Assembly: GCA_021773095.1 (NCBI GenBank)
Contig: JAJFKR010000029.1
Location: 1-64,000 of the forward strand
Direction: 5' to 3'
DNA: 64,000 nucleotides
DNA from: Woeseiaceae bacterium
Lineage (GTDB): Bacteria > Pseudomonadota > Gammaproteobacteria > Steroidobacterales > Woeseiaceae
Part shown: one piece after another, positions 1-64,000 of the stretch
Position numbering within the stretch: position 1 is the first letter of the stretch
Layout: the number at the start of each line of letters is the position of its first letter
The notes under the pieces: generated by a model
What the model was told of the DNA's origin: nothing
Seen by the model: only the letters and a program-made list of their open reading frames with translations
Database searches by the model: none
Translations under genes and position numbers: made by a program

Positions 1-320
1 AAATGCCGGGCTTTTTAATCCCGACTCGGGTCGAACGGCATGCAGCGCAAGCCTTGACCCTGTGCAGATATACCCCTGCCAGGTACCGCTTTGACGCAGC
101 GGCTGCGTATCATGCAAATTAAGCTAGTACAAATCGTGAGACTTGTCTATAGATAAGCCCTGCAGGTTTGCAGGGGACGATATTCGTTACAGGCCGTAGG
201 CGTCCGGTCGTGTGCATGGAGATTCGCTCACATCATGGAAAAAGCATGCATTTGAGTCCGCGTCACTCATCGAGAACTTGCAGAATCCCGCCAGAACGCA
301 CGTGATCGCTGGTTCAGAGT
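1..320. other. Non-coding left edge
   Basis: I see no gene here. Positions 5-16 read GCCGGGC followed by five T, which could be the right arm of a plus-strand terminator whose left arm lies outside the window. Positions 158-175 form a perfect 7-bp hairpin (CCCTGCA, GGTT loop, TGCAGGG) with no T tract after it. No tRNA 5' half is present, so the intact tRNA-Phe expected for this island is not here. Confidence 0.3.
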
Positions 321-362
321 ACCGCGTCACTACAACCGCTTCGCTGCTGGTAGTGACGCGGT
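321..362 (-). terminator. Long perfect hairpin after the XRE gene
   Basis: A 13-bp perfect inverted repeat (ACCGCGTCACTAC at 321-333, its complement at 350-362) closes a 16-nt loop. It lies 3 bp beyond the stop of the minus-strand XRE gene. There is no T run on the minus strand, so it may act as a weak terminator or an mRNA-stabilising 3' hairpin. Confidence 0.5.
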
Positions 363-365
363 TTA

Positions 366-653
366 CTACGAATTCCCGTCGATAGGTTCGCCTGCATCCA
401 CCGTCATATGGATAATCACTTTGGGTGGGAGTTCGTCATCGCCCTCGATATCGGGATCGTAGGAGAACACATTTTCTAACGGCGTACAGAGGATGTTAGC
501 AATCCTGAATGCCACTTCCAGCGAGGGCAAGTATTTGCCGCCCTCGATTGTACAGATCGTCTGGCGGCTCACGCCGACGTATTCAGCGAGGTCTTTCTGC
601 GTTATCTCACCGTGATGGAATCGAAGCTGCCGAATAGTATTAGCAAGGGCCAT
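366..653 (-). CDS. XRE/Cro-family helix-turn-helix regulator
   Basis: This 95-residue DNA-binding protein has an XRE helix-turn-helix over residues 8-62: TQKDLAEYVGVSRQTICTIE is the two-helix core, and the PSLEVAFRIANIL stretch is typical of small XRE repressors. After the domain comes a short acidic tail (DPDIEGDDELPP). It is transcribed away from the Fic gene at 955, and the 301-bp gap between them holds four operator-like palindromes. It may be the repressor of those boxes, but the palindromes lie nearer the fic start, so this is inference. The ATG start at 653 is preceded by a weak GGGTG. Confidence 0.85.
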   Translation of the reverse strand: MALANTIRQLRFHHGEITQKDLAEYVGVSRQTICTIEGGKYLPSLEVAFRIANILCTPLENVFSYDPDIEGDDELPPKVIIHMTVDAGEPIDGNS

Positions 654-847
654 GGTTCACCCAGAGTTCCGAAGTCAATCAAACTTGATGATATGTCCAA
701 GATTCTTGATATGGCGACACGCATTCTTGACCAATAGTCGGAGAAATTGGCATCCGGTTTTCGCAGGGTGGTACGGAGCGATTGCCAATTCGCCAATACG
801 GTATTTGTCGGATCTCAGTATCGTTGGGTTACGCAGGCAAGCTCGCT

Positions 848-954
848 AGTAAAGAGGCCTTTACTTTAGTGGTTCGCTAGTAAACCGGGCTTTCCTGACT
901 AGCTTAGTAAATTCTACTTTACTTTGTTGGTCTATTAGTAAAGAATGCTTTACT
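848..954 (+). promoter_or_regulatory. Four operator-like palindromic boxes before fic
   Basis: Four 18-bp boxes follow the pattern AGTAAAG-N4-CTTTACT: 848-865 (perfect), 879-896 (right arm degenerate), 906-923 (one mismatch) and 937-954 (perfect). Start-to-start spacings are 31, 27 and 31 bp, near three helical turns. The last box ends directly before the fic ATG at 955, so a bound protein would block initiation. Candidate binders are the C-terminal winged helix of Fic itself (autoregulation) or the divergent XRE protein. The rest of 654-847 shows no gene. Confidence 0.75.
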
Positions 955-2106
955 ATGAGTGAGGCAACGACAGGTAAGTATGTCGAGACAACCGTAGCAG
1001 GCGAGACGGTGCGGGCATTTGTGCCAAATCCACTTCCGCCCAAGCTGACAAAAGAAGACCTGGCCTCGCTACAAGAGCCGATCGGTGCTGCCGAGACAGC
1101 ATTGGAACGGCTCCGATCGGCCGGCGAAATGATCCCATCCATGGATTGGTTCGTCTATTCGTTCGTCCGCAAGGAAGCCTTGCTGACTTCAGAAATCGAG
1201 GGCACCCAAGCCACACTCGCGGACGTCATGTCGTATGAGCAAACCGGACAATCCGGTTCCTCTGATATTGCCGATGTGGAGGAGGTTACCAACTACGTTC
1301 GCGCAGCAAATTACGCTTTCGAGCAGCTGAGTTCAGAAAAAGGTCTACCCGTTTCATCAAGGCTCCTAGACGAATGTCACCACCGGCTGATGCAGGGTGT
1401 GCGCGGGAAAAACAAGCAACCGGGTGAAATTCGTCGTTCGCAAGTCTGGGTCGGCGGCACCCGACCTGGCAATGCTGTATTTGTGCCACCTCCTTGGGAC
1501 CATGTCAGGGATCTATTAGGAGTGCTCGAGACCTATATTCATACCGATGATGATCTGCAGCCGCTATTGCGTATTGCCGCTGCGCACGCTCAATTCGAAA
1601 CCATTCACCCTTATCTGGATGGCAACGGTCGAATTGGTCGACTGCTCATCGCACTCTTGCTTGCACACTGGCAGATATTGGATGCGCCGCTCTTGTATCT
1701 GAGCGTTTACCTGAAAGAGCATCAGTCTGAATACTATGATCAGCTCGGCTCCATCAGAAAAAGCGGCACCTGGGCCGATTGGTTTCACTTCTTTCTTGAG
1801 GGAACAATAGAAGTCGCAACACTTGCCACCGCCACGGCCAGCGCCTTGAATCGGCAAGTGAATGACGACCGTAAGATTGTGATCTCGGCAGAGTCGGTTA
1901 CGGTGTCCACGATTCAGCTATTCGAAGCATTACCCAAGCACCCGGTAATATCAATGCCACTGGTCACACGCATCTTGTCCAGGAGTAAGCCGACCGCCAG
2001 CAAAGCAATAGATCTGCTAATCAAACAGGGCATTCTCACCGAGATCGGTGATCGCAAGCGAGACCGAATTTACAAATACGATAAATACTTACAAATATTG
2101 GAATAG
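955..2106 (+). CDS. fic: Fic-domain AMPylase (class II) with winged-helix tail
   Basis: Fic enzymes transfer AMP from ATP to a hydroxyl side chain of a target protein. The active-site motif HPYLDGNGRIGR is at residues 218-229 (Tyr replaces the usual Phe). The N-terminal part holds TSEIEG at 78-83, matching the [S/T]xxxE[G/N] inhibitory helix of class II Fic proteins, in which the Glu holds the enzyme off. Residues about 310-383 look like a winged helix (PLVTRILSRSKPTASKAIDLL), suggesting DNA binding. The length, 383 residues, is usual for the family. No clear Shine-Dalgarno is seen because an operator-like box occupies that position. The target is unknown. Decayed hsdM follows 4 bp downstream, a context in which fic genes are often found. 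Confidence 0.93.
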   Translation: MSEATTGKYVETTVAGETVRAFVPNPLPPKLTKEDLASLQEPIGAAETALERLRSAGEMIPSMDWFVYSFVRKEALLTSEIEGTQATLADVMSYEQTGQSGSSDIADVEEVTNYVRAANYAFEQLSSEKGLPVSSRLLDECHHRLMQGVRGKNKQPGEIRRSQVWVGGTRPGNAVFVPPPWDHVRDLLGVLETYIHTDDDLQPLLRIAAAHAQFETIHPYLDGNGRIGRLLIALLLAHWQILDAPLLYLSVYLKEHQSEYYDQLGSIRKSGTWADWFHFFLEGTIEVATLATATASALNRQVNDDRKIVISAESVTVSTIQLFEALPKHPVISMPLVTRILSRSKPTASKAIDLLIKQGILTEIGDRKRDRIYKYDKYLQILE

Positions 2107-2109
2107 TTC

Positions 2110-2398
2110 ATGAGAGAGAATAACTATATGACTAAGGGCGACCTCAAATCCAAAGTCGATAAAATCTGGGACACGATGTGGCTGGAGGTGTCTCGAGTCC
2201 GCTCTCAGTTATTGAACAGCTGACCAGGACAATCTCCGTTGGTCGCGATTTAAGGACGCGGCTCCAGAATCAATGTTCGAAGCTGTGCGCGACGGCGTGT
2301 TTCCGTTCATTAGGTCATTGGGAGACAATGGAGATGGTAAGAAAGACTCAACTTGCAGCCACCACATGAAGGGTGCTGAACTGTGGGATCGTCGTTAG
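2110..2398 (+). pseudogene. hsdM: Decayed hsdM (type I methyltransferase) N-terminal fragment
   Basis: This is a remnant of a type I methylation subunit. The frame from 2110/2128 reads MTKGDLKSKVDKIWDTMW, the canonical HsdM start. One G is missing at about 2180, and the next frame continues AGGVSSPLSVIEQLT. An internal deletion follows, and a third frame from 2222 reads DQDNLRWSRFKDA...MFEAVRDGVFPFIRSLG...SHHMKGAELWDR up to a stop at 2396-2398. All pieces belong in order to the HsdM N-terminal helical domain; the catalytic domain is gone. It follows fic by 4 bp, so fic probably belonged to a type I R-M operon that has since been lost. Confidence 0.8.
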
Positions 2399-2468
2399 GT
2401 GCCTCTCACATATGGTGCTAAATTTTCTAAGTGCATTTTATTGGCCCACTAAATCCAAAATTTCTGAC

Positions 2469-3656
2469 CTAACTTTCTCGTCGCCTGAGCTGCGCCGTTT
2501 CAGCGTCATACTCGTACTCGCCGATTGTTCCGGCTCTAATTCTCTCAACAACTTGATCGATTACATGGATTGGCACGAAAAACCATTCTCGCGGGCGAAC
2601 TGGGTTACCAAATCGGTCGTGAATAGTCACGTCGAGCTGTGCAGAAGCAAAGATTCGGTGGATCAAATTTTCGAGCTTCGTACGACTGATGTTGTAAAGC
2701 TCGTACGTGGCAACCACCTCGACATCGGACATAAGAAATGTGGGTTGTAGTCTGGCCCCGGCAATCCTTTTTTCGACCTCTAGGTTGGTAACACCTATTT
2801 TATGGACCAAGTCTCGATTTTCAGCAATTAACGGAAGGTCGGACTTGCTCCGCAATACGTAAATGGTGCCGCTTGCTTCATCGTCATCGCTCGCCGCGTC
2901 AGAGAAGAGAGGACCAGGATCAGATTCTGTTATACGTCTACCCGCTTCGTCTTTGTTCAAACTGCGCTGCAACGACCGCATCAACATATTGCTCTCGGTG
3001 CCATTATCAAAGATGACGCGGAGGCGCGCGTCGGTCCGCCCCTGTTCATTCGTAAAGACATCGCCCTTTTCTGCTACGTACGCCTTTTGACCACCAACGA
3101 TGAAGAAGCGCCCGACCTCAATATCAGCTTTCAACTCGAAGGGCCGCGTCTCACGCATCCCGTCGTTTAGTTCGCGCTGGACTTTTTCAAACAGAGGCTT
3201 AAACTGATCGAAGTCAGTACATTGTTGACGGCTAGCAACCTCCTCGGCTTGACGCTTTTCACTGCTCGATCGAACGTGCTGCAATTCCGTAATATTTGCT
3301 GTTTCCTCGTCTACGTCGGATAGCTCTGAGAGAAGTTCTTCCTCGTCAATTTCCTCGACAGCAAGATTCGAGAACTCGGCATCCGCACCCAAAATGCCTT
3401 GATGATCGAGCGACTTCAGTGCGGATCGACATTCCTCTAGCTGGCGTAGCCGGTCCAGCCGCACCGCATAGAGTCGTTCAAATATATCGCGCTCCTCACC
3501 ATGTTGCGGAACCCTTCCGATTTCGTCGACAAATCGTTGGATGTCTTCGAAACCGGCAACGATCCGTTCTTCCCTCGGAGAGCGAGATGTCCGGGCTTTG
3601 GTTGTATCGTAATCGGCAAGCTCTTCGGCGAGCTGATTGAGGTCAATGTCAGTCAT
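2469..3656 (-). CDS. GIY-YIG (T5orf172-type) nuclease
   Basis: The start at 3656 (MTDIDLNQ) overlaps the helicase stop by 8 bp (ATGACTGA); an in-frame extension to 3722 is less likely. The protein is about 395 residues. The N-terminal two thirds are acidic and helix-rich, with no recognised fold. The C-terminal domain is a T5orf172-type GIY-YIG nuclease: TIYVLRS (GIY strand), LVHKIGVTN (YIG strand, here KIG), EKRIAGAR (catalytic Arg), SRTKLENLIHRIF (catalytic Glu) and the closing REWFFVP. It is the last gene of a three-gene operon with a helicase and a methyltransferase, so it is the likely cleavage subunit of a restriction-like system. Confidence 0.8.
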   Translation of the reverse strand: MTDIDLNQLAEELADYDTTKARTSRSPREERIVAGFEDIQRFVDEIGRVPQHGEERDIFERLYAVRLDRLRQLEECRSALKSLDHQGILGADAEFSNLAVEEIDEEELLSELSDVDEETANITELQHVRSSSEKRQAEEVASRQQCTDFDQFKPLFEKVQRELNDGMRETRPFELKADIEVGRFFIVGGQKAYVAEKGDVFTNEQGRTDARLRVIFDNGTESNMLMRSLQRSLNKDEAGRRITESDPGPLFSDAASDDDEASGTIYVLRSKSDLPLIAENRDLVHKIGVTNLEVEKRIAGARLQPTFLMSDVEVVATYELYNISRTKLENLIHRIFASAQLDVTIHDRFGNPVRPREWFFVPIHVIDQVVERIRAGTIGEYEYDAETAQLRRRES

Positions 3657-5706
3657 AGCGACCTTCTTTCTTGAACCTAACGAAGGCCGCAGCCCCCTCT
3701 GCCATGCGACATTCCCAAGCATCCGCAGATGTTGCCGAGGGTAACCTTCCCCGTTCTTTTTTGAACCGGTATGCGCGAGTGGCTAGATCCTTGGCTTCGT
3801 CCGGGGATAACGCAGTACGCCGACCCGAGATTATGGTTGCAACCGCCTTTAGGCTTTCTTCGTTCATTGTTTTGGCCAAGATCGCGTAGGCTTCACCGAA
3901 GGGGTTGATGCTATCGATCAGATCTATGTCAAGCTCCCGCACATCCATTGCAAATTTACGAACACCGTCGATCAGCGCGGTACTACTACCTTGCTCGCCT
4001 TCGTCACCTTCAACTACAGTCTCTTTGGCCTGCTGAACAATAGTAAAGGCAGCGATTGCATGCTGCCTCACTGCCTCTTGATCCCCTTCATCAAGTTCCG
4101 GATATTTGTCCCTGATGATTGCGCCCATCCGCATCTGTGTAAGTTCGGCGGGAACGAGTTCCTCGTCGAACAGGCCGCGCTCTACCGTTTTCTTATCCTG
4201 AACAAAAGCCGCAATAACCTCGTTCAGATCCTCCCGACAGACACGTTCTCCCTCTTGAGACTTCGGTTGAGCTAGTCCAGTGATCTCAATTTGAAATTGC
4301 CCTGTTTCTTTGTTGAAACCGACGTTCTCCCTTTTTGGATCATAGCCATCGTCTCCGTAATCGAAGCCCTCAACCGGGCCGTTCTGCGGCGTCTTCGGGG
4401 TAAAATTGAAGCGCGGTGCAAGGACTTGTTCCATCAGAAGACTGGCCGCAATCGCTTTCAGTGTGTCGTTAACTGCCTCTGTCACGGCCTCCTCGGAGGC
4501 GTCTGGCTCAGCGATAAGATTCGTGAAACGTGCGCGCGTCTTGCCCTTCGCATCCCGAGTCGCGCGCCCAATAATTTGCACAATCTCGGTCAGGCTCGAT
4601 CTATAACCAACCGTCAAGGCGTGCTCGCACCATATCCAGTCAAACCCTTCCTTAGCCATGCCGAGGGCGATAATGATGTCGACGTGATCACGGTTGGTCT
4701 TTTGGTCCGAATCTTTGAGAGCTGTGACGACACGGTCGCGTTTTGTCGAATCGTCGTCCACTATGTCGGCAATACGCAGAAGGCGCCCGTCCTCAATTTT
4801 CACAAGCTGAAATCCGGTATCGGGGTCTGTGCCCAGCCACTCGCCAAGCTCGTCAATGATGTGCTCAACCTCGCGGATTTTGTCCTTGGTGCTTTCGCGG
4901 GAGTTAACGCTTGGGATGTGAACGATGGTCTTCTCGTTCGTGTCGAGGACTCTAAGAATGTCGTCAGTGTAGGAACCGGAGTAAAAGAAGTACCCGATGT
5001 CGAGGGTTTTCAGGTACTCGTAGCCGTTCAGTTGCTCGTAATAGGTATAGGTAACAACATCGAATTTGGCTTCATCATGCGGAATCAGGACAGGCTCTGC
5101 ATCTCCCCGAAAATAAGAACCTGTCATAGCAACAATATGGACCTTGTCGCGCGAAATGAATTCATTGAGATGTTGCCCGAGCTTGTTGTCAGGATTCGCC
5201 GAGACGTGGTGAAACTCGTCAACCGCGATGAGGCGACCGTCAAACGACTCAGCGCCGAACTTGTCGACCGCAAACCGAAAGGTGGCATGGGTACAGACAA
5301 GGATTTGGTTATCGCTCTCTAGAAATTTGCCCACCGCATTGACTTTTCCGCCTTCCGCACCCGGCGCATTGCAAAGATTCCACTTTGGCTCAACTCTCCA
5401 GTCGGCCCAGAATCCGAAATTCGACAGAGGCTCATCATTGAAGCTCGCGCCGATCGCCTTTTCTGGCACCACGATCACAGCTTGCTTAACGTCCTGGTTG
5501 TGGAGCTTATCGAGTGCGATGAACATAAGCGCGCGGCTCTTTCCCGAAGCGGGCGGCGACTTGATCAGCAGGTATTGTTCTCCTCGTTTTTCGTAAGCAC
5601 GTTCCTGCATAGGCCGCATGCCAAGTTCATTCGAAACAGTTGAGCTGCCGTTCTGGGCATATGTGACCGTTACATGCGGTACGGAGATTCGTCCTTCATT
5701 GGTCAT
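3649..5706 (-). CDS. DEAD/DEAH-box superfamily 2 helicase
   Basis: This 685-residue SF2 ATPase contains Walker A in KSPPASGKSRALMF (about residues 48-61), a DExH-type motif II in IAVDEFHHV (about 147), motif III-like MTGSYFRGD, and motif VI IIGRATRDAKGK (about 380). Its likely role is ATP-driven translocation on DNA, like the motor of type I or III restriction enzymes, but it carries no nuclease domain that I can see. The start ATG overlaps the methyltransferase stop by 4 bp (5703-5706) and its own stop overlaps the GIY-YIG gene by 8 bp. This translational coupling implies that the three proteins work in fixed proportion. Confidence 0.88.
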   Translation of the reverse strand: MTNEGRISVPHVTVTYAQNGSSTVSNELGMRPMQERAYEKRGEQYLLIKSPPASGKSRALMFIALDKLHNQDVKQAVIVVPEKAIGASFNDEPLSNFGFWADWRVEPKWNLCNAPGAEGGKVNAVGKFLESDNQILVCTHATFRFAVDKFGAESFDGRLIAVDEFHHVSANPDNKLGQHLNEFISRDKVHIVAMTGSYFRGDAEPVLIPHDEAKFDVVTYTYYEQLNGYEYLKTLDIGYFFYSGSYTDDILRVLDTNEKTIVHIPSVNSRESTKDKIREVEHIIDELGEWLGTDPDTGFQLVKIEDGRLLRIADIVDDDSTKRDRVVTALKDSDQKTNRDHVDIIIALGMAKEGFDWIWCEHALTVGYRSSLTEIVQIIGRATRDAKGKTRARFTNLIAEPDASEEAVTEAVNDTLKAIAASLLMEQVLAPRFNFTPKTPQNGPVEGFDYGDDGYDPKRENVGFNKETGQFQIEITGLAQPKSQEGERVCREDLNEVIAAFVQDKKTVERGLFDEELVPAELTQMRMGAIIRDKYPELDEGDQEAVRQHAIAAFTIVQQAKETVVEGDEGEQGSSTALIDGVRKFAMDVRELDIDLIDSINPFGEAYAILAKTMNEESLKAVATIISGRRTALSPDEAKDLATRAYRFKKERGRLPSATSADAWECRMAEGAAAFVRFKKEGRYD

Positions 5707-8483
5707 TTCGCGTCTGCCTTTCGGTTCTGTATAGCAGCTGAATTCGTTACCATCTTTGTGTAAAGCTCGAAAATCTTCTCCAGCCGTTCGGTATCGTTCT
5801 TGAACCGTCGCCCGATAAAAGCTCTTTCAAGCACTTCGTCGTTGCGCTCGTGAGCGTCACGAAGAGTGTCTGGCATCGTCGCAGGATCGTAAAGGTCAGC
5901 AATTGTGGCGGGGAAGTGCGCTTCACGCGCGAGGAGAATGTCTTCTGCGGTGCGTGTGAGGTCGGTTTTGTTCTTTTCGGTGAGCTTTGGTAGCGGAAAC
6001 GTATTCCAGCCGAGCGTGTTGGAATATCGGAAATCTGTCTTTATCTTTCCGCAAACGGTGGAGATCCAGACAAGGTGGAGTCTTGAGGCTACAACCGACA
6101 AATTCCAAAGCTCAGCATTGTATAGGGCGTAAGCGGCGTTTGAGATAATTGCTCGCTCGTCTAAGAGACCTACTGGCAAGAAGTCGCGCGATTCACTCGT
6201 GTGAATAGGAACGACGATTGCCGGAGTGCTGGGGAACCCCTGTATCTGCCTAAATCGATGTGGGTATTCAGCCGCTGGACGTGTTTCTTTAGCTTTGCTT
6301 GCAGCTCGGAACTTACGAACATTCTCAAATCTGTCGATCAGCGCTGGAATCTTCTCAGCCTCACCTACTTCACTGTCATTGACCCAGATGCAGACGCGCG
6401 GACTTCCCTTTATGAATTCCGTTGACCCGTAGTAGAGCCTAAGAAAATGCGTCACTTCAGGATGAGCGCTCTTCAGGTCGCGAGCTTCACTCATGCTCAT
6501 AATAAGAAATCCGCCATCTGTCGGTTTGTTGCCCCAGTACATCGTAGGCCTGTCAGCGGGTGCCGACGATAGAGGCTCGACATAGGTGTTAGTACCCGCT
6601 ACGAGATATGCGTTGATGTTCTCAACTTGTGCAGCCAATGGTTCACCATTTGACGACTCGGACAATAGTTTCGGTTTATCCGATGTGGGGCGGGAAAGAC
6701 AAACTATGACTACTGTCACGCCTGCATTCTTAGTTGCCAAGTTCTTCCACTTAAAAGAAGTGTGGGCAAACTCAATTCTGAGACGTTCAGACAGAACGAG
6801 GGGCCAAAACATTGGAACTTGTTGTCCCTGGCATACTGAGTTTGTGGCAACAAATGCACATTTTCCGCCAGTCCGTTCCAGAAAATGCGCCCCTTTCCAA
6901 AACCAACCACAAACATAGTCAAATGACTTCCAGTACCTCGATATATCCGAGAACAAAGCTTTAAGGTCGGATTTTTGTTCCTTTTCCTGAGAGCTTAGGC
7001 CTGCATACGGTGGGTTCCCGCAGACATAGGTTTCTCCGCCTTCATTCTCGAAGTCGATCTCTGCCTGATCTAGTGGTGTTTCGAATAGATCGTCAGCTAC
7101 CAATTTGACGCCGGCACCTGTCGGGGGACAGATGCTCAACCAATCTATGTGTAGGGCGTTACCGCACGTGATCCAGTTCATCGAATCAAGTGGCAGAAAT
7201 TCTTTAAGCGCTTCCTGCTGCCCTCGGTAAAGGACATCACACTGATATTCTGCGATGATAAGTGCGAGTCGAGCGATCTCAGCAGGGAAATCATGGATCT
7301 CGATGCCGCGGAAATTTGTCAGCGGAATCTTCGAGTTTTTTTGCTCCTCGTTGCGTCGTCTATTGATCTCGGCCTCGATAGCTCGCATTTCTTTGTAGGC
7401 GATGACTAGGAAGTTGCCCGAACCACAGGCAGGATCGAACACTCGAATCTTGCCCATGCGCTTGCGAAGATTGAGGAGCTTACGAGTGTTGTCACCGGCT
7501 TCCCTAAGTTGTTCTCGCAGCCCGTCGAGGAATAAAGGATTTAAGACTCTGAGAATATTCGACACACTCGTATAGTGGAGACCGAGCGCACCGCGTTCTT
7601 CTTCATCGGCGACGGCTTGGATCATGGAGCCAAATATGTCCGGGTTGATCTTTGTCCAATCGAGACTGCCGATATGGAGCAGATAGGATCTCGCGATCTT
7701 CGTAAATTTGGGTGCGTCTGTCCCGTCGGAGAACAACCCGCCATTCACGTAGGGAAACTTGTCGGCCCAACGGGGGACACCCAGATTCCTTCGATCTTCC
7801 GGCCTGGTATTCATCGCTAGGAACAGCGTGCTAATAACTTCGTGCGTGTTTGATGAGTCACGTTCGCTCATCTGCGCAATTGCTGAGGTGAACAAGTCCT
7901 CGCCACCGAAAATGTCAGTGTCTTCGGCAAAGAAGCAGAAGATGAGCCGGGCCATGAAGTGGTTCATCTCATGACGGCGTTTGGCTGTGCCCCAGTCGGG
8001 GTTTGAGCGCAGCAGCTCTATATAGAGTTTGTTCAAGCGGGCGGTTGCTCGGATATCAAAAGCACTGTCGCGCACCTGCTTGACAGTGCTAATACCTGCA
8101 AGTGCCAAAAAGAAACCGAAATGGTCCGGAAATTCCTGGTAAGCGCATGCAACGGTTTCGCCGCTATTGCGGTCTTCGGCCTCAAAATCCGTGCCGTCAG
8201 TCGCGAGAATGAACTTCGCCCGCGCTTTTGCGGTACCGGGGCTGTTGCGGAGAGTAGTTAATGTATCGGTGACTTTGCCTTGCTGACAAACGGCAATATG
8301 AATGTTGTTGCGTTGCAGGACACCGTTTTCAATATCCGACGAATTGGTGGCGCCATTCTTTAGCCGCTTGATCGTCGTCGCTTTGTTTCCAAACGCTTCG
8401 AGAAAGGCATACGGAAAGGCTTCCACGTCAAACGGTTCGTCCGCAAGTGCGGAAATCGCTTCTTCGATTTCTACCGCATTCAA
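5703..8483 (-). CDS. MmeI-like class I SAM-dependent DNA methyltransferase
   Basis: This is a predicted N6-adenine DNA methyltransferase of 926 residues. Motif I is VFDPACGSGNF (about 348-358) and motif IV is CGNPPYAG (about 489-496), the NPPY class. The layout resembles MmeI-type enzymes: an N-terminal region, a helical spacer (MARLIFCFFAEDTDIF at about 175-190), the methyltransferase, then a target-recognition region up to about 830. I do not see a clear PD-(D/E)xK nuclease motif in the N-terminal region, so cleavage may come from the co-transcribed GIY-YIG protein. The start is a TTG at 8483: the frame has a stop (TGA) a few codons upstream and an AGGA lies about 9 nt before the TTG. It heads the three-gene operon. 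Confidence 0.88.
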   Translation of the reverse strand: MNAVEIEEAISALADEPFDVEAFPYAFLEAFGNKATTIKRLKNGATNSSDIENGVLQRNNIHIAVCQQGKVTDTLTTLRNSPGTAKARAKFILATDGTDFEAEDRNSGETVACAYQEFPDHFGFFLALAGISTVKQVRDSAFDIRATARLNKLYIELLRSNPDWGTAKRRHEMNHFMARLIFCFFAEDTDIFGGEDLFTSAIAQMSERDSSNTHEVISTLFLAMNTRPEDRRNLGVPRWADKFPYVNGGLFSDGTDAPKFTKIARSYLLHIGSLDWTKINPDIFGSMIQAVADEEERGALGLHYTSVSNILRVLNPLFLDGLREQLREAGDNTRKLLNLRKRMGKIRVFDPACGSGNFLVIAYKEMRAIEAEINRRRNEEQKNSKIPLTNFRGIEIHDFPAEIARLALIIAEYQCDVLYRGQQEALKEFLPLDSMNWITCGNALHIDWLSICPPTGAGVKLVADDLFETPLDQAEIDFENEGGETYVCGNPPYAGLSSQEKEQKSDLKALFSDISRYWKSFDYVCGWFWKGAHFLERTGGKCAFVATNSVCQGQQVPMFWPLVLSERLRIEFAHTSFKWKNLATKNAGVTVVIVCLSRPTSDKPKLLSESSNGEPLAAQVENINAYLVAGTNTYVEPLSSAPADRPTMYWGNKPTDGGFLIMSMSEARDLKSAHPEVTHFLRLYYGSTEFIKGSPRVCIWVNDSEVGEAEKIPALIDRFENVRKFRAASKAKETRPAAEYPHRFRQIQGFPSTPAIVVPIHTSESRDFLPVGLLDERAIISNAAYALYNAELWNLSVVASRLHLVWISTVCGKIKTDFRYSNTLGWNTFPLPKLTEKNKTDLTRTAEDILLAREAHFPATIADLYDPATMPDTLRDAHERNDEVLERAFIGRRFKNDTERLEKIFELYTKMVTNSAAIQNRKADAK

Positions 8484-8713
8484 GCTACGCGATCCTATTC
8501 AATAATTATGTCTCGTTCATTCTGGCCTAACGAGCCGATAGCGGTAGGATACGGGACTCACTAGACCTGCGAAAGCCCGTGCCGCATGCTTTCAAGCTGG
8601 GCGCTCACGGCCTACAGGATAGTCTCGCGTTCATTGGTTGGGAACAGACCATCTGATCTAGTGGACTGCCGCAGTCGGTTTTCAATAATCGAAACTCGGT
8701 GCTCGAATCAAAG

Positions 8714-9238
8714 CTATATATTTAGGTGACCACCAGTAAAATCAGCTTCTCTTAGCCTTGAGTATCTGTCGGCAGATAACAATAAGAGAATTGGACCCCA
8801 ATTGGTAGCACGAATTACTACTTTGCTACCGGTGTCCCATCCGAGCTCACGCATCACTCTTACGCCTACCTTTAGAGTTAACTGTGTTCTCTTCGTGTTC
8901 CAGGAAGCGCCAAAGTCGGACATCCGATCAGGCGCAGTAAGGACTACTGCTGTTGGAACGTCGTCGAGCATAGGTATGTCACTGGTTGGGCGAAGAGATC
9001 GGTATCCGAGAGCAGCATGGAATGGATGTCGCGATTCTTGATCGACCATGTCGCTCGGAGCACACAGCAGCTCGCCGGGGCATCGAATCAGGCCGATACA
9101 GTCAAATTCGTCGCGAGTATCAGCCCAATTTATCCTCTTCAATATACTGGCCGACAGACGCAGACGCGAGCCACTTTCAGAAATGGTAATCGATTCTGAA
9201 CGTAATGAATCAACATATTGTGGATTAGATTCCGACAT
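8714..9238 (-). CDS. Hypothetical protein, possible AbrB-like C-terminus
   Basis: I do not recognise this protein (174 residues from the ATG at 9238; a TTG at 9286 would add 16). The C-terminal part, LTLKVGVRVMRELGWDTGSK followed by VVIRATNWGPILLLL, reads like a small swapped-hairpin beta-barrel of the AbrB or phage-regulator kind, with a basic loop before it. The middle has the phrase GLIRCPGELLCAPSD. It is transcribed away from the small protein-metalloprotease-Dcd operon across an AT-rich 151-bp gap, so it could be that operon's regulator (inference). It may also belong with the methyltransferase operon on the same strand, 230 bp downstream. Confidence 0.55.
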   Translation of the reverse strand: MSESNPQYVDSLRSESITISESGSRLRLSASILKRINWADTRDEFDCIGLIRCPGELLCAPSDMVDQESRHPFHAALGYRSLRPTSDIPMLDDVPTAVVLTAPDRMSDFGASWNTKRTQLTLKVGVRVMRELGWDTGSKVVIRATNWGPILLLLSADRYSRLREADFTGGHLNI

Positions 9239-9389
9239 ACACCAATATATGGATTTCCGTTGATAAAAACGATAAAATATCCACAAATTTGCAGGATTTT
9301 TCTATAAATATCCATATATTCTGTCATGAAATCATTAACTAACGAGAAAGTTCTATTCCTGATAAAGTCTTACCGATGCAAGGTGGAAA

Positions 9390-9839
9390 ATGACTATTCG
9401 GTCTATTAGCTCGCGCGGCGATCCCCGAGTCGTATGCGGTCTGCTTGCCAAAGAAGTTTTAACTACGTTAGAGGCTCAGCGACTTGAGGCAGAGGATGAG
9501 TTTCTTATTAATTTGATCAGGCTCCTAGACATGTACCGATACGGTACGTTTAAGACCCGGCATCCTCGAGGCGTACTTGATCGGCGGCCAATTAAGAAAA
9601 GGAATCTATTAAAAAGACCAGATTCGATGCCCCGAGTGCAAGAATCGTTGCGGGCTGCCCATCACGCAGTATTTGGTGTGCAAAAAACGGAAGACGAAGT
9701 ATCAGTGCTCTTGACCGATATTCTCGAAAAATGTAGACCGAATGCGCCCAAAGAACCTACGCAAGAAGAATTAATTAGTATTCGTAATTTCCTGGAAGCG
9801 TTTCTTCATAATTTGGAAGAGCCGCAGCGCGGCGAATGA
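9390..9839 (+). CDS. Hypothetical helical protein, first gene of a three-gene operon
   Basis: This 149-residue soluble protein is of unknown function. It is highly charged and probably helical: residues 18-50 form an amphipathic stretch (LAKEVLTTLEAQRLEAEDEF), followed by a basic segment (RPIKKRNLLKR), and the C-terminal half is again helical (QEELISIRNFLEAFLHNLEE). I see no catalytic motif. A good Shine-Dalgarno (AAGGTGG) precedes the ATG. The HEXXH metalloprotease follows after 13 bp and the Dcd-like gene after that. In such an arrangement it could be an adaptor, a protease substrate or an inhibitor (inference). Confidence 0.7.
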   Translation: MTIRSISSRGDPRVVCGLLAKEVLTTLEAQRLEAEDEFLINLIRLLDMYRYGTFKTRHPRGVLDRRPIKKRNLLKRPDSMPRVQESLRAAHHAVFGVQKTEDEVSVLLTDILEKCRPNAPKEPTQEELISIRNFLEAFLHNLEEPQRGE

Positions 9840-9852
9840 CTAAATTCGGACA

Positions 9853-11118
9853 ATGTTGCAACCTCGTGAATTCCTATCTGAAGAATGCGACAACGTTGAG
9901 CGATCTCTGAACGAATGTTTGCAGCATAATTATGGCGCCAAACGTAGCAAGCAATTTTTTCATGAATGTCAAAGTCGCCTCAGGACGATAAGAGAACAAA
10001 TCGGGAAGGATTCCGTAGATTTACCTTCCCTCAAGCAACATGCTTTCGATATTTCCCGCCTTTCGAGCCTAATCGCGAGGATAGAGCGCTCACGCTTAGG
10101 TGAGTTTTCCTGGCCGTTCGCTGACGAACTGGAGAAAATAGCATCAGCTACCTGTCAAGGAATCTCTGGCGAGGATAAGCATTACCGAAACCCAATTTTT
10201 GCCATTTCAGCGGGTGGCGGACTTGATGCTTATCGAATTCATATCGAGCAAGATCCGGTGGACTTTTTCAATCAGCGAATATTCAACATCGTATTTCCTC
10301 GAAGCCTAAAGCAGCATGTGCTTTTCCACCCCATCTTGGCACACGAGGTGGGTCATGCCTCGTTAACCGCCCCAAGCATGGAAAGCGAGCTGATGAAACG
10401 GGTGTTCGTGTTTCTTGAGACAGGCCCATTCGAGGACACTGCCGTTTTTTCAGAGTGGTTTACTCAGTCGGGACTAGGTGACATCTCTGGATCGTCTGAC
10501 GATGAGCTCGATGACATGCTTGATTCGTGGGTTGAGGAGTGTTTTTGCGATCTCTTTGGATTATTGGTATTCGGCCCGAGCTTCTTGGGCGCACATCAAT
10601 CTCTTATTTGTGGTTTAGATCCTACAGGGCTTGATCCTGGCGATGAGCATCCTCCCAATGTTGTGCGTTATCATCTTCTGAGAACAGCGGTTGAAGTGTT
10701 GGGATGGAGCAAACATCCTGAACAATCGGGATTCTGGAGAGCTGTATCGAATTTCCCCCACAGCGTGCCAAAATGGGCTGAAGTACACACTGAAGAGTCG
10801 GTGAGCAACGCGCTAAGCGAATTGCAGGATGTACTTCAACCGCTTACGGTGGCGCTCTATCGGACGCCGGCTGACGGCGAGCTTCATGAGCTTACAAATA
10901 TGTTGAGGAAGGGCGTTCCGCCGATAGGGGCGAATATTAATAGCAAAGGTGTTGTCAATCTCAACAAAGTCGACTTTCGCACGATTTTATTCGCGGGTTG
11001 GCTTACATGGTTCAACGGAACTAACAAGAAACTGACGTTTTTCCAGCTTAATCAATTGTGCGGTCACGCAATACTTCAACAACAGGCTGTTCGTCTTTGG
11101 ATGGATCGACGATCATGA
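9853..11118 (+). CDS. HEXXH zinc metalloprotease, family not recognised
   Basis: This 421-residue protein has a zinc-protease motif AHEVGHASL with His164, Glu165 and His168. A candidate third ligand lies about 60 residues on in WVEECFCDLFGL (Glu228 or Glu229), giving a gluzincin-like HEXXH-E arrangement. The segment ISAGGGLDAYRIHIEQDP before the motif may be substrate-binding strands. No signal peptide or membrane segment is visible, so it should act in the cytoplasm, which is unusual for a peptidase outside toxin, stress or defence pathways. It sits between a small helical protein and a dCTP-deaminase-fold protein with short gaps (13 and 8 bp). I cannot assign a named peptidase family. Confidence 0.8.
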   Translation: MLQPREFLSEECDNVERSLNECLQHNYGAKRSKQFFHECQSRLRTIREQIGKDSVDLPSLKQHAFDISRLSSLIARIERSRLGEFSWPFADELEKIASATCQGISGEDKHYRNPIFAISAGGGLDAYRIHIEQDPVDFFNQRIFNIVFPRSLKQHVLFHPILAHEVGHASLTAPSMESELMKRVFVFLETGPFEDTAVFSEWFTQSGLGDISGSSDDELDDMLDSWVEECFCDLFGLLVFGPSFLGAHQSLICGLDPTGLDPGDEHPPNVVRYHLLRTAVEVLGWSKHPEQSGFWRAVSNFPHSVPKWAEVHTEESVSNALSELQDVLQPLTVALYRTPADGELHELTNMLRKGVPPIGANINSKGVVNLNKVDFRTILFAGWLTWFNGTNKKLTFFQLNQLCGHAILQQQAVRLWMDRRS

Positions 11119-11126
11119 ATAATTAA

Positions 11127-11753
11127 ATGGCAGTATTACCTAGACGCTCAATAGTTTCGCGAATACAAAAGGGCAACCTCGTTGTATCGCCAATTCTAGA
11201 TGATATGCAAATCGATTCCTGCTCGGTTGACCTGAGGCTTGGGACTGTGGCGAAGATGCCGCGCGCCCGGGGATTATCGCATGTTGATCCTAGACGACAC
11301 TCGGCTAACTCAACGGAGCATGAAATTGAGGAGGGTCGACGCCAGAAACTTGAACGCCACGAGATCCCGTTCGACGAAGAGTTCTTATTGCATCCAGGAA
11401 TGCTTGCGTTAGTACCAACTTTGGAGTGGATTGTTTTACCTCAAGATATCCAAGGCGTGGTAACTGCAAGGTCATCGTGGGCCCGAGAAGGATTGAATAT
11501 TGCGACCGCAACATTTATTGGCCCCGGTTATTGTGGAATCATTACTCTTGAACTTTCCAATCTCGGACAGATTCCGATCGCCTTGTTCCCAGGAATGCGG
11601 ATTGCACAGATTGCATTTCTAGAAATTGGAAAGAAATACGACAAGAATCCTAAGCGAAGTCAGTTCAGCCTATCCTTTGAACCACAGGCAGGAGATATCT
11701 CGCGAGATGACGATGCGTTCATCTTCGGGGGTGATCGACGTACTAATCGCTGA
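11127..11753 (+). CDS. dCTP deaminase/dUTPase-fold protein, divergent active site
   Basis: This 208-residue protein matches the Dcd family along its length: IDSCSVDLRLG (about 29-39), FLLHPGMLALVPTLEWIVLP (86-105), ARSSWAREGL (114-123), PGYCGIITLELSN (133-145) and ALFPGMRIAQIAF (152-164). Family members deaminate dCTP and/or hydrolyse dUTP as trimers. The catalytic Glu (Glu142 in TLELSN) and the Arg loop are present. The Asp that normally precedes PG(Y/F) in the metal/nucleotide site is Gly132 here, and the usual His residues before it are Ala and Thr. It may therefore bind nucleotides without normal catalysis, for example as a sensor (inference). It ends the operon, 8 bp after the metalloprotease. 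Housekeeping dcd is not normally in such a context. Confidence 0.85.
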   Translation: MAVLPRRSIVSRIQKGNLVVSPILDDMQIDSCSVDLRLGTVAKMPRARGLSHVDPRRHSANSTEHEIEEGRRQKLERHEIPFDEEFLLHPGMLALVPTLEWIVLPQDIQGVVTARSSWAREGLNIATATFIGPGYCGIITLELSNLGQIPIALFPGMRIAQIAFLEIGKKYDKNPKRSQFSLSFEPQAGDISRDDDAFIFGGDRRTNR

Positions 11754-11850
11754 AATAGCCGGGACAACGTATTCGTAAGAATCTCTTAGTTCGGACTGAG
11801 CAACCGAGCCACTCGATCTGTTCCGGGTGGATAGTGCTCTTTGCGCGGCT

Positions 11851-12008
11851 GCGTGAGTTTTGCGTGAATGAGCTGTGCACAGTCCTGCACGGTGATGCAA
11901 ATTGGGCAACGGACGCCCCGGTAACTCTTTGAAATATAAAGCCTTCGGCGATCCTACTCGCGACTGAAAATCCGCGTGTCGGTGGTTCGATTCCGCCCCT
12001 GGCCACCA
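11851..12008 (+). repeat. Cassette-tail repeat 1, ending in tRNA-Phe 3' half (att)
   Basis: The last 47 bp (11962-12008) equal the 3' half of a gammaproteobacterial tRNA-Phe: anticodon loop CTGAAAA, stem strand TCCGC, variable loop GTGTC, T arm GGTGG-TTCGATT-CCGCC, acceptor strand CCTGGCC and the CCA end. The 5' half is missing, so this is an attachment-site duplicate and not a tRNA gene. The upstream 110 bp, with GCGTGA-type direct repeats 11 bp apart at its left end, recur in repeats 2 and 3 and may be integrase arm sites. This copy has the intact T loop. Confidence 0.8.
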
Positions 12009-12010
12009 TT

Positions 12011-12205
12011 TCATTCGAAATTTATCAGTGACTTAGCAGCTCGATCCCTGACCGCGGGTTTGTTTTTTTCCAGCACGCACTCCAGGCGACGGAGAATGGT
12101 GAAGGGGAGGATCACACGGCCGTACTGGGATTGTTTGAAGTCACCGCGGAGCAGGTCGGCGAGGGACCAGATGTAGGCGGCGGTTTGGGAGAAGTTGGTT
12201 GTCAT
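12011..12205 (-). pseudogene. hsdM: hsdM N-terminal stub abutting the att repeat
   Basis: This 64-codon frame starts [20 protein letters not shown] and continues [20 protein letters not shown], the conserved beginning of a large HsdM type. After residue 45 the HsdM likeness fades and the frame stops 3 bp past the CCA of tail repeat 1. The methyltransferase domain is missing. The gene was evidently cut at the cassette joint. It is not the source of the fragment at 2110, whose N-terminus belongs to a different HsdM subfamily, nor of the intact gene at 32061. Confidence 0.75.
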
Positions 12206-12218
12206 GCAGCGGGCCTTT

Positions 12219-13076
12219 TCACTCGTTCATACCCGTAACGAAATTGATCAGCAGGTCAGCATACTGACCCTCGTCGGCAAGTAATCCGGTTGAACCGCGC
12301 ATCATATCGGCCAAGAATTCGCCCTCGTCGCCACGGTCAATTTCCTCCTGAATAAATTGCCGCACATAATCCAGCGCGGCTCCCGGTGCCAATGACGAGA
12401 GGTCGCGACCCGCCAGGCGGCCGCCAATAGTTCCCATATCCAGGTCCCCTTCGTAGAGCGTCGCGTCTTCGTAGACGCGCATTTCGTTGCTATCCAAATC
12501 AACGTAGTAGCGCATTGCATAGGCAACGTCTTGGGCATCCGTTCTCTTGTAATGCTTTCGATCACGCCAACTAATAATCTTGAGCAGGATTAGAACAGCG
12601 GGGTGAGCAACCTTCAGGACGATGACAGGGTCGTCCGAGATTTGGCACACTATCGCGGTATCGAGTGCTTCTCGGAAGCCAAGTATTGAAATCTCTTTTT
12701 CAGGCTCATTCGGCCAACGATACTTGCCATCCTTATCCGCGATCGCACCGAATGGAATAATATCGATCCAGAGCTTGGAGTCTGGCAGGTCAAGTCGATG
12801 CTCGGATTTTGTTCGCGAAAACCCATGATCTTCGACCAGCGACGTGGTAATCGCTTCGAATGTGTCCCAAGTGTCGATATTAATCGCGAAGTCGATATCA
12901 GCAGTAGCGCGTTTGATCGGCAGCCCAAAAGTGGCGTGATAGATCATGTCTCGAGCCGTTGCTCCGACGACCAGCCAGTCAGCGCCTACCGCGTTCGCGG
13001 CTGTTGCGATGTCGTCATAAATAAATTGTGTAGTCGGGTCCACCTTATCGGCGATCGATAGCAGTGTGCTTTTCAT
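12219..13076 (-). CDS. AbiEii-like nucleotidyltransferase toxin
   Basis: This protein of 285 residues (from MKSTLLSI at 13076) has a nucleotidyltransferase core: [13 protein letters not shown] is the glycine-rich turn and [11 protein letters not shown] carries the metal-binding DxD, with a further acidic residue in LWIDIIPFG. It resembles the predicted nucleotidyltransferases (COG4849 type) that pair with AbiEi-like antitoxins in type IV toxin-antitoxin systems, where the toxin modifies a cellular RNA such as tRNA and does not bind the antitoxin. It overlaps the antitoxin gene by 32 bp, so translation is coupled. Confidence 0.8.
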
Positions 13077-14097
13077 ACAACATCCTCGCCGTTTCAATGG
13101 TTCGATCGTCACCGATGGCTAGCAAATCTGCGTAGACCACGATGAAGGGGGCTCGGTCCCCTTGAGTGGCATTTAACTTGAGGGGCCAAAAGGCCTTGAG
13201 CACCTCGACGTTGCCATTGGGGTCTTTTCGTAGTTTCAATTTGGCCACGACTCGGCCAGCCGGTGGATTGATATAAATTGTCGCTGTTTCCGGTCTGAGG
13301 TATCCGGTCATTCTTGCTGCGGCGACTTCGCCGCCCCACCAGGCGCCCAATTGCTCCAGATCCGTGTTCAGCCACTGATCAGTATCTTCCCCTGTGTATT
13401 TGCCGATGACGAGTTTCTCGCGGGTTGTTTCTATATAGGCGTCGGCCCACTTGTGGACGAGCTCATCGAATTTTCTGAGTCGACGGTGATCACCGATTGT
13501 CTGTAAGAAACCAAGCTCTTCAAGATCTTTGAACACATTTGTGATCGTTCCCAATGCCACACCCGTTACGTCAGCAATATGTCGGTACCTGGCATTCAGC
13601 AGGGGCCGATTGTCCAGAAGAGCAAGAATCAACTTCAGGCCGGCAGTTCGGAACGCGCGTGTCGGGGCTTTTGTCTTTCTTTGATCTACTGGGACTTTTC
13701 GTCCCGTGATGTGAATAAAGACATCTTCTAATTTGATCAACGCATTGCCGGCAGTGTCGAGATAGGGGATGTTCCTCTCAAACAGTGTCTCGCCCATCTT
13801 GGGATTGACGTAGTCGGTTGCGATCAGGGTTGGAAGCTCCGTCCTTTGTGTTTGAATGATGATCTGCCCCAGGTTAGCGCGGTCTAATCGGTGCTTTACC
13901 TCGACCGCGAACGGGCCGATGGTGCGGCCGTTGGGCATTCTTAGGTGAAGGAGGGCATCTGGAGCAGTTCTGTCAATCGCGTGAAGAGCCATAGCGGGCC
14001 GTTCCAGCTCCGGTTGAATTCCGGTAATTTGCTGAAAGGCCTCGATTGCCCGATCGAGAATAGTGGGCTTTGTCCCAGGTTTTCCCATTTTGTTCAC
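13045..14097 (-). CDS. AbiEi-like type IV antitoxin with winged helix
   Basis: This 350-residue protein starts with GTG at 14097 or ATG at 14088; neither has a clear ribosome site. Residues about 60-130 resemble a nuclease-like fold (FAVEVKHRLDRANLGQIIIQ). A winged helix follows (RHIADVTGVALGTITNVFKDL, about 190-215), then a C-terminal domain specific to the long antitoxins (COG4861 type). Such antitoxins repress their own operon and counter the nucleotidyltransferase. Palindromes at 14109-14125 and 14293-14309 lie directly upstream. It is longer than the compact AbiEi at 34319. Confidence 0.8.
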   Translation of the reverse strand: MNKMGKPGTKPTILDRAIEAFQQITGIQPELERPAMALHAIDRTAPDALLHLRMPNGRTIGPFAVEVKHRLDRANLGQIIIQTQRTELPTLIATDYVNPKMGETLFERNIPYLDTAGNALIKLEDVFIHITGRKVPVDQRKTKAPTRAFRTAGLKLILALLDNRPLLNARYRHIADVTGVALGTITNVFKDLEELGFLQTIGDHRRLRKFDELVHKWADAYIETTREKLVIGKYTGEDTDQWLNTDLEQLGAWWGGEVAAARMTGYLRPETATIYINPPAGRVVAKLKLRKDPNGNVEVLKAFWPLKLNATQGDRAPFIVVYADLLAIGDDRTIETARMLYEKHTAIDRR

Positions 14098-14108
14098 AAA
14101 TTATTGGT

Positions 14109-14125
14109 GTTCACTCTTCGTGAAC
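14109..14125 (-). promoter_or_regulatory. Probable AbiEi operator
   Basis: GTTCAC-N5-GTGAAC, a perfect palindrome 12 bp upstream of the antitoxin start. Another half-site, TGTTCAC, is at 14091-14097 (17 bp away in direct order) and GAACA at about 14139. AbiEi-type antitoxins are known to bind inverted repeats before their own gene. Confidence 0.55.
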
Positions 14126-14292
14126 GGTTACTATTTATGAACACTAGGCGTTGCTGTAGGTGTTGTCAAGGCAGTGAGAGCAGGGTGAATTCTAAATAAT
14201 CAGTATAAAAACAACCAAATATGTGATTTCGTTCCGATGCCCAAGCTCTTCAAGTTGTTCTGGAATTGTCTATTTGTTCATTATCTTACGCC

Positions 14293-14309
14293 GTTCATGA
14301 CTAGTGAAC
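14293..14309. promoter_or_regulatory. Second GTTCA palindrome
   Basis: GTTCA-N7-TGAAC, with the same half-site as the operator at 14109 but about 180 bp further from the antitoxin gene. CTGAACAG follows at 14321-14328. It could be a second operator of the same regulator. The rest of 14126-14377 shows no gene. Confidence 0.35.
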
Positions 14310-14377
14310 AGTCAGAAATACTGAACAGCTCCTTAGGAAACTCGGCACGGGCCATTGAAAAGCGAACAGCTTATCGT

Positions 14378-14570
14378 GCGTAAGTTTTGCGTGAACTAGC
14401 TGTGCATCGTTATGCTTTGTACTGCAAATTGGGCAACGGCCGCCCCGGTAACTCATTGAAATATAAAGCCTTCGGCGATCCAACTCGCGACCGAAAATCC
14501 GCGTGACGGCAGTTCAACCGAGGAGCAGAGCGACGACAGGCGCTTGCGCCCATTCCGCCGCTGGCCACCA
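14378..14570 (+). repeat. Cassette-tail repeat 2 (att with T-loop insert)
   Basis: This 193-bp repeat aligns with repeat 1 without gaps except for 36 bp that replace one base in the T loop. The upstream part shares long blocks with repeat 1 (for example GCAAATTGGGCAACGG and TTGAAATATAAAGCCTTCGG). The tRNA-Phe tail starts at 14489 and ends in CCA at 14570; its arms carry several substitutions (GACGGCAGTTC, CCGCCGCTGGCC). The stretch 14571-14754 after it shows no gene. Confidence 0.75.
14516..14551 (+). repeat. 36-bp hairpin insert in tRNA tail, copy A
   Basis: The sequence lies between TTC and ATTCC of the T loop. It contains GAGCAGAGCGACGAC and ends in the hairpin GGCGC-TT-GCGCC. Copy B at 18013-18048 differs at only two positions. 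Confidence 0.6.
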
Positions 14571-14754
14571 ATTTATTCAAAGGCCTACGTCATTTTCAGT
14601 CCATTCAACAAACCCCTTGCGGGGGTTCTGCGTGATCCGGTTCTTACCAGAGCGCTAACTCTAAATCAGCCTGATTGGCTCAGAATTGTACCTTGTAGTC
14701 TCACATACTCCGCCGTGACAATGGCCGTGTGTTTATGCCACCCCATGACCCTGC

Positions 14755-15132
14755 ATGGATAAATGGAAAGAGGCAACTGACAAGGACCATGATCGTTTCA
14801 TCGAAAGCCATCGCCGGACACTGCTGCGTTACCTCGACGGAACGGCGGGGAGGTCAGACAAAGAACTCGATGCTTTGGGGTATATCGATAGCGTACTGGA
14901 ACAGTGGCAAGAAACCTTTAGCCATTCAGAGTTAACAGGCCCACGCCCGGAGGAGAGGACATTCTGGTTCGCGCTGTACCTGTTAGAAGACCTGGTCGAA
15001 AATCCCGGTAGCACCATTGATCCCTATGAAAAGCTGATGATGAAGAACCTAATCGAAGTCAGGGAGTTGCTGCGTGCTCGGCAATCCATGGCCGAGCACC
15101 GGTACATGGCAACAAGACCTAATGGCACATGA
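14755..15132 (+). CDS. Hypothetical 125-residue protein
   Basis: I do not recognise this protein. It is soluble, acidic-basic mixed and mostly helical, with WKEATDKDHDRFIESHRRTL at the start and RTFWFALYLLEDLVENPGS near residue 75. No signal peptide, membrane segment or catalytic motif is visible. It converges with the SEC-C gene across 18 bp and is the first gene after tail repeat 2. Confidence 0.55.
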   Translation: MDKWKEATDKDHDRFIESHRRTLLRYLDGTAGRSDKELDALGYIDSVLEQWQETFSHSELTGPRPEERTFWFALYLLEDLVENPGSTIDPYEKLMMKNLIEVRELLRARQSMAEHRYMATRPNGT

Positions 15133-15150
15133 AGGATGCCCCAATGAGAA

Positions 15151-16173
15151 TTACCACGACAATCGAAATTGTGCAGCATCGCGCAGCAGCGGCAGACCCT
15201 TCACCCGGTATTCGCGACAAAAGCGCTTGGCGGAAACAGGCTCCACGTTCGCCAGACCAAAAAAACCGGCAAAATGAATCAGCGTGCGCCAGGTATAGCA
15301 GTTGCGCACTTCTTCCTCGGGAGTAAAAACCTGGTCGTGTGGCAGCTCGTCGAGAACCATGGGAAAGGCAGACAGAAAACCGTTTTCGTAAAATTCGTGC
15401 GGCTGCCAGGTATCGCCGTAACGCGTTAGCAGATAAAGAGTAAAGAGGAATGCTGTCTGGATTAACCGTAGTTCAGGATAACGGTCCCAGTAACCCCAGT
15501 TGAACTGCTCTACATACGCCCTGAACAAACGAGGATAGAGTGCGGCCAGGCCTTGCCCGTTCAGTACGGCGCGACAATCGCGACTGAGAATGAACCTGCC
15601 CTTGTACTTTCGGATTAGCCCTGCCAGCTCTGCGGTCAGCCGGGTGATATGCAGGTCCAAAAAATCTTCCTCCCGGTTAATGCCACCGAAGCGTGTGTTT
15701 TCCCGGTATTGATCTTCGTCCCAATAGGCAAGCGCAGCCTCCCGGCAGAATTTCTGTGGCAGGTTTCCTTTGGCGGTCGGTTTTAGTCCCTTATCGCCGA
15801 TAGCGTCGCTCAGCATTGCGAAAAGACTCATTATCGGCGCCGCCGGGCGTTCGTCGAGCACCTCCGGGAAGTGGACCAGGTCCGGGGATGCAAAAGGCAA
15901 ATTCAGCATGCAATGCATCTGCTCTGCTGATAAGCCATGAAACTCATCGAGTGGCTTCCGGTTTCGCTGCAGGGTATGGCGCCCGACGAACGCCTGCACC
16001 TCATCCAGCGAACCGAATTGCATACCTTCAATTGCCCGACGCAGGTCTGCGGACACCGCGTCCGCTCCACGGTCAGATGGGATGGATTCCTGCTTCCCGA
16101 GACAACATTTCTTGTATTTTATTCCGCTACCGCATGGGCAGGGGTCGTTACGGCCAATAGCCCGGATGGTCAT
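15151..16173 (-). CDS. SEC-C metal-binding motif protein
   Basis: The start at 16173 puts a SEC-C motif at the very N-terminus: RNDPCPCGSGIKYKKCC with Cys12, Cys14, Cys23 and Cys24, the zinc-binding module known from SecA and many small adaptors. The remaining 310 residues are helical and unrecognised (HCMLNLPFASPDLVHFPEVL; RLIQTAFLFTLYLLTRYGD). SEC-C modules bind ribosomes or proteins and often appear as accessory parts of stress and defence genes. A second SEC-C protein lies inside the type I R-M operon at 30159. Confidence 0.75.
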   Translation of the reverse strand: MTIRAIGRNDPCPCGSGIKYKKCCLGKQESIPSDRGADAVSADLRRAIEGMQFGSLDEVQAFVGRHTLQRNRKPLDEFHGLSAEQMHCMLNLPFASPDLVHFPEVLDERPAAPIMSLFAMLSDAIGDKGLKPTAKGNLPQKFCREAALAYWDEDQYRENTRFGGINREEDFLDLHITRLTAELAGLIRKYKGRFILSRDCRAVLNGQGLAALYPRLFRAYVEQFNWGYWDRYPELRLIQTAFLFTLYLLTRYGDTWQPHEFYENGFLSAFPMVLDELPHDQVFTPEEEVRNCYTWRTLIHFAGFFGLANVEPVSAKRFCREYRVKGLPLLRDAAQFRLSW

Positions 16174-16308
16174 GCAGTCCTCCCGTTTTTTCGTGGCGCG
16201 GTCGCCTGCAGCACCCAAGCTGAACAATCATAGGCAAAAAAGCGCATCCGCAGACTTTACTGCAAATCTGGCGGCCTTGTCTTGCGTCAGGCCTCAATGG
16301 AATTGTTG

Positions 16309-16340
16309 CTTGCATTGCAACGTATTCACGGTGCTACGCT
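16309..16340 (+). promoter_or_regulatory. Promoter-like block before truncated phosphoesterase
   Basis: A 32-bp stretch starting CTTGCATTGCAACG and ending GCTACGCT matches 16692-16723 at 26 of 32 positions; both lie before metallophosphoesterase genes. TTGCAT and TACGCT could serve as -35 and -10 elements. Confidence 0.35.
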
Positions 16341-16368
16341 TCGCCACAGTCCCACAGTGAGCGCTGCA

Positions 16369-16644
16369 ATGAAGCTACACATATTTAGCGACCTGCACAC
16401 CGAATTCGCCGACTTCTCACCGCCCGACAGCGACGCCGACGTGGTTATTCTCGCCGGCGATATCGGCGTGGGCTTGGGCGGTATCGAGTGGGCGGCTAAC
16501 AAGTTTCCGAAGACCCCCGTGATCTACGTGCCGTGCGACTATGACCTCTTCAAGACACAGATTATCTGTAATCCGCGAGGTTATCCGGGCGAGTATCACG
16601 AGCCAGGGTTTCGCGGGGACTTGCTCGTTAAATTGAATTTATAG
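16369..16644 (+). pseudogene. Metallophosphoesterase with internal deletion
   Basis: The 91-residue frame starts like a normal calcineurin-type phosphoesterase (MKLHIFSDLHTEF, then DVVILAGDIGVGLGG) but breaks off at VIYVPCDYDLF, where the GNHE motif should stand. It then jumps to KTQIICNPRGYPGE, the C-terminal signature of the same family. About two thirds of the enzyme, including the GNHE and GHxH metal ligands, has been removed in frame. It should be inactive. Confidence 0.7.
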
Positions 16645-16691
16645 ATAACGAAAATCCTTGCGTAAATTTTGCGTGTGATGCCCGACTGACA

Positions 16692-16723
16692 CTTGCAATG
16701 CGACGTATGCCGGGTGTTACGCT
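16692..16723 (+). promoter_or_regulatory. Promoter-like block before metallophosphoesterase
   Basis: Counterpart of 16309-16340. Just before it, 16649-16675 repeats the left end of the cassette tail (ATCCTTGCGT then TTTTGCGTG), so a cassette joint may once have been here too. Confidence 0.35.
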
Positions 16724-16762
16724 GCTGCGACGACGACTCACGGGAATCGAGACGAGGAAATC

Positions 16763-17458
16763 ATGTTCATCTGTGCCGCTGGCGACATCCATGGAGCCAT
16801 GGACCGGCTCTACGACGATGTTCTCGCCTTCGAGGAGTCGCTGGGCGCATGCTTTGACTACGTGCTTCACGTCGGCGATTTCGGCATCTGGCCCGATCCC
16901 GACCGGGTGGATAAGGCGACGCGCAAGCATGATGGCGCGGGAGACTTTCCGGCCTGGTTCGCAGAAAATCGCTCTGTTCCGCGGCCCACGGTTTTCATCA
17001 AGGGGAATCATGAGGATTTCGCCTGGCTCAGCGAGCAACTTGAGGCTGGCCGGCGCGAAATTCTGCCGGGCCTGACGTATTTGCCGAGTGGCGAGGTCAT
17101 GGACATCGGCGATAGCCGCGACAGGATTCGTGTCGGTGGTATCGGCGGTTGTTTCGGACCGTCCAACTACGAGCGTCGATCGCATGATCTACAGGGCTGG
17201 GCCAAACGACACTTCACCTATGACGAGTGCGAACGCCTGAGCAGCCATAGTGGTGTCGAGGTACTTCTGCTTCACGATGCGCCCGCCGGCGTTCGTTGTA
17301 TCGGCCTCAACAAGGTAGCGATGCCGGGCAATCTCGTGGCGATCGACATACCAGCGCGGGAACGCGAATACGAGATCCTCGCCGAATGGCCGCGTCGCGA
17401 GCAGCTAAGCTCTCGGCCACGCGCTGACTTTTCTGGGTTAGAATGGAACGCGGAGTAA
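16763..17458 (+). CDS. Metallophosphoesterase, GHxH motif not found
   Basis: This 231-residue calcineurin-like phosphoesterase shows GDIHG (7-11), HVGDFG (37-41), KGNHE (80-84) and LLHDAPAG (170-176). The final GHxH motif that supplies the last metal ligands is missing: right after HDAPAGVRC comes IGLNKVAMPG, which looks like the family's C-terminus. A short in-frame deletion is likely, and activity may be reduced or lost. The gene ends 1 bp before the MntA gene, so they are co-transcribed. Substrate unknown. Confidence 0.75.
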   Translation: MFICAAGDIHGAMDRLYDDVLAFEESLGACFDYVLHVGDFGIWPDPDRVDKATRKHDGAGDFPAWFAENRSVPRPTVFIKGNHEDFAWLSEQLEAGRREILPGLTYLPSGEVMDIGDSRDRIRVGGIGGCFGPSNYERRSHDLQGWAKRHFTYDECERLSSHSGVEVLLLHDAPAGVRCIGLNKVAMPGNLVAIDIPAREREYEILAEWPRREQLSSRPRADFSGLEWNAE

Positions 17459-17459
17459 A

Positions 17460-17771
17460 ATGATGATTTCGGAAATTGAACAACACCGCCAGGATGTCGA
17501 AGCGCTGTGTCATGAGTACGGCGTGGAGCAGTTGGCCCTGTTCGGCTCGGCTGTAACCGGAGGCTTTCGAGCGAACAGTAGCGATCTGGATTTCCTGGTT
17601 GAGTTTCGGACCCCGCTGGCCTCAGGCTATGCTGACAGGTATTTCGGACTGCTTGAAGGCCTGCAAAATATCTTCAACCGGCCGGTTGATCTGGTTGTGG
17701 AATCTGCGATCAGGAATCCCCACTTCCGTGAAGCGGTAGACCGGAACAAGGCGCTGCTGTATGCGGCTTGA
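17460..17771 (+). CDS. mntA: MntA-type minimal nucleotidyltransferase antitoxin
   Basis: This 103-residue minimal nucleotidyltransferase has the core ALFGSAVTGGFRANSSDLDF: GSx10DxD, with Asp residues in SDLDF and a third acidic residue in RPVDLVVE. In MntA-HepT pairs the antitoxin AMPylates a tyrosine of the HEPN RNase toxin. Here the toxin gene is cut to a 23-codon stub overlapping the end of this gene, so the antitoxin is an orphan. Confidence 0.85.
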   Translation: MMISEIEQHRQDVEALCHEYGVEQLALFGSAVTGGFRANSSDLDFLVEFRTPLASGYADRYFGLLEGLQNIFNRPVDLVVESAIRNPHFREAVDRNKALLYAA

Positions 17772-17832
17772 GGACCGCAAATTCCTGTACGACATCAAGC
17801 GAGCTACCGACGTTGCGGCACGAAGTCGATGA
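17761..17832 (+). pseudogene. hepT: HepT toxin stub
   Basis: The ATG at 17761 overlaps the mntA end by 11 bp, as in intact pairs. It reads MRLEDRKFLYDIKRAT, the normal start of a HEPN toxin, then stops at 17830-17832. The RNase motif (Rx4-6H) would lie far downstream and is absent. Tail repeat 3 begins 42 bp later, so the toxin was probably truncated at the cassette end. Confidence 0.7.
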
Positions 17833-17874
17833 ACTACTGGCAAATGATTGACGCCGCAGATGGGCGAAATCCTT

Positions 17875-18067
17875 GCGTGAATTATGCGTGGTTCGGTCCT
17901 GAATAGTCCTGCATCGTACTGCAAACAGCGCAACGAACGCCCCGGTAACTGGTTGAAATAATTAGCAGAATCAAATACTTACACGTTCTGAAAATCCGCG
18001 TGTCGGTGGTTCAACCGAGGAGCGGAGCGACGACAGGTGCTTGCGCCCATTCCGCCCCTGGCCACCA
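17875..18067 (+). repeat. Cassette-tail repeat 3 (att with T-loop insert)
   Basis: It is 193 bp long, the same length as repeat 2. The left end (GCGTGAATTATGCGTG) and the block GCCCCGGTAACT match the other copies, while 17955-17995 is divergent. The tRNA-Phe tail starts at CTGAAAATCCGCG (17998) and ends in CCA at 18067. Its arms are perfect apart from the 36-bp insert. It marks the right end of the island, 88 bp before the TonB receptor gene. No gene lies between. Confidence 0.78.
18013..18048 (+). repeat. 36-bp hairpin insert in tRNA tail, copy B
   Basis: Same T-loop position as copy A. It contains GAGCGGAGCGACGAC and ends in GGTGC-TT-GCGCC, so the hairpin survives with a G-T pair. Confidence 0.6.
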
Positions 18068-18155
18068 TTTAACTCCAAAGGGCCGCCGAAAGGAGGCCGT
18101 ATGAGTTAATCAGGTCGCTAGATGCAGCTGGTGCTCGGAACGGAAGGGGCCGTAA

Positions 18156-20759
18156 CTAGAAGTCGGCCGCTAGACGCGCATACCAAAAGCCACCGTTGTT
18201 ACCGAAGGGCGAGGTAATGGATGTCCTTGCTCCAAGGAACGCCAACGTGCCATCGCCTTCAGCATCCGGCTCGACATCGAAGATATTCTCAGCGCCGACA
18301 CTCAACCTGAACATATCGTTGAATCTGTAGGTGGCTTCGACATCAATCAGTATTTCGGAGCCATAGCTCGAAACGTCGTCAGCAAGACCGCTACTGAACA
18401 GGCCTCCAGTCGACTTCCAGCTGCCGTACACATTGGCACGCACATAGCCGCTCAGAGCACTCCCGGAGTCGTAGTCGAAGGTCAGTGTCGTCCTGCTATC
18501 CGGAACCTGGTTCTCAAGATCGAACACGCGCGATGCATTGATCGTTCCTGCCGCCACGCTGCCCACATCCTGTTCGTTTTGGTTGTGCCGCAAATCAACG
18601 ACCAAATTACCTGAGCCCACCTCGAAGTCAGCCGTGACGGCCAGATCGATGCCGGTCACGTCGGAGTCGAACGCGTTCGCAAAGTAATTAGCCAGGCCGC
18701 CAAGCAACAATCCGGCATTGGGAACACCGGCAGCTGTCAGATCGACTACATTCTGTGCGTTGATCGTCGTATTGAACAACGCAAGGCGGTCGTCGATAGA
18801 AATATCATAGTAGTCGAGCGTAACGCTGACATTATCCGCTGCAGACCAAATTGCACCCACCGTGAAGCTGGTGGACTCTTCAGGTACAAGCGGTTGCGAC
18901 CCGAGGACCATCGCTACCGTACTTCCCACCGGGAAAGTGCCGCTCGGAATCAGGTTGCCCGCAGTGTCTGCGGACGTCGTCGTGTTGAGTGTATTGACCT
19001 GACCGGGTGTCGGCGCGCGGAATCCAGTGCTGACCGTCGCTCGCAATGCAAACTGTTCGTTAACCTGAAGGCGTCCTGACAACTTGAAGTCTGTCGTGTC
19101 ACCAAACTCGTCGTAGTCCTCGAAGCGAACGGCAGCACCCAGTGTGAAGTTATCTGTGAGGTCGGCCTCGACGTCCACATAGGCAGCAATACTTGAGCTG
19201 TCAAAACTTCCCACCGATTCAACCGAAAAGCCCTGGAAGCCGTCGGAGCCAACGCCGAATTCGAAAGCCGGTCCCGCGCTGTTCGAAGCCGTATCGCCAG
19301 CGCCGATCTTGTAGGTTTCTTCGCGCCACTCAAATCCAAACGCGAAGTTCAACGGTGCAGCAAGATTGCCGACGTCGAAGGTCTTCACAAAGTCCGCGGT
19401 GAGGCTGGTTTCTTCTTGCGTCAGCTTGCCAGGGCTGAAGCTGGTCGGCGACAGCCGGCCGAGACTGGGATTAATGGTTTCCGACAGTGTGTAATCCGCC
19501 TCGCTCTCCGCGATGCGACCACTAATGTCCCAGCTCATACCTGAGCCAGTTTCGCCACGCGCGCCGACAACAAATGCCATATCACTGATAGCGGCGCCAA
19601 AGTCCGGATTGTAGCCGCCTGGAAATTGCGTGAAGATCGGGTTCAACATGACGAATCCACTTGGATTAGTAACCAGGTCTGCATCGGCCGTCAGGTAATC
19701 AGCTGGATTGAAGCCGCCCGCGATGATGCGATCGACCATTGCCTGAGGTGCTGGATCGGGAACGAAATCGCCGTCGTTATCTTGAATCAATGTGGTGCGG
19801 CCGCTAAAGCCCGCAGTCGGATCAAATGTTACCGGGTGACGGTAGAAGAAGTCCGAGATCGTGTCGTTGTCGGAGAAGCTGACGTTGCCGTAAATCTCCA
19901 TGTTGTCGTTGACATCAATTCCTGCATTCAGGAAGAATTTCAGGGCCTCAACGTCCGGATCACCCCAGCGCTGGCAAAAGCCGTCCAATGGCACAATGCC
20001 GGGTCCAACAGCATCGATAACCGGCTGACAGTCTAGACGCTGCACACCGCGAGAGGTTATATCTGCTGTCGAATGCTCAACAGTGGCATTCACAAAGCCA
20101 GAATCGCCAAGGCTGAAGCCGGCGTTGGCTGCCAATGTCGTGCGTGTTCCATCGCCTTCGAAGTATTCGCCAGTCTGAGCAGATACGGAAAAGCCCTCGT
20201 TAGCGTCTTTCAGGATAACGTTGATGACACCTGCGATAGCATCAGAACCGTATTGGGCAGATGCTCCGTCGCGTAGAATTTCAAGCCGCTTAATTGCCAA
20301 TGATGGCAGCGCCGAAAAGTCCACCGCTTGTGCACCTTGATTAACTGTACCCAGCGGGGCCAGTTGTAGATTGACCAGCGGCGAGCGATGGCGGCGGTTG
20401 CCGTTCACAAGCACCAGTGTCTGATCCGGCGAAAGATTGCGCAGAGATACCGGTCGAATAAATGCCGTACCGTCCGCAATCGGAAAACGTTGTGTATTAA
20501 TTGACGGTGCAACTTTCGTCAGGCCATCAGTCATGTCGAACGTCGCCTGGTTAGCCAGTGCTGAACCGGCAAGAACGTCTATCGGTGACAGTGTTTCTGT
20601 CGGCGACTGCCCTTGTCTTCGAGTACCAGTGGTTACGATCTCTTCGATCGCGCCAATACCGTCATCGGTTTGTGAAAAGGCTGCAGGACTGCCAATCGCA
20701 AGTGCGACCGCAACAGCTGCAAATAAGCTGATCTGGTGTTGGTTTTTTGAATGGCTCAT
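18156..20759 (-). CDS. TonB-dependent outer-membrane receptor
   Basis: This 867-residue receptor imports a ligand across the outer membrane with energy from TonB-ExbBD. A signal peptide (FAAVAVALAIGSPAAFSQ) is followed by a TonB-box-like EEIVTTGTRR, a plug domain (about 45-170; VLVNGNRRHRSPLVNLQLAP, RLEILRDGASAQYGSDAIAG) and a beta-barrel that ends in the usual aromatic residue (ARLAADF). The plug wording fits receptors without siderophore signatures, so the ligand could be a sugar, peptide or cofactor. A strong ribosome site (GAGGGGG) precedes the ATG. It is the first gene outside the island. Confidence 0.93.
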   Translation of the reverse strand: MSHSKNQHQISLFAAVAVALAIGSPAAFSQTDDGIGAIEEIVTTGTRRQGQSPTETLSPIDVLAGSALANQATFDMTDGLTKVAPSINTQRFPIADGTAFIRPVSLRNLSPDQTLVLVNGNRRHRSPLVNLQLAPLGTVNQGAQAVDFSALPSLAIKRLEILRDGASAQYGSDAIAGVINVILKDANEGFSVSAQTGEYFEGDGTRTTLAANAGFSLGDSGFVNATVEHSTADITSRGVQRLDCQPVIDAVGPGIVPLDGFCQRWGDPDVEALKFFLNAGIDVNDNMEIYGNVSFSDNDTISDFFYRHPVTFDPTAGFSGRTTLIQDNDGDFVPDPAPQAMVDRIIAGGFNPADYLTADADLVTNPSGFVMLNPIFTQFPGGYNPDFGAAISDMAFVVGARGETGSGMSWDISGRIAESEADYTLSETINPSLGRLSPTSFSPGKLTQEETSLTADFVKTFDVGNLAAPLNFAFGFEWREETYKIGAGDTASNSAGPAFEFGVGSDGFQGFSVESVGSFDSSSIAAYVDVEADLTDNFTLGAAVRFEDYDEFGDTTDFKLSGRLQVNEQFALRATVSTGFRAPTPGQVNTLNTTTSADTAGNLIPSGTFPVGSTVAMVLGSQPLVPEESTSFTVGAIWSAADNVSVTLDYYDISIDDRLALFNTTINAQNVVDLTAAGVPNAGLLLGGLANYFANAFDSDVTGIDLAVTADFEVGSGNLVVDLRHNQNEQDVGSVAAGTINASRVFDLENQVPDSRTTLTFDYDSGSALSGYVRANVYGSWKSTGGLFSSGLADDVSSYGSEILIDVEATYRFNDMFRLSVGAENIFDVEPDAEGDGTLAFLGARTSITSPFGNNGGFWYARLAADF

Positions 20760-20890
20760 GAGTTCCCCCTCGTATGTTCAAGCTGAATCAAATCTAACAC
20801 TGAAAGTATAGTACGACAATCACTCCGCGTCCGTGCACCCGATCGGGTCTCAACGCATTGTTACGGCTTTAGACCGGGTCTTAGCAAAAA

Positions 20891-21946
20891 TTAGCTTGGC
20901 GTGGCTTTTGCTGCAGCTGCCTCTGAGTATGCGGGCCTGACGCCCCAACTTGTCTTGCGCTTTCTAACCAGCATGAACCATGCAAAAAACACGGTGGTTG
21001 TAAGCTGTGAGGCACCCGCAAACCAGACGGGCAACACCCCGGTCAAATCAATCAATGTGCCGTTGTTTGGCAATTCGGCATACCCAAACAGCATTGGCAG
21101 GCGGAACCAGTAATAAGTTGCCACTGCCGCCATGGCGAAGGTGCGGACCAGGAACGCGTGGTCTTGTTTCGGCAGGATTTTCATCAATGCGTGAAAGACA
21201 AGATACGACACGACAAATCCACCAAGCGGCCAGGCGAACGCCATCGTCCATTCCATCATAGTCATGGCGCCAAAGTAGTCCGGCACCTGGTACCAGCCAT
21301 AGACAAAGCCAAAGAAGCCACCAACCAACAATCGGCCGACAGTTTTCTCAACTTTACTCTTGCTGGTAATCATCGGCGTCATCTTGTGCGTCGAATCCGG
21401 GCAGGGAGAAACGCATTTCTCGCATTGCGTGCAATGAGTATTCGGAACCGTAATGGCGGGAGCGGTGCCATACAGCTTTTCCACGGGATGAATCGGACAA
21501 AGAGAAGAGCACCACGCACTGCGCCATTCATAGCGTGTCCCCAGCAAAAAGGCAGTGATGGCGGCGATTGCCAGCATCAAGGCGGTAGCAGGCCCATCCG
21601 CATTGAGTACGGCATGGCGCAAAGGCACGATTAACAGCAGTGCCGCTAATGAGATGATCAGGAATATGTGGCGGAGGGTTTGTGGCATGGCTTTTCTTTT
21701 GGAAAAACCAAAATGGCGGGGCAGAAGTCCGATCGTGGCCATTGGGCAGACATTCCGCCAGACACCGGGGATAAGAACGAGAACCGCAGGAGCTACCGGA
21801 ATGAGGACATTCCAGAATAAGTCGATCCCAATATCTGGCATCCAGATGAGCGTTGCGAGCAACACAACCCCCGCTGCGGCGAGTACAGCCTGAAATACTC
21901 GCCAGATGGGGAGTCCCTTGATGGAGGAAGGTGATGTCATGCGCAT
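20891..21946 (-). CDS. Membrane protein with 4Fe-4S ferredoxin motif
   Basis: This 351-residue protein has about seven hydrophobic segments (for example VFQAVLAAAGVVLLATLIW near residue 20 and LRHIFLIISLAALLLIVPL near 90). A cytoplasmic cluster has CSSLCPIHPVEKLYG followed by HCTQCEKCVSPCPD, a CxxCxxxCP-type 4Fe-4S site, and CPMATIGLLPRHFG earlier, similar to NapH/NosR-type electron-transfer proteins. The partner and pathway are not visible in the window. The gene stands alone, divergent from the PLP decarboxylase. Confidence 0.8.
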   Translation of the reverse strand: MRMTSPSSIKGLPIWRVFQAVLAAAGVVLLATLIWMPDIGIDLFWNVLIPVAPAVLVLIPGVWRNVCPMATIGLLPRHFGFSKRKAMPQTLRHIFLIISLAALLLIVPLRHAVLNADGPATALMLAIAAITAFLLGTRYEWRSAWCSSLCPIHPVEKLYGTAPAITVPNTHCTQCEKCVSPCPDSTHKMTPMITSKSKVEKTVGRLLVGGFFGFVYGWYQVPDYFGAMTMMEWTMAFAWPLGGFVVSYLVFHALMKILPKQDHAFLVRTFAMAAVATYYWFRLPMLFGYAELPNNGTLIDLTGVLPVWFAGASQLTTTVFFAWFMLVRKRKTSWGVRPAYSEAAAAKATPS

Positions 21947-22094
21947 TCCTGTGCTCGGCTAACGTGGCAGCAGCGATACTATCTGGCTGGATTCGATTTT
22001 AACGTTCGTGCATTTGCCAGATCAATAGTCAGCCATGGAGTCCAAAACTACCGCATAATACGGATCAACCCAAGGCGTCGGGAATGACCGATAG

Positions 22095-23540
22095 ATGTCG
22101 CTAACCAATAGATTGAACGAGCTCCGGGAGCTTGCCGCTCCGCTGGAGTCATCATCGGCAACAAGGATTGCGCGGCTGCAGCAAGCAGGCGAGCATGCGG
22201 AGCGATTTCTCGAATCGTTGCCGGAGTGCGAGGTGTACGCTGCCGCCGGGCCGCGCGAAGAAGCAATTGACGCGTTTGCGATTCCCGTCGATCCGGAATC
22301 TTTTGGCGTGGCATTGCGAGTCCTTGATCAGTACGTAGACGGTATCGGGCACAACCTCGGTTCAAGCCGTTTTTTTGCGTACATTCCAAGCGGTGGTCTT
22401 CACGATGCGGCTATTGCGGACTATTTGGCAGCGGTTTCGAATCGCTACTCAGGTGTTGGCGCTGCCGCACCGGGTGCGACTCGACTGGAACATGCGATGT
22501 TGCGCTGGCTGGCGGATGTCGTCGGCTATCCTGATACCGCCGAGGGTGATCTGACTTCGGGCGGCAGCATGGCAGCGCTGTCGGCGGTCGTCGCCGCACG
22601 GGAAGCGAACAACATCAAGAGCGGGGACGTTCCGTCGGCGGTGGTTTATCTCACCGCACACACGCACCACACATTTCGCAAGGCGCTTCACGTTGGCGGC
22701 CTCGGCGAGTGCATGATGCGGGAGATCCCGTTGGATGCAAATATGCGGATGGACTGCGACCGCCTTCGTGAGAGTATTCGGCAAGATCAAAAATCCGGTT
22801 TGCAGCCCTGGCTGATTGGCGCAACCGCGGGAACCACTGATACCGGGTCCGTCGATCCGCTGGATAGGATCGCCGATATTGCTGCCGAGTCGAAAGTCTG
22901 GATGCATGTTGATGCGGCTTACGGTGGCGCATTCGCATTGTGTGACGAAGGTCGGCGACGACTAAAGGGGATCGAGCGATCAGACTCATTGATTCTCGAT
23001 CCGCACAAGGGGTTTTTTCTGCCCTGCGGTATAGGGGTTTTGCTGGTTCGCAACGGTCAGCAACTATATGACGCTTTTCATGCGCGAGGAGCGTACATGC
23101 AGGACGTCGCAGGTGACACCGAGCGTTCACCCTGCGATTATTCGGCGGAACTAACGCGACCGACACGGGGGTTGCGTTTCTGGCTGCCGTTCAAGGTTCA
23201 CGGCAGCGGGGCGTTTGCCGCGGCGCTCGAGGAGAAGTTGCTGCTAGCCGAGTACTTCTACGATGAGTGTGGTGAGATTCCCGGAATCAAATTAGGACCG
23301 AGACCGGATCTGTCCATCGTTACATTTCGATTTTGCCCGGAGTCGGCGGACGCCGATGTTGCAAGTCGTTCGTTGCTCAAAGCCATTCACAATGACGGGC
23401 GGGTGTTTATGACGTCGACGACAATCGCGGGTCAATTCACGATTCGGATGGCTATACTGACGTACCATACGCATCTGGAAGACATCGACCTGGCGCTTCA
23501 GGTCATAAAAGAATGTACGGTGACAATCGGTCGCACATGA
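22095..23540 (+). CDS. Group II PLP-dependent decarboxylase
   Basis: This 481-residue enzyme of the aromatic-L-amino-acid/glutamate decarboxylase family has the cofactor lysine in ILDPHKGFFLPCG (about residue 304), the aspartate that holds the pyridine nitrogen in HVDAAYGGAF (about 272), and the substrate-side TSGGSMAALSAV (about 155). It removes CO2 from an amino acid to yield an amine; the substrate is not evident. The Na+ symporter gene follows after 31 bp on the same strand, which suggests uptake of the substrate. Confidence 0.9.
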   Translation: MSLTNRLNELRELAAPLESSSATRIARLQQAGEHAERFLESLPECEVYAAAGPREEAIDAFAIPVDPESFGVALRVLDQYVDGIGHNLGSSRFFAYIPSGGLHDAAIADYLAAVSNRYSGVGAAAPGATRLEHAMLRWLADVVGYPDTAEGDLTSGGSMAALSAVVAAREANNIKSGDVPSAVVYLTAHTHHTFRKALHVGGLGECMMREIPLDANMRMDCDRLRESIRQDQKSGLQPWLIGATAGTTDTGSVDPLDRIADIAAESKVWMHVDAAYGGAFALCDEGRRRLKGIERSDSLILDPHKGFFLPCGIGVLLVRNGQQLYDAFHARGAYMQDVAGDTERSPCDYSAELTRPTRGLRFWLPFKVHGSGAFAAALEEKLLLAEYFYDECGEIPGIKLGPRPDLSIVTFRFCPESADADVASRSLLKAIHNDGRVFMTSTTIAGQFTIRMAILTYHTHLEDIDLALQVIKECTVTIGRT

Positions 23541-23571
23541 TTTCAGCCACAGGACTGAGCCGGGGGGCACA

Positions 23572-24939
23572 ATGACAAGCAAAAATACTGAAAACTGGTC
23601 CGGACGGTTAGCGTTCATACTTGCCTCTGTCGGTGCCGCTGTCGGTCTTGGAAACATCTGGAAGTTTCCCTACACGCTTGGCAGTAGTGGCGGCAGCGCT
23701 TTCGTCCTGATCTATGTCATCGCCATTCTGCTCGTCGCCACGCCAATCATGTTGTCCGAAATGATCATTGGACGGCATACAAGGCGGAGCGCGCCGACAG
23801 CAATGCGCGACCTGGCCCTTGAGAGCGGTACGAGTGGCTATTGGCAGATAGTGGGCTGGATGGGGTTACTCGCGTTGCTTTTGGTGCTGAGCTTTTACAG
23901 CGTCATCGCCGGCTGGACGGCCGCGTACCTGTTCAAGTCAGTCTCCGGTGGTTTGAGCGGACTTTCGCCTGCAGAAGTTGGACGCGATTTCGGCACCTTC
24001 CTGCACGACCCGACCGGGATGATCGTCTGGCACTTCGTGTTTACAGGGGCGACCGCATTTATCGTATCGCGTGGCATCAAGCTGGGGCTCGAGCGACTTG
24101 TACGAGTGCTGATGCCGGCGCTGTTTCTGATGCTGATTGCGCTGGTTGTCTACTCCGGAGTGACGGGCGACTTCAGTCGTGCGATCGATTTCCTTTTCAG
24201 CGTGGACCTGAGCAAGGTCACGCCCCTGGTTGTGCTGGCCGCGGTAGGGCAGGCATTTTTCTCGGTCAACGTTGGCGTCGGCGCCGTGCTGACCTATTCG
24301 GCGTATCTGCCCGACGACGTCAACCTGTTCCGCTCGGCGATCGCCGTATCATTCGGCGACACGCTGGTTGCACTTCTCGCCGGCCTGGCGATCTTTCCGA
24401 TTGTGTTCGCGTACGACCTGAATCCTTCTGAAGGTCCGGGCCTGATTTTCGTTACGATGTCGACGGCCTTCGCGGCAATGCCAGGCGGCAGTGTCGTCGC
24501 AGGCGTATTTTTCGCGATGTTGTTATTCGCCGCATTGACGTCGTCCATCTCGATGCTGGAGACAATGACGGCGCGCGCGTTCGAGGTTCGCGGCATGGGT
24601 CGGCCGAAGGCGGCGAGCATTATTGGCGCCGTGGCTTTCGTGCTTGGTTTGATCACGGTGCTGTCATTCTCGAGTTGGGAAAACGTGTTTCTGTTGAACG
24701 GCATTGAGGCGCTTGCAGGTAAAACGCCTTTTGGTCTGATCGATTACCTGGTGTCGAACATCTTACTGCCGCTCGGCGGCATGTTGTATGCGTTATTCGC
24801 CGGATGGTGGGTGTCGCGAAAAGTTCAGGTTGCACAACTTGGCGTTGGGGACGGTGCAGTATTCACACTCTGGCTGGTGCTGGCCCGCGTTATTGCGCCG
24901 CTGGCGATTGCGGCGGTGTTTGTGTCCAACCTGGCTTAG
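23572..24939 (+). CDS. Sodium:neurotransmitter symporter (NSS/SNF) family transporter
   Basis: This 455-residue inner-membrane transporter has about 11-12 helices. The NSS signature SVGAAVGLGNIWKFPY is in the first helix (unwound region that binds Na+ and the amino acid), and TSSISMLETMTAR is the helix-8 Na+ site. Family members such as LeuT and MhsT take up amino acids with Na+. It is placed just after the PLP decarboxylase and probably co-transcribed, so it likely feeds it. Confidence 0.93.
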   Translation: MTSKNTENWSGRLAFILASVGAAVGLGNIWKFPYTLGSSGGSAFVLIYVIAILLVATPIMLSEMIIGRHTRRSAPTAMRDLALESGTSGYWQIVGWMGLLALLLVLSFYSVIAGWTAAYLFKSVSGGLSGLSPAEVGRDFGTFLHDPTGMIVWHFVFTGATAFIVSRGIKLGLERLVRVLMPALFLMLIALVVYSGVTGDFSRAIDFLFSVDLSKVTPLVVLAAVGQAFFSVNVGVGAVLTYSAYLPDDVNLFRSAIAVSFGDTLVALLAGLAIFPIVFAYDLNPSEGPGLIFVTMSTAFAAMPGGSVVAGVFFAMLLFAALTSSISMLETMTARAFEVRGMGRPKAASIIGAVAFVLGLITVLSFSSWENVFLLNGIEALAGKTPFGLIDYLVSNILLPLGGMLYALFAGWWVSRKVQVAQLGVGDGAVFTLWLVLARVIAPLAIAAVFVSNLA

Positions 24940-24982
24940 CTATTCGTCCGTTGCCATCATCGAAGCGCGCCTGACACCACGG

Positions 24983-24998
24983 AAGCGGATTTCCGCTT
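24983..24998. terminator. Small hairpin after the symporter gene
   Basis: AAGCGGA-TT-TCCGCTT, a 7-bp stem 44 bp past the stop. There is no T tract, so its role as a terminator is uncertain. Confidence 0.3.
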
Positions 24999-25053
24999 AA
25001 CGCGTCTGCAATGGAATAAAATCCGCTACCCAGCTCCGCCCCGGGGGCACCCT

Positions 25054-25779
25054 CTAACACAAAATCTGCTCAGCGAGACAATCCAGCCTTCGCTTCCGTT
25101 CTTGCCAATCAGGTAGTCGCCTGGTTAGCAACGCGTAGTATTCACTACTGTGATTGTGGTGTTTCAAATGACATAGCTCGTGGATGACAACATAGTCGAT
25201 ACACTGTCGCGGTGCTTTGACGAGCATGGGGTTCAGCGACAGCCGTCCTTGCGGTGAACAGCTACCCCATTGTTTCTTCATAGGGCGTAACCGCCACTCG
25301 GGTATTGCCTCGACCCAACGCAGATCGGGATATAGAGCAGCCAGTCGTCTTTCAAATACTTGCAGTGCTCGTGCCCGATACCAAATATCCAGCGCCTCTT
25401 TGACAGACGATGCGTTTCTATCCGGAACGGAGACAACGAGTTGTGCGCCCAGCAGTTTCACAACGCCGGCATCTCTTGTTGTTTTTCGAACCTTCAGCAA
25501 ATACCGCTTTCCCAGGTACCAGTGAGTTTCACCGCTCACATATTGTCGGTGTAAGGCATGGCGGTGGGTGGCTTCCAGCTTCGCTAGTTGGTTTCGGATC
25601 CAACGTGCGCGCTTAAGAACTGCCCGCTTGATTTCCGTGATTGGTGTCTGCGGCGGAGCATCCACGACCACACGCTGATCCGGTTGTACGTGGATGCGTA
25701 CCTTGCCGGCCAGGTTTTCACGGTAGCTTACGGAGAAAACCAGCGTGTTTTCCCCGTACGTAACCTGAAAGTCGCCCAC
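25054..25779 (-). CDS. M48/YgjP-type metallopeptidase of the R-M operon
   Basis: This 241-residue cytosolic protein has the zinc motif VIHELCHLKHHNHSSEYY near residue 195, which fits the YgjP/SprT-like (DUF45) family. The GTG start shares one base with the hsdR stop (TAGTG at 25779), so it is translated with HsdR. This family is often found beside type I restriction genes; a role in controlling the restriction complex is plausible but not shown by the sequence. Confidence 0.85.
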   Translation of the reverse strand: MGDFQVTYGENTLVFSVSYRENLAGKVRIHVQPDQRVVVDAPPQTPITEIKRAVLKRARWIRNQLAKLEATHRHALHRQYVSGETHWYLGKRYLLKVRKTTRDAGVVKLLGAQLVVSVPDRNASSVKEALDIWYRARALQVFERRLAALYPDLRWVEAIPEWRLRPMKKQWGSCSPQGRLSLNPMLVKAPRQCIDYVVIHELCHLKHHNHSSEYYALLTRRLPDWQERKRRLDCLAEQILC

Positions 25780-28700
25780 TAGCCGACTTCCCGCTTTACC
25801 AGTCCGACACGCGTGATATGGATGACCTTCTCGATAACCTCTTTGGCCTTATCCATCCCCATGGGTTTGAAGAATACCGGTAGCAGCGCCTTGGTGATGC
25901 TGGCCTCAATGCTCTGCGGGTTCAGGGAATGTTCGGCGACCGACCGGTCAACGACAGCATCCGTGTCGAGTGCGAGTGCGATCAAAGTCTCCTGATCGTC
26001 GCCACCGAGCACCATCCGAAAGACACCGTAGTATGCCCGTGCATGCGCCTTGTTCTGCAGGACTTCGGGGATGTCATCAATGGCACGTTCATCGAGCTTG
26101 TCTTCGAAAGCCTGGAACAGTGCGTATTGTTTTGCCGGGTGATCGAATAGCGCCTCGGCCTCGGCAATAGCTTCGCGCAGCAGCTCCGAGAATACCTTCT
26201 GCGCGTACGGATCGTCGGCCAGATCCTGTTCTATGGTTCGGCGCACCCGTGTTCGGATCAGGTCGGTCTCGTTGCGAGTCTTCTCTTCGCTCCAGTCATC
26301 GGGGCCCTGGCCCAGCTCCCCAACAACGTAGACGCCTTCAGATTCTTCGATACGTTCGCCTACGACCTGTTTGTCGACGAGACCGCGGATTTGCTGCTCG
26401 TATGCGCTGTAGTCGACCGTTTCCTGTGCGTCCTGCCGCGCGATCTTGCGGAGGTTTGTGAAATGGCGAAGATCGCGTTTGTACTCGTTGATCGTGGCCT
26501 CGCCGAAACTGCCGTCCTCGAAAAACGCGCGTGACGAAAGCGCAAGCTTCAGGCAAAGGCCATATTCTGTCAGCGCCTGATAGAAGTCTTCGCGCACCTT
26601 CTGTTTCCTGTCCCATGTATCGCCGTCATTATCTTCGGCGTATTCGGGAATCAGCACTTGCCGGTACTGCTCCATATCCTGTCGATTCTGCACACTGGCG
26701 AAGATCGCCCATAGCCGATCATGCAGCCCCGGCAGCCGTTTGTATTTCGTGCTCATTTGCGTGTACAGACCTTCGAGGTCATTGATGTCGTAGCCAGCCT
26801 GAGTGCGACTGGCCAGATCCTGGTATTTCTGAATCGAGGAATCAAGTTCCTCGAGGATGCCGCGGTAGTCGATCAACAAGCCGTATTGTTTTTGCTCATG
26901 CAAGCGGTTGACGCGTGCAATCGCCTGGATCAGCGTGTGTTCCTTCAGTGGTTTGTCGATGTACAGCACTGTGTTACGCGGTTCATCGAATCCGGTCAGC
27001 AGCTTGTCGACAACGATCAGGAGATCTGGAGAGCCTTCGGTGGCGAAGGCGTCGACCGTATCGCGCCCGTAGTCTTCTGCGTGCTGATTCGTCAGGCCAC
27101 CCTGGCCGACGTTGTCCTTCCACCATTGCAGTACCTCCGGCAACGTCGTTTCATCAACATCCGTATGTCCCTCGCGGCTGTCCGGTGCCGAGATGATGAC
27201 GGCACTGGTAACAAGCCCGGTCTCATCCAGATGCTTTTTGTAACGAATGGCCGCCGTCTTGCTTTCCGTTGCAACCTGGCCTTTCAGGCCGAGCCTGAGC
27301 TGTTTGAAATTCTCATCGAAGTGAATCGCGATGTCCCAGGCGATGAGTTCAATGCGAGCATCGGAACCGTAGACGGCACCTTTTTGCGCATACTTCTTTT
27401 TGAGATCGGCCTTCTGCTCATCAGACAGGCCCGCCGTAATCTTGTCGAACCAGTTGTCGATCGCCTCGGCATTGATCGTCAGGCTCGGCTCGCGCTCCTC
27501 GTAAAGCAGCGGCGTCACCGTTCCGTCTTCGACCGCTCTTTGCATCGTGTAGGCGTGCACAATGGGGCCGAACTTGTTCGTCGTCTTGTCGTTTTTTAAG
27601 AGCGGTGTGCCGGTAAATGCGACGTAGGCCGCGTTCGGCAGCGCTTTGCGCATGCGCTCATGGTTCTCGCCACCCTGACTGCGATGGCCCTCGTCGATTA
27701 GAACGATCAGGTTGTCCGAGGGATTGAAGCATTCGGGCTGTTTCGACGCGGTGTTGAACTTGTTGATGATGCTGAAGATGATGCGCTCTGTGCCCAGACC
27801 GATGCGCCGTGCGAGATCCTTGCCCGAGCGTACCTTGGCACGTTCACCTTCTTTCTTGCTAGCGATCTCGGAGCCGAACGCACCGCCCGACAGGAACGTC
27901 CTGGCGAGCTGTTTCTCCAGCGGAATGCGGTCGGTGACGACGATTACCCGGCAGTCCTTCAGCGTGGGGTGCAGCAGTAATGCTTTGCACAAGAACACCA
28001 TCGTGAACGATTTGCCCGAGCCCGTGGTGTGCCAGATCACGCCACCTTCCCGGCCACCGCTGCTGTTGCGTTGATTGATGCGCTCGATTAGCGCCTTGAT
28101 GCCGAACGCCTGTTGATAGCGGGCTGCGATCTTGCCAGCTTTCTTGTCAAACAGGATGAAGAAGCGCACAAATTCCAACAGCCGTTTCGGGCTTAGCAGG
28201 CTGATTAGCAGCCGGTCCTGCTCGGTGGTCAGTTCGGGTTGGCCCCACAGGCTCTCGAAGTAGGCTCTGGTCTTGGCCGGTTTGTCCGCGAACAGGGCGT
28301 CGACAGTATCATCTGGCAACGACTGCCTCTTGATCGCTGAAAAATGCTCCTCGCTGAATTCTTCTTCCCGCCACTTCGCCCAGAACTTGGCTGGGGTTCG
28401 GGTCGTACCGTAGCGGCCGTCCACGGCACTAATTGAAAGCAGCAGCTGACTGAAGGCGAACAAACTGGGGATCTCGTCGTTTTTCTGGTTTCGAATCTGC
28501 TGGCTGATGCCCTCGTCAACCATATTCTTGTTCGGATTACCCGAGTCCGGTCGCTTGGCCTCGATCACGGCCAGCGGCATGCCGTTGACGTAGCACACAA
28601 GATCCGGCCGTCGATGCCCGGTGCCGCGGGTATTCAGCACCTCGAGCTCCTCGGTGACGACGAAGCGGTTCGCCGAGATGTCGTCCCAGTCGATCAGCGG

Positions 28701-29078
28701 AATCGTTGGCGAGTGTTTCTTACCGTTAATGAACTCGGTCTCCGTCACGCCGAGTACGAGCTTGTTATAGAAGCGCTTGTTGGCCGGCAGCAGGCCCTCG
28801 TTGAGGCCGGGCGAGGCGAGGTCGCGGACGATGTTTTCAATAGTGCTCGGCGACAGCGGATACTCCTGACCTTTGTATTCGAACCGACGGGTCTGCAGGT
28901 AGGCGATCAGGTCGGCCTTGAGCAGCAGGTCGCGAGTGCTGCCGCGCTCCTTGAGACAGTCTTCGGCGGACAAGTAGCGCCAGCTGCAGGCGAGTAGCGT
29001 CTTCAGTGCCGGGATGTGGCTGCTGTATTGTTCGCGGGCTTCGGGAACGGTGTTTTCATTTATGTCGCTTAGATCCAT
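25779..29078 (-). CDS. hsdR: Type I restriction enzyme subunit R (HsdR)
   Basis: HsdR translocates and cuts DNA in the R2M2S complex. From the start at 29078 (MDLSDINENT, overlapping the Abi stop by 10 bp) the protein is 1099 residues. The nuclease is at about 155-180 (RRPDLVCYVNG, then AVIEAKRP: the PD-ExK motif). Walker A is HTTGSGKSFTM (about 350), motif II VLIDEGHRSQGG, motif III AFTGTPLL, motif V LLTGFDEP and motif VI IARVNRLH. All look intact. The C-terminal 250 residues form the helical part that docks on the methylase. Confidence 0.96.
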   Translation of the reverse strand: MDLSDINENTVPEAREQYSSHIPALKTLLACSWRYLSAEDCLKERGSTRDLLLKADLIAYLQTRRFEYKGQEYPLSPSTIENIVRDLASPGLNEGLLPANKRFYNKLVLGVTETEFINGKKHSPTIPLIDWDDISANRFVVTEELEVLNTRGTGHRRPDLVCYVNGMPLAVIEAKRPDSGNPNKNMVDEGISQQIRNQKNDEIPSLFAFSQLLLSISAVDGRYGTTRTPAKFWAKWREEEFSEEHFSAIKRQSLPDDTVDALFADKPAKTRAYFESLWGQPELTTEQDRLLISLLSPKRLLEFVRFFILFDKKAGKIAARYQQAFGIKALIERINQRNSSGGREGGVIWHTTGSGKSFTMVFLCKALLLHPTLKDCRVIVVTDRIPLEKQLARTFLSGGAFGSEIASKKEGERAKVRSGKDLARRIGLGTERIIFSIINKFNTASKQPECFNPSDNLIVLIDEGHRSQGGENHERMRKALPNAAYVAFTGTPLLKNDKTTNKFGPIVHAYTMQRAVEDGTVTPLLYEEREPSLTINAEAIDNWFDKITAGLSDEQKADLKKKYAQKGAVYGSDARIELIAWDIAIHFDENFKQLRLGLKGQVATESKTAAIRYKKHLDETGLVTSAVIISAPDSREGHTDVDETTLPEVLQWWKDNVGQGGLTNQHAEDYGRDTVDAFATEGSPDLLIVVDKLLTGFDEPRNTVLYIDKPLKEHTLIQAIARVNRLHEQKQYGLLIDYRGILEELDSSIQKYQDLASRTQAGYDINDLEGLYTQMSTKYKRLPGLHDRLWAIFASVQNRQDMEQYRQVLIPEYAEDNDGDTWDRKQKVREDFYQALTEYGLCLKLALSSRAFFEDGSFGEATINEYKRDLRHFTNLRKIARQDAQETVDYSAYEQQIRGLVDKQVVGERIEESEGVYVVGELGQGPDDWSEEKTRNETDLIRTRVRRTIEQDLADDPYAQKVFSELLREAIAEAEALFDHPAKQYALFQAFEDKLDERAIDDIPEVLQNKAHARAYYGVFRMVLGGDDQETLIALALDTDAVVDRSVAEHSLNPQSIEASITKALLPVFFKPMGMDKAKEVIEKVIHITRVGLVKREVG

Positions 29079-29992
29079 AGCGGGTGATCCTCCCATGCAT
29101 CAGGCATACCCATTGATAGCCGGCAGTATTCTTTGTCTGCCAGGTCGCCGAGCAACTCAATAGTTGTGCCTTGCCAATCATCACCGTTATTTGTCGCTTT
29201 CAAGAGGTGTCGAAGTATTAGCAAAATATAGAAAATTCGGTCATTACGCGGTGTAATCGGCGGTAACCAACGGCGGTCTCTCGATTGTTCCGGCCGGATC
29301 GCCAACTCGCGGTTCCAAAGACGACTGTGATGTGCGCACACATTGCGAATGTAGGTCAGAGTATGGAGCCAGTCACCCAATCGTCTATGGTGAACATTGA
29401 AAAAGTCTGCGACGGCCTTCTTGTCTTCGAATCCCGCTGCTCTATTGTTTTTGAGTCCCTTGTAGAGAAACGAGAGTCCCCCCAGCGACATGACTTCCGT
29501 TGCCATCCACACAGGCAGAGTGGGGAATCCACTGTATTTGCTACGGTAGTGACGAACAAACTTGTCTGACGAGCGACTGGTTTCTTCGTTCAGTTTCTGA
29601 AGCCATTTGGCGTGGTTGAAATTAGGGTGAAAATTGTCCGGTTCGATGTGGGCGAACGCGCCGTAGGAGTGCGCCAGGTGATAGGTAACTCGCGTGCGGA
29701 CGGCTACCTCAACCCGCTCGATAGCATCCATGACTAACAGGCGTAGCTTCCGATCGAACTCGTATAGTCCGATGACATCATCCAGGCAGGCGCCAGACCG
29801 AAACCGACTGATACGGTTGCCGGTATCGTCAATATCTCGGAACGGATACCAGTATGCGCTCAAACGGTAGTAACTAGCGGAAGCCAGTAACTGCAGGGCA
29901 GTCGGCCGGTCCTGAACAGCCAGTCCTCGTTCAATCAACAGGTCCAGCTGGTGCTCAAACGTGAGTGGGGGCTTGTTGTAAACCTCGGGCAT
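29069..29992 (-). CDS. Abi-family (Abi_2/AbiD-F type) HEPN protein
   Basis: This 307-residue protein matches the abortive-infection Abi_2 family: SYYRLSAYWYPFRD near residue 42, LYEFDRKLRLLVMDAIERVE near 93, and the HEPN RNase motif IRNVCAHHSRLWNR near 220 (Rx4-6H). HEPN proteins of this group are predicted to cut RNA during phage attack. It sits between the YecA gene and hsdR and overlaps hsdR by 10 bp, so it is built into the restriction operon. A terminator precedes it, so it and hsdR may have their own promoter. Confidence 0.9.
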   Translation of the reverse strand: MPEVYNKPPLTFEHQLDLLIERGLAVQDRPTALQLLASASYYRLSAYWYPFRDIDDTGNRISRFRSGACLDDVIGLYEFDRKLRLLVMDAIERVEVAVRTRVTYHLAHSYGAFAHIEPDNFHPNFNHAKWLQKLNEETSRSSDKFVRHYRSKYSGFPTLPVWMATEVMSLGGLSFLYKGLKNNRAAGFEDKKAVADFFNVHHRRLGDWLHTLTYIRNVCAHHSRLWNRELAIRPEQSRDRRWLPPITPRNDRIFYILLILRHLLKATNNGDDWQGTTIELLGDLADKEYCRLSMGMPDAWEDHPLWI

Positions 29993-30023
29993 TACGCGAT
30001 CCCCGAAGCTGAATTATGGACAT

Positions 30024-30076
30024 AAAAAAACCGCCAAGGTTGCGCGATACCCGATAGGGCACTAAGCGTGGCGGTT
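30024..30076 (-). terminator. Rho-independent terminator inside the R-M operon
   Basis: On the minus strand AACCGCCA and TGGCGGTT pair around a 37-nt loop, and the right arm runs into seven T. It ends the half-S/hsdM/hsdS/yecA unit before abi-hsdR, so expression of the nuclease part could be separated from the methylase. Confidence 0.65.
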
Positions 30077-30158
30077 GTGTTGCACTCAGGTTCTCGCAAT
30101 ATGCCCACTCTGTCAAGTGACCATGGCTCAGATTGGGTGAGCGTCTGTACGATAACCA

Positions 30159-30851
30159 TCAGTGTGTCCCGCAACATTTCTTGTACTTACGGCCGCTGCC
30201 GCAAGGGCAGCGATCGTTCCTGCCCGTCTTCGGTTCCGGTCGAATATAGGGAGCAGATTGCGATGCGGGCGGGCTGCGACGTTCATGCCAGTAACGGTGA
30301 ATCGCTCGCGCGGCTGGCGCGACTTGTTCCTGCAGCTGACGGATTTCACGGGGCTTCATACCCTTCCTGTCGTCCCAACGATCCGGATCAGCAAATTGAT
30401 AGATCGGCTCAAGCAGCTCCTCCATGTCGGGGCTGAACTCGACGCCCAAGGGGTACAGCCGGACACCTTTCATGTAGCCATGGCACCACTCGTCGACAAC
30501 CCAATGTGTTTCGCCTTCTACCGTACCTTCCAGGTAACAAGGCTCGAACTCCGCCGGTCCCTGCATCAGCGTGGCCGACGTCGTGTTCATATGCCGGACC
30601 ATCAGTCCGAAAATTCGTTGATACTCCTCCACACTGGTCCATTCGGGCGAGTTGTCGTCGCCGCCCCAGACCACCGGCAGCCACTCCGAGGGCATGATCA
30701 TTTCGGGACCGCTGACGACGGCCGTGACAAAGCCATCGAATTCGGAAATGTCCAGCATGGCCTCGTCATCGTCCAGTGATAGCAGGAATTCGTCGAGCGC
30801 CTTGAATTCGGCATCGTTCAGGGGCTCGGACAGGTCGTTGGTTTGCATCAT
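30159..30851 (-). CDS. YecA/UPF0149-family protein with SEC-C tail
   Basis: The protein is 230 residues. The N-terminal domain is of the UPF0149 type ([19 protein letters not shown], then [20 protein letters not shown]) and the C-terminus is a zinc SEC-C module, [17 protein letters not shown]. Its ATG overlaps the hsdS stop (ATGA), so it is translated as part of the type I operon. YecA-like proteins bind ribosomes or partner proteins through SEC-C; the role here is unknown. Confidence 0.85.
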
Positions 30852-32077
30852 CCGGCTACCTTGACGCGGCGTTTGCCGGTGAGGAGTTGTTGCATGAGAG
30901 ATCTCTTCTCATCCTTGAAATATTCAAGTTGCTGAACAAAATTTGTCGTTTCTTGATCCGCAAGGGAAAGAACTGCGGAGATTCTTCGCTGCTCGGCGAG
31001 CGGAGGGAGTCTTAGCTTGAGCCGCTGAAGTTTTCTCTTGTTGAGTGTCTTGCCTTTTACCGCCTGATCGATCTCTCGTTCGAAATCTACCGCGTCAAGA
31101 GCGTGAAACAAGAATGATGGGTCAACTGTTTCCTGGTCTTTTATAAGGAGCGCGCAAATCGCCTCATTCGTAAAACATGGCTTCCTTAGAATAGCTTTGC
31201 GACCGATGGTCAACTTGAAGCTCATTATGATTGTGCCGGTGGGAATCAAAGTGACGTTGCTGTTCTTGACGCCTTGATCGCTAATATATTCTTTCGAATC
31301 CCGAATTTCAGACGACTTGATGTCTGCTATTGAAAGCCATCGGTTCTCAGTCGATTTCTTCGGGTCCCAATATTCTTTATTGGAGCGGGAAGGTGTTCCT
31401 CCTATATCAATATCCAGAATCTCGTCAAATTTCGGTTGCTGCCATTCGTCGCTGAAACCCGGCAGGCGCTTCTTGCCCGTGAGGAGTTGCTGCATCAGCG
31501 CTTTCTTTTGCGCTTTGCTGTTTTCGATCAGTTTTTCGGTGGTTTCGATTGCCGTGTCCCAGGTTGAAAGAATTTCTTCGATCTTGGCTTGTTCGGCGAC
31601 CGGTGGAATCAAGACTGGGAACTCTTTTATCTGCGTCGAATTGATGCTAGCGAGATTGGTGCTCTTTTTAGCGCAACCTAAGAAGTAGGACTTGCCATAG
31701 TGACTTCCAGACAAAGAAGATAGGAAGTACGGGAGGATGCGATTCTGGTCCACGCGCACTGCAAAAACATGATTCTGGTTGATGCAAGGCGAAATCTGTC
31801 CCCTCCAAACATCTCCGCGACCCAGCTTGTCAAAGTCTCCGCCCTCTGTCATGAGCACGTCGCCATCGCTTAGAGCATATTGACAAAGCTTGTCACGCTC
31901 GATCTCGATAGACTTAATCTCCGTTAGGTCGATCCGCCCATCTTGGACATTGGCAACTCGCAGATACGGTACAGAAACAGGATCCTTAAGATTTTTTTTT
32001 CCTTTCGCGACGCCCGTCCTGATCTCAGCGACGTTGATTAGCGATTCCCTGGTCCATCCATCAGGAATCATATCCAA
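30848..32077 (-). CDS. hsdS: Type I specificity subunit (HsdS), two TRDs
   Basis: HsdS reads the bipartite target sequence. The 409 residues contain two target-recognition domains, each followed by a conserved helix: [20 protein letters not shown] ... [16 protein letters not shown] (about 160-208) and [15 protein letters not shown] ... [12 protein letters not shown] (about 360-405). The repeated QQLLTGK shows the internal duplication. It overlaps hsdM by 11-17 bp. Confidence 0.95.
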
Positions 32078-33584
32078 GCTCCTTCAGGTACCCGTCCATC
32101 TGCTCCTCGATCACCGCCAACTGCTTCTTGAGTTCGGCACGCTCCGTACGCACGGCCTCCAGATCGATCTCTTCCTCTTCTTCGAACGTATCCACGTAGC
32201 GAGGGATGTTCAGGTTGAAATCGTTCTCTTCGATTTCGTCCATGCTCGCGAGGTAGGCGTACTTGTCGACGCTTTCACGGGCCGTGTAAGCCGCGAGGAC
32301 CTTGTCGAGATGTTCACGCGTGAGATGGTTTTGGTTCTTGCCATCCGCGTACTCGCGGCTGGCATCGATGAACAGGACGTTCTTGTCCATCTTGCTTTTC
32401 TTAAAGATCAGGATCGCCGCCGGGATGCCGGTGCCGTAAAAAAGTTTCTCGGGTAAGCCGATGACTGCGTCGAGCAGGTTTTCATCAATGAGTTTTTTAC
32501 GAATCTTGCCCTCGGCCGCGCCACGGAATAGCACGCCATGGGGCACGACCACGCCGACGCGACCGGACTTGGGTTTCATCGTCTCGATCATGTGCAGGAT
32601 GAACGCATAGTCGGCTTTTGTGCGTGGCGGGACGCCGCGACGGAAGCGCCCGTGCGGGTCGTTTTCGGCGGATTCGTGGCCCCACTTGTCGAGTGAGAAC
32701 GGCGGATTCGCCACAACCACGTCGAAGTGCTGCAGGGTCTCGTCACTGGTCAGCAGGCGCGGGTTACGCAGTGTGTCGCCCCACTTGATGATGTGGTTGT
32801 CTTCGCCGTGCAGGAACATATTCATTTTGGCCAGCGCCCAGGTGCTGCCAATGGCCTCTTGGCCGTAGAGTGCGTATTTCTTCGTGCCGCTGTTCTCGAC
32901 GACCTGACGGCCGCATTTCATCAGCAGCGAGGCCGAGCCACAGGCCGGGTCGCAGATTTCCTCGCCCTCCTGCGGGGCGACGAGTTCGGCGATCAGTTGC
33001 GAGACCTCGGCGGGGGTGTAGAACTCACCGGCCTTTTTGCCCGCGCCGGCGGCAAACTTCTCGATCAGGTATTCATAGGCGTCGCCGATGATGTCCTTGT
33101 TGCCGATCCGGCTCGGGTGCAGGTCGAGTTCAGGCTGGTGAAAGTCTTCGAGCAGGTGACGCAGGATGTCGTTTTTCTGTGCTTCGTCGCCGAGTTTGGT
33201 GGAATTGAACGAGATGTCCTGGAACACACCGTGGTCGCCATCCTGCAGCTTGGTGCCGTTGCCGTCTTCGATTGCGTGCAGCGCCTTGTCGATGCGTTCG
33301 CCATTGCCGGGTTCGTAACGTGCGTGATACAACGCGTAGAAGTTGGCATCGCGTGGCAGCACGAAACGTTCGTTCTTTAGCAGTTCCTCAATCAGATCGG
33401 GGTGATCGCCGTGTTCGCGTTCGTAGGATTCGTAATGGTCCTGCCAGACGTCGGAGATGTACTTCAGGAACAGCATCGTCAGGATGTAGTCCTTGTAGAT
33501 GCTCGGGTCCACCGTGCCGCGGAATGTGTCGCAGGCTTTCCATAGGATGTCGTTGATCTTGCTCGAATCAATTGGGTCGGTCAT
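32061..33584 (-). CDS. hsdM: Type I methyltransferase subunit (HsdM)
   Basis: This is the N6-adenine methyltransferase of the type I complex, 507 residues. The HsdM N-terminal helical domain (about 8-150) is followed by the SAM motif CDPACGSASLL (about 211) and the catalytic NPPF (VVANPPFSL, about 292). It is complete, unlike the hsdM fragments at 2110 and 12011. Its ATG overlaps the stop of the half-S gene by 4 bp. Confidence 0.96.
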   Translation of the reverse strand: MTDPIDSSKINDILWKACDTFRGTVDPSIYKDYILTMLFLKYISDVWQDHYESYEREHGDHPDLIEELLKNERFVLPRDANFYALYHARYEPGNGERIDKALHAIEDGNGTKLQDGDHGVFQDISFNSTKLGDEAQKNDILRHLLEDFHQPELDLHPSRIGNKDIIGDAYEYLIEKFAAGAGKKAGEFYTPAEVSQLIAELVAPQEGEEICDPACGSASLLMKCGRQVVENSGTKKYALYGQEAIGSTWALAKMNMFLHGEDNHIIKWGDTLRNPRLLTSDETLQHFDVVVANPPFSLDKWGHESAENDPHGRFRRGVPPRTKADYAFILHMIETMKPKSGRVGVVVPHGVLFRGAAEGKIRKKLIDENLLDAVIGLPEKLFYGTGIPAAILIFKKSKMDKNVLFIDASREYADGKNQNHLTREHLDKVLAAYTARESVDKYAYLASMDEIEENDFNLNIPRYVDTFEEEEEIDLEAVRTERAELKKQLAVIEEQMDGYLKELGYDS

Positions 33585-34165
33585 TCAGTGTCTCCGTCGT
33601 GCATCAGTGCCTGAAACATGCCCTTGAGCATGTGTTCTCTGTTTGTCAGTAGTTGTTGGTTTAGTGCCTGCTCGCGCTGCCACAGTTCATGTAGCTCGAC
33701 GATGCGGTGTTGAGTGGCTAGCGTTGGCACCGGGATTTCGATCCTGCTGAGACTGTGGCGCGTCAGCAGGGGCATCGCGGTGCCACGCGCCTCATTTTGC
33801 ATCGCGTGTTGCGGTTTCGGTTGGTTCAGTGCCCAACACAAGTAGCCTGGTAGTACGTCCGAACTGGTGACACGTACAGTATGCAGGTGGCTGCTCGGGA
33901 TGGTTGGTTCTGTCAGTGTGAATGGGACAGCTTTGCGATGGTCGCCGCGGGCCGGCATGACGATGTCGTCGGGTTGTAAAAGGTGCACCGTATGATTGTC
34001 CGGAGCCATGACTCGCGACAGCGCTTCGGCGTTCAGTGTCCCGGCCTGGCGCAGGTCGCGGATTTGCAGAACACGGATATCGCCCGACGGGTCATGCCTG
34101 ACGGACCCGCGGAATGGGTAGCCGCTCTGAATCCGGGCCAGGTTGTCGAGTTCGGTGTATTGCAT
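33581..34165 (-). CDS. Half-length specificity subunit (single TRD)
   Basis: From MQYTELDNLA (34165) the protein is 194 residues; a start at 34258 would add 31. It has one target-recognition domain (ARIQSGYPFRGSV; VLQIRDLRQAG; RGTAMPLLTRHSLSRIEIPV) and one closing helix (QHRIVELHELWQREQALNQQ). A single-TRD S protein can dimerise to form a palindromic specificity. With a full HsdS in the same operon, this one may be an alternative or helper subunit. Confidence 0.82.
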   Translation of the reverse strand: MQYTELDNLARIQSGYPFRGSVRHDPSGDIRVLQIRDLRQAGTLNAEALSRVMAPDNHTVHLLQPDDIVMPARGDHRKAVPFTLTEPTIPSSHLHTVRVTSSDVLPGYLCWALNQPKPQHAMQNEARGTAMPLLTRHSLSRIEIPVPTLATQHRIVELHELWQREQALNQQLLTNREHMLKGMFQALMHDGDTE

Positions 34166-34278
34166 TCCAGTAGTAGGTGTTCTACGTCTTTTCGGGAGAT
34201 GTATTTTGCCGTCTTTCTCGAGAAAGTCAAGTAGTAGAGCGTCTATTACATAAAACATAAAACACTACTGTCTCGTTA

Positions 34279-34297
34279 ACTTCCAAAAAGTGGAAGT
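34279..34297 (+). promoter_or_regulatory. Probable AbiEi operator
   Basis: ACTTCCA-N5-TGGAAGT, a perfect palindrome 21 bp before the AbiEi start and inside the divergent gap with the R-M operon. It could let the antitoxin repress both directions. Confidence 0.55.
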
Positions 34298-34318
34298 ATC
34301 TGGTATTTTTCGATTCCT

Positions 34319-34984
34319 ATGCAGACACTGACACAGCAACTAACCGCGGCCGGACTGAACGATCGCATCCTCACCGACTATCAGTTGGGTCGTCTGGTCG
34401 CCGGCACGGATCAGCGCCGCCACCATCTGGTGAGTCGCGCCATGAAGGCTGGCGAACTCGTACGCCTGCGCCGTGGATTGTATGTGCTGGCTGACGAGTT
34501 TCGCGAGCACCCGAGTCATCCATTTGCCGTGGCACAGATGCTGGTGCCCGGTAGTTACGTGTCGCTGGAAACGGCGTTGGCGTTTCACGGCTGGATTCCG
34601 GAAGCGGTGTACACCACCGCCTCGATCGTGCCCGGACGCAAGGTGAAAGAGTTCCGGCACGAACGGCTCGGATTATTTACTTTTCAACCGCTCGCTACTC
34701 AGCGAGGCTCATTCCTGGAGCTTGTTCGTCGCGTCGAGGCGAGTGGGCAAAGCTTTCTGGTCGCACAGCCGGTGCGCGCGCTGCTGGACCTGGTTTGTCT
34801 GAGAAAGATCGAGTGGCAGGGGTTTGCGTGGATCGAACGAAGCTTACGTATCGATGTGGATGCGTTAAACAAGGTTACCGGGGCGGAGTTACGCACATTG
34901 AAAGATGTCTATAAGCACCAGCGTATGCGCAATTTCATCAGTGAGCTGGAACAATCACTCGGACTGGTGGTGAGCCATGATTGA
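34319..34984 (+). CDS. abiEi: AbiEi-type antitoxin
   Basis: This 221-residue AbiEi homologue has an N-terminal winged helix (LVSRAMKAGELVRLRRGLYV, about 38-58) that binds the operator and neutralises the toxin genetically (type IV). The middle has YVSLETALAFHGWIPEAVY, a family hallmark. It overlaps the toxin gene by 8 bp (ATGATTGA). Confidence 0.9.
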   Translation: MQTLTQQLTAAGLNDRILTDYQLGRLVAGTDQRRHHLVSRAMKAGELVRLRRGLYVLADEFREHPSHPFAVAQMLVPGSYVSLETALAFHGWIPEAVYTTASIVPGRKVKEFRHERLGLFTFQPLATQRGSFLELVRRVEASGQSFLVAQPVRALLDLVCLRKIEWQGFAWIERSLRIDVDALNKVTGAELRTLKDVYKHQRMRNFISELEQSLGLVVSHD

Positions 34985-35822
34985 GATCATTCAGCAAAAA
35001 CTCGACTCTTATAAAGTGACGAATCCGGTTGAAGAGGAGCAGGCAACCAAGGAGATCATGCAGGAAATCGCACTCTACGGGTTGTGGCGCGCGGGCTTCT
35101 TTAAGGTGGCTGCATTTCAGGGTGGGACGAGCCTGCGGATTTTGCATGGCCTGCCGCGATTCTCGGAAGACCTGGACTTCATGCTGCTGACGCCGGATCC
35201 GGAGTTTAATTGGTCCGGTTATCTCGCCAAGCTGCTCGAGTGTTTTGAAGAGTACGGATTGCGATCGGAGGCGCTGCCCAAGGGCAGCATGGATCGCGCA
35301 GTCCGAACAGCCGTGCTGAAGAACAACTCGTTCGTCAATCAGCTTAATCTGGAGTTCTACAAGGGGCATGCTGACCAAAAGATCACGATCAAGCTCGAGG
35401 TGGACGTCAACCCACCGGCGGGTTCGGTGTACGATTATACGTATCTGGATTTTCCAACCGATTTCGAGGTTTGCTACCAGGACCTGCCCAGTAACTTTGC
35501 GCTCAAGATTCATGCACTGCTGTGCCGGCCGTATCTGAAGGGGCGCGACTGGTACGACTTCAACTGGTATGTCCGCAAGGAGGTGTCGCCTAATCTACCG
35601 CACCTGCGGAATACACTCGTCCAGCATGGACCATGGGAAGGACAGGACGGATTGGCAATCGATGAAGACTGGGTGCGTACAGAATTACAGAATAAGATCG
35701 ACGAAATAAAATGGACGGATGCTGCCGCTGATGTGGCACCGTTTCTGAAGGTGGGAGAGCAAGAAGCACTGACGTTATGGGGTGCTCGGTTTTTTGCGGC
35801 CAAACTGGATAAGTTGGCGTGA
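34977..35822 (+). CDS. abiEii: AbiEii nucleotidyltransferase toxin
   Basis: This 281-residue toxin shows FQGGTSLRILHG (about 47-58) and RFSEDLDFMLL (about 61-71), the GGxS...DxD core of AbiEii, and a conserved KIHALLCRPYLKGRDWYDF near 180. AbiEii-type (MenT-like) toxins add nucleotides to tRNA or other RNA. It is complete and paired. A weak hairpin (ACCAC-N7-GTGGT, 35907-35923) lies downstream. Confidence 0.93.
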   Translation: MIEIIQQKLDSYKVTNPVEEEQATKEIMQEIALYGLWRAGFFKVAAFQGGTSLRILHGLPRFSEDLDFMLLTPDPEFNWSGYLAKLLECFEEYGLRSEALPKGSMDRAVRTAVLKNNSFVNQLNLEFYKGHADQKITIKLEVDVNPPAGSVYDYTYLDFPTDFEVCYQDLPSNFALKIHALLCRPYLKGRDWYDFNWYVRKEVSPNLPHLRNTLVQHGPWEGQDGLAIDEDWVRTELQNKIDEIKWTDAAADVAPFLKVGEQEALTLWGARFFAAKLDKLA

Positions 35823-35927
35823 ATCGAATTGCGTTTCGACTCAGGCTCAATGCCAAAGTCAAAAGGAATGACTTGGTTGTAACTATGCTGAGAATCCAAT
35901 GAGATCACCACGATTCCTGTGGTTCTT

Positions 35928-37535
35928 TCAGTCGGATTGTAAATCCCGAAGCGGGCCGAGCCACTCGGCATAATGTCGCCAATGATCGATGGCGCTGGTG
36001 TTCATAGGCCTGCGCACCTGTGCGTGACTCGCTGTAAGGATCGGGCGTTTGTGGCGGTAAAACTCCGCGCAGGCCGGATCGAACGACAGCCCGACCATAC
36101 GCAATAACGCAGCGATTTGTTCCTCGGGATCGCGCACCAGATCCTCGTAGACCAGCTCGATGAATGGCCCGGGGATAACGCTGCGCCAGTGAGTCATCAG
36201 GCGTCTGTACTGGCCGTAGTAATGTGCGAGGTGTCCCAGGTCATGGCACCAGGGTTCGTGAGCGCCGAAATTCGACCAGTACAACGAGAAACAGGTCGCA
36301 CGCGGATCGCGTACGCTGTGAATGAGTGGCGCGTCCGGAAACATCAACCGCAGGAATCCGGCGATCTCAAAGTTCGCCGGCAGCTTGTCGATGATCCAGG
36401 AAGCGTCCAGGCCGCTCTCGAACAGGTCTTCGACGTATCTCTCCCGCGCGGCTTCCAGCAACTCCGAATCGATGTTGTTGGCGGGATCGATCGGCCCGGT
36501 GCGACCGGCAGCTTCCCTTGATTCTCGAAAGTGCCGTTCAGAGCGGCGCGCGAATACGCGTTCACCGCCGGTTTGCACGTCGCCGTGATTCGCGACGATC
36601 TGCTCGACGAGCGTTGTGCCGGACCGCGGCAGGCCGATGACAAAGACGGGGGTGAGTTCGATCGGCAAGGGTTCGAGCGCAACATGAAAGCTGTGCGCAG
36701 GAAATTCAGTGATGGTGCGCATGAACTGCTGCTCGACCCTGGTCGGGACGTATTCAATGTGCCGCGTACTCAATTCGTCACACGCGAGCTTATTGGCACA
36801 TCGGGCGTGTTCAAATGCTTCGCCGTGCTGATCGGCACGGTCAAGTATTCTGGCAAGGGCAAATCCGGCGTTGATCCGATCCGGCGCGGGGAGCTCGTCG
36901 CAAGACAAGATTTCTGCAGCGCGTTCCGCTATGGAATCGTCAGGTTCCGGTGGCGCCATCTCGACCAGATTGTACAGGGCCTCGCCGAGATTGGGTTCGC
37001 GCTCAAGCGCTCGACGATAGCAGTCTTGCGCTCGCGCCGTGTCACCAAAGATTTTGTGCAGGTGCCCGGCGAGCAGGTGCGTTTGGGCAAACTCGGGGAA
37101 GCGGCGCTGCAGGACCTCGACGCCGCTACGCGTACCCTCTAGGTCCTGCAGCGCGAGTTTTGCCTGAACGAGGCCGTACCAGCCCGCAAGATTGTCGGGC
37201 TCGGTGCGGACCGCCTGTTCGTATGCTGCGACCGCAGAGGCCGGGTCTCCCTGCGATGCCCGGATCGCCCCGAGGCGCGTCCAAAGGAGTGCAGGATTAT
37301 CGGCCGAGGCGCTCGCGCCGGCGGCAAGCGCCTTTTCCAGAGCGTGCGCTTCTCGAGTCGGCCGGTCGAGTGCACGCTGAATGTCTGCGAGCAAAGAGTA
37401 AACAGCAACTGGTTCGGCACCGGCTGCGAGAGCGCCGGCGAGCACTTCCTCGGCCTCGGCGTATTTGTTTTTGTTGTGCAAGAACTGCGCACGACTGAGT
37501 AGGTCAAAGTCGGGTGGCACAGGATTCGCGTTCAC
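35928..37535 (-). CDS. TPR-containing sulfotransferase
   Basis: This 535-residue protein has tetratricopeptide-like repeats over about 1-215 and a sulfotransferase domain with the PAPS-binding loop VFVIGLPRSGTTLVEQI (about 275) and the 3'-phosphate motif HSVRDPRATCFSLYWS (about 390). It should move a sulfo group from PAPS to an unknown acceptor. The GTG start shares GTGA with the stop of the trigger-factor-like gene, so the two are coupled. A paralogue is at 41053. Confidence 0.88.
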   Translation of the reverse strand: MNANPVPPDFDLLSRAQFLHNKNKYAEAEEVLAGALAAGAEPVAVYSLLADIQRALDRPTREAHALEKALAAGASASADNPALLWTRLGAIRASQGDPASAVAAYEQAVRTEPDNLAGWYGLVQAKLALQDLEGTRSGVEVLQRRFPEFAQTHLLAGHLHKIFGDTARAQDCYRRALEREPNLGEALYNLVEMAPPEPDDSIAERAAEILSCDELPAPDRINAGFALARILDRADQHGEAFEHARCANKLACDELSTRHIEYVPTRVEQQFMRTITEFPAHSFHVALEPLPIELTPVFVIGLPRSGTTLVEQIVANHGDVQTGGERVFARRSERHFRESREAAGRTGPIDPANNIDSELLEAARERYVEDLFESGLDASWIIDKLPANFEIAGFLRLMFPDAPLIHSVRDPRATCFSLYWSNFGAHEPWCHDLGHLAHYYGQYRRLMTHWRSVIPGPFIELVYEDLVRDPEEQIAALLRMVGLSFDPACAEFYRHKRPILTASHAQVRRPMNTSAIDHWRHYAEWLGPLRDLQSD

Positions 37536-38422
37536 GCAGGCGCCAGAGCCTTACGCAATTCTTCATTGCTCAGCTCCACTTCCTCGATTTCGCAGCGCTT
37601 AAGCAGGAAGGCAACGACGCGATCCTCAAACAGTGGCGACTGCAGTTCCGCGAGTGCTGTCGGATGGTCAAGATAGTAGTCGATGATTTCCGCCTGATGC
37701 GCCGGATCACGTTCTGCCTGCCGTTCGACCAGCGCCTCGACCTCCGCTCGAGGTACCTGAATGTCGTGCACCCGCCCGATCTCGGTCAACAGAATGGCGA
37801 GGCGAATTCGCCGCTCGGCAATCCCGCGCATCTCGACGGCGAACTCTGTATCAACTGTCTCGCCGACCTCGGCCTCGAAGCCGTGTACTATCCGTTCGTA
37901 CTCGTTTTCGACCATGTCTTTTGGAACCGGGAAGTCATAGCGCTCCATCAGTTTGTCGAAAAGTTGACGTCGCAGATCCGCATTCGCCCACTCCGCCAAG
38001 ACCGTGTCGTCCTCCGTCGCCCGTAATTGTCGGAGTCGAAAACCGCTCAGTGGCCCGATTTCGACTTTGGGGGGCACCTCGAGAAGAAGCGAGAACAGTA
38101 CCTCGCCAGACGAAGAAGCGTCCTCTTGTTCCACATGGATTTTCGGCCGTCGGGTTGGCTCGATATTTTTTTCCGCAATCAGCATTCGTGTCACGCTGAT
38201 CGCCAGGCGGTCGACCACCGCCTCTCGTACGCGGTCTCCATGATGCTTGCGCACGAGCGAAAGTGGTGCGTGCCCCGGGCGGAAGCCCGGAATACAAGCT
38301 TTGCGACCAATCTCTTTCAGTTTGATATTTACTGTCTCTGCGACCCGGCTTGCGTCGAGAGAAACGCGGTAGGTGTGAGTCAGCCCTTCGATTTGCTCGT
38401 CGACAATGCGGATACCGGCCAT
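37532..38422 (-). CDS. Trigger-factor-like chaperone without PPIase domain
   Basis: From MAGIRIVDEQ (38422) the protein is 296 residues. The N-terminal ribosome-binding domain is recognisable (CIPGFRPGHAPLSLVRKHHG holds the GFRxGxxP signature at about 45-52), as is the helical C-terminal chaperone arm (FDKLMERYDFPVPKDMVENE). Normal trigger factor has about 430 residues with an FKBP domain between them; here LLLEVPPKVEIGPLSGF runs almost straight into the C-terminal arm. It is probably a specialised chaperone for the coupled sulfotransferase or its substrate (inference). Starts at 38467 or 38557 cannot be excluded. Confidence 0.8.
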   Translation of the reverse strand: MAGIRIVDEQIEGLTHTYRVSLDASRVAETVNIKLKEIGRKACIPGFRPGHAPLSLVRKHHGDRVREAVVDRLAISVTRMLIAEKNIEPTRRPKIHVEQEDASSSGEVLFSLLLEVPPKVEIGPLSGFRLRQLRATEDDTVLAEWANADLRRQLFDKLMERYDFPVPKDMVENEYERIVHGFEAEVGETVDTEFAVEMRGIAERRIRLAILLTEIGRVHDIQVPRAEVEALVERQAERDPAHQAEIIDYYLDHPTALAELQSPLFEDRVVAFLLKRCEIEEVELSNEELRKALAPA

Positions 38423-38534
38423 GGTGCCGTTTTCACCGTTCGGGTTTTTCAGACGATTCGATTGCATTGGTCTGGAGTATATCGCGTGCGGGAGTGAGGC
38501 CGCCCCTGTTTTGACTGGCCAACAACTGACTTCA

Positions 38535-38609
38535 AGGATGTCTTGATACGACACCAAGGTGTCTTGATACGACTTTGTTATTGACTTTGTTAATTGGTGT
38601 TCTAGATTT
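38535..38609 (+). promoter_or_regulatory. Promoter region with two sets of direct repeats
   Basis: The 14-mer TGTCTTGATACGAC occurs twice (38540 and 38561), followed by GACTTTGTTA twice (38572 and 38584). TTGACT at 38582-38587 and TAGATT at 38604-38609 make a sigma-70-like promoter for the TonB receptor. The repeats may be activator or repressor sites. Confidence 0.5.
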
Positions 38610-38658
38610 TAAGCGTGAAGAAGTAATTGGACTCGCATACACAATTTGGGGGTATGCA

Positions 38659-40971
38659 ATGACCAACTCAAGATCGCTGCCGAGAAGCCGCTATGTTCAG
38701 GCTCTCTTGGCGTCCACGGCGCTGATTTCTGCCGGCGCCAGCCAGGCACAGACTGACACCGGGCCAAGCGGGGCTCGATCCGACGTCGTCGAAGAAATCG
38801 TGGTCCGTGGGACCGCGCGCAGGTTCCGGCCCGATGAACAAACCAGCGCAACGGGGTTGAATTTGTCACTGGTTGAAACACCGCAGGCCATCACGGTGAT
38901 TACACCCGAGATGCTGAGGGGAATCGGTGCAAGCTCCGCCTACGAGGCGACGGACCTGGTACCTAACGTACAGCGCTCCGGTTACGGTTTTGGCTTGCAG
39001 CAGGTGGTCATGAGGGGAATCTTCAATCTCTCCCGCCGTGTTAACAGCATCCAGCTCGGCAATCGCCTGGGATCGATAAGATCCTACGCCGTAGATCGAC
39101 TGGAGATTGTGCGCGGACCGGCAACGGCTATATACGGCGTAACCGGTGGCTTCGGCGGTGAAATAAATTCGATCCTGAAAACTCCCCGGTCCGATTTTGG
39201 ATTTCAGGCAGGGATTGAGTTAGGTAGCTACGATTCGAGCCAGTACACGTTCGACATTACCGGCCCTATCGCAGGAAGTGATTCCTTTTCCGGTCGCGTT
39301 GTCGGACTGTACGAGGAATACGATTTGCCACTCGATATTGAAGGGCTGTCTTTTCCCAATTACCAGAGCATGGGGCTCGCGTCCGTAAGCTGGGATCTGT
39401 CAGGGCAAACGACGCTGCGTGCGTCGTGGTACCACCAGGAACGAAACGTAGATCCCTGGGATGGCGGCGCCCTGATCGATAATGGCGATGGTACCCTGTC
39501 TCTGCCCAATGTCGATCCTGAGCAATGGTATTTCTCGCATCCGGATCAGTCCACGGAAAGGACGGAGTGGGATTTTGCCATTGTCGAGCTGGAGCACGAC
39601 TTTAACAATGGCATGTATGCCACCACCAAAATCGCATGGGACCAGTACGACCATGATCTCGAGTACTTTTATCCCTTCGGGTCGTTCGGTGCATACGGCC
39701 TGGCAGACGATGAGGTATACATTTACTCATACGATGTTGAACGCAGTGGCGAGCGACTCACCTTCAGTCAATCACTGGGCGGTGATTTTGAAATGAGTGG
39801 TCGTGAACATCAGTTCTTCGCTGCATTGGAATACAACGACGACCAGGAACCGAATCGCTTCGAGCTGCTCAATTCTTTCTTTCAGGGTTTTGGCGCGATG
39901 GACTGGTTCACGGACGGTGTCTTTGATGGCCAACCGAGGTTCAGCGGCGGTACGCCGTTTTTGCCAATAGCAGTCGACCGTGAGACCTTGTTTGGCGTAC
40001 GCCAGGTTCAATTGACGGAGTCAGAGGATTTGAAGCTGAGTCTGCAGTTGCTTCTCAGACCCAATGACAAGCTGCAGTTATTGCTGGGCGCCCTCTACCA
40101 CGACAATAATACCGTCGATACGCTGCCGATAAACGCGGGGGCGGCTCTCGACCCCCCGAGAGTTACTGAAACCGACTTCAAGGAGACGGTTTATCGATTT
40201 GGCGCAACCTACGAAGTATCCGATGGCGGAGAAACCGTTAACGATGCCCGCGTCTACTACAGCTACAGTGAGGGTTTCCAACCCCAAATCCTCATTGATT
40301 CTGATGGCATTGGACTCAGCGCACCACAGGACATGACCCAGCACGAGATGGGTATCAAAGCGGAATTCTTCGACGGAGCGGTCGGTGCGTCATTGGCAAT
40401 TTTCGATTACGAGATCACAAATATTGCGGTGCGGAACTCATTCCTCGGCGGATTTGGCGGATTCGGCATCTTTGCGCTGGCAGGGACACAGGAAGCCACC
40501 GGAGCCGAGTTTGAGATTGCCGGTGAAGTCTTGCCGGGTTGGAGCGTCCTGGCGAATTACGCCTACATGGACGCGGAAATCATCGACCCGAACAATGTCA
40601 GCGGCACACCACCACGAACGACACCAGAGCATTCCGGCGCCATTATGAGCACCTATGAGTTTCTTGAGGGCAGCATGGAAGGTCTGCGGCTCGGTGCGTT
40701 GTGGAAAGTTAGTGGTGACTATACGTTCGCCACGGCGCGAAACCAGGAAAGGCTTGGAACGGCTCCGGAAGACGGTTCTCATACGCGCTTCGATATCAAC
40801 GCATCGTATGCGCCGGTATCGGGCGCTCTCGAGGGATTCGAATTTTATTTGAACTGGGTCAATGTGTTTGACGAGGACATCCTTGTGTCGAAACAGGGCC
40901 ACCCCGGGTTCGGTATCATGTTTATCGACCAGCAAAGAGTGACCGGCGGCGTGCGCTATTCGTTTAAGTGA
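38659..40971 (+). CDS. TonB-dependent siderophore-receptor-like protein
   Basis: From MTNSRSLPRS (38659) the protein is 770 residues; the upstream ATG at 38575 lies inside the promoter region. A signal peptide (ALLASTALISAGASQAQ) is followed by a TonB box-like EEIVVRGTAR, a plug with SLVETPQAITVITPEMLRG (typical of siderophore receptors) and RLEIVRGPATAIYGVTGGFG, and a beta-barrel. The protein ends in RYSFK and not in a terminal aromatic, which is slightly unusual. The substrate is unknown. It lies between the two TPR-sulfotransferase genes. Confidence 0.9.
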   Translation: MTNSRSLPRSRYVQALLASTALISAGASQAQTDTGPSGARSDVVEEIVVRGTARRFRPDEQTSATGLNLSLVETPQAITVITPEMLRGIGASSAYEATDLVPNVQRSGYGFGLQQVVMRGIFNLSRRVNSIQLGNRLGSIRSYAVDRLEIVRGPATAIYGVTGGFGGEINSILKTPRSDFGFQAGIELGSYDSSQYTFDITGPIAGSDSFSGRVVGLYEEYDLPLDIEGLSFPNYQSMGLASVSWDLSGQTTLRASWYHQERNVDPWDGGALIDNGDGTLSLPNVDPEQWYFSHPDQSTERTEWDFAIVELEHDFNNGMYATTKIAWDQYDHDLEYFYPFGSFGAYGLADDEVYIYSYDVERSGERLTFSQSLGGDFEMSGREHQFFAALEYNDDQEPNRFELLNSFFQGFGAMDWFTDGVFDGQPRFSGGTPFLPIAVDRETLFGVRQVQLTESEDLKLSLQLLLRPNDKLQLLLGALYHDNNTVDTLPINAGAALDPPRVTETDFKETVYRFGATYEVSDGGETVNDARVYYSYSEGFQPQILIDSDGIGLSAPQDMTQHEMGIKAEFFDGAVGASLAIFDYEITNIAVRNSFLGGFGGFGIFALAGTQEATGAEFEIAGEVLPGWSVLANYAYMDAEIIDPNNVSGTPPRTTPEHSGAIMSTYEFLEGSMEGLRLGALWKVSGDYTFATARNQERLGTAPEDGSHTRFDINASYAPVSGALEGFEFYLNWVNVFDEDILVSKQGHPGFGIMFIDQQRVTGGVRYSFK

Positions 40972-41052
40972 TCGATAACGTCGATCGAAAATAGCGTTAT
41001 TGTTTGACCTATAGCGGCCTGGCCCGGACACCGGGCTCATCGCTTGTTGCTT

Positions 41053-42714
41053 CTATAAGACTGGCGCCAGAATCTCCGTGAGCGGGTCGAGATGTCGTGC
41101 ATAGTTTCGCCAGCGCTGTACAGAGCCTGTGTAAATAGGCTGGCGCACCTGCCAGCGACTAGGTGTACGCACACCGCGCTGCGTCTCGTAAAACGACAGG
41201 CACGATTTTTCCCAATCGAGTCCGCAGAAGTCGAGCAGCGCCCGGACGCGCTCCTCGGTATCCCCGATCAGGTCTTCGTATTGCAGGTCGAAAATCTCAA
41301 TGGGCAGCACATTGTGCCAGTGCTGCATCAGTCGAGCGTAATCGAGATAATAGCGGCCCAGCGTATCGAGCTGGCTGGCAAAGCGAATCTCGTCCGCGAA
41401 GCTTGTGAAGTAACACGACAGACAGTTGTCGAGCGGATGCCGGCGACAATGCACGATGCGGGCGTGCGGAAATAGCAGCGCAATAACGCCCACGTGCATG
41501 AAATTGAACGGGAGCTTGTCCGTCACCCGGGCGGCATCGCTTGAGACCTTGTCAAGGTGCTCGAGATAGCGTCGTGCCATCTGTCGCAACCCGATTCTGC
41601 CGATTGTTTTCAAGCCACGTGGATAGGGCTCACCGGTGCTGGAGAGATCGCGGATTTGATAGCTCACCTGGAGCAACATTGACAACTCCCCACCCGCCGC
41701 AACCGCGGAATGGCTCGCCAGAATCTGCTCCGTGAGCGTGGTTCCCGAGCGAGGCATGCCAACTATGAAGATCGGCCGCTCGGAAAGCATTCCAGAGCGA
41801 GGTGCGGTTTCGTAAAAATCCCTGGTCAGTACCTCTACCAGGGTGTCGATAGCCCGGCTGTATCCGTCACTATCAAAAGGCTCGCTTTCTGCCTGAACGT
41901 CGTAGCCCAGCCGCAGTCGCCGGAACGCCTCATCGTAGTCTTTCTGCCGATCGCGATAGTAGCCCAGGGCTACATTCAGTCGGACCCGGCCATCCTGCGG
42001 GGTACCTAAATCATCGGCCAGCATCTGTGCTTTGTCGACCCAGGACGGGTCGAGGTCCCCTTCGCGTAACTTGAGTAAACGGGCCAGCGCCAAGGGGCTG
42101 TCCGGCTCGCGGCGCAGCACGGACAAATATTGCATCTTTGCCTGCTTGAACTTGCCAACAGACTCATATGCATCGCCCAGGCCGAGGCGAATACCGCGAT
42201 CGTTCGGATCGAGCCGGATCGCTTTTTGGTAGGTCGCGATTGCGGCGGCAATATCATTGGCCTTGTACTGTACGTCGGCCAGGGCATGCCGGGCGGCAGC
42301 AGAGACCGGCTTGAGGGATACCAAACGTTCCAGCAACGATCGCGCTTGCTCGAATCGACCCAGCTTGCGCAACGCCTGTGCCATGTTGTTGAGCGCGTCC
42401 GGGTGCTCCGGTGCCAGTGCCAATGCTCGCGAGAATGGCTCCAGAGCCTCCTGCGGTAAATTGTTTTTCACCCGCACCATACCGAGATCGGCCCAGGCAT
42501 TCGCATAACTCGCCTCACGTTTTACAGCACGGGAAATCAGGCGTTCGGCTTCCTCGAGGCGATTCTGTTGAAAGCGCAGCAAACCCAGGTAATGCAATGC
42601 CTGGGCGTGTTGCGCATCGTTTTCGAGCAATTGCTCGTAAATGGCAGCCGCAGCATCCAGATCACCGTTGCGTTGCAGGGCGATTCCCCTCTGGATCTTC
42701 GGGTCTGGTCCCAA
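41053..42714 (-). CDS. TPR-containing sulfotransferase, second copy
   Basis: The protein is 553 residues. Five or more tetratricopeptide repeats span about 1-215 (ALHYLGLLRFQQNRLEEAER; ALNNMAQALRKLGRFEQA). The sulfotransferase domain has the PAPS loop FIVGMPRSGTTLTEQILASH (about 283) and IVHCRRHPLDNCLSCYF (about 408). It is related to, but clearly different from, the gene at 35928. It converges with the TonB receptor and lies 17 bp downstream of the dipeptidase gene on the same strand. Confidence 0.88.
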   Translation of the reverse strand: MGPDPKIQRGIALQRNGDLDAAAAIYEQLLENDAQHAQALHYLGLLRFQQNRLEEAERLISRAVKREASYANAWADLGMVRVKNNLPQEALEPFSRALALAPEHPDALNNMAQALRKLGRFEQARSLLERLVSLKPVSAAARHALADVQYKANDIAAAIATYQKAIRLDPNDRGIRLGLGDAYESVGKFKQAKMQYLSVLRREPDSPLALARLLKLREGDLDPSWVDKAQMLADDLGTPQDGRVRLNVALGYYRDRQKDYDEAFRRLRLGYDVQAESEPFDSDGYSRAIDTLVEVLTRDFYETAPRSGMLSERPIFIVGMPRSGTTLTEQILASHSAVAAGGELSMLLQVSYQIRDLSSTGEPYPRGLKTIGRIGLRQMARRYLEHLDKVSSDAARVTDKLPFNFMHVGVIALLFPHARIVHCRRHPLDNCLSCYFTSFADEIRFASQLDTLGRYYLDYARLMQHWHNVLPIEIFDLQYEDLIGDTEERVRALLDFCGLDWEKSCLSFYETQRGVRTPSRWQVRQPIYTGSVQRWRNYARHLDPLTEILAPVL

Positions 42715-42731
42715 AAGGCGTCTTCCTTTGT

Positions 42732-44264
42732 CTAGGGACGTTGATCAGGGTTGGCGCCGACCAGGCAATTAACCGACTCACCGCCTGCATTGATATCGGT
42801 ATCCGGCGGCGGGGATGGTATGGCGTGGCGCGTCTTCACCTCTGTCTCGATTCCCACCAGGAGGCCATGGCCCAGCTCCAGTGCCTGGGCTGCGCGCGCA
42901 TGACTGTACATCGTCAAAAGCTCGCGCCCCAACTCAGGGTCCTCGGCGTAGGCGAGTTCCGCGAGTCGCTCTATTCGTGGCCGCTGGTCAAGCATTTCTG
43001 CCTCGAAAGCAATGAACGTCGATTGCACGCGCTCGAGTTGCTCCTCCGGGAAAGCGCAGGTGTAGTACATCAGCCGTTTGAATATACGCCCGGCGAATTC
43101 GGTGGCCTCGCGGAGTTGATAATAGGGGTTAATGAAGGTCGGTCCTGCATTCTCTGTGAGGTACCGGTGCTGGCCGAACTCTGGAGGGACCTCGCGCACA
43201 CCGATCCACCATGGCAGGAACGGTGCCGTCACGGAGCCAGTGGGCGCAACCCACAGCAATGCCAACTCCGGGTTAGGCAGATCCTTACGGAGGTGAGCGA
43301 CCTGGCCATAGCCGGCATGATCGTCAGCGATTCGCGGATCTCGAACGAGCGCCATCATCTCCTCGACGGTGACCGGCGCCATTGCCAATAGCTCTGCCTC
43401 GATATCGGCAGGAGACAGATACTTGAGCCCTGGCGAACGCATGCTTCCGCCGAGACCGTAAACCCGGTCGACATTGAATGCTTGACCGGAATCCGGATCG
43501 TACCAGCCCTGCTCCATGGCGAAGGAAATCAGGTTTTTCGAGCCCATGAAGCCCGAATGTGTTTGGTAGTCTGCAGGTACGTCGCCGATATAGCCCGGAT
43601 AGTTGACTCGCACTTCATCCGCTCCGAGGCGCTCGGCGACCCACAGGCCCTGGCCGCCAGCCAGCTGGATTACCACCCAACCTTCTTGCGGATCGGCGAT
43701 GAGATGGGAGTTACCGCCGTATGACGTATAGCCATAGGTATCGATGAGCCTACCGATGATCTCTACCGCTTCACGTGCGGTGCGCGCTCGTTCCATCGCG
43801 ATTCGGGCGAGGTCGCTGTAGTTGGGACCGGTTTGATCCGGCGGCGTCATATCGATCAATTCCCTTCGCGAGGGAGACCAGACGTCGCGAACCGCGACTT
43901 GATATGCGTTTAGCCCACCATTGGTGAGTGGTGCTGGAAATCCGGCATAGCTCGTGTAGTTCATGGTGATATGACGAATGGTCTTACCAACCTGAGGAAT
44001 GCGTGACAGGCGAGCGGGCAGGCGCGCGCGCGCGGTAGCGCCTACAGTGATCTGCGATCCGGCAGAGGGGGTCCGGGCGGGGATGATCTCGAGCCAGTGG
44101 CTGGATGGCTCTTCGCCCGTGCCACCAAGCAGGACACTGCCGTCCGCGGTAAGATTTCGCCCAACGTAGTAAGCATAGCTCGCATCTGCAGGCGCTGAGA
44201 GCGAAAGTTGCAGGAACAGGATAAAAAGGGTGATGCTCAGCTGCAAGAAAATCCGATTGATCAA
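42732..44264 (-). CDS. Secreted C69-family-like dipeptidase, Ser nucleophile
   Basis: I choose the TTG at 44264: GGAGG lies 5 nt upstream, and the product then begins directly with a signal peptide (MINRIFLQLSITLFILFLQL). Cleavage after ADA would expose Ser29 (ASYAYYVGRNLTADGSVLLG) as a new N-terminus. C69 enzymes are N-terminal-nucleophile hydrolases that start with Cys in this alignment position; Ser would serve here. Further family blocks are GFPAPLTNGGLNAYQVAVRD and GYTSYGGNSHLIADPQEGW. The likely action is hydrolysis of small peptides in the periplasm. Length is 510 residues. Confidence 0.82.
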   Translation of the reverse strand: MINRIFLQLSITLFILFLQLSLSAPADASYAYYVGRNLTADGSVLLGGTGEEPSSHWLEIIPARTPSAGSQITVGATARARLPARLSRIPQVGKTIRHITMNYTSYAGFPAPLTNGGLNAYQVAVRDVWSPSRRELIDMTPPDQTGPNYSDLARIAMERARTAREAVEIIGRLIDTYGYTSYGGNSHLIADPQEGWVVIQLAGGQGLWVAERLGADEVRVNYPGYIGDVPADYQTHSGFMGSKNLISFAMEQGWYDPDSGQAFNVDRVYGLGGSMRSPGLKYLSPADIEAELLAMAPVTVEEMMALVRDPRIADDHAGYGQVAHLRKDLPNPELALLWVAPTGSVTAPFLPWWIGVREVPPEFGQHRYLTENAGPTFINPYYQLREATEFAGRIFKRLMYYTCAFPEEQLERVQSTFIAFEAEMLDQRPRIERLAELAYAEDPELGRELLTMYSHARAAQALELGHGLLVGIETEVKTRHAIPSPPPDTDINAGGESVNCLVGANPDQRP

Positions 44265-44593
44265 GACGTCCTCCAATGCATTCCTGCTTCGTGTCTGTGG
44301 CGAATTGGTATTCAAGCCACGATAGGCAGATGGTACAGGCCTCGGCGGTGACTGCGCCAGTTTTGGGCACCCAGATCTGCAACCTTCGGCTGCATACCGG
44401 CCCTGATCAGTGAGCTTACTCAACGGGCTCACGCGCCTCGCGATAAGTCTCTTCGGCCTTTGAGTGTTGAAACTGAGAGCCAGCTCACACTTTATTGTCG
44501 AATGTCGTTGAACACACGCGGCTATGTCCTTGTTGCGGTCCAGACGATTTGATTAGCTAGAAGGCTCCCAGGGAACCTACTGGAGGCACTCGG
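44265..44593. other. Divergent intergenic region
   Basis: This 329-bp stretch separates the dipeptidase and metalloprotease genes. It should hold both promoters. I see ribosome sites at both ends (GGAGG) but no clear operator, RNA or repeat. Confidence 0.4.
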
Positions 44594-46624
44594 ATGAATG
44601 CTCTCAAATACCTGCCGGTCATCGCGACTTTCATGCTCTCGCCCACGCTACATGCGGCGGAGGTTTTTGTGTCTCACTATGAACCGCTGCACAGCATGAT
44701 GGAGCACGCGGCCGACAGTAAGAGTGCAATCATTGATCAAAAACTGCAGAGCGGAGCAGCAGCTGTGCTTCGCTTTGAGGCGCTGGGAAGAAGCTTCGAT
44801 CTGAATCTGGAGGCGAACGATCGCCTAATGGCCAGTTTGCCTGCGGAGGCTGCATTCGAGGGTGTTCATGCTTACCGTGGCCGCCTGACAAATAATCCAG
44901 ACTCCTGGGTGCGCATTGTGATGTTCGAGGGAATGCCTCGCGGTCTGATTTGGGACGGTGCTTCGATGTTTGCGATCGAAGCACCGGGTGACAGTGCGGT
45001 GGAGATATCGTCGCCGGTGATTTATCGGCTGGCCGACCTGATCATCGCGCCGGGCACGATGACGTGCGGCGCAAAATCCATATCGGGTAACGCCGCGCAA
45101 GCTTACGCGAACATGAAAGCGGAGTTTGAGGCAGCGACTTCACAAGCCGCGGGCGCTGTTTCCGAAATCACCATGGGCGTCCTGGCCGACTCCACGTTCA
45201 CCAATGCGCAGGGCGGCGATGCAGGCGCTGCTGCAGCCATAACGGCCAGATTCAACAACATAGATGGCTTTTTTAGCGGGCAGGTGGCGGTGCAGCTGAA
45301 CGTGCAGCGCATCGATACATTCGACAGCGCGACCGATCCGTTTGACGGCACCCTCGATCCCGGTGCACTGCTCGATCAGCTCTCGGAGTATCGCTTGCAG
45401 ACACCAGCCCAGAATAGCCTTGGGCTGACACACCTGTATACAGGCAGGAACTTCACCTCATCGACGGTCGGCGTTGCCTGGCGTGGCGCACTTTGTGACA
45501 ACTTCTTCAGTGCGGGACTCAGTGAGGGCCGGGCCGGTGTGACCATTGACAGCTTGATTGCAGCACACGAAATTGGCCACAATTTTGGCGCGGAGCATGA
45601 TGGCCAGCCAGGGTCTTCGTGTGAAGCGGAGCCCGAGACATTCATCATGGCACCTGCCGTGAACGGAAATGATCAGTTTTCCGCTTGCAGTATCGCCGTC
45701 ATGGAGGCTGAAGCCCTGGCGGCATCCTGTGTAACAGCGCTGCCCGCTGTGGATGTCGGTATTCGACAAAATAATCAGGTTGCGACCATTTTGCTGGGCG
45801 CAAGTACGAACTACAATTACGACGTATCGATTAACGGCACGTTGGGCGCAACCAACGTTGTCGCAGATTTTACGCTCCCCGCCATACTGGCTCTCGACTC
45901 CGTTACCGCCTCATCGGGAACCTGCAGTAGTGGCGCCGGCACGATAAGTTGCGCGCTCGGAGATCTTCCCGGGCTCAGCAATCATACGATCGCGATCACG
46001 ACAACACCGGCAGTCGTTGGGGTTGGAATGCTAAACGCATCTGTGACGACGGCTGACACCGATGAGCGGGCGAGCAACAACCAGGACTCGCTGCAACTGA
46101 CTGTCGATCCCGCCGTCGATCTGATCGTTAACACGCCAGCGACCACGGTGGTGTTCGTTGACAACAGCACCACGCTTAGTGCGACTTTGGAGAATCTCTC
46201 CGTTCTCCAGGCAACAAACCTGTCTTTGAGCGTTTCCCTCGATGGCGGTCTGCGTGCGGATAGCGCAAGCTGGACAATAGGGACGTGCACCGTGACCGCA
46301 CAGCAGATCGACTGTCAGGCAAATAGCCTTGACGCTCAGTCAAACTCTGCTTTCAGCATCACGGCAACGGCAATGTCGACCGGAACGAAAGACGTAACGA
46401 TCAGCCTTTCGTCCGCGGAGGCCGACGCAAATCCATCCAACAACAGCGCCTCTGCCGCGGTCAATGTCGTCACGCCGCAAGATGATGACGGTGGCGGCGG
46501 CACAACGAACCCGCTATTTCTGTTGGTGATCGTCCTGGTCAGTTTGCTCGGGCGTCGTATCTCCGTATATCACGCTGGCGCCGGCCACAACCAGGCGAAT
46601 GATCCTGCAACCACGAGGCCATAA
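44594..46624 (+). CDS. Secreted M12B-type metalloprotease with GlyGly-CTERM
   Basis: This 676-residue exported protease has a signal peptide (MNALKYLPVIATFMLSPTLH). The reprolysin-type zinc site AAHEIGHNFGAEHDG (HExxHxxGxxHD) is near residue 320. Two or three DUF11-like beta repeats follow (about 385-630). The C-terminus DDDGGGGTTNP, LFLLVIVLVSLLG, then RR is a GlyGly-CTERM sorting tail, which is cut by a rhomboid-type protease before type II secretion. The ribosome site is GGAGG. Its last 55 bp overlap the convergent gene at 46570. Confidence 0.9.
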   Translation: MNALKYLPVIATFMLSPTLHAAEVFVSHYEPLHSMMEHAADSKSAIIDQKLQSGAAAVLRFEALGRSFDLNLEANDRLMASLPAEAAFEGVHAYRGRLTNNPDSWVRIVMFEGMPRGLIWDGASMFAIEAPGDSAVEISSPVIYRLADLIIAPGTMTCGAKSISGNAAQAYANMKAEFEAATSQAAGAVSEITMGVLADSTFTNAQGGDAGAAAAITARFNNIDGFFSGQVAVQLNVQRIDTFDSATDPFDGTLDPGALLDQLSEYRLQTPAQNSLGLTHLYTGRNFTSSTVGVAWRGALCDNFFSAGLSEGRAGVTIDSLIAAHEIGHNFGAEHDGQPGSSCEAEPETFIMAPAVNGNDQFSACSIAVMEAEALAASCVTALPAVDVGIRQNNQVATILLGASTNYNYDVSINGTLGATNVVADFTLPAILALDSVTASSGTCSSGAGTISCALGDLPGLSNHTIAITTTPAVVGVGMLNASVTTADTDERASNNQDSLQLTVDPAVDLIVNTPATTVVFVDNSTTLSATLENLSVLQATNLSLSVSLDGGLRADSASWTIGTCTVTAQQIDCQANSLDAQSNSAFSITATAMSTGTKDVTISLSSAEADANPSNNSASAAVNVVTPQDDDGGGGTTNPLFLLVIVLVSLLGRRISVYHAGAGHNQANDPATTRP

Positions 46625-47139
46625 ATCAACGCATCCAGCAAGTATTTCGCAGTTGTTGACCAGGGATGCCCATACCAGATACTAAATGGAATATTCGCCC
46701 AGCCAAATGTCAGGAAGCCGACCGCAGAAACGAATCGAAACACGACCATATATTCAGTGCCTGGTGTCAGAGTGAGGGTTGCGCAGTAGGCGATCAAAAC
46801 GCAGCCGAAAAGAAAAAAGCTAATCTGTTGAACCATTAACTTGCCCATGGGCGGCATGCCGTTTGGAAATACGGTCAGCATTGCAACAGGTCCCTTGTTG
46901 AACTTTTCCTTGACGTCCGGATTATTCATTTCAGCCATATCCGCGCAATACGGTAGTGAATGAATTCCAAGTGCGGGCGAGCCGTCGCGTATGGCCGAGA
47001 GCACCTCATGTTCATTTGACAGCTGTTGATAATCTGAATTGTGATACTTGACCAGCATGTGTATGAGCGCACTTGCGATCCATGCCAGAAACGTGCCCAG
47101 CAGGATTGGCAGCCAGAGCTGTAATAGAGTAATTGTCAT
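46570..47139 (-). CDS. Conserved-looking membrane protein
   Basis: This 189-residue inner-membrane protein has an N-terminal helix (LLQLWLPILLGTFLAWIASA), a cytoplasmic or periplasmic loop of about 80 residues containing KFNKGPVAMLTVFPNGMPPMG, and three more helices after residue 105 (SFFLFGCVLIAYCATL; FVSAVGFLTFGWANIPF; LDALIYGLVVAGSFAWLW). I do not recognise its function. It is divergent from the ABC exporter operon. Confidence 0.7.
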   Translation of the reverse strand: MTITLLQLWLPILLGTFLAWIASALIHMLVKYHNSDYQQLSNEHEVLSAIRDGSPALGIHSLPYCADMAEMNNPDVKEKFNKGPVAMLTVFPNGMPPMGKLMVQQISFFLFGCVLIAYCATLTLTPGTEYMVVFRFVSAVGFLTFGWANIPFSIWYGHPWSTTAKYLLDALIYGLVVAGSFAWLWPAPA

Positions 47140-47287
47140 CGGAATCTCCCATTTATCAAAAGCAGACGTTCAAATGTGTGGTCATTCGAATTCCACTGAG
47201 CATGCCATACTGTCCTGGCGCACAGAAGCGGTATAATCAGGTATCCAGGAAGCTGGTGCAGGTCCGTTGTAAGGGTTAAGACAGAAA

Positions 47288-48514
47288 ATGGCAGACGCCT
47301 CGGAAAAAATCAGCCAACTGAAGATTGATCGCACCACGCCAGTTGCGAACAGGCGTAGCTGGCTGTTGCCCGCGGCAGTGCTGGCCATCGTCGGTGTCGC
47401 CTTTGGGGCGTGGTTATTTTTTGGCATGGGGTCAGCGACCGCCTTCGTGGAAACAGATATCGCGCGCAAGCCACCGAGCGTTACCGTGGCCAACAGCGTT
47501 CTGGATGCATCCGGATACGTCGTCGCGCGACGCCAGGCAACCGTGTCGTCGAAAGTAACTGGAAAGGTCGTCGAGGTCTTCGTTGAGGAGGGCATGCACG
47601 TCGAGAAAGGTCAGGTCGTAGCCAAACTTGACGATACGACGCAGCGGGCGCAGCTATCGCTCGCTATGGCGCAAGCCGAGGTCTCACGCGCCACTCTGGA
47701 CGAGATCGAAGCACAGTTGCGAATTAGCCGGTTGGAGCGAGACAGATTGCGCGACCTTGCTGGACGTAACCTGACCAGTAAGTCCAGCCTCGATACGGCT
47801 GAAGCATTCTACGATCAGCTCGCCGCGAGACTCGAAACAGGGCGAGAAAATGTCAAGGTTTCCGAGCGCAACATAGACCTGGCAGTAGATTCATTATCGA
47901 ACATGACCATAAGAGCACCATTCGCGGGCACAGTCGTATCTAAGAATGCACAGCCCGGTGAAATGATTTCACCTGTCTCGGCGGGCGGCGGCTTCACCCG
48001 CACCGGTATCTGCACGATCATCGATACAGATTCGCTCGAAATCGAGGTTGATGTTAACGAAGCCTATATACAAAGAGTCAAAGCCGGCCAGCGTGTGTCC
48101 GCGACTCTCGACGCGTATTCCAACTGGCGCATTCCTGCCGAAGTCATCGCCATCGTGCCAACGGCTGATCGGCAAAAAGCGACCGTGAAGGTGCGTATTG
48201 GCTTTCTCGAGCGCGACGAGCGAGTACTACGAGACATGGGTGTCAAGGTCGCGTTTCTTGGCGCCGGGATGCCCACAGAAAATTCGCGGGAAATTCGGGG
48301 TGTCCTGATCATGCGCGAGGCACTGCGCTCTGATGCGGGTGGCGACTTCGTCTGGCTGGTGCGTGACGATACACTCGAGAGGCGCCCGGTAGAAATTGGC
48401 GGGCAGCGGGACCGTGCGCAGGTCCTGGTAGTGAACGGACTGAATCCCGGCGATACAATCGTGCGTTCATCTGATGCACCGTTGCTTGCCGGTCAATCAA
48501 TCAAAACCAACTAG
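47288..48514 (+). CDS. HlyD/MacA-type periplasmic adaptor
   Basis: This 408-residue membrane-fusion protein has one N-terminal membrane helix (about 22-45), a lipoyl half (SSKVTGKVVEVFVEEGMHVE, about 92-111), a helical hairpin with SRLERDRLRDLAGRNLTSK, a second lipoyl half (APFAGTVVSKNAQPGEMISP) and beta domains. It links an inner-membrane ABC exporter to the outer membrane. It is the first gene of a four-gene operon with the ATPase 12 bp downstream. Confidence 0.92.
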   Translation: MADASEKISQLKIDRTTPVANRRSWLLPAAVLAIVGVAFGAWLFFGMGSATAFVETDIARKPPSVTVANSVLDASGYVVARRQATVSSKVTGKVVEVFVEEGMHVEKGQVVAKLDDTTQRAQLSLAMAQAEVSRATLDEIEAQLRISRLERDRLRDLAGRNLTSKSSLDTAEAFYDQLAARLETGRENVKVSERNIDLAVDSLSNMTIRAPFAGTVVSKNAQPGEMISPVSAGGGFTRTGICTIIDTDSLEIEVDVNEAYIQRVKAGQRVSATLDAYSNWRIPAEVIAIVPTADRQKATVKVRIGFLERDERVLRDMGVKVAFLGAGMPTENSREIRGVLIMREALRSDAGGDFVWLVRDDTLERRPVEIGGQRDRAQVLVVNGLNPGDTIVRSSDAPLLAGQSIKTN

Positions 48515-48526
48515 AAGGAGCACACG

Positions 48527-49216
48527 ATGTCCGACATTCTGGCTCGACTTGATGGGGTCAGCCGCATCTACCAAAAGGGCAAGGAGCGGGTTGAGGTGCT
48601 GCACGAACTCAATCTCGAGATTCCGAAGGGTGATTTCATTGCCATCATGGGGCCGTCCGGCTCTGGCAAGACGACGCTGCTGAATCTGCTGGGCGGGCTG
48701 GACAAGCCAACGGCTGGCACAGTGACAGTAGGCAACGCCGAATTGTCCTCCATGTCGAATAGCCGACTGTCGAGTTGGCGCTCGACTCATGTCGGATTCA
48801 TATTTCAGTTCTACAATCTGCTACCGGTATTGACCGCGCATCGAAACGTCGAACTACCACTGCTGCTGACAAACTTCAATTCGAGGGAGCGCGCCCGGCG
48901 CGCGTCGATCGCACTGGATATCGTGGGACTCGCCGATCGTGCGAAACATTATCCGCGTGAGTTATCCGGCGGTCAGGAACAGCGAGTCGCGATCGCACGC
49001 GCTATCGTCTCGGATCCATCATTGCTACTCTGCGATGAGCCTACGGGTGATCTTGACCGTGATACGGCGGATGAAATTCTCCGCTTGCTGCAGGTCCTTA
49101 ATCGCGAGCACGGCAAGACTATCGTCATGGTTACGCACGACGCGCAGGCTGCTGAATTCGCCAACAGAACATTGCACTGTGACAAGGGCACGCTTGAGGC
49201 GAAGGAAGCGGCATGA
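48527..49216 (+). CDS. ABC exporter ATP-binding protein (MacB/LolD-like)
   Basis: This 229-residue nucleotide-binding subunit has Walker A GPSGSGKTTL (about 43), Q-loop FIFQFYNLLP, signature LSGGQEQRVAIARAI (about 145) and Walker B LLLCDEPTGDLD (about 165). The sequence type (MacB/LolD/DevA) drives lipid or peptide extraction. The stop overlaps the next gene by 4 bp. Confidence 0.96.
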   Translation: MSDILARLDGVSRIYQKGKERVEVLHELNLEIPKGDFIAIMGPSGSGKTTLLNLLGGLDKPTAGTVTVGNAELSSMSNSRLSSWRSTHVGFIFQFYNLLPVLTAHRNVELPLLLTNFNSRERARRASIALDIVGLADRAKHYPRELSGGQEQRVAIARAIVSDPSLLLCDEPTGDLDRDTADEILRLLQVLNREHGKTIVMVTHDAQAAEFANRTLHCDKGTLEAKEAA

Positions 49217-50370
49217 AGTATTTTCGCCTTGTTTGGAAAAACGTCTGGCGCAAGAAGATACGCACGTCGCTGACAATTTTGTCGGTGTTCGTCGCGTTTT
49301 TGCTTTTCGCATTGCTCTCTGGCATTGGCTATGCGTTCAAGGGCGGCGTTGACGTCGCCGATGCCGAGCGGCTGATCGTCATTCATAAAGTCTCGCTGAT
49401 CAATCCCCTGCCGATGAGCTATCTGAACCGGATCGCATCTGACGATGGTGTGCATTCGGTCACACATGCGAGCTGGTTTGGCGGCTTCTACCAGGAACCA
49501 CGCAATCAATTCGGGCAGTTTCCTGTAGAGCCTCAGGCCTACTTCGACATGTACCCTGAATTCAATATTCCTGATGAGCAGCTGGAAGCGTTCAAGCGCA
49601 ACCGAACCGGTGCCGTCGTCGGTCAGGAACTTGCGACGACTTATGGTTGGGAAATCGGTGATCGCATTCCGATCCAGGCTACGATCTGGACAAAAGCCGA
49701 CGGTGGCCGTACTTGGGAATTCGATCTCGAAGGAATTTTTTCAAGCGACGATCCACGCGGTAGTACGGCGCTCATGCTGTTCCAGCATGACTATTTCGAA
49801 GAGGCAAGGGCGTTCGCCAAAGGTACGGTCGGCTGGTACGTGCTGCGCGTAGCCAGCGGAGCGGACCCGATACAAGTGGCGAGCGCAATCGACCTGCAGT
49901 TCGCAAACTCACCGAATGAGACGAAGACCAGTACCGAGGCAGCTTTCGCGCAGTCGTTCATGAAGCAATATGGCAATATCGCGCTGATCGTAACGCTAAT
50001 ACTCGGCGCCGTATTCTTCACATTACTGCTGGTATCGGGCAACACGATGTCGCAGTCGGTTCGCGAGCGCATCTCCGAACTTGCTGTTTTGAAAACGCTC
50101 GGTTTCGGTGATCGTGCAGTATTGGGAATCGTACTGTCCGAATCCGTTTTGATCATGTTGATGGGTGGTCTGCTGGGCCTTGGGCTCGGTTGGGTTCTCG
50201 TCCAGGGTATCGCGCAGCAGATGGCGGCTTTTCTTCCCGGCGTATTTCTGTCGCCAACGGCTATCGCCGGCGCTGTGGCAATGATGATCGGGGCGGGAAT
50301 ACTCGCGGGAATATTCCCCGCCCTTAAGGCGATGCGTCTGTCGATCGTAGACGCGCTCGCGCGAGCCTAG
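49213..50370 (+). CDS. ABC exporter permease (FtsX/MacB-type), first
   Basis: This 385-residue permease has an N-terminal helix (TSLTILSVFVAFLLFALLSG), a large periplasmic domain (about 45-250) and three C-terminal helices (for example NIALIVTLILGAVFFTLLLV). VRERISELAVLKTLGFGDRA is the FtsX coupling segment. Together with the next permease it would form a heterodimer. Confidence 0.92.
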   Translation: MKYFRLVWKNVWRKKIRTSLTILSVFVAFLLFALLSGIGYAFKGGVDVADAERLIVIHKVSLINPLPMSYLNRIASDDGVHSVTHASWFGGFYQEPRNQFGQFPVEPQAYFDMYPEFNIPDEQLEAFKRNRTGAVVGQELATTYGWEIGDRIPIQATIWTKADGGRTWEFDLEGIFSSDDPRGSTALMLFQHDYFEEARAFAKGTVGWYVLRVASGADPIQVASAIDLQFANSPNETKTSTEAAFAQSFMKQYGNIALIVTLILGAVFFTLLLVSGNTMSQSVRERISELAVLKTLGFGDRAVLGIVLSESVLIMLMGGLLGLGLGWVLVQGIAQQMAAFLPGVFLSPTAIAGAVAMMIGAGILAGIFPALKAMRLSIVDALARA

Positions 50371-50379
50371 GAGACGGCG

Positions 50380-51567
50380 ATGCGTGTTTTAAACCAAATA
50401 CTTGCAGTAACCTGGCTCAATATTCGAAATCTGTCGCAACGAATCGGATCGTCGGTCGTCGCGGTGATTGGCGTCGCAGCGGTTGTCCTGGTGTTTGCCG
50501 CGGTCTTGTCGATGGCGAAAGGGTTCGAACGAACGATGATATCTGCCGGCTCTGAGGACACGGCGATCATCATGCGTAGCGGATCGACATCCGAGCTTAA
50601 TAGCGGACTTTCCAATGATCAGACACTGATCATCGCGAACGCGCCTGGCGTACTAAAAAATGGCGACGCAACGGTCATGTCGGCGGAGCTATACGTCGTT
50701 GTTGACGTCAAGAAAAAATCCAGCAACACGGATGCGAACGTGCCGTTTCGAGGTGTTCAGCCGGGAGCATTTGACGTACGCAAAGACGTGGCTGTCACGG
50801 AAGGCCGTATGTTCGAGCCCGGCAAAAACGAGATCATTGTTGGCCGTTCCGCGCAACAGGAGTTCGCTGGACTGGATACGGGATCGAGGATTCGATTTGG
50901 GCAGACGGAGTGGGACATAGTCGGGACGTTTGAGGCGGGTGGCAGTGTATCGGAATCGGAACTGTGGACCGACGTTCGCGTACTCCAGGGCGCTTATCGG
51001 CGCGGCAACTCTTTTCAATCGGTGCGCGTCAAACTGCAAAGTGAGGACAGTCTCAACGAACTCGAAGCCGCACTAGAGGAAGATCCGAGGATCAGTCCGG
51101 ACGTGATGACGGAAAAAGAGTACTACTCGGGCCAGGCGGAGCCAATGAGTCAGTTTATCAAGCTCATCGGGTATCCTCTGACTGTATTGATGGCGATCGG
51201 CGCCGTGTTCGGTGCATTGAACTCGATGTACTCCTCGGTCTCGGTGCGTGGCAAAGAGATTGCGACGCTTCGAGCGTTGGGGTTCGGCCCGACATCAATC
51301 CTGTTTTCTACAATGATTGAATCAACGCTACTTGCTCTGGTTGGTGGCGTTTTGGGCGGCGCTGTCGCGTATCTCGTATTTAACGGTCTCCAGGTATCGA
51401 CTCTGAACGGCGCGAGTTTCAGTCAGGTCGTATTCGATTTTGCGGTGACGGGTGATCTGCTTGTCGACGGCCTGTACGCCTCTCTGATAATTGGTGCATT
51501 TGGTGGGCTGTTCCCGGCAGTTCGCGCCGCCCGGCTGCCTGTTGCACAGGCGTTACGGGAACTCTGA
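50380..51567 (+). CDS. ABC exporter permease (FtsX/MacB-type), second
   Basis: The 395-residue partner of the preceding permease has the same layout. The N-terminal helix is SSVVAVIGVAAVVLVFAAVL, the periplasmic domain spans about 50-265, and the coupling segment VRGKEIATLRALGFGPTSIL precedes the last two helices. The cargo is not evident. A strong terminator-like hairpin lies 187 bp downstream. Confidence 0.92.
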   Translation: MRVLNQILAVTWLNIRNLSQRIGSSVVAVIGVAAVVLVFAAVLSMAKGFERTMISAGSEDTAIIMRSGSTSELNSGLSNDQTLIIANAPGVLKNGDATVMSAELYVVVDVKKKSSNTDANVPFRGVQPGAFDVRKDVAVTEGRMFEPGKNEIIVGRSAQQEFAGLDTGSRIRFGQTEWDIVGTFEAGGSVSESELWTDVRVLQGAYRRGNSFQSVRVKLQSEDSLNELEAALEEDPRISPDVMTEKEYYSGQAEPMSQFIKLIGYPLTVLMAIGAVFGALNSMYSSVSVRGKEIATLRALGFGPTSILFSTMIESTLLALVGGVLGGAVAYLVFNGLQVSTLNGASFSQVVFDFAVTGDLLVDGLYASLIIGAFGGLFPAVRAARLPVAQALREL

Positions 51568-51753
51568 GTTTGATCAAGCCGACCACGTCGGTTTAGCGAA
51601 CATTCTGTTGCGCAGTCCTGTTTCTATTCGTCTGCCCCAAAAAACGGCAACCGAAACCCCAGCCGCCACGGGAACGACAGTCGAGCCTGCGGGAGGTGCC
51701 CGGAATTGGTACGTCATTCACGTGTGTGCGCTGGAACCAGGACAACCGGGAGA

Positions 51754-51774
51754 CCCCCCGGCTTTGCCGGGGGG
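51754..51774. terminator. GC-rich terminator hairpin between convergent genes
   Basis: CCCCCCGGC-TTT-GCCGGGGGG, a perfect 9-bp stem. It lies between the convergent ABC permease and the minus-strand gene ending at 51791, so it may serve both strands. There is no long T tract. Confidence 0.55.
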
Positions 51775-51790
51775 ATACTTAATTGGACCA

Positions 51791-52417
51791 CTAGTTGGCA
51801 GGAATTCGTTCCAGACTATCAGCAGTGCATCGGCCCTCCCGGCGACCGATATCATCAATGGGCGGGAGACGAATGCCAGTCAACCTAACGCGCAACCTAG
51901 CCCTGCGGTCACGCACATCCGTAAAGTTGCTGTGTACCTTTACGATCGCCCCAGAGCCACAGAATTTACCCCAGTCCTCGTAGCGTTCCGCTGCAATGAC
52001 CAGCGCTACTCCGGTTGCCGTTTTGAATGATTTCAGGCCGCCGTCAACATCCGGGATTGTGTCACCTATCGCCTCGGCTTGTTGCTTGCGCTCCTTTGTT
52101 TGCCGCTCGAGTGCTGCTCTGAACCGGTCATATACAGCGCCGCACTGATCTATTTTCTGCTGGGGAAGAGTGCCCCCGGGAGGAATACGCCTTACCTCAC
52201 GATCCAGTGGCGTACAGACGGAATTGCATTCCACCGCCAACTCTCTTACAGATTCTGAGCTGCCTCTGGCATGGCCACGACATTCCATTCCTTTGCTGAC
52301 GCCTTTTGCACCGATAAGACTGCTTATGCCACCCGATGCATCTTGGGCCGGCGTCGGCGTTGCAAAGATGATGCACATAAACCAGATGCTGGCGAGTTTA
52401 GTAATTTGGATTCGCAT
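51791..52417 (-). CDS. Hypothetical exported protein
   Basis: From MRIQITKLAS (52417) the protein is 208 residues with a signal peptide (ASIWFMCIIFATPTPAQ). The mature part has three spaced Cys (MECRGHARG; AVECNSVCTPLDRE) and a lysine-rich helix (RQTKERKQQAEAIGD). I do not recognise it. It follows the large propeller protein by 20 bp and may work with it outside the cytoplasm. Confidence 0.6.
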   Translation of the reverse strand: MRIQITKLASIWFMCIIFATPTPAQDASGGISSLIGAKGVSKGMECRGHARGSSESVRELAVECNSVCTPLDREVRRIPPGGTLPQQKIDQCGAVYDRFRAALERQTKERKQQAEAIGDTIPDVDGGLKSFKTATGVALVIAAERYEDWGKFCGSGAIVKVHSNFTDVRDRRARLRVRLTGIRLPPIDDIGRREGRCTADSLERIPAN

Positions 52418-52437
52418 ATTTGCTACCTTGTATTGAC

Positions 52438-55311
52438 TCATTGATAAGATGACGGTTGCGAACAATGCGCTACCGCAATCCTTCGAAAAGTGTTTTTCTT
52501 AGCGCCGCTTAGAGTTTTTCCAGCAAACGAGGAAAAGCCCGACGTGGTTTTATCGGCATAACACTGACAATACGTTTCGCGTTCGATGCCGTTGGCGGGG
52601 AAGCGGCTGCCTTGAACGCAAGACGCGTATTCCGTCTTACGCATCTCGGGAAGGTTCAGGCAAACGGCGGCACGAGTTGTGAGAGTGCCAAGAATCACGG
52701 TCTGTTGCAGGTCCGGGCCCATTTCCAGTCGCTTGGCCAGAAACTTCCCGGCAAAACATTCACATTCGAAATTAGTGCGAAACTTCGCCTGTGCATAACA
52801 CATTGCTTTGACCTCCTCGGCTTCTTTTTCGGCGTCACTCATGACCGGTGCGGAGCCCGCTGTGCTTGAGTTTGCTTTGTCAATTGAGCTGCCGGACGGA
52901 TTTATTGTTCCGGTCATTTGCGAGTTCGAACTAACCGAACCCGTTGCTTCCAGGCGCTCCGTGAAAGGCAGATTGATAGGAAAGGGATGAATTTGCCGCA
53001 ATTCGCCCAACCCACCGTGTTTTTGCCCGTCTGGCGCAGACCTGCGGATCAGCTCGCCACCTGCAAGTGAGACGCTTAGCAGCTCTTTCAATGTGCCGCG
53101 TGTCGCGGCAAAGACGATTCGGTTTTTTTCCGCCAGCACAAAATAATCGGGGTTGGATTCGTAAAGCGGGGTTGACCAGAGTGTTTGCGCCCTCGTGGTG
53201 AAGGTGCGGTTTTCGGCATGTACCTGCCCGTTCGGGAAAAATGGCGTCAGTCTGACAGTTTTCCCGGTTCGCACATCGTAAAGCCAGGTACCGATTTCGC
53301 TGAACGAACCGGTTCGTCTCGCATAGACATAGCGATTTTCATCGACCCAGGTCGGGGGGTTCTTGAGCAACGCCGGTAAGCGGATCGCGCTGCCATTAAT
53401 GCGATCGATGCGAAACCGTTTTTCCACTCGCCGTGTTCCTGGTGGTGGGTTTTGCTGTAGGTATCCCAGCAGTGTCACATCGAGAAACTGCCCGCCTGGA
53501 ATTATTGCCTTCCTGACAAAGCCGCCGTGAATCAGGGAAAAGGGCAGCTCGGCTACTACATCCGGAATATCAGCAATGATCATTCTCTTGCGCTGTGCAA
53601 GATCGAACCAGCCAATCTGCGCCCCCGAACCCCAACCGACAAAAATGTCGCTGCCAAGCCAGTCCTGGACCCTGAGGTCTACAATGCGACGCGGTTGTTT
53701 CTGTGTTCCCACGTAATGTCTTTCATCGATGGTTGAGTCGAAACTGAAGGTCTCATTATTGACGCAATCGAAGACGTGTAGCAGGCTTTCACCGCCGGCC
53801 GCAGTGTAGGTCATACGTCCGCCATCGCTGAGGAGAAGGAAGCGACCGTCGGGACTGCCTTGTGCATTCGCATTAAGTGCCTTGGTTTCGGCCAGCTCCG
53901 TGATGTCGCCGGTCTGGGTATCAATGCGCAGAATGGGTTTCTGTGTCGCCTGGGGATTGTGAAAAAAGAAGTCTTGCCCGCACCAGGTAATTGGTTGCAG
54001 GTCGTTCAGCAAGCCAATGTTTGTCAGATTACGCGGTTCGCTGCTCGAATTGTCTTGCCAGTCAAGCGTACCAACCCAGAGATCACCTTCATGCAAACTC
54101 ACATACCGGGAGAGATCCGCTGCAACCCAGGTTTGGCCCTTGATCTCTGCAACCGGTGAAACAGGCGCACGTCCGCGAGGACCCAGTGTTTGCACATCCT
54201 CGGCACCGTAAGCCCCATAAGGCGGAACCGTCAAAGCATAGTTGCTGGTTACTCGCCAGAACTGGCCGGGCAGGTTACTGATGGGTGTCACGGTACGGTT
54301 TAGCCAGGCATCACTAACAACCTCCAGCGTATCGAGATTGATCAGCAAGTTGCCCATCTGGCCGTAGTCCGAAATTTCCCCCTTGAAGCGCCAGGGTTCC
54401 AGCTGGCGGGCAAAATCGTCTCGAATTTCTGCACTCTTCTCTGCACTCAGGGCAAAAATCGGCCCTCGCTGAACCACCAGTGAGTCGCCGTCGGCGGAGG
54501 CCGCATACCGGCCAACAGGAACACCGGGCTGGACCGGGCTTGCACGTTTTACCGTAAGCGAAAATTTAGGCGCAATTCCGCTGAGTATGAATTCGTTACG
54601 GTATTGAGGGTAAGGATGTTCGATGACGCCCTGCAGCGTGTGCGCATCTACCAGTTTCATCTCTCTCAAAACGATGGGTGTGTCGGCATATTGTCCATTG
54701 ATCTGCCGGCCCCAAACTTCGCCGTGATCCCTGAATATCTGCCACAGTTGCTGGAGCGGGTTAGGTAGATTATCGACGCGCTCTGACGGGTTGCTTGAGG
54801 TTTCTACTTGCGCCACGGCCGCAGTGGTTTCCGCCGTATCGATCACATAGGTCCCGGTTCTGAACAGGCTCAGGAGGTTACCGGCCCGGCCCTGGGGTGA
54901 AGGCCCCAGTATCACCTGCAACTGCGGGTCGCCGAGGCTGCCCATCAGAGCAAGGACTGCCGTGCCCTGCAAATCGATGACACTTCCTGCGGGTTTTGAT
55001 ATCTCGATGACAGCCAGGCCGTCCTGCTGGCGTCCCGTGCTCAGGTACAGCGGCTCGGTCAATTTCACGGTGATGGTGAGAGCGAGCTGATGAACGGTTA
55101 TCGGGCCTTGCCGGGTTTCCTTGACCAGACTCTTCGACCAATCCTGCAAATCAAAGGCTGCATTGAGCTGGCCTCTGATCGCTTGTTCGAATTGTTGTGT
55201 TGAAACACCGTCCGCTTCGGCGCTGTTTGCGGGTGTGCTGTAAAGGAAAAGCGAGATAAAAATGAGAAGAACAGACGTCAGTAATTTTTCGGGCGCCATC
55301 GAGTTATGCAT
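52438..55311 (-). CDS. Large exported propeller-like protein with Cys-rich tail
   Basis: The ATG at 55311 has AGGA 6-7 nt upstream. A signal peptide (LLTSVLLIFISLFLYSTPAN) is followed by an N-terminal domain of about 250 residues, then by blade-like segments in the middle (FLLLSDGGRMTYTAAGGESL; IRLPALLKNPPTWVDENRYV; TIVFAATRG-type strands), suggesting a WD40/TolB-like beta-propeller. The last 110 residues hold about eight Cys (CYAQAKF, CECFAGK, YCQCYADK), probably disulphide-bonded outside the cytoplasm. Function unknown; 957 residues. Confidence 0.65.
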   Translation of the reverse strand: MHNSMAPEKLLTSVLLIFISLFLYSTPANSAEADGVSTQQFEQAIRGQLNAAFDLQDWSKSLVKETRQGPITVHQLALTITVKLTEPLYLSTGRQQDGLAVIEISKPAGSVIDLQGTAVLALMGSLGDPQLQVILGPSPQGRAGNLLSLFRTGTYVIDTAETTAAVAQVETSSNPSERVDNLPNPLQQLWQIFRDHGEVWGRQINGQYADTPIVLREMKLVDAHTLQGVIEHPYPQYRNEFILSGIAPKFSLTVKRASPVQPGVPVGRYAASADGDSLVVQRGPIFALSAEKSAEIRDDFARQLEPWRFKGEISDYGQMGNLLINLDTLEVVSDAWLNRTVTPISNLPGQFWRVTSNYALTVPPYGAYGAEDVQTLGPRGRAPVSPVAEIKGQTWVAADLSRYVSLHEGDLWVGTLDWQDNSSSEPRNLTNIGLLNDLQPITWCGQDFFFHNPQATQKPILRIDTQTGDITELAETKALNANAQGSPDGRFLLLSDGGRMTYTAAGGESLLHVFDCVNNETFSFDSTIDERHYVGTQKQPRRIVDLRVQDWLGSDIFVGWGSGAQIGWFDLAQRKRMIIADIPDVVAELPFSLIHGGFVRKAIIPGGQFLDVTLLGYLQQNPPPGTRRVEKRFRIDRINGSAIRLPALLKNPPTWVDENRYVYARRTGSFSEIGTWLYDVRTGKTVRLTPFFPNGQVHAENRTFTTRAQTLWSTPLYESNPDYFVLAEKNRIVFAATRGTLKELLSVSLAGGELIRRSAPDGQKHGGLGELRQIHPFPINLPFTERLEATGSVSSNSQMTGTINPSGSSIDKANSSTAGSAPVMSDAEKEAEEVKAMCYAQAKFRTNFECECFAGKFLAKRLEMGPDLQQTVILGTLTTRAAVCLNLPEMRKTEYASCVQGSRFPANGIERETYCQCYADKTTSGFSSFAGKTLSGAKKNTFRRIAVAHCSQPSSYQ

Positions 55312-55487
55312 ACAGTTTCCTATGTCAGGTGAATGAAACCAATACGAGTTTGGAGACATGCAAACTACAAGAATTCCAGTGTCAAATGTAGTGATTATCT
55401 GCAATCCCGAGGAGAGTAGCCGCGTAGCCCGCGATAAGTTCCCCGGTATAGCCAAGCGCTATTTTGTTCGACTGGTCGACTTTTTCT

Positions 55488-56450
55488 CTAACGAGCCTGC
55501 GCGCCCCTGATAGCAGTTTCTATGAGATTGAGCGCGGCCTTTCGGCTCACGCCGTCAGGATCCAGACTGAATGACGGAGTGGATGCTATCCCGAGTGCGA
55601 CAGTCTTGGGGTTTTCGAACATCATTGTCATTGCCGCGGCCAGGTCTTTGCTGCTCGGACCGTCGGCTACGGCCAGGCCATGCCCGGGTACTTCTGCCGG
55701 ATCAAGCACGTCCATATCGATGTGAACGTAGATAACATCGACTCTGTCGGCGAGGTCGTGCATCTGCTTTTTCAGGTTGGCGGATAGCTCGCGAACATCC
55801 TGCACAGAAAATTGCTGGACCTCATACTCGGTAAAACGACCCGCCTCGAGCGGATCCAGGTCACGTACGCCACCCCAGACGATGTCACTCATGGGCAACG
55901 GCTCTGCCAATCCGGTCGTCTTGCGAATATTGTGCAGTGCGTGCCCTGCAGCGATTGCCACGGGCATGCCACCGAGCATTCCGGACAGCGTGGTTTCCGG
56001 AGTATTGAAATCGCCGTGTGCGTCGATAAAGACCAGCCCAACGCGTCGTGCATTACCATCAGAATCGTATTTTAGTCCCGAAAGCATGCCGAGCAAATCG
56101 TTGCAGTTCGCTTCCAGGCCAATCGTGATCAGATCGTCCTGCAATCCTTCACGAACCGCATCGGCAAAATTCGCATTAGCCATTGCCATGCGATTCCATT
56201 CACCGTACTGACGCTCCTGCTCGGCATTCAGGCGAATGTCCTGAATGGGCCGGATCAGCTCGCCACCCCATTCACCGATAAGCCGTTCAAGCCCCGCAGC
56301 GTGAATGTAGTCAGGGTTGGTCGACAGCTCAGGCGAATTCCGCGCGCCACCGTACGGGTTCTTGATGACATCGACTTTGACCGCTGCATTTGCGGTGAGC
56401 GAAAAACTGGCGCTCAAAATAGTAATCAGAAAAAGGTGATTAAGTTCCAC
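55488..56450 (-). CDS. Exported ureohydrolase (arginase/agmatinase) homologue
   Basis: The protein is 320 residues with a signal peptide (LFLITILSASFSLTANA), which is unusual because the family is normally cytoplasmic. Metal motifs present are FIDAHGDFNTP (DAHxD, about 140) and VHIDMDVLDPAEVPG (DxDxxDP, about 240). The first motif, normally GGDHS with a His ligand, reads LEANCNDLLG here, so that ligand appears lost or replaced by Cys. It may hydrolyse a guanidino or formimino compound in the periplasm, or be altered in activity. It is co-directional with two amidohydrolase genes. Confidence 0.82.
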   Translation of the reverse strand: MELNHLFLITILSASFSLTANAAVKVDVIKNPYGGARNSPELSTNPDYIHAAGLERLIGEWGGELIRPIQDIRLNAEQERQYGEWNRMAMANANFADAVREGLQDDLITIGLEANCNDLLGMLSGLKYDSDGNARRVGLVFIDAHGDFNTPETTLSGMLGGMPVAIAAGHALHNIRKTTGLAEPLPMSDIVWGGVRDLDPLEAGRFTEYEVQQFSVQDVRELSANLKKQMHDLADRVDVIYVHIDMDVLDPAEVPGHGLAVADGPSSKDLAAAMTMMFENPKTVALGIASTPSFSLDPDGVSRKAALNLIETAIRGAQAR

Positions 56451-56475
56451 AATTCAATCCTCACTTACTCGCGAT

Positions 56476-58233
56476 TCATCTCCCACTCTCGTAAACCACC
56501 TTGCCATTAACGACAGTCATGATAATTCGCCCACCCAGGATACCGGCGGGATTTTCATCGGCGAGAACAAAAGGGTCCACATCCATGACGGTGAGATCCG
56601 CCCACCGACCGTTCTCAATTCTGCCGGTCTTGTCTTCACGAAAACTCGCGTAGGCAGACCACTTCGTATAAGCGCGCACGCTTTCATCCGCAGTCAATCT
56701 CTGATCAGCGTACCAGCCACCCTCCGGTTGCAGGTTTTTGTCCTGTCGTGTGATGGCCGAATGCAGGCCGTAAAATATGTCGTGATCCGACCCGGGATTA
56801 TCGGAATTGAACGTCAGCCTGGCGCCGGCTTCCCTCAGCGACCGCCATGCGTACGCTCCCAAGACTCTCTCCGGCCCCAGGCGCTCTACTGCCCACGTCT
56901 TGTCTTCCATCGCATGCGGCGGCTCCATCGACGCAATAATGCCCAGCTGTCCCAGGCGCGGAATATCTTCAGGGTCCAGTACCTGAGCATGTTCGATGCG
57001 ATGCCGGTTACTCGCGGTTGACGGATCTTCCTGAAATACAGCTTCGAGAATGTCAATTGCTTCGCGATTCCCCGCGTCGCCGATCGCGTGGATTGCAATC
57101 TGGAAACCGGCTTTCATCGCTTTTTCGTTAAGCGCCAGGTTGAAGCCGTAGTCATCTCCGCTGATGCCGCGATGACCGGGCCGATCCGCGTAATCGTAAA
57201 GGAGGCGTGCACCACGGGAACCAAGCGCACCGTCGTAATAGGCCTTGACGCTGCGCGTGACCAGCATGCTGTCCGTGTCACTGTCTGGACCCTGCTCGAT
57301 CCATTTTCGAATCAAACTTTCATCACGCAATGACAGCATCGCGTAGACGCGAACAGGTAACTGGTCGGCGGCTTCGAGCTCCTCGAGAATACTCATCGCT
57401 GTCGCATTTAGGCCGGCATCGTGTACCGTGGTGTATCCGTCCGCTGCCATTTGCCGGAGTCCAAGAGAGACTTGCTTCGTCAGGATTTCCCGCGATGGTT
57501 CCGGGAAGGCCTTTCTTAATAACTCCACGCCCCGGTTCAAAAACAGGCCGTTTGGCTGGCCGTCGGATCCGATGCGCATCTCACCGCCGACCGGCACCTT
57601 CGTTTCTGCGGTAATTCCCGCTGCGTCAATGGCCGCCTGGTTACCCCAGCCAGCAAATCCGTGCAGGCTGTCCATGAAAACCGGATGGTCGGGAACCGCT
57701 GAAGAAAGCAGCGCTTTGTCCGGGTAGCGATTTGCCCAGGCGCCTTCATCCCAGCCACGACCGATAATCCACTCGCCCTTTGGCACGGACTTCGCGCGCT
57801 CGACAATCAGCTCAACGGCCTGTTCCTCCGTCGCGATACCAACCAGGTTGACCTGGTCCAACAAAGCGCCCAACCCGAAGACGTGCGTATGCGAATCGAC
57901 CAGTCCCGGAATTACCGTTGCACCCGCGAGATCGATAATCCGACTCGAGCTCCCTTTGAGTGCCATTGCGGCTTTATTGCTGCCCACCAGAAGGATTTCG
58001 CCATCCTGGATTGCGATCGCTTCGGCATCAGGATGCCAGCCACTTTCGTCATGAGGTGCGTCGGGTGTGACGGTGCCATCGGGCGCGGCTTCGTCCCAGG
58101 TCAGCGTATACACTCGGGCATTGGTAAGGATCAGGCTGGCACTTTCGGTGCTGGAGACGTCGTCTGGACCCTGTGCGCAGCCTGCCACAAATGCCAGCAT
58201 AACGATGATTGTAAACAGGCTCAGTTGTCTCAT
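56476..58233 (-). CDS. YtcJ-like amidohydrolase, lipoprotein
   Basis: This 585-residue metal-dependent hydrolase has a lipobox (FVAGC, Cys19), so it is anchored in a membrane facing the periplasm. Active-site elements are VDSHTHVFGLG (HxH, about 118), AIHAIGDAGN (about 385), HRIEHAQ and TFNSDNPGSDHD (about 480). The family hydrolyses C-N bonds, often in amides or formamides. The frameshifted paralogue lies 17 bp upstream and the ureohydrolase 25 bp downstream. Confidence 0.92.
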   Translation of the reverse strand: MRQLSLFTIIVMLAFVAGCAQGPDDVSSTESASLILTNARVYTLTWDEAAPDGTVTPDAPHDESGWHPDAEAIAIQDGEILLVGSNKAAMALKGSSSRIIDLAGATVIPGLVDSHTHVFGLGALLDQVNLVGIATEEQAVELIVERAKSVPKGEWIIGRGWDEGAWANRYPDKALLSSAVPDHPVFMDSLHGFAGWGNQAAIDAAGITAETKVPVGGEMRIGSDGQPNGLFLNRGVELLRKAFPEPSREILTKQVSLGLRQMAADGYTTVHDAGLNATAMSILEELEAADQLPVRVYAMLSLRDESLIRKWIEQGPDSDTDSMLVTRSVKAYYDGALGSRGARLLYDYADRPGHRGISGDDYGFNLALNEKAMKAGFQIAIHAIGDAGNREAIDILEAVFQEDPSTASNRHRIEHAQVLDPEDIPRLGQLGIIASMEPPHAMEDKTWAVERLGPERVLGAYAWRSLREAGARLTFNSDNPGSDHDIFYGLHSAITRQDKNLQPEGGWYADQRLTADESVRAYTKWSAYASFREDKTGRIENGRWADLTVMDVDPFVLADENPAGILGGRIIMTVVNGKVVYESGR

Positions 58234-58250
58234 TGGTAATTACCTGTGGC

Positions 58251-59892
58251 CTAACGCGCCGAGTAAACAATCCTGGCACCGACCACTGTCATTTTTGCGG
58301 TAACGTTCTTAATGTCATTCGGGTTTATCGTGAGCAGGTTGTCGGACAGCACAACGAAATCAGCAAGTTTGCCAACGGTAATCGTACCTTTCATGCTCTC
58401 TTCGAAGCTCGCGTACGCCGTGTTCAGCGTATACGCCCGGATTGCCTCTTTCACCGTCAGTTTTTCCTCCGGGAACCAGCCGCCTTCCGGTCGCCCGGAC
58501 AGCGTTTTGCGCGTTACTGCCGCATACACTCCGAGCATTGGATTCAGATAGTAGCGGGATGCGTTGGTGCCCGGTGAATCAGAGCCGAAGCTGACCACTG
58601 CGCCGGAATCCCAGAGACGTCTGAACGCATAGGCGCCACGGGACCGGTCCCGGCCAATGCGCTCTTCCATCCAGCGCATGTCATCGGATGTGTGATATGG
58701 CTGGACTTCTGCGACGATGTTCAACGCCCCGGCACGTTCGATATCACGGTCCGTCATGACCTGCGCATGTACGAGGCGAAAACGACGATCTTTCTCGCCG
58801 TTTTTCAGAGTGATACGCTGCAGCATATCCATCAGGTAACCATTCGCCTCGTCTCCGATCGCATGCACCGTCAACTGAATGCCGTTGGCATCCGCTTCGA
58901 GTGCGAGCCGCTCCAGCCGGCTCTGCATTTCTTCCGGGTTATCGGGGCTGCGCTCAAACGGGAACATGATGTCGCGCCAGATACCGCGACTGGACGGGTT
59001 GTGGGTATACGGCTCATAAAAGCGTGCAGAACTGTTGCCCATGATGCCGTCGATCCACGCCTTGGTTGCGCCGAAGCGGATCCAGTCGTCACCGAAACCG
59101 ATCTTTATCCCCAGGTTCGCCATTGATTCCCACCGGTCCAGAGGCGGGCGAAAACGTGCGCGCGCAGTCATCTCATTTTTGTCGCGCAGCTCACGATAAA
59201 TGTCGACATAAAGCGGGTTCGATGTGATGTCGCAATAACTCGTCACGCTCTACACCGATCCCGTCGGGGTCCGGTTGCCCCTGGCGAATGCCGGCCAGTT
59301 CCAGAGCCACACTGTTCGCCAGGTAGACCTTGTGATCAAAGCGACGGACCAGTACCGGGCGATCCCGCGTAAACCCGTCGATCATGCGCTTGTTGGGCAG
59401 GAATAAACCTCCGTAGAGGTCGGCGGGATTCACTTCTTTGCCCGCTTCGGCTACCTCACCCGCCCCCCACGTTTCGTAGGCTGACCAGTCGCCGCCAGTA
59501 ATCCAGGTGCCTGCCGCATAACGGGAGTCCACCTCGCGAATGCGGGCCACAAACGAGGCCCGGTCCGATACATCCAGTAAATTAAGTCCGTAAAGCAGGC
59601 GACCGGTGCCTTCGAAATGCACATGATTGTCATAGAAACCCGGCGTTACGAACGCGCCGCCAAGATCGATGACCTCGGTGTCTGCTCCGATGTGTTGATC
59701 GACAGCGGCGTTTGAACCGACATAAATAAATCGTCCATTCAGCGTTGCAACGGCCTCCGCGCGAGGGTTCGCATCATCGACCGTCCAGAAAGTGCCGTTC
59801 CTGACGACCAGGTTTGCCTCTTGGGCATGCGCGTTGGATAACGAAGCACAACCGATAACTGCAAAGAGAACGATGCTGTGTTTCATTTTCAT
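58251..59892 (-). pseudogene. YtcJ-like amidohydrolase split by a frameshift
   Basis: Two frames make up one exported amidohydrolase. The first (59892-59191) has a signal peptide (MKMKHSIVLFAVIGCASLSN), the HxH motif YDNHVHFEGTG and RPVLVRRFDHKVYLANS. The second (59246-58251) continues SNPLYVDIYRELRDKN, VHAIGDEANG, RLVHAQVMTD and SFGSDSPGTN. The break lies between about 59200 and 59246, where the reading frame shifts by one base. All active-site residues are kept on the two pieces, so the lesion is recent or a sequencing error. It overlaps the upstream giant gene by 4 bp. Confidence 0.82.
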
Positions 59893-62800
59893 TCTGTCCA
59901 GGGGCGGCCTCCCATTGCTACCTGCCTGCGCCGGATCAGCGCAAGAACAAGCACAAACAGCAGCGACCAGGCGCCACCGCCGCCACCGCCGCCGTTATTC
60001 TGCGGTGGTGGTGGCAGTGGCGGTGGTGGCGGTGGTGCAACGTGTGGGTCGGTTCCCGCCCTGAACTCATCGAGGTTTGAGATGCCGTCGCTGTCGGGAT
60101 CGCCGGCAGCATCGTCGGTCAACGGATCGAGATTGTTATCGACCTCCCAACCGTCGGGCATGCCGTCGTTATCGGTATCCGAATTGTTGGGGTCGGTCGA
60201 CAAGCCGTTTTCCGTGACATTGTCGAGGTTATCGGCGTCGGGATCGTTTCCTGCATCGTCGGTCAACGGATCGAGATTGTTATCGACCTCCCAACCGTCG
60301 GGCATACCGTCGCTATCGGTGTCCGAATTATTGGGGTCGGTCGACAAGCCGTATTCCGTGACATTGTCCAGGTTGTCGACATCGGGATCGTTCAGTGCAT
60401 CGTCTACCACCGGGTCGAGCGCGTTGTCGACTTCCCAACCATCGGGCATTCGATCTCCATCCGAGTCAGCCGACGTCGGGTCCGTCAGGTAGGTAGTGAG
60501 CTCATCGAAATCGGTCAGCCCGTCAAAGTCGGAATCGGCAGTCACCGGGTTGGTCCCATGAAGATTAACTTCGTCACCGTCGGTCAGGCCGTCGGCGTCC
60601 GAGTCCGTATCCAGCGGGTCCGTTCCACTGAGGTACTCGTCGAGATTGAACAGGCCGTCACCGTCACTGTCGCTGGCGGCATCACTCGGGTCGTTCTTGT
60701 CCAGCCCGAACCGATCCTCCCAGAAATCCGGCATGCCATCAGTATCCTGATCGCCGGCGAGATCGATGGCAATGATTTCCGGGCTTTCACCGGGTGCCGC
60801 GCCGGTGATGAAGATCGTACCGTTGTTGCCGAGCGACAGCTTGCCCTGTACCGGGTGACTCCAAACCGATATATGCGTATCGAGGCTTATCGCGTGCACG
60901 TCGGTAAACGTGGACAGAAACACGTGCTCGGTCGTGACGATAATGGGACCGACAATGTCGGGCAAAGCTGTCCAGCGCCACAGCTCCGCACCCGTGCGCT
61001 CGTCGAAGGCAATCAGGTCGAACGATGTCGTTGCATAAACGACACCGTTTGCCGTGACCGGCGGACCGTTGAAACTGCCACTGACGGTCCAGTCCAGGTT
61101 TTGTGCGTCGAGGTCGTATTGCGCCAGACCATCCTGGAAATTTCCAAGTATCTTGTCGAAACCGCCGATAACGGGCGTGAATTCACGGGCAATACTCGTA
61201 TCGGGAACTTCAGAAGTGATAATAGCGACGTCACCGGTCTGAACGTTGACGGTCTGCAGGCGACCACGCTCGAAGTAGTACACAGAACCGTTGTCGACGG
61301 TGACCGCGGAGTTCCAGTTGCCGAAGAACCGGACGAACCAGTCAAGAGTCCCTGTATCGCCTCCGATGCGCGTAATTCCCGTGCCGCTCGCGGTTGCATC
61401 AGTGACGGCGTAGACGTTGCCAGCGAACGGAGTTGGTGCGAAATTGAGCGAATCAGCGCGTGGGAACGACGCCCGAAATCGTAAGGCGCCTGTAGCACTG
61501 TCGAGGGCCCAAAGATCGGAGCTGAAATCCAGTTGTCTGGATAGCACATACACTGTGCCGTCCGAAAGTGCGATCGGGCTCACCACTTGCGCGTCAGTCA
61601 ATTCCGACTGCCATTGGCGAGCGCCCGTGATCGTGTCAAGCGCGGCGACGAATGTCGCACCGGTACCGTCCTGGGCGACCACCCACGCTACGTTGTCACG
61701 CGATACAGCCTGGTGAATCAGCGACGAAGGAATGTCGAGTGGTGAACTGGTCCATTTCAACCGGAAGTCTACTGCCTTCGTGACGAATGGTACGTAACCA
61801 TTATGTTTCGGCCCGCCCTGGTGGGTCGTCCATGCAGCAGCTACCGGGAATGAAGCGGCTGACTGCGGATCGCTGCCGCCGTAGAATTCCTCGACATTAT
61901 TGAAGAGGTCGCTGTCCGGATCCGTGTCTGCATCGTTTGCGTCAAGCGCGTTGAGTCCATTGTCGATTTCCCATTTGTCGACAAGCAGGTCATCGTCCGT
62001 GTCGCGAGATATTGGCGATGTCCCGTGGATGTTGACCTCTTCGCCGTCAAACAGTCCGTCGCCGTCGCTATCCGCCACGAGAATGTCCGAGCCCGCCGCA
62101 AATTCGCCTGCGTTATCCAGTCCGTCAGCATCTGGATCAAGTGTCGCGTCCGCAGCATTGAGCGGGTCGAGCGCATTGTCGACCTCCCAGCCGTCTCCCA
62201 TACTGTCATTGTCGGTGTCGGGGTCGAGCGGATCGGACGAGTGCAGTCGCACTTCTTCCCGGTCGGTCAGGCCATCGTTGTCGGTGTCGCGAACCGACGG
62301 ATCGGTGCCGAACGTGAGTGCTTCCTCGCCATCCGAAAGGCCGTCGAAATCGGTGTCGTACGCCAGCGGATCCGAAAAGTGGATCGCAAGTTCCGCGTTG
62401 TCAGTCAGCCCATCGAAATCACTGTCTGCAAGCAGCGGATGTGTGTCGAGACCGAATTCCTCGAGGGCGGTGAAGCCGTCACCGTCCTCGTCAATTGCCG
62501 AATCGGCCGCGTTTCGCTCGCTCAATCCATGACTGCGCTCCCACCAGTCCGGGATACCGTCGCCGTCCCGGTCCGTGCCACCGCGGCTTACGGCATCGGG
62601 TATTGTTTCGGAAAAATTCGTAAAAAAATCGAACTCGAGGAAATCAAATCCCGACAGGTCCGTCGATGACAGCCCGACCGTCCTGATCGAGCTGGCGCAG
62701 GAGCAGTCGGTGCCGATCCAGAGTTGCCCGGCATCGCCGAGCGAAATGCTCGTGAGCGCATCACCGGAAAACACCTGCAGCGATCCGAGCAACGTACCGC

Positions 62801-64000
62801 CGGCGTCGTGCTTGAAAAGCGTCCTGTTACTGCCGACAGAGTAGACGACACCGACAGCGTCGACCGCAATGGCCCGGGCGTCCGGGGAAATATTGAATGA
62901 GGAGACGACCGAATAATCGGCGGCCTGAATCTTGTCGACCTGGCCCCCGGTTGCCTGCAATCCGTAGAGGAAGCTGTCCTTTCCTTCTTCCAGGTCGATG
63001 TATTGCCGGCCGCGCAACACCGTGTCGACGTAGCGGCCACGAGGCTCATAAATCGCCACACCATGGTCGCTGACCGCGTCGGTAACCAGGAACTGACTGC
63101 CAAATGGTGTCGCGACAGGTCTTTGAAGGCCCGCATGGATAACGGTGTCTGTTTCGTTCGTAAGCGGGTCGAACGAGCGGATGCGCGGGCCCTGCACGAT
63201 GACGACTTTATTATCGTTCGCTTGCCTGAGGTCGAACGACCAGCTACCTGACTCTTCATCCAGCAACAGCCGGGATTCGAGTCCAACCGGGTCTGTCTCC
63301 CACATTTTTGCGCCGTTGAAGACCACGGCATTGGCGTCGTTGCCTGCGGCGGGGCGTGGGACGTGATAGCGCAGGTTGTCGATGAGGGCATGCGCGGATG
63401 GAACGTTCTGGCGCAGGATGAATGAGAAGGATATGACATGTTCGCCGGGCGGGACGGGGACGAGAATTTCGCGCCATTCGGTACCGGTATAGGACGATCC
63501 GAGTTGCAGTTCGCCATCGATGCGTACGGAAATCTGCCCGACAATGCCCGGAAAGTCTTCGACGACCCTGGCATCGAACACCAGCTCGCCGGCGACAAAA
63601 TCACCGGCCCACTCGATGAGAGCCTCGCGAAAGACGGCGACAGGATCCGACCGGAGTGCATGGGAGCCCTCCGTGGCCTCGCCGGCAACTGCAGACCATT
63701 GGGCCAGTGTATTCTCCGATGCGCGCCAGCCTGCCGGCAGCCCGAATTCGAAGGATTCGTAGTAGTTACGAGTAGCAGTGCCAGAGTCCGACGGATCTGC
63801 GGGATTCGAGAAATACCGGTCGACTTCGTCGCGATCACGCACACCATCGCCATCAGAATCAGCGCTGAGGGGGTGGCTGCCATGCGTAAGCAATTCCTCA
63901 CCGTCACCCAGTCCGTCATCGTCGGTATCGAAGAGCGCAGGGTCGGTGAAATAGACATTGAGCTCGTCGGCGTCGCGAATCTCGTCGCCGTCGGTGTCGA
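59889..64000 (-). CDS. Giant TSP3-repeat protein with GlyGly-CTERM (partial)
   Basis: The frame is open to the right edge, so the N-terminus is missing; at least 1369 residues are visible. Calcium-binding thrombospondin type 3 repeats (DxDxDGxxDxxE; for example DSDGDGVRDRDEVDRYFSNP) occur in three groups, near the visible start, in the middle and near the end. Between them are a carbohydrate-binding-like domain and propeller strands of PQQ type (AALDTITGARQWQSELTD; GTVYVLSRQLDFSSDLWALD). The C-terminus has a proline spacer, then GGGGGGGAWSLLFVLVLALI and RRR: a GlyGly-CTERM tail. It is probably a rigid Ca2+-dependent surface or secreted protein. Confidence 0.88.
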   Translation of the reverse strand, partial: DTDGDEIRDADELNVYFTDPALFDTDDDGLGDGEELLTHGSHPLSADSDGDGVRDRDEVDRYFSNPADPSDSGTATRNYYESFEFGLPAGWRASENTLAQWSAVAGEATEGSHALRSDPVAVFREALIEWAGDFVAGELVFDARVVEDFPGIVGQISVRIDGELQLGSSYTGTEWREILVPVPPGEHVISFSFILRQNVPSAHALIDNLRYHVPRPAAGNDANAVVFNGAKMWETDPVGLESRLLLDEESGSWSFDLRQANDNKVVIVQGPRIRSFDPLTNETDTVIHAGLQRPVATPFGSQFLVTDAVSDHGVAIYEPRGRYVDTVLRGRQYIDLEEGKDSFLYGLQATGGQVDKIQAADYSVVSSFNISPDARAIAVDAVGVVYSVGSNRTLFKHDAGGTLLGSLQVFSGDALTSISLGDAGQLWIGTDCSCASSIRTVGLSSTDLSGFDFLEFDFFTNFSETIPDAVSRGGTDRDGDGIPDWWERSHGLSERNAADSAIDEDGDGFTALEEFGLDTHPLLADSDFDGLTDNAELAIHFSDPLAYDTDFDGLSDGEEALTFGTDPSVRDTDNDGLTDREEVRLHSSDPLDPDTDNDSMGDGWEVDNALDPLNAADATLDPDADGLDNAGEFAAGSDILVADSDGDGLFDGEEVNIHGTSPISRDTDDDLLVDKWEIDNGLNALDANDADTDPDSDLFNNVEEFYGGSDPQSAASFPVAAAWTTHQGGPKHNGYVPFVTKAVDFRLKWTSSPLDIPSSLIHQAVSRDNVAWVVAQDGTGATFVAALDTITGARQWQSELTDAQVVSPIALSDGTVYVLSRQLDFSSDLWALDSATGALRFRASFPRADSLNFAPTPFAGNVYAVTDATASGTGITRIGGDTGTLDWFVRFFGNWNSAVTVDNGSVYYFERGRLQTVNVQTGDVAIITSEVPDTSIAREFTPVIGGFDKILGNFQDGLAQYDLDAQNLDWTVSGSFNGPPVTANGVVYATTSFDLIAFDERTGAELWRWTALPDIVGPIIVTTEHVFLSTFTDVHAISLDTHISVWSHPVQGKLSLGNNGTIFITGAAPGESPEIIAIDLAGDQDTDGMPDFWEDRFGLDKNDPSDAASDSDGDGLFNLDEYLSGTDPLDTDSDADGLTDGDEVNLHGTNPVTADSDFDGLTDFDELTTYLTDPTSADSDGDRMPDGWEVDNALDPVVDDALNDPDVDNLDNVTEYGLSTDPNNSDTDSDGMPDGWEVDNNLDPLTDDAGNDPDADNLDNVTENGLSTDPNNSDTDNDGMPDGWEVDNNLDPLTDDAAGDPDSDGISNLDEFRAGTDPHVAPPPPPPLPPPPQNNGGGGGGGAWSLLFVLVLALIRRRQVAMGGRPWTE
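60095..60470 (-). repeat. 144-bp tandem repeat coding for TSP3 units
   Basis: A 48-residue unit (MPDGWEVDNNLDPLTDD with about 30 further residues) occurs nearly three times; the DNA period is 144 bp (for example the same 45-bp block at 60117 and 60261). The first two copies are almost identical, so copy number may vary by recombination. Confidence 0.75.

Follow-up and report, generated by a model that had tools for sequence, protein, structure and literature searches.

The closest described relative of the operon reported here is dnmA(yeeA)-yeeB-yeeC of B. subtilis, which encodes an MmeI-like m6A methyltransferase without a nuclease motif, an SF2 helicase and a T5orf172 protein. According to the accessible parts of the two papers that describe it (PMC9973331; PMC7261158), the operon can be followed back to 2009, when MmeI homologues that lack the nuclease motif and are flanked by helicase and endonuclease genes were remarked upon, and DnmA methylates GACGAG, in which one strand alone carries the target adenine. 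The same parts report that single deletions in B. subtilis made no difference to phages Nf, phi29 and SBS-phiJ, that GACGAG is not depleted in phage genomes (O/E 0.97), that dnmA did not affect plasmid transformation, and that methylation alters the expression of some genes; the authors' verdict was that the operon is a relic. In V. crassostreae, deletion of dnmA or yeeB raised the sensitivity to some phages, and the homologues are described there as phage-protective (PMC9973331, accessible parts). DnmA is further reported, in the part available, to lack endonuclease activity under conditions used for other MmeI homologues (NAR 2020, PMC7261158). No cleavage by any member of the trio was found in the literature searched, as far as it was accessible, and neither that literature nor PADLOC-DB v2 gives the trio a system name.

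The window, the whole stretch of 64,000 nucleotides from a Woeseiaceae bacterium that was analysed, carries on its minus strand an MmeI-family methyltransferase gene followed by an SF2 helicase gene and a T5orf172/GIY-YIG gene (Table 1). The preliminary description of this DNA had found no match for the layout; that claim does not hold, since order and orientation are those published for B. subtilis (PMC9973331; PMC7261158, accessible parts), with a full-length MmeI-like methyltransferase without D-ExK, then the helicase gene and the T5orf172/GIY-YIG gene on one strand. A match to an already named system, which would have spoken against its novelty, was borne out by half: the trio has been described, but PADLOC-DB v2 does not name it as a system. 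The likeness to dnmA-yeeB-yeeC rests on families and gene order, the B. subtilis control genome matching PF20473 and PF10544. B. subtilis YeeB and YeeC are reported without stretches in their C-terminal parts, unlike the kind found in the window, and relatives of the window copy, unlike the B. subtilis operon, frequently have cargo genes separating methyltransferase and helicase. The window operon thus adds a further example to a widespread, defence-type kind of operon that has been described but is neither named nor well understood. We think it probable that it is a defence operon of the restriction-modification type, with three separate proteins sharing out the functions fused in Type I and MmeI-type enzymes.

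Table 1. Features of the trio and their positions in the window.
Feature	Position	Strand	Remarks
MmeI-family DNA methyltransferase (DnmA/YeeA-like), 926 aa	5703..8483	-	TTG start at 8483; MmeI_N, helical spacer, MTase, TRD and C domains; nuclease motif lost
MmeI_N domain (residues 1-159)	8007..8483	-	D, E and K columns of D-ExK not kept as D/E/K
Adenine-methyltransferase domain	6681..7505	-	SAM motif DPACGSGNF and catalytic GNPPY
Target-recognition domain (TRD), residues 630-834	5982..6596	-	Varies more among relatives than any other part; mean pairwise identity 0.44
Methyltransferase/helicase overlap, 4 bp	5703..5706	-	ATGA; site where relatives have the cargo slot; empty in the window copy
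SF2 helicase/translocase (YeeB-like), 685 aa	3649..5706	-	Motifs GKS, DEFH, TGS and QIIGRATR conserved
C-terminal helicase module, residues 627-673	3688..3828	-	Profile-similar to N-terminus of GIY-YIG protein
Helicase/GIY-YIG overlap, 8 bp	3649..3656	-	ATGACTGA; presumes GIY-YIG ATG start at 3656
GIY-YIG nuclease family protein (YeeC-like), 395 aa	2469..3656	-	T5orf172 and MUG113 profile matches
N-terminal module of GIY-YIG protein, residues 19-68	3453..3602	-	Common to helicase C-terminus
T5orf172/GIY-YIG domain	2535..2870	-	Y266, K286, G288, R297, E329 and H333 at least 97% conserved (n=101 sequences)

The gene overlaps of 4 and 8 bp noted earlier were confirmed, the second with the ATG start given in Table 1; the longest ORF of the GIY-YIG gene extends to 3722, its extra 22 codons falling within the helicase gene. 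When genes are taken at their longest-ORF starts, 37 of 80 genome loci share the 8-bp overlap and 24 of 80 the 4-bp overlap.

All five MmeI domains were found in the methyltransferase by Pfam, and a PDB sequence search matches it to MmeI (E=4e-147). The nuclease motif D-x(8-12)-ExK, by contrast, is present in 0/84 trio methyltransferases of at least 850 aa (83 of 99 loci with a match, plus the window copy) and in 9/9 stand-alone MmeI relatives, and its D, E and K columns, which are D/E/K in all nine, read Q, mixed and G in almost every one of the 84. Shorter trio methyltransferases, from contig ends, split genes or the edges of extracted regions, were left out of this count, and the stand-alone set consists of the nine strong PF20473 matches for which the genome has no helicase match within reach. 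The trio methyltransferase thus lacks the PD-ExK motif that Type IIL/IIG enzymes carry in their own N-domain, as the preliminary description had suspected. PADLOC, the kind of defence classifier proposed there as a check, contains no trio model; it scores this protein as a Type IIG restriction enzyme, its REase_MTase_IIG model covering the full length at 943.6 bits. Together with the retained N-domain fold (MmeI_N, 6.6e-31), this score would fit a methyltransferase that acts as a Type IIG/IIL restriction enzyme on its own, through a non-canonical nuclease site, with two accessory neighbours; given the altered D-ExK columns, and DnmA's lack of endonuclease activity in the accessible part of the report (NAR 2020, PMC7261158), we regard this as very improbable. 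Mean pairwise identity is 0.74 in the N-domain, 0.70 in the MTase domain, 0.81 in the C-domain, 0.80 in the helicase and 0.62 in the GIY-YIG protein, far above that of the TRD (Table 1), which fits target diversification and speaks for a restriction operon. This variability of the TRD was not found described in the literature searched.

The helicase has DEAD and ResIII domains (Pfam), and across 101 sequences its motifs either do not vary or are at least 97% conserved. No nuclease family was found in it with Pfam, PADLOC and NCBIfam profiles, beyond whose reach remote nuclease folds lie, and this agrees with the earlier statement that it has no nuclease motif; its predicted model is poor (mean pLDDT 65.5, pTM 0.43). 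The third protein does end in a T5orf172 GIY-YIG domain, with C-terminal matches to T5orf172 (4e-12) and MUG113 (1e-14) in Pfam. The proposed division of modification, motor and nuclease is hence upheld as three conserved proteins, the nuclease role being putative. PDB sequence searches with the helicase and with the GIY-YIG protein gave nothing usable. Profile comparison revealed a module of about 50 residues common to the helicase C-terminus and the GIY-YIG N-terminus, which was not found described in the literature searched; a coiled lectin neck, the best of three weak PDB matches to it (0.0023), is not believed to be a relative. Foldseek with the predicted GIY-YIG model (mean pLDDT 76, pTM 0.39) returned no match at E<=0.001. 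The middle barrel of this model matched eIF5A (5.3e-3) and EF-P domain I (0.024, TM 0.61 to target) weakly, a slight hint that the middle part may be SH3/KOW-like. That neither predicted model yields a confident partner or fold, and that the GIY-YIG protein is less conserved than the helicase, count against restriction shared among the three proteins.

The preliminary description had proposed counting how often the three families co-occur in this order. At least 559 relatives occur in genome contigs, the best 80 of which, all close (74-80% helicase identity), form the genome-locus set; 25 of 398 phylum-sample genomes, the window included, match the helicase search, with helicases down to about 38-46% identity. 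Of these 25, the window itself and G317 (E 2.5e-5, a generic helicase stretch) were left out and 23 analysed. The methyltransferase lies upstream of the helicase in 68/68 testable genome loci and in a further 19/19, and the GIY-YIG gene directly downstream in 78/79 genome loci and a further 23/23. The trio is a fixed unit: although the loci are related by descent and the counts are not independent trials, the order is more than chance, because it recurs wherever the helicase family is found with enough flanking DNA. In the phylum sample the trio form is also the commoner one in the MmeI family, accounting for 22 of the 31 strong matches (PF20473, at least 190 bits, counted by hand).

Its presence is patchy. 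Among 40 relatives the trio is found only in the source organism's own genome, and the helicase was matched in 264 plasmid records. The operon is carried by 43 IMG/VR contigs, which are often edge-cut (31 with all three genes, 9 with helicase and GIY-YIG, 3 with methyltransferase and helicase), whereas matches in 50,697 phage records come down to two contig fragments, each over 23% of the helicase. A phage-borne origin was therefore rejected; judging by these records, the trio is cargo that travels in cellular or provirus DNA and not part of the phage core. The patchiness counts for defence-type restriction, as do the defence genes in the window for a defence operon: Fic, two AbiE pairs and a Type I locus with a full hsd set (25779-33584). 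These patterns bear on a rather improbable alternative, that the methyltransferase is an orphan serving gene regulation while helicase and nuclease are carried along as relics. Such a relic would agree with the altered expression of some genes and the lack of a restriction or phage phenotype in the accessible B. subtilis results (PMC9973331; PMC7261158), and may hold for B. subtilis itself. However, a relic would be expected to lose the two downstream genes frequently, and the GIY-YIG gene is retained almost throughout, helicase and GIY-YIG motifs are kept across the 101 sequences, and the TRD varies far more than the rest of a patchily distributed trio.

In 37 of the 50 gapped loci of relatives, coupled and exchangeable cargo genes occupy the space that separates methyltransferase and motor; the other 13 have no same-strand cargo filling the gap. 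The cargo includes RhuM, DUF1016/YhcG, Schlafen-AlbA_2, PDDEXK_4 and several families without a Pfam match; one trio with cargo lies on a Sinorhizobium americanum plasmid. Type I R-M loci likewise take in accessory genes, and use the same slot between modification and motor genes, which suggests one pool of accessory effectors for Type I and trio-type loci. As a control, 14 of 20 RhuM regions, several on short contigs, had no Type I gene by tblastn with the window's Hsd proteins; the regions came from the top 25 rows, five being skipped for lying close to the start of a contig or on one that was already represented. The slot was not found described in the literature searched, though uncharacterized neighbours of dnmA are raised as possible further members in the accessible part of one paper (PMC9973331).

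Taken together, the loss of the nuclease motif, the near-obligatory co-occurrence and the kept helicase and GIY-YIG motifs argue for restriction split over three chains, as does phage protection in V. crassostreae; the null phage, depletion and transformation results in B. subtilis argue against it (PMC9973331; PMC7261158, accessible parts). In the mechanism that we hypothesize, the MmeI-like protein would be the specificity and modification subunit, its TRD reading an asymmetric site and its MTase domain marking adenine on one strand, so that host sites carry the mark. Where a site is unmarked, the methyltransferase might form a complex with the SF2 motor, which would use ATP to translocate on DNA, and cutting would fall to the GIY-YIG protein. 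If one strand alone has the target adenine, as in DnmA's GACGAG, replication would leave one daughter site unmarked, and cutting is therefore predicted to need two opposed unmarked sites or another motor-relayed check. A rule of this kind, with two unmarked sites in opposite orientation, is familiar from Type III enzymes. It is possible, but doubtful, that the trio represents a restriction type of its own with a modular build, in which a one-strand-marking M/S chain, a stand-alone motor and a stand-alone GIY-YIG cutter meet via the shared module as a duplicated dock, with Type III-like two-site logic and a slot for interchangeable, translationally coupled effectors as in Type I loci. Alternatively, the methyltransferase may mark self while the motor stalls or displaces unmarked phage replication as in BREX, the GIY-YIG protein only trimming or binding, so that cutting is not the protective step. 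The B. subtilis authors hold that the action must differ from canonical RM, the phage sites being undepleted (PMC9973331, accessible part), and PADLOC weakly matches the helicase to PbeA and the methyltransferase to PglX/DrmMI. Conserved catalytic-type GIY-YIG residues (Table 1) and the lack of a BREX or DISARM core protein among the ten window proteins around the trio scanned with PADLOC make such arrest unlikely.

If the trio cuts, specificity, motor and nuclease of a restriction machine could be tested separately, and how one-strand marking escapes self-cutting after replication would become testable. The operon is common yet without a system name in PADLOC-DB, and calls that score its methyltransferase as a complete Type IIG enzyme overcount restriction enzymes.

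Among named systems, DISARM class 1 and BREX share with the trio a helicase and a methyltransferase weakly related to DrmMI/PglX; both were rejected, as the ten window proteins around the trio gave no PADLOC match to DrmA, DrmB or DrmC, nor to PglZ or BrxC. Type III R-M (Mod/Res) is alike in its ResIII-type motor and probably in one-strand marking, and was rejected because the helicase shows DEAD/ResIII only in profile searches, with no nuclease domain detected in the motor chain, and because the methyltransferase is MmeI-type. Type I R-M (hsdM/hsdS/hsdR) likewise combines specificity and modification with an ATP motor and a nuclease and has exchangeable defence-candidate genes between its modification and motor genes. 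It was rejected since the trio has one chain for M and S instead of separate HsdM and HsdS, and places motor and nuclease, GIY-YIG rather than HSDR_N, on two chains instead of an HsdR that joins HSDR_N nuclease and SWI2/SNF2 motor. MmeI (Type IIL/IIG, PDB 5hr4), with the same five domains and 919 against 926 aa, resembles the methyltransferase alone; the trio differs from MmeI in lacking D-ExK and in having two extra proteins.

Re-reading of the open reading frames and Pfam searches bore out the preliminary description of the trio: three minus-strand genes, for an MmeI-family methyltransferase, an SF2 helicase and a T5orf172/GIY-YIG protein, overlapping by 4 bp (methyltransferase/helicase) and 8 bp (helicase/GIY-YIG gene). 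The sole relative of the methyltransferase in a PDB sequence search was MmeI (5hr4, E = 4e-147).

Features of the trio and of other defence and neighbouring genes in the window
Feature	Coordinates	Strand	Evidence or remark
MmeI-family methyltransferase	5703-8483	minus	ORF; Pfam MmeI_N, MmeI_hel, MmeI_Mtase, MmeI_TRD, MmeI_C
Helicase	3649-5706	minus	ORF; Pfam DEAD, ResIII
GIY-YIG protein	2469-3656, ATG at 3656	minus	ORF; Pfam T5orf172, MUG113
HTH gene	366-653		
SoFic-family Fic protein	955-2106	plus	Convergent to trio; PADLOC SoFic 364.7 bits, NCBIfam below cut-off
Block upstream of trio	8714-11753		Low G+C, 0.47-0.48
Three ORFs in block	8714-9286, 9390-9839, 9853-11118		No Pfam, PADLOC or PHROG match
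dCTP-deaminase-like gene in block	11127-11753		
AbiE-type toxin-antitoxin pair (AbiEi/AbiEii)	12219-14097	minus	
AbiE-type toxin-antitoxin pair (AbiEi/AbiEii)	34319-35822	plus	
Type I R-M locus, complete	25779-33584	minus	hsdM, hsdS, hsdR and two S-R slot genes
hsdM	32061-33584	minus	Type I locus
hsdS	30848-32077	minus	Type I locus
UPF0149/SEC-C protein, S-R slot	30159-30851	minus	PADLOC PDC-S12
Abi_2/AbiD, S-R slot	29069-29992	minus	Type I locus
hsdR	25779-29096	minus	Type I locus
Short Methylase_S-like ORF	33581-34258		Additional to Type I locus

With the helicase as marker, 25 of the 398 genomes in the phylum sample gave a match, and we examined regions from 23 of these together with the best 80 of at least 559 confirmed relatives in the larger contig collection (genome_contigs). 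Co-occurrence in one order, the check proposed in the preliminary description, was found throughout: a same-strand methyltransferase lies upstream of the helicase in 68/68 genome_contigs and 19/19 phylum-sample loci with at least 3.5 kb of upstream flank, and a GIY-YIG gene follows within 250 bp in 78/79 and 23/23 loci with at least 1.2 kb of downstream flank; at the one remaining locus (L142) the distance is 448 bp. Two phylum-sample loci (L034, L036) carry other genes, about 7 kb in all, between methyltransferase and helicase.

Carriers among the best 80 loci include Pseudomonadota, Bacillota (Tumebacillus, Cohnella, Paenibacillus, Fictibacillus) and, among others, MAGs named as cyanobacterial and Nitrospirales. 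The helicase also matches 264 plasmid records, with one annotated example, including cargo, on a conjugative Sinorhizobium plasmid, and 43 IMG/VR contigs. Several Acinetobacter baumannii plasmids match separate helicase pieces only (12-169 or 159-670) in the match listing, which suggests an interrupted gene. The helicase is absent from all 39 other genomes in the set of relatives compared (24 congeneric, 15 from the same order), and G+C is lower in the trio (0.51-0.52) than across the window (mean 0.547); recent acquisition by this genome is therefore likely.

In the phylum sample, 31 proteins matched PF20473 with a score of 190 bits or more: 22 trio proteins (the window's included) and nine solo proteins with no trio-type helicase nearby. 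We aligned these nine with 84 trio methyltransferases, the window's own and 83 others no shorter than 850 aa. The MmeI nuclease motif, D-x(8-12)-ExK within the first 150 residues, occurs in 0/84 trio vs. 9/9 solo proteins, in agreement with the earlier view that the methyltransferase shows no obvious nuclease motif; nuclease loss therefore tracks the occurrence of the helicase and GIY-YIG genes. Among the trio proteins, Q stands in place of the D in 78/84 and G in place of the K in 79/84; the SAM motif is identical in 83/84, and GNPP-Y/F is also kept.

In the genome_contigs set, mean pairwise identity within the methyltransferase (n = 68) was 0.44 for the target-recognition domain (TRD), 0.74 for the N-domain, 0.71 for the spacer, 0.70 for the MTase and 0.81 for the C-domain, compared with 0.80 for the helicase (n = 80) and 0.62 for the GIY-YIG protein (n = 79). 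At least 97% of 101 sequences retain the helicase motifs GKS, DEFH, TGS and QIIGRATR and the GIY-YIG residues Y266, K286, G288, R297, E329 and H333. At the sequence level, a target-reading TRD diverging most while the motor is held is as would be expected of restriction systems selected for new targets.

A likeness between the helicase and the GIY-YIG protein, first spotted by eye, was then tested by profile comparison: helicase residues 627-673 align to GIY-YIG residues 19-68 (hhalign probability 90.5%, E = 1.4e-6, one comparison), and twelve control comparisons with the remaining segments of the two proteins all fell below 1%. The 8-bp gene overlap cannot cause this likeness. The module may be a common docking surface, or the result of duplication.

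The slot between methyltransferase and helicase, empty in the window, is often occupied elsewhere. The two genes lie more than 150 bp apart in 50 loci, and in 37 of these the intervening DNA is at least 70% covered by same-strand genes. In 34 of the 37 the first of them begins no more than 30 bp from the methyltransferase stop, usually with a 4-bp overlap, and in 26 of the 37 the distance from the end of the last to the helicase ORF is also 30 bp or less. These cargo genes (loci L083-L162 and L029-L049) belong to several families and are exchangeable and translationally coupled. Four of ten representatives had Pfam families above cut-off (RhuM; AlbA_2/HATPase_c_4; DUF1016_N/YhcG_C; PDDEXK_4), five had no Pfam match at E ≤ 0.01, and PADLOC, run on ten of the genes, gave three strong defence-candidate matches (PDC-S05, PDC-S02, PDC-S26) and one weak. 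Similarly, the window's Type I locus holds two genes between hsdS and hsdR, and 6/20 RhuM regions adjoin Type I genes, in one case with the precise order hsdM-hsdS-RhuM-hsdR.

As for mechanism, GACGAG, the site of B. subtilis DnmA, has a complement without A, so such a site can be adenine-marked on one strand only. One-strand marking, combined with the behaviour of Type III enzymes, predicts that cutting would need two opposed sites.

PADLOC names only the first gene of the trio, as Type IIG; its model PDLC03598 gave the nuclease-less methyltransferase 943.6 bits as a full-length Type IIG restriction enzyme, and automated counts of Type IIG enzymes therefore probably include trio methyltransferases.

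The preliminary description could not match the layout to a named Type I, Type III, BREX or DISARM one, but it corresponds to the B. subtilis dnmA-yeeB-yeeC order. In passages of two papers (PMC7261158, PMC9973331), DnmA (YeeA) is an m6A methyltransferase for GACGAG that shares 38% identity with MmeI and lacks the nuclease motif, and the next genes are yeeB (SF2 helicase) and yeeC (T5orf172); in our profile search, the B. subtilis control genome contained both Pfam families (PF20473, PF10544). A passage of the 2020 paper relays a 2009 proposal of a Type I-like system (PMC7261158). According to passages of the 2023 paper, the order recurs in a survey of 368 neighbourhoods, single deletions in B. 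subtilis had no effect against three phages, the B. subtilis copy is regarded as a relic, and deletion of dnmA and yeeB homologues in V. crassostreae, as cited there, raised sensitivity to some phages (PMC9973331). The window's trio is thus a further member of an operon type already described but without a system name.
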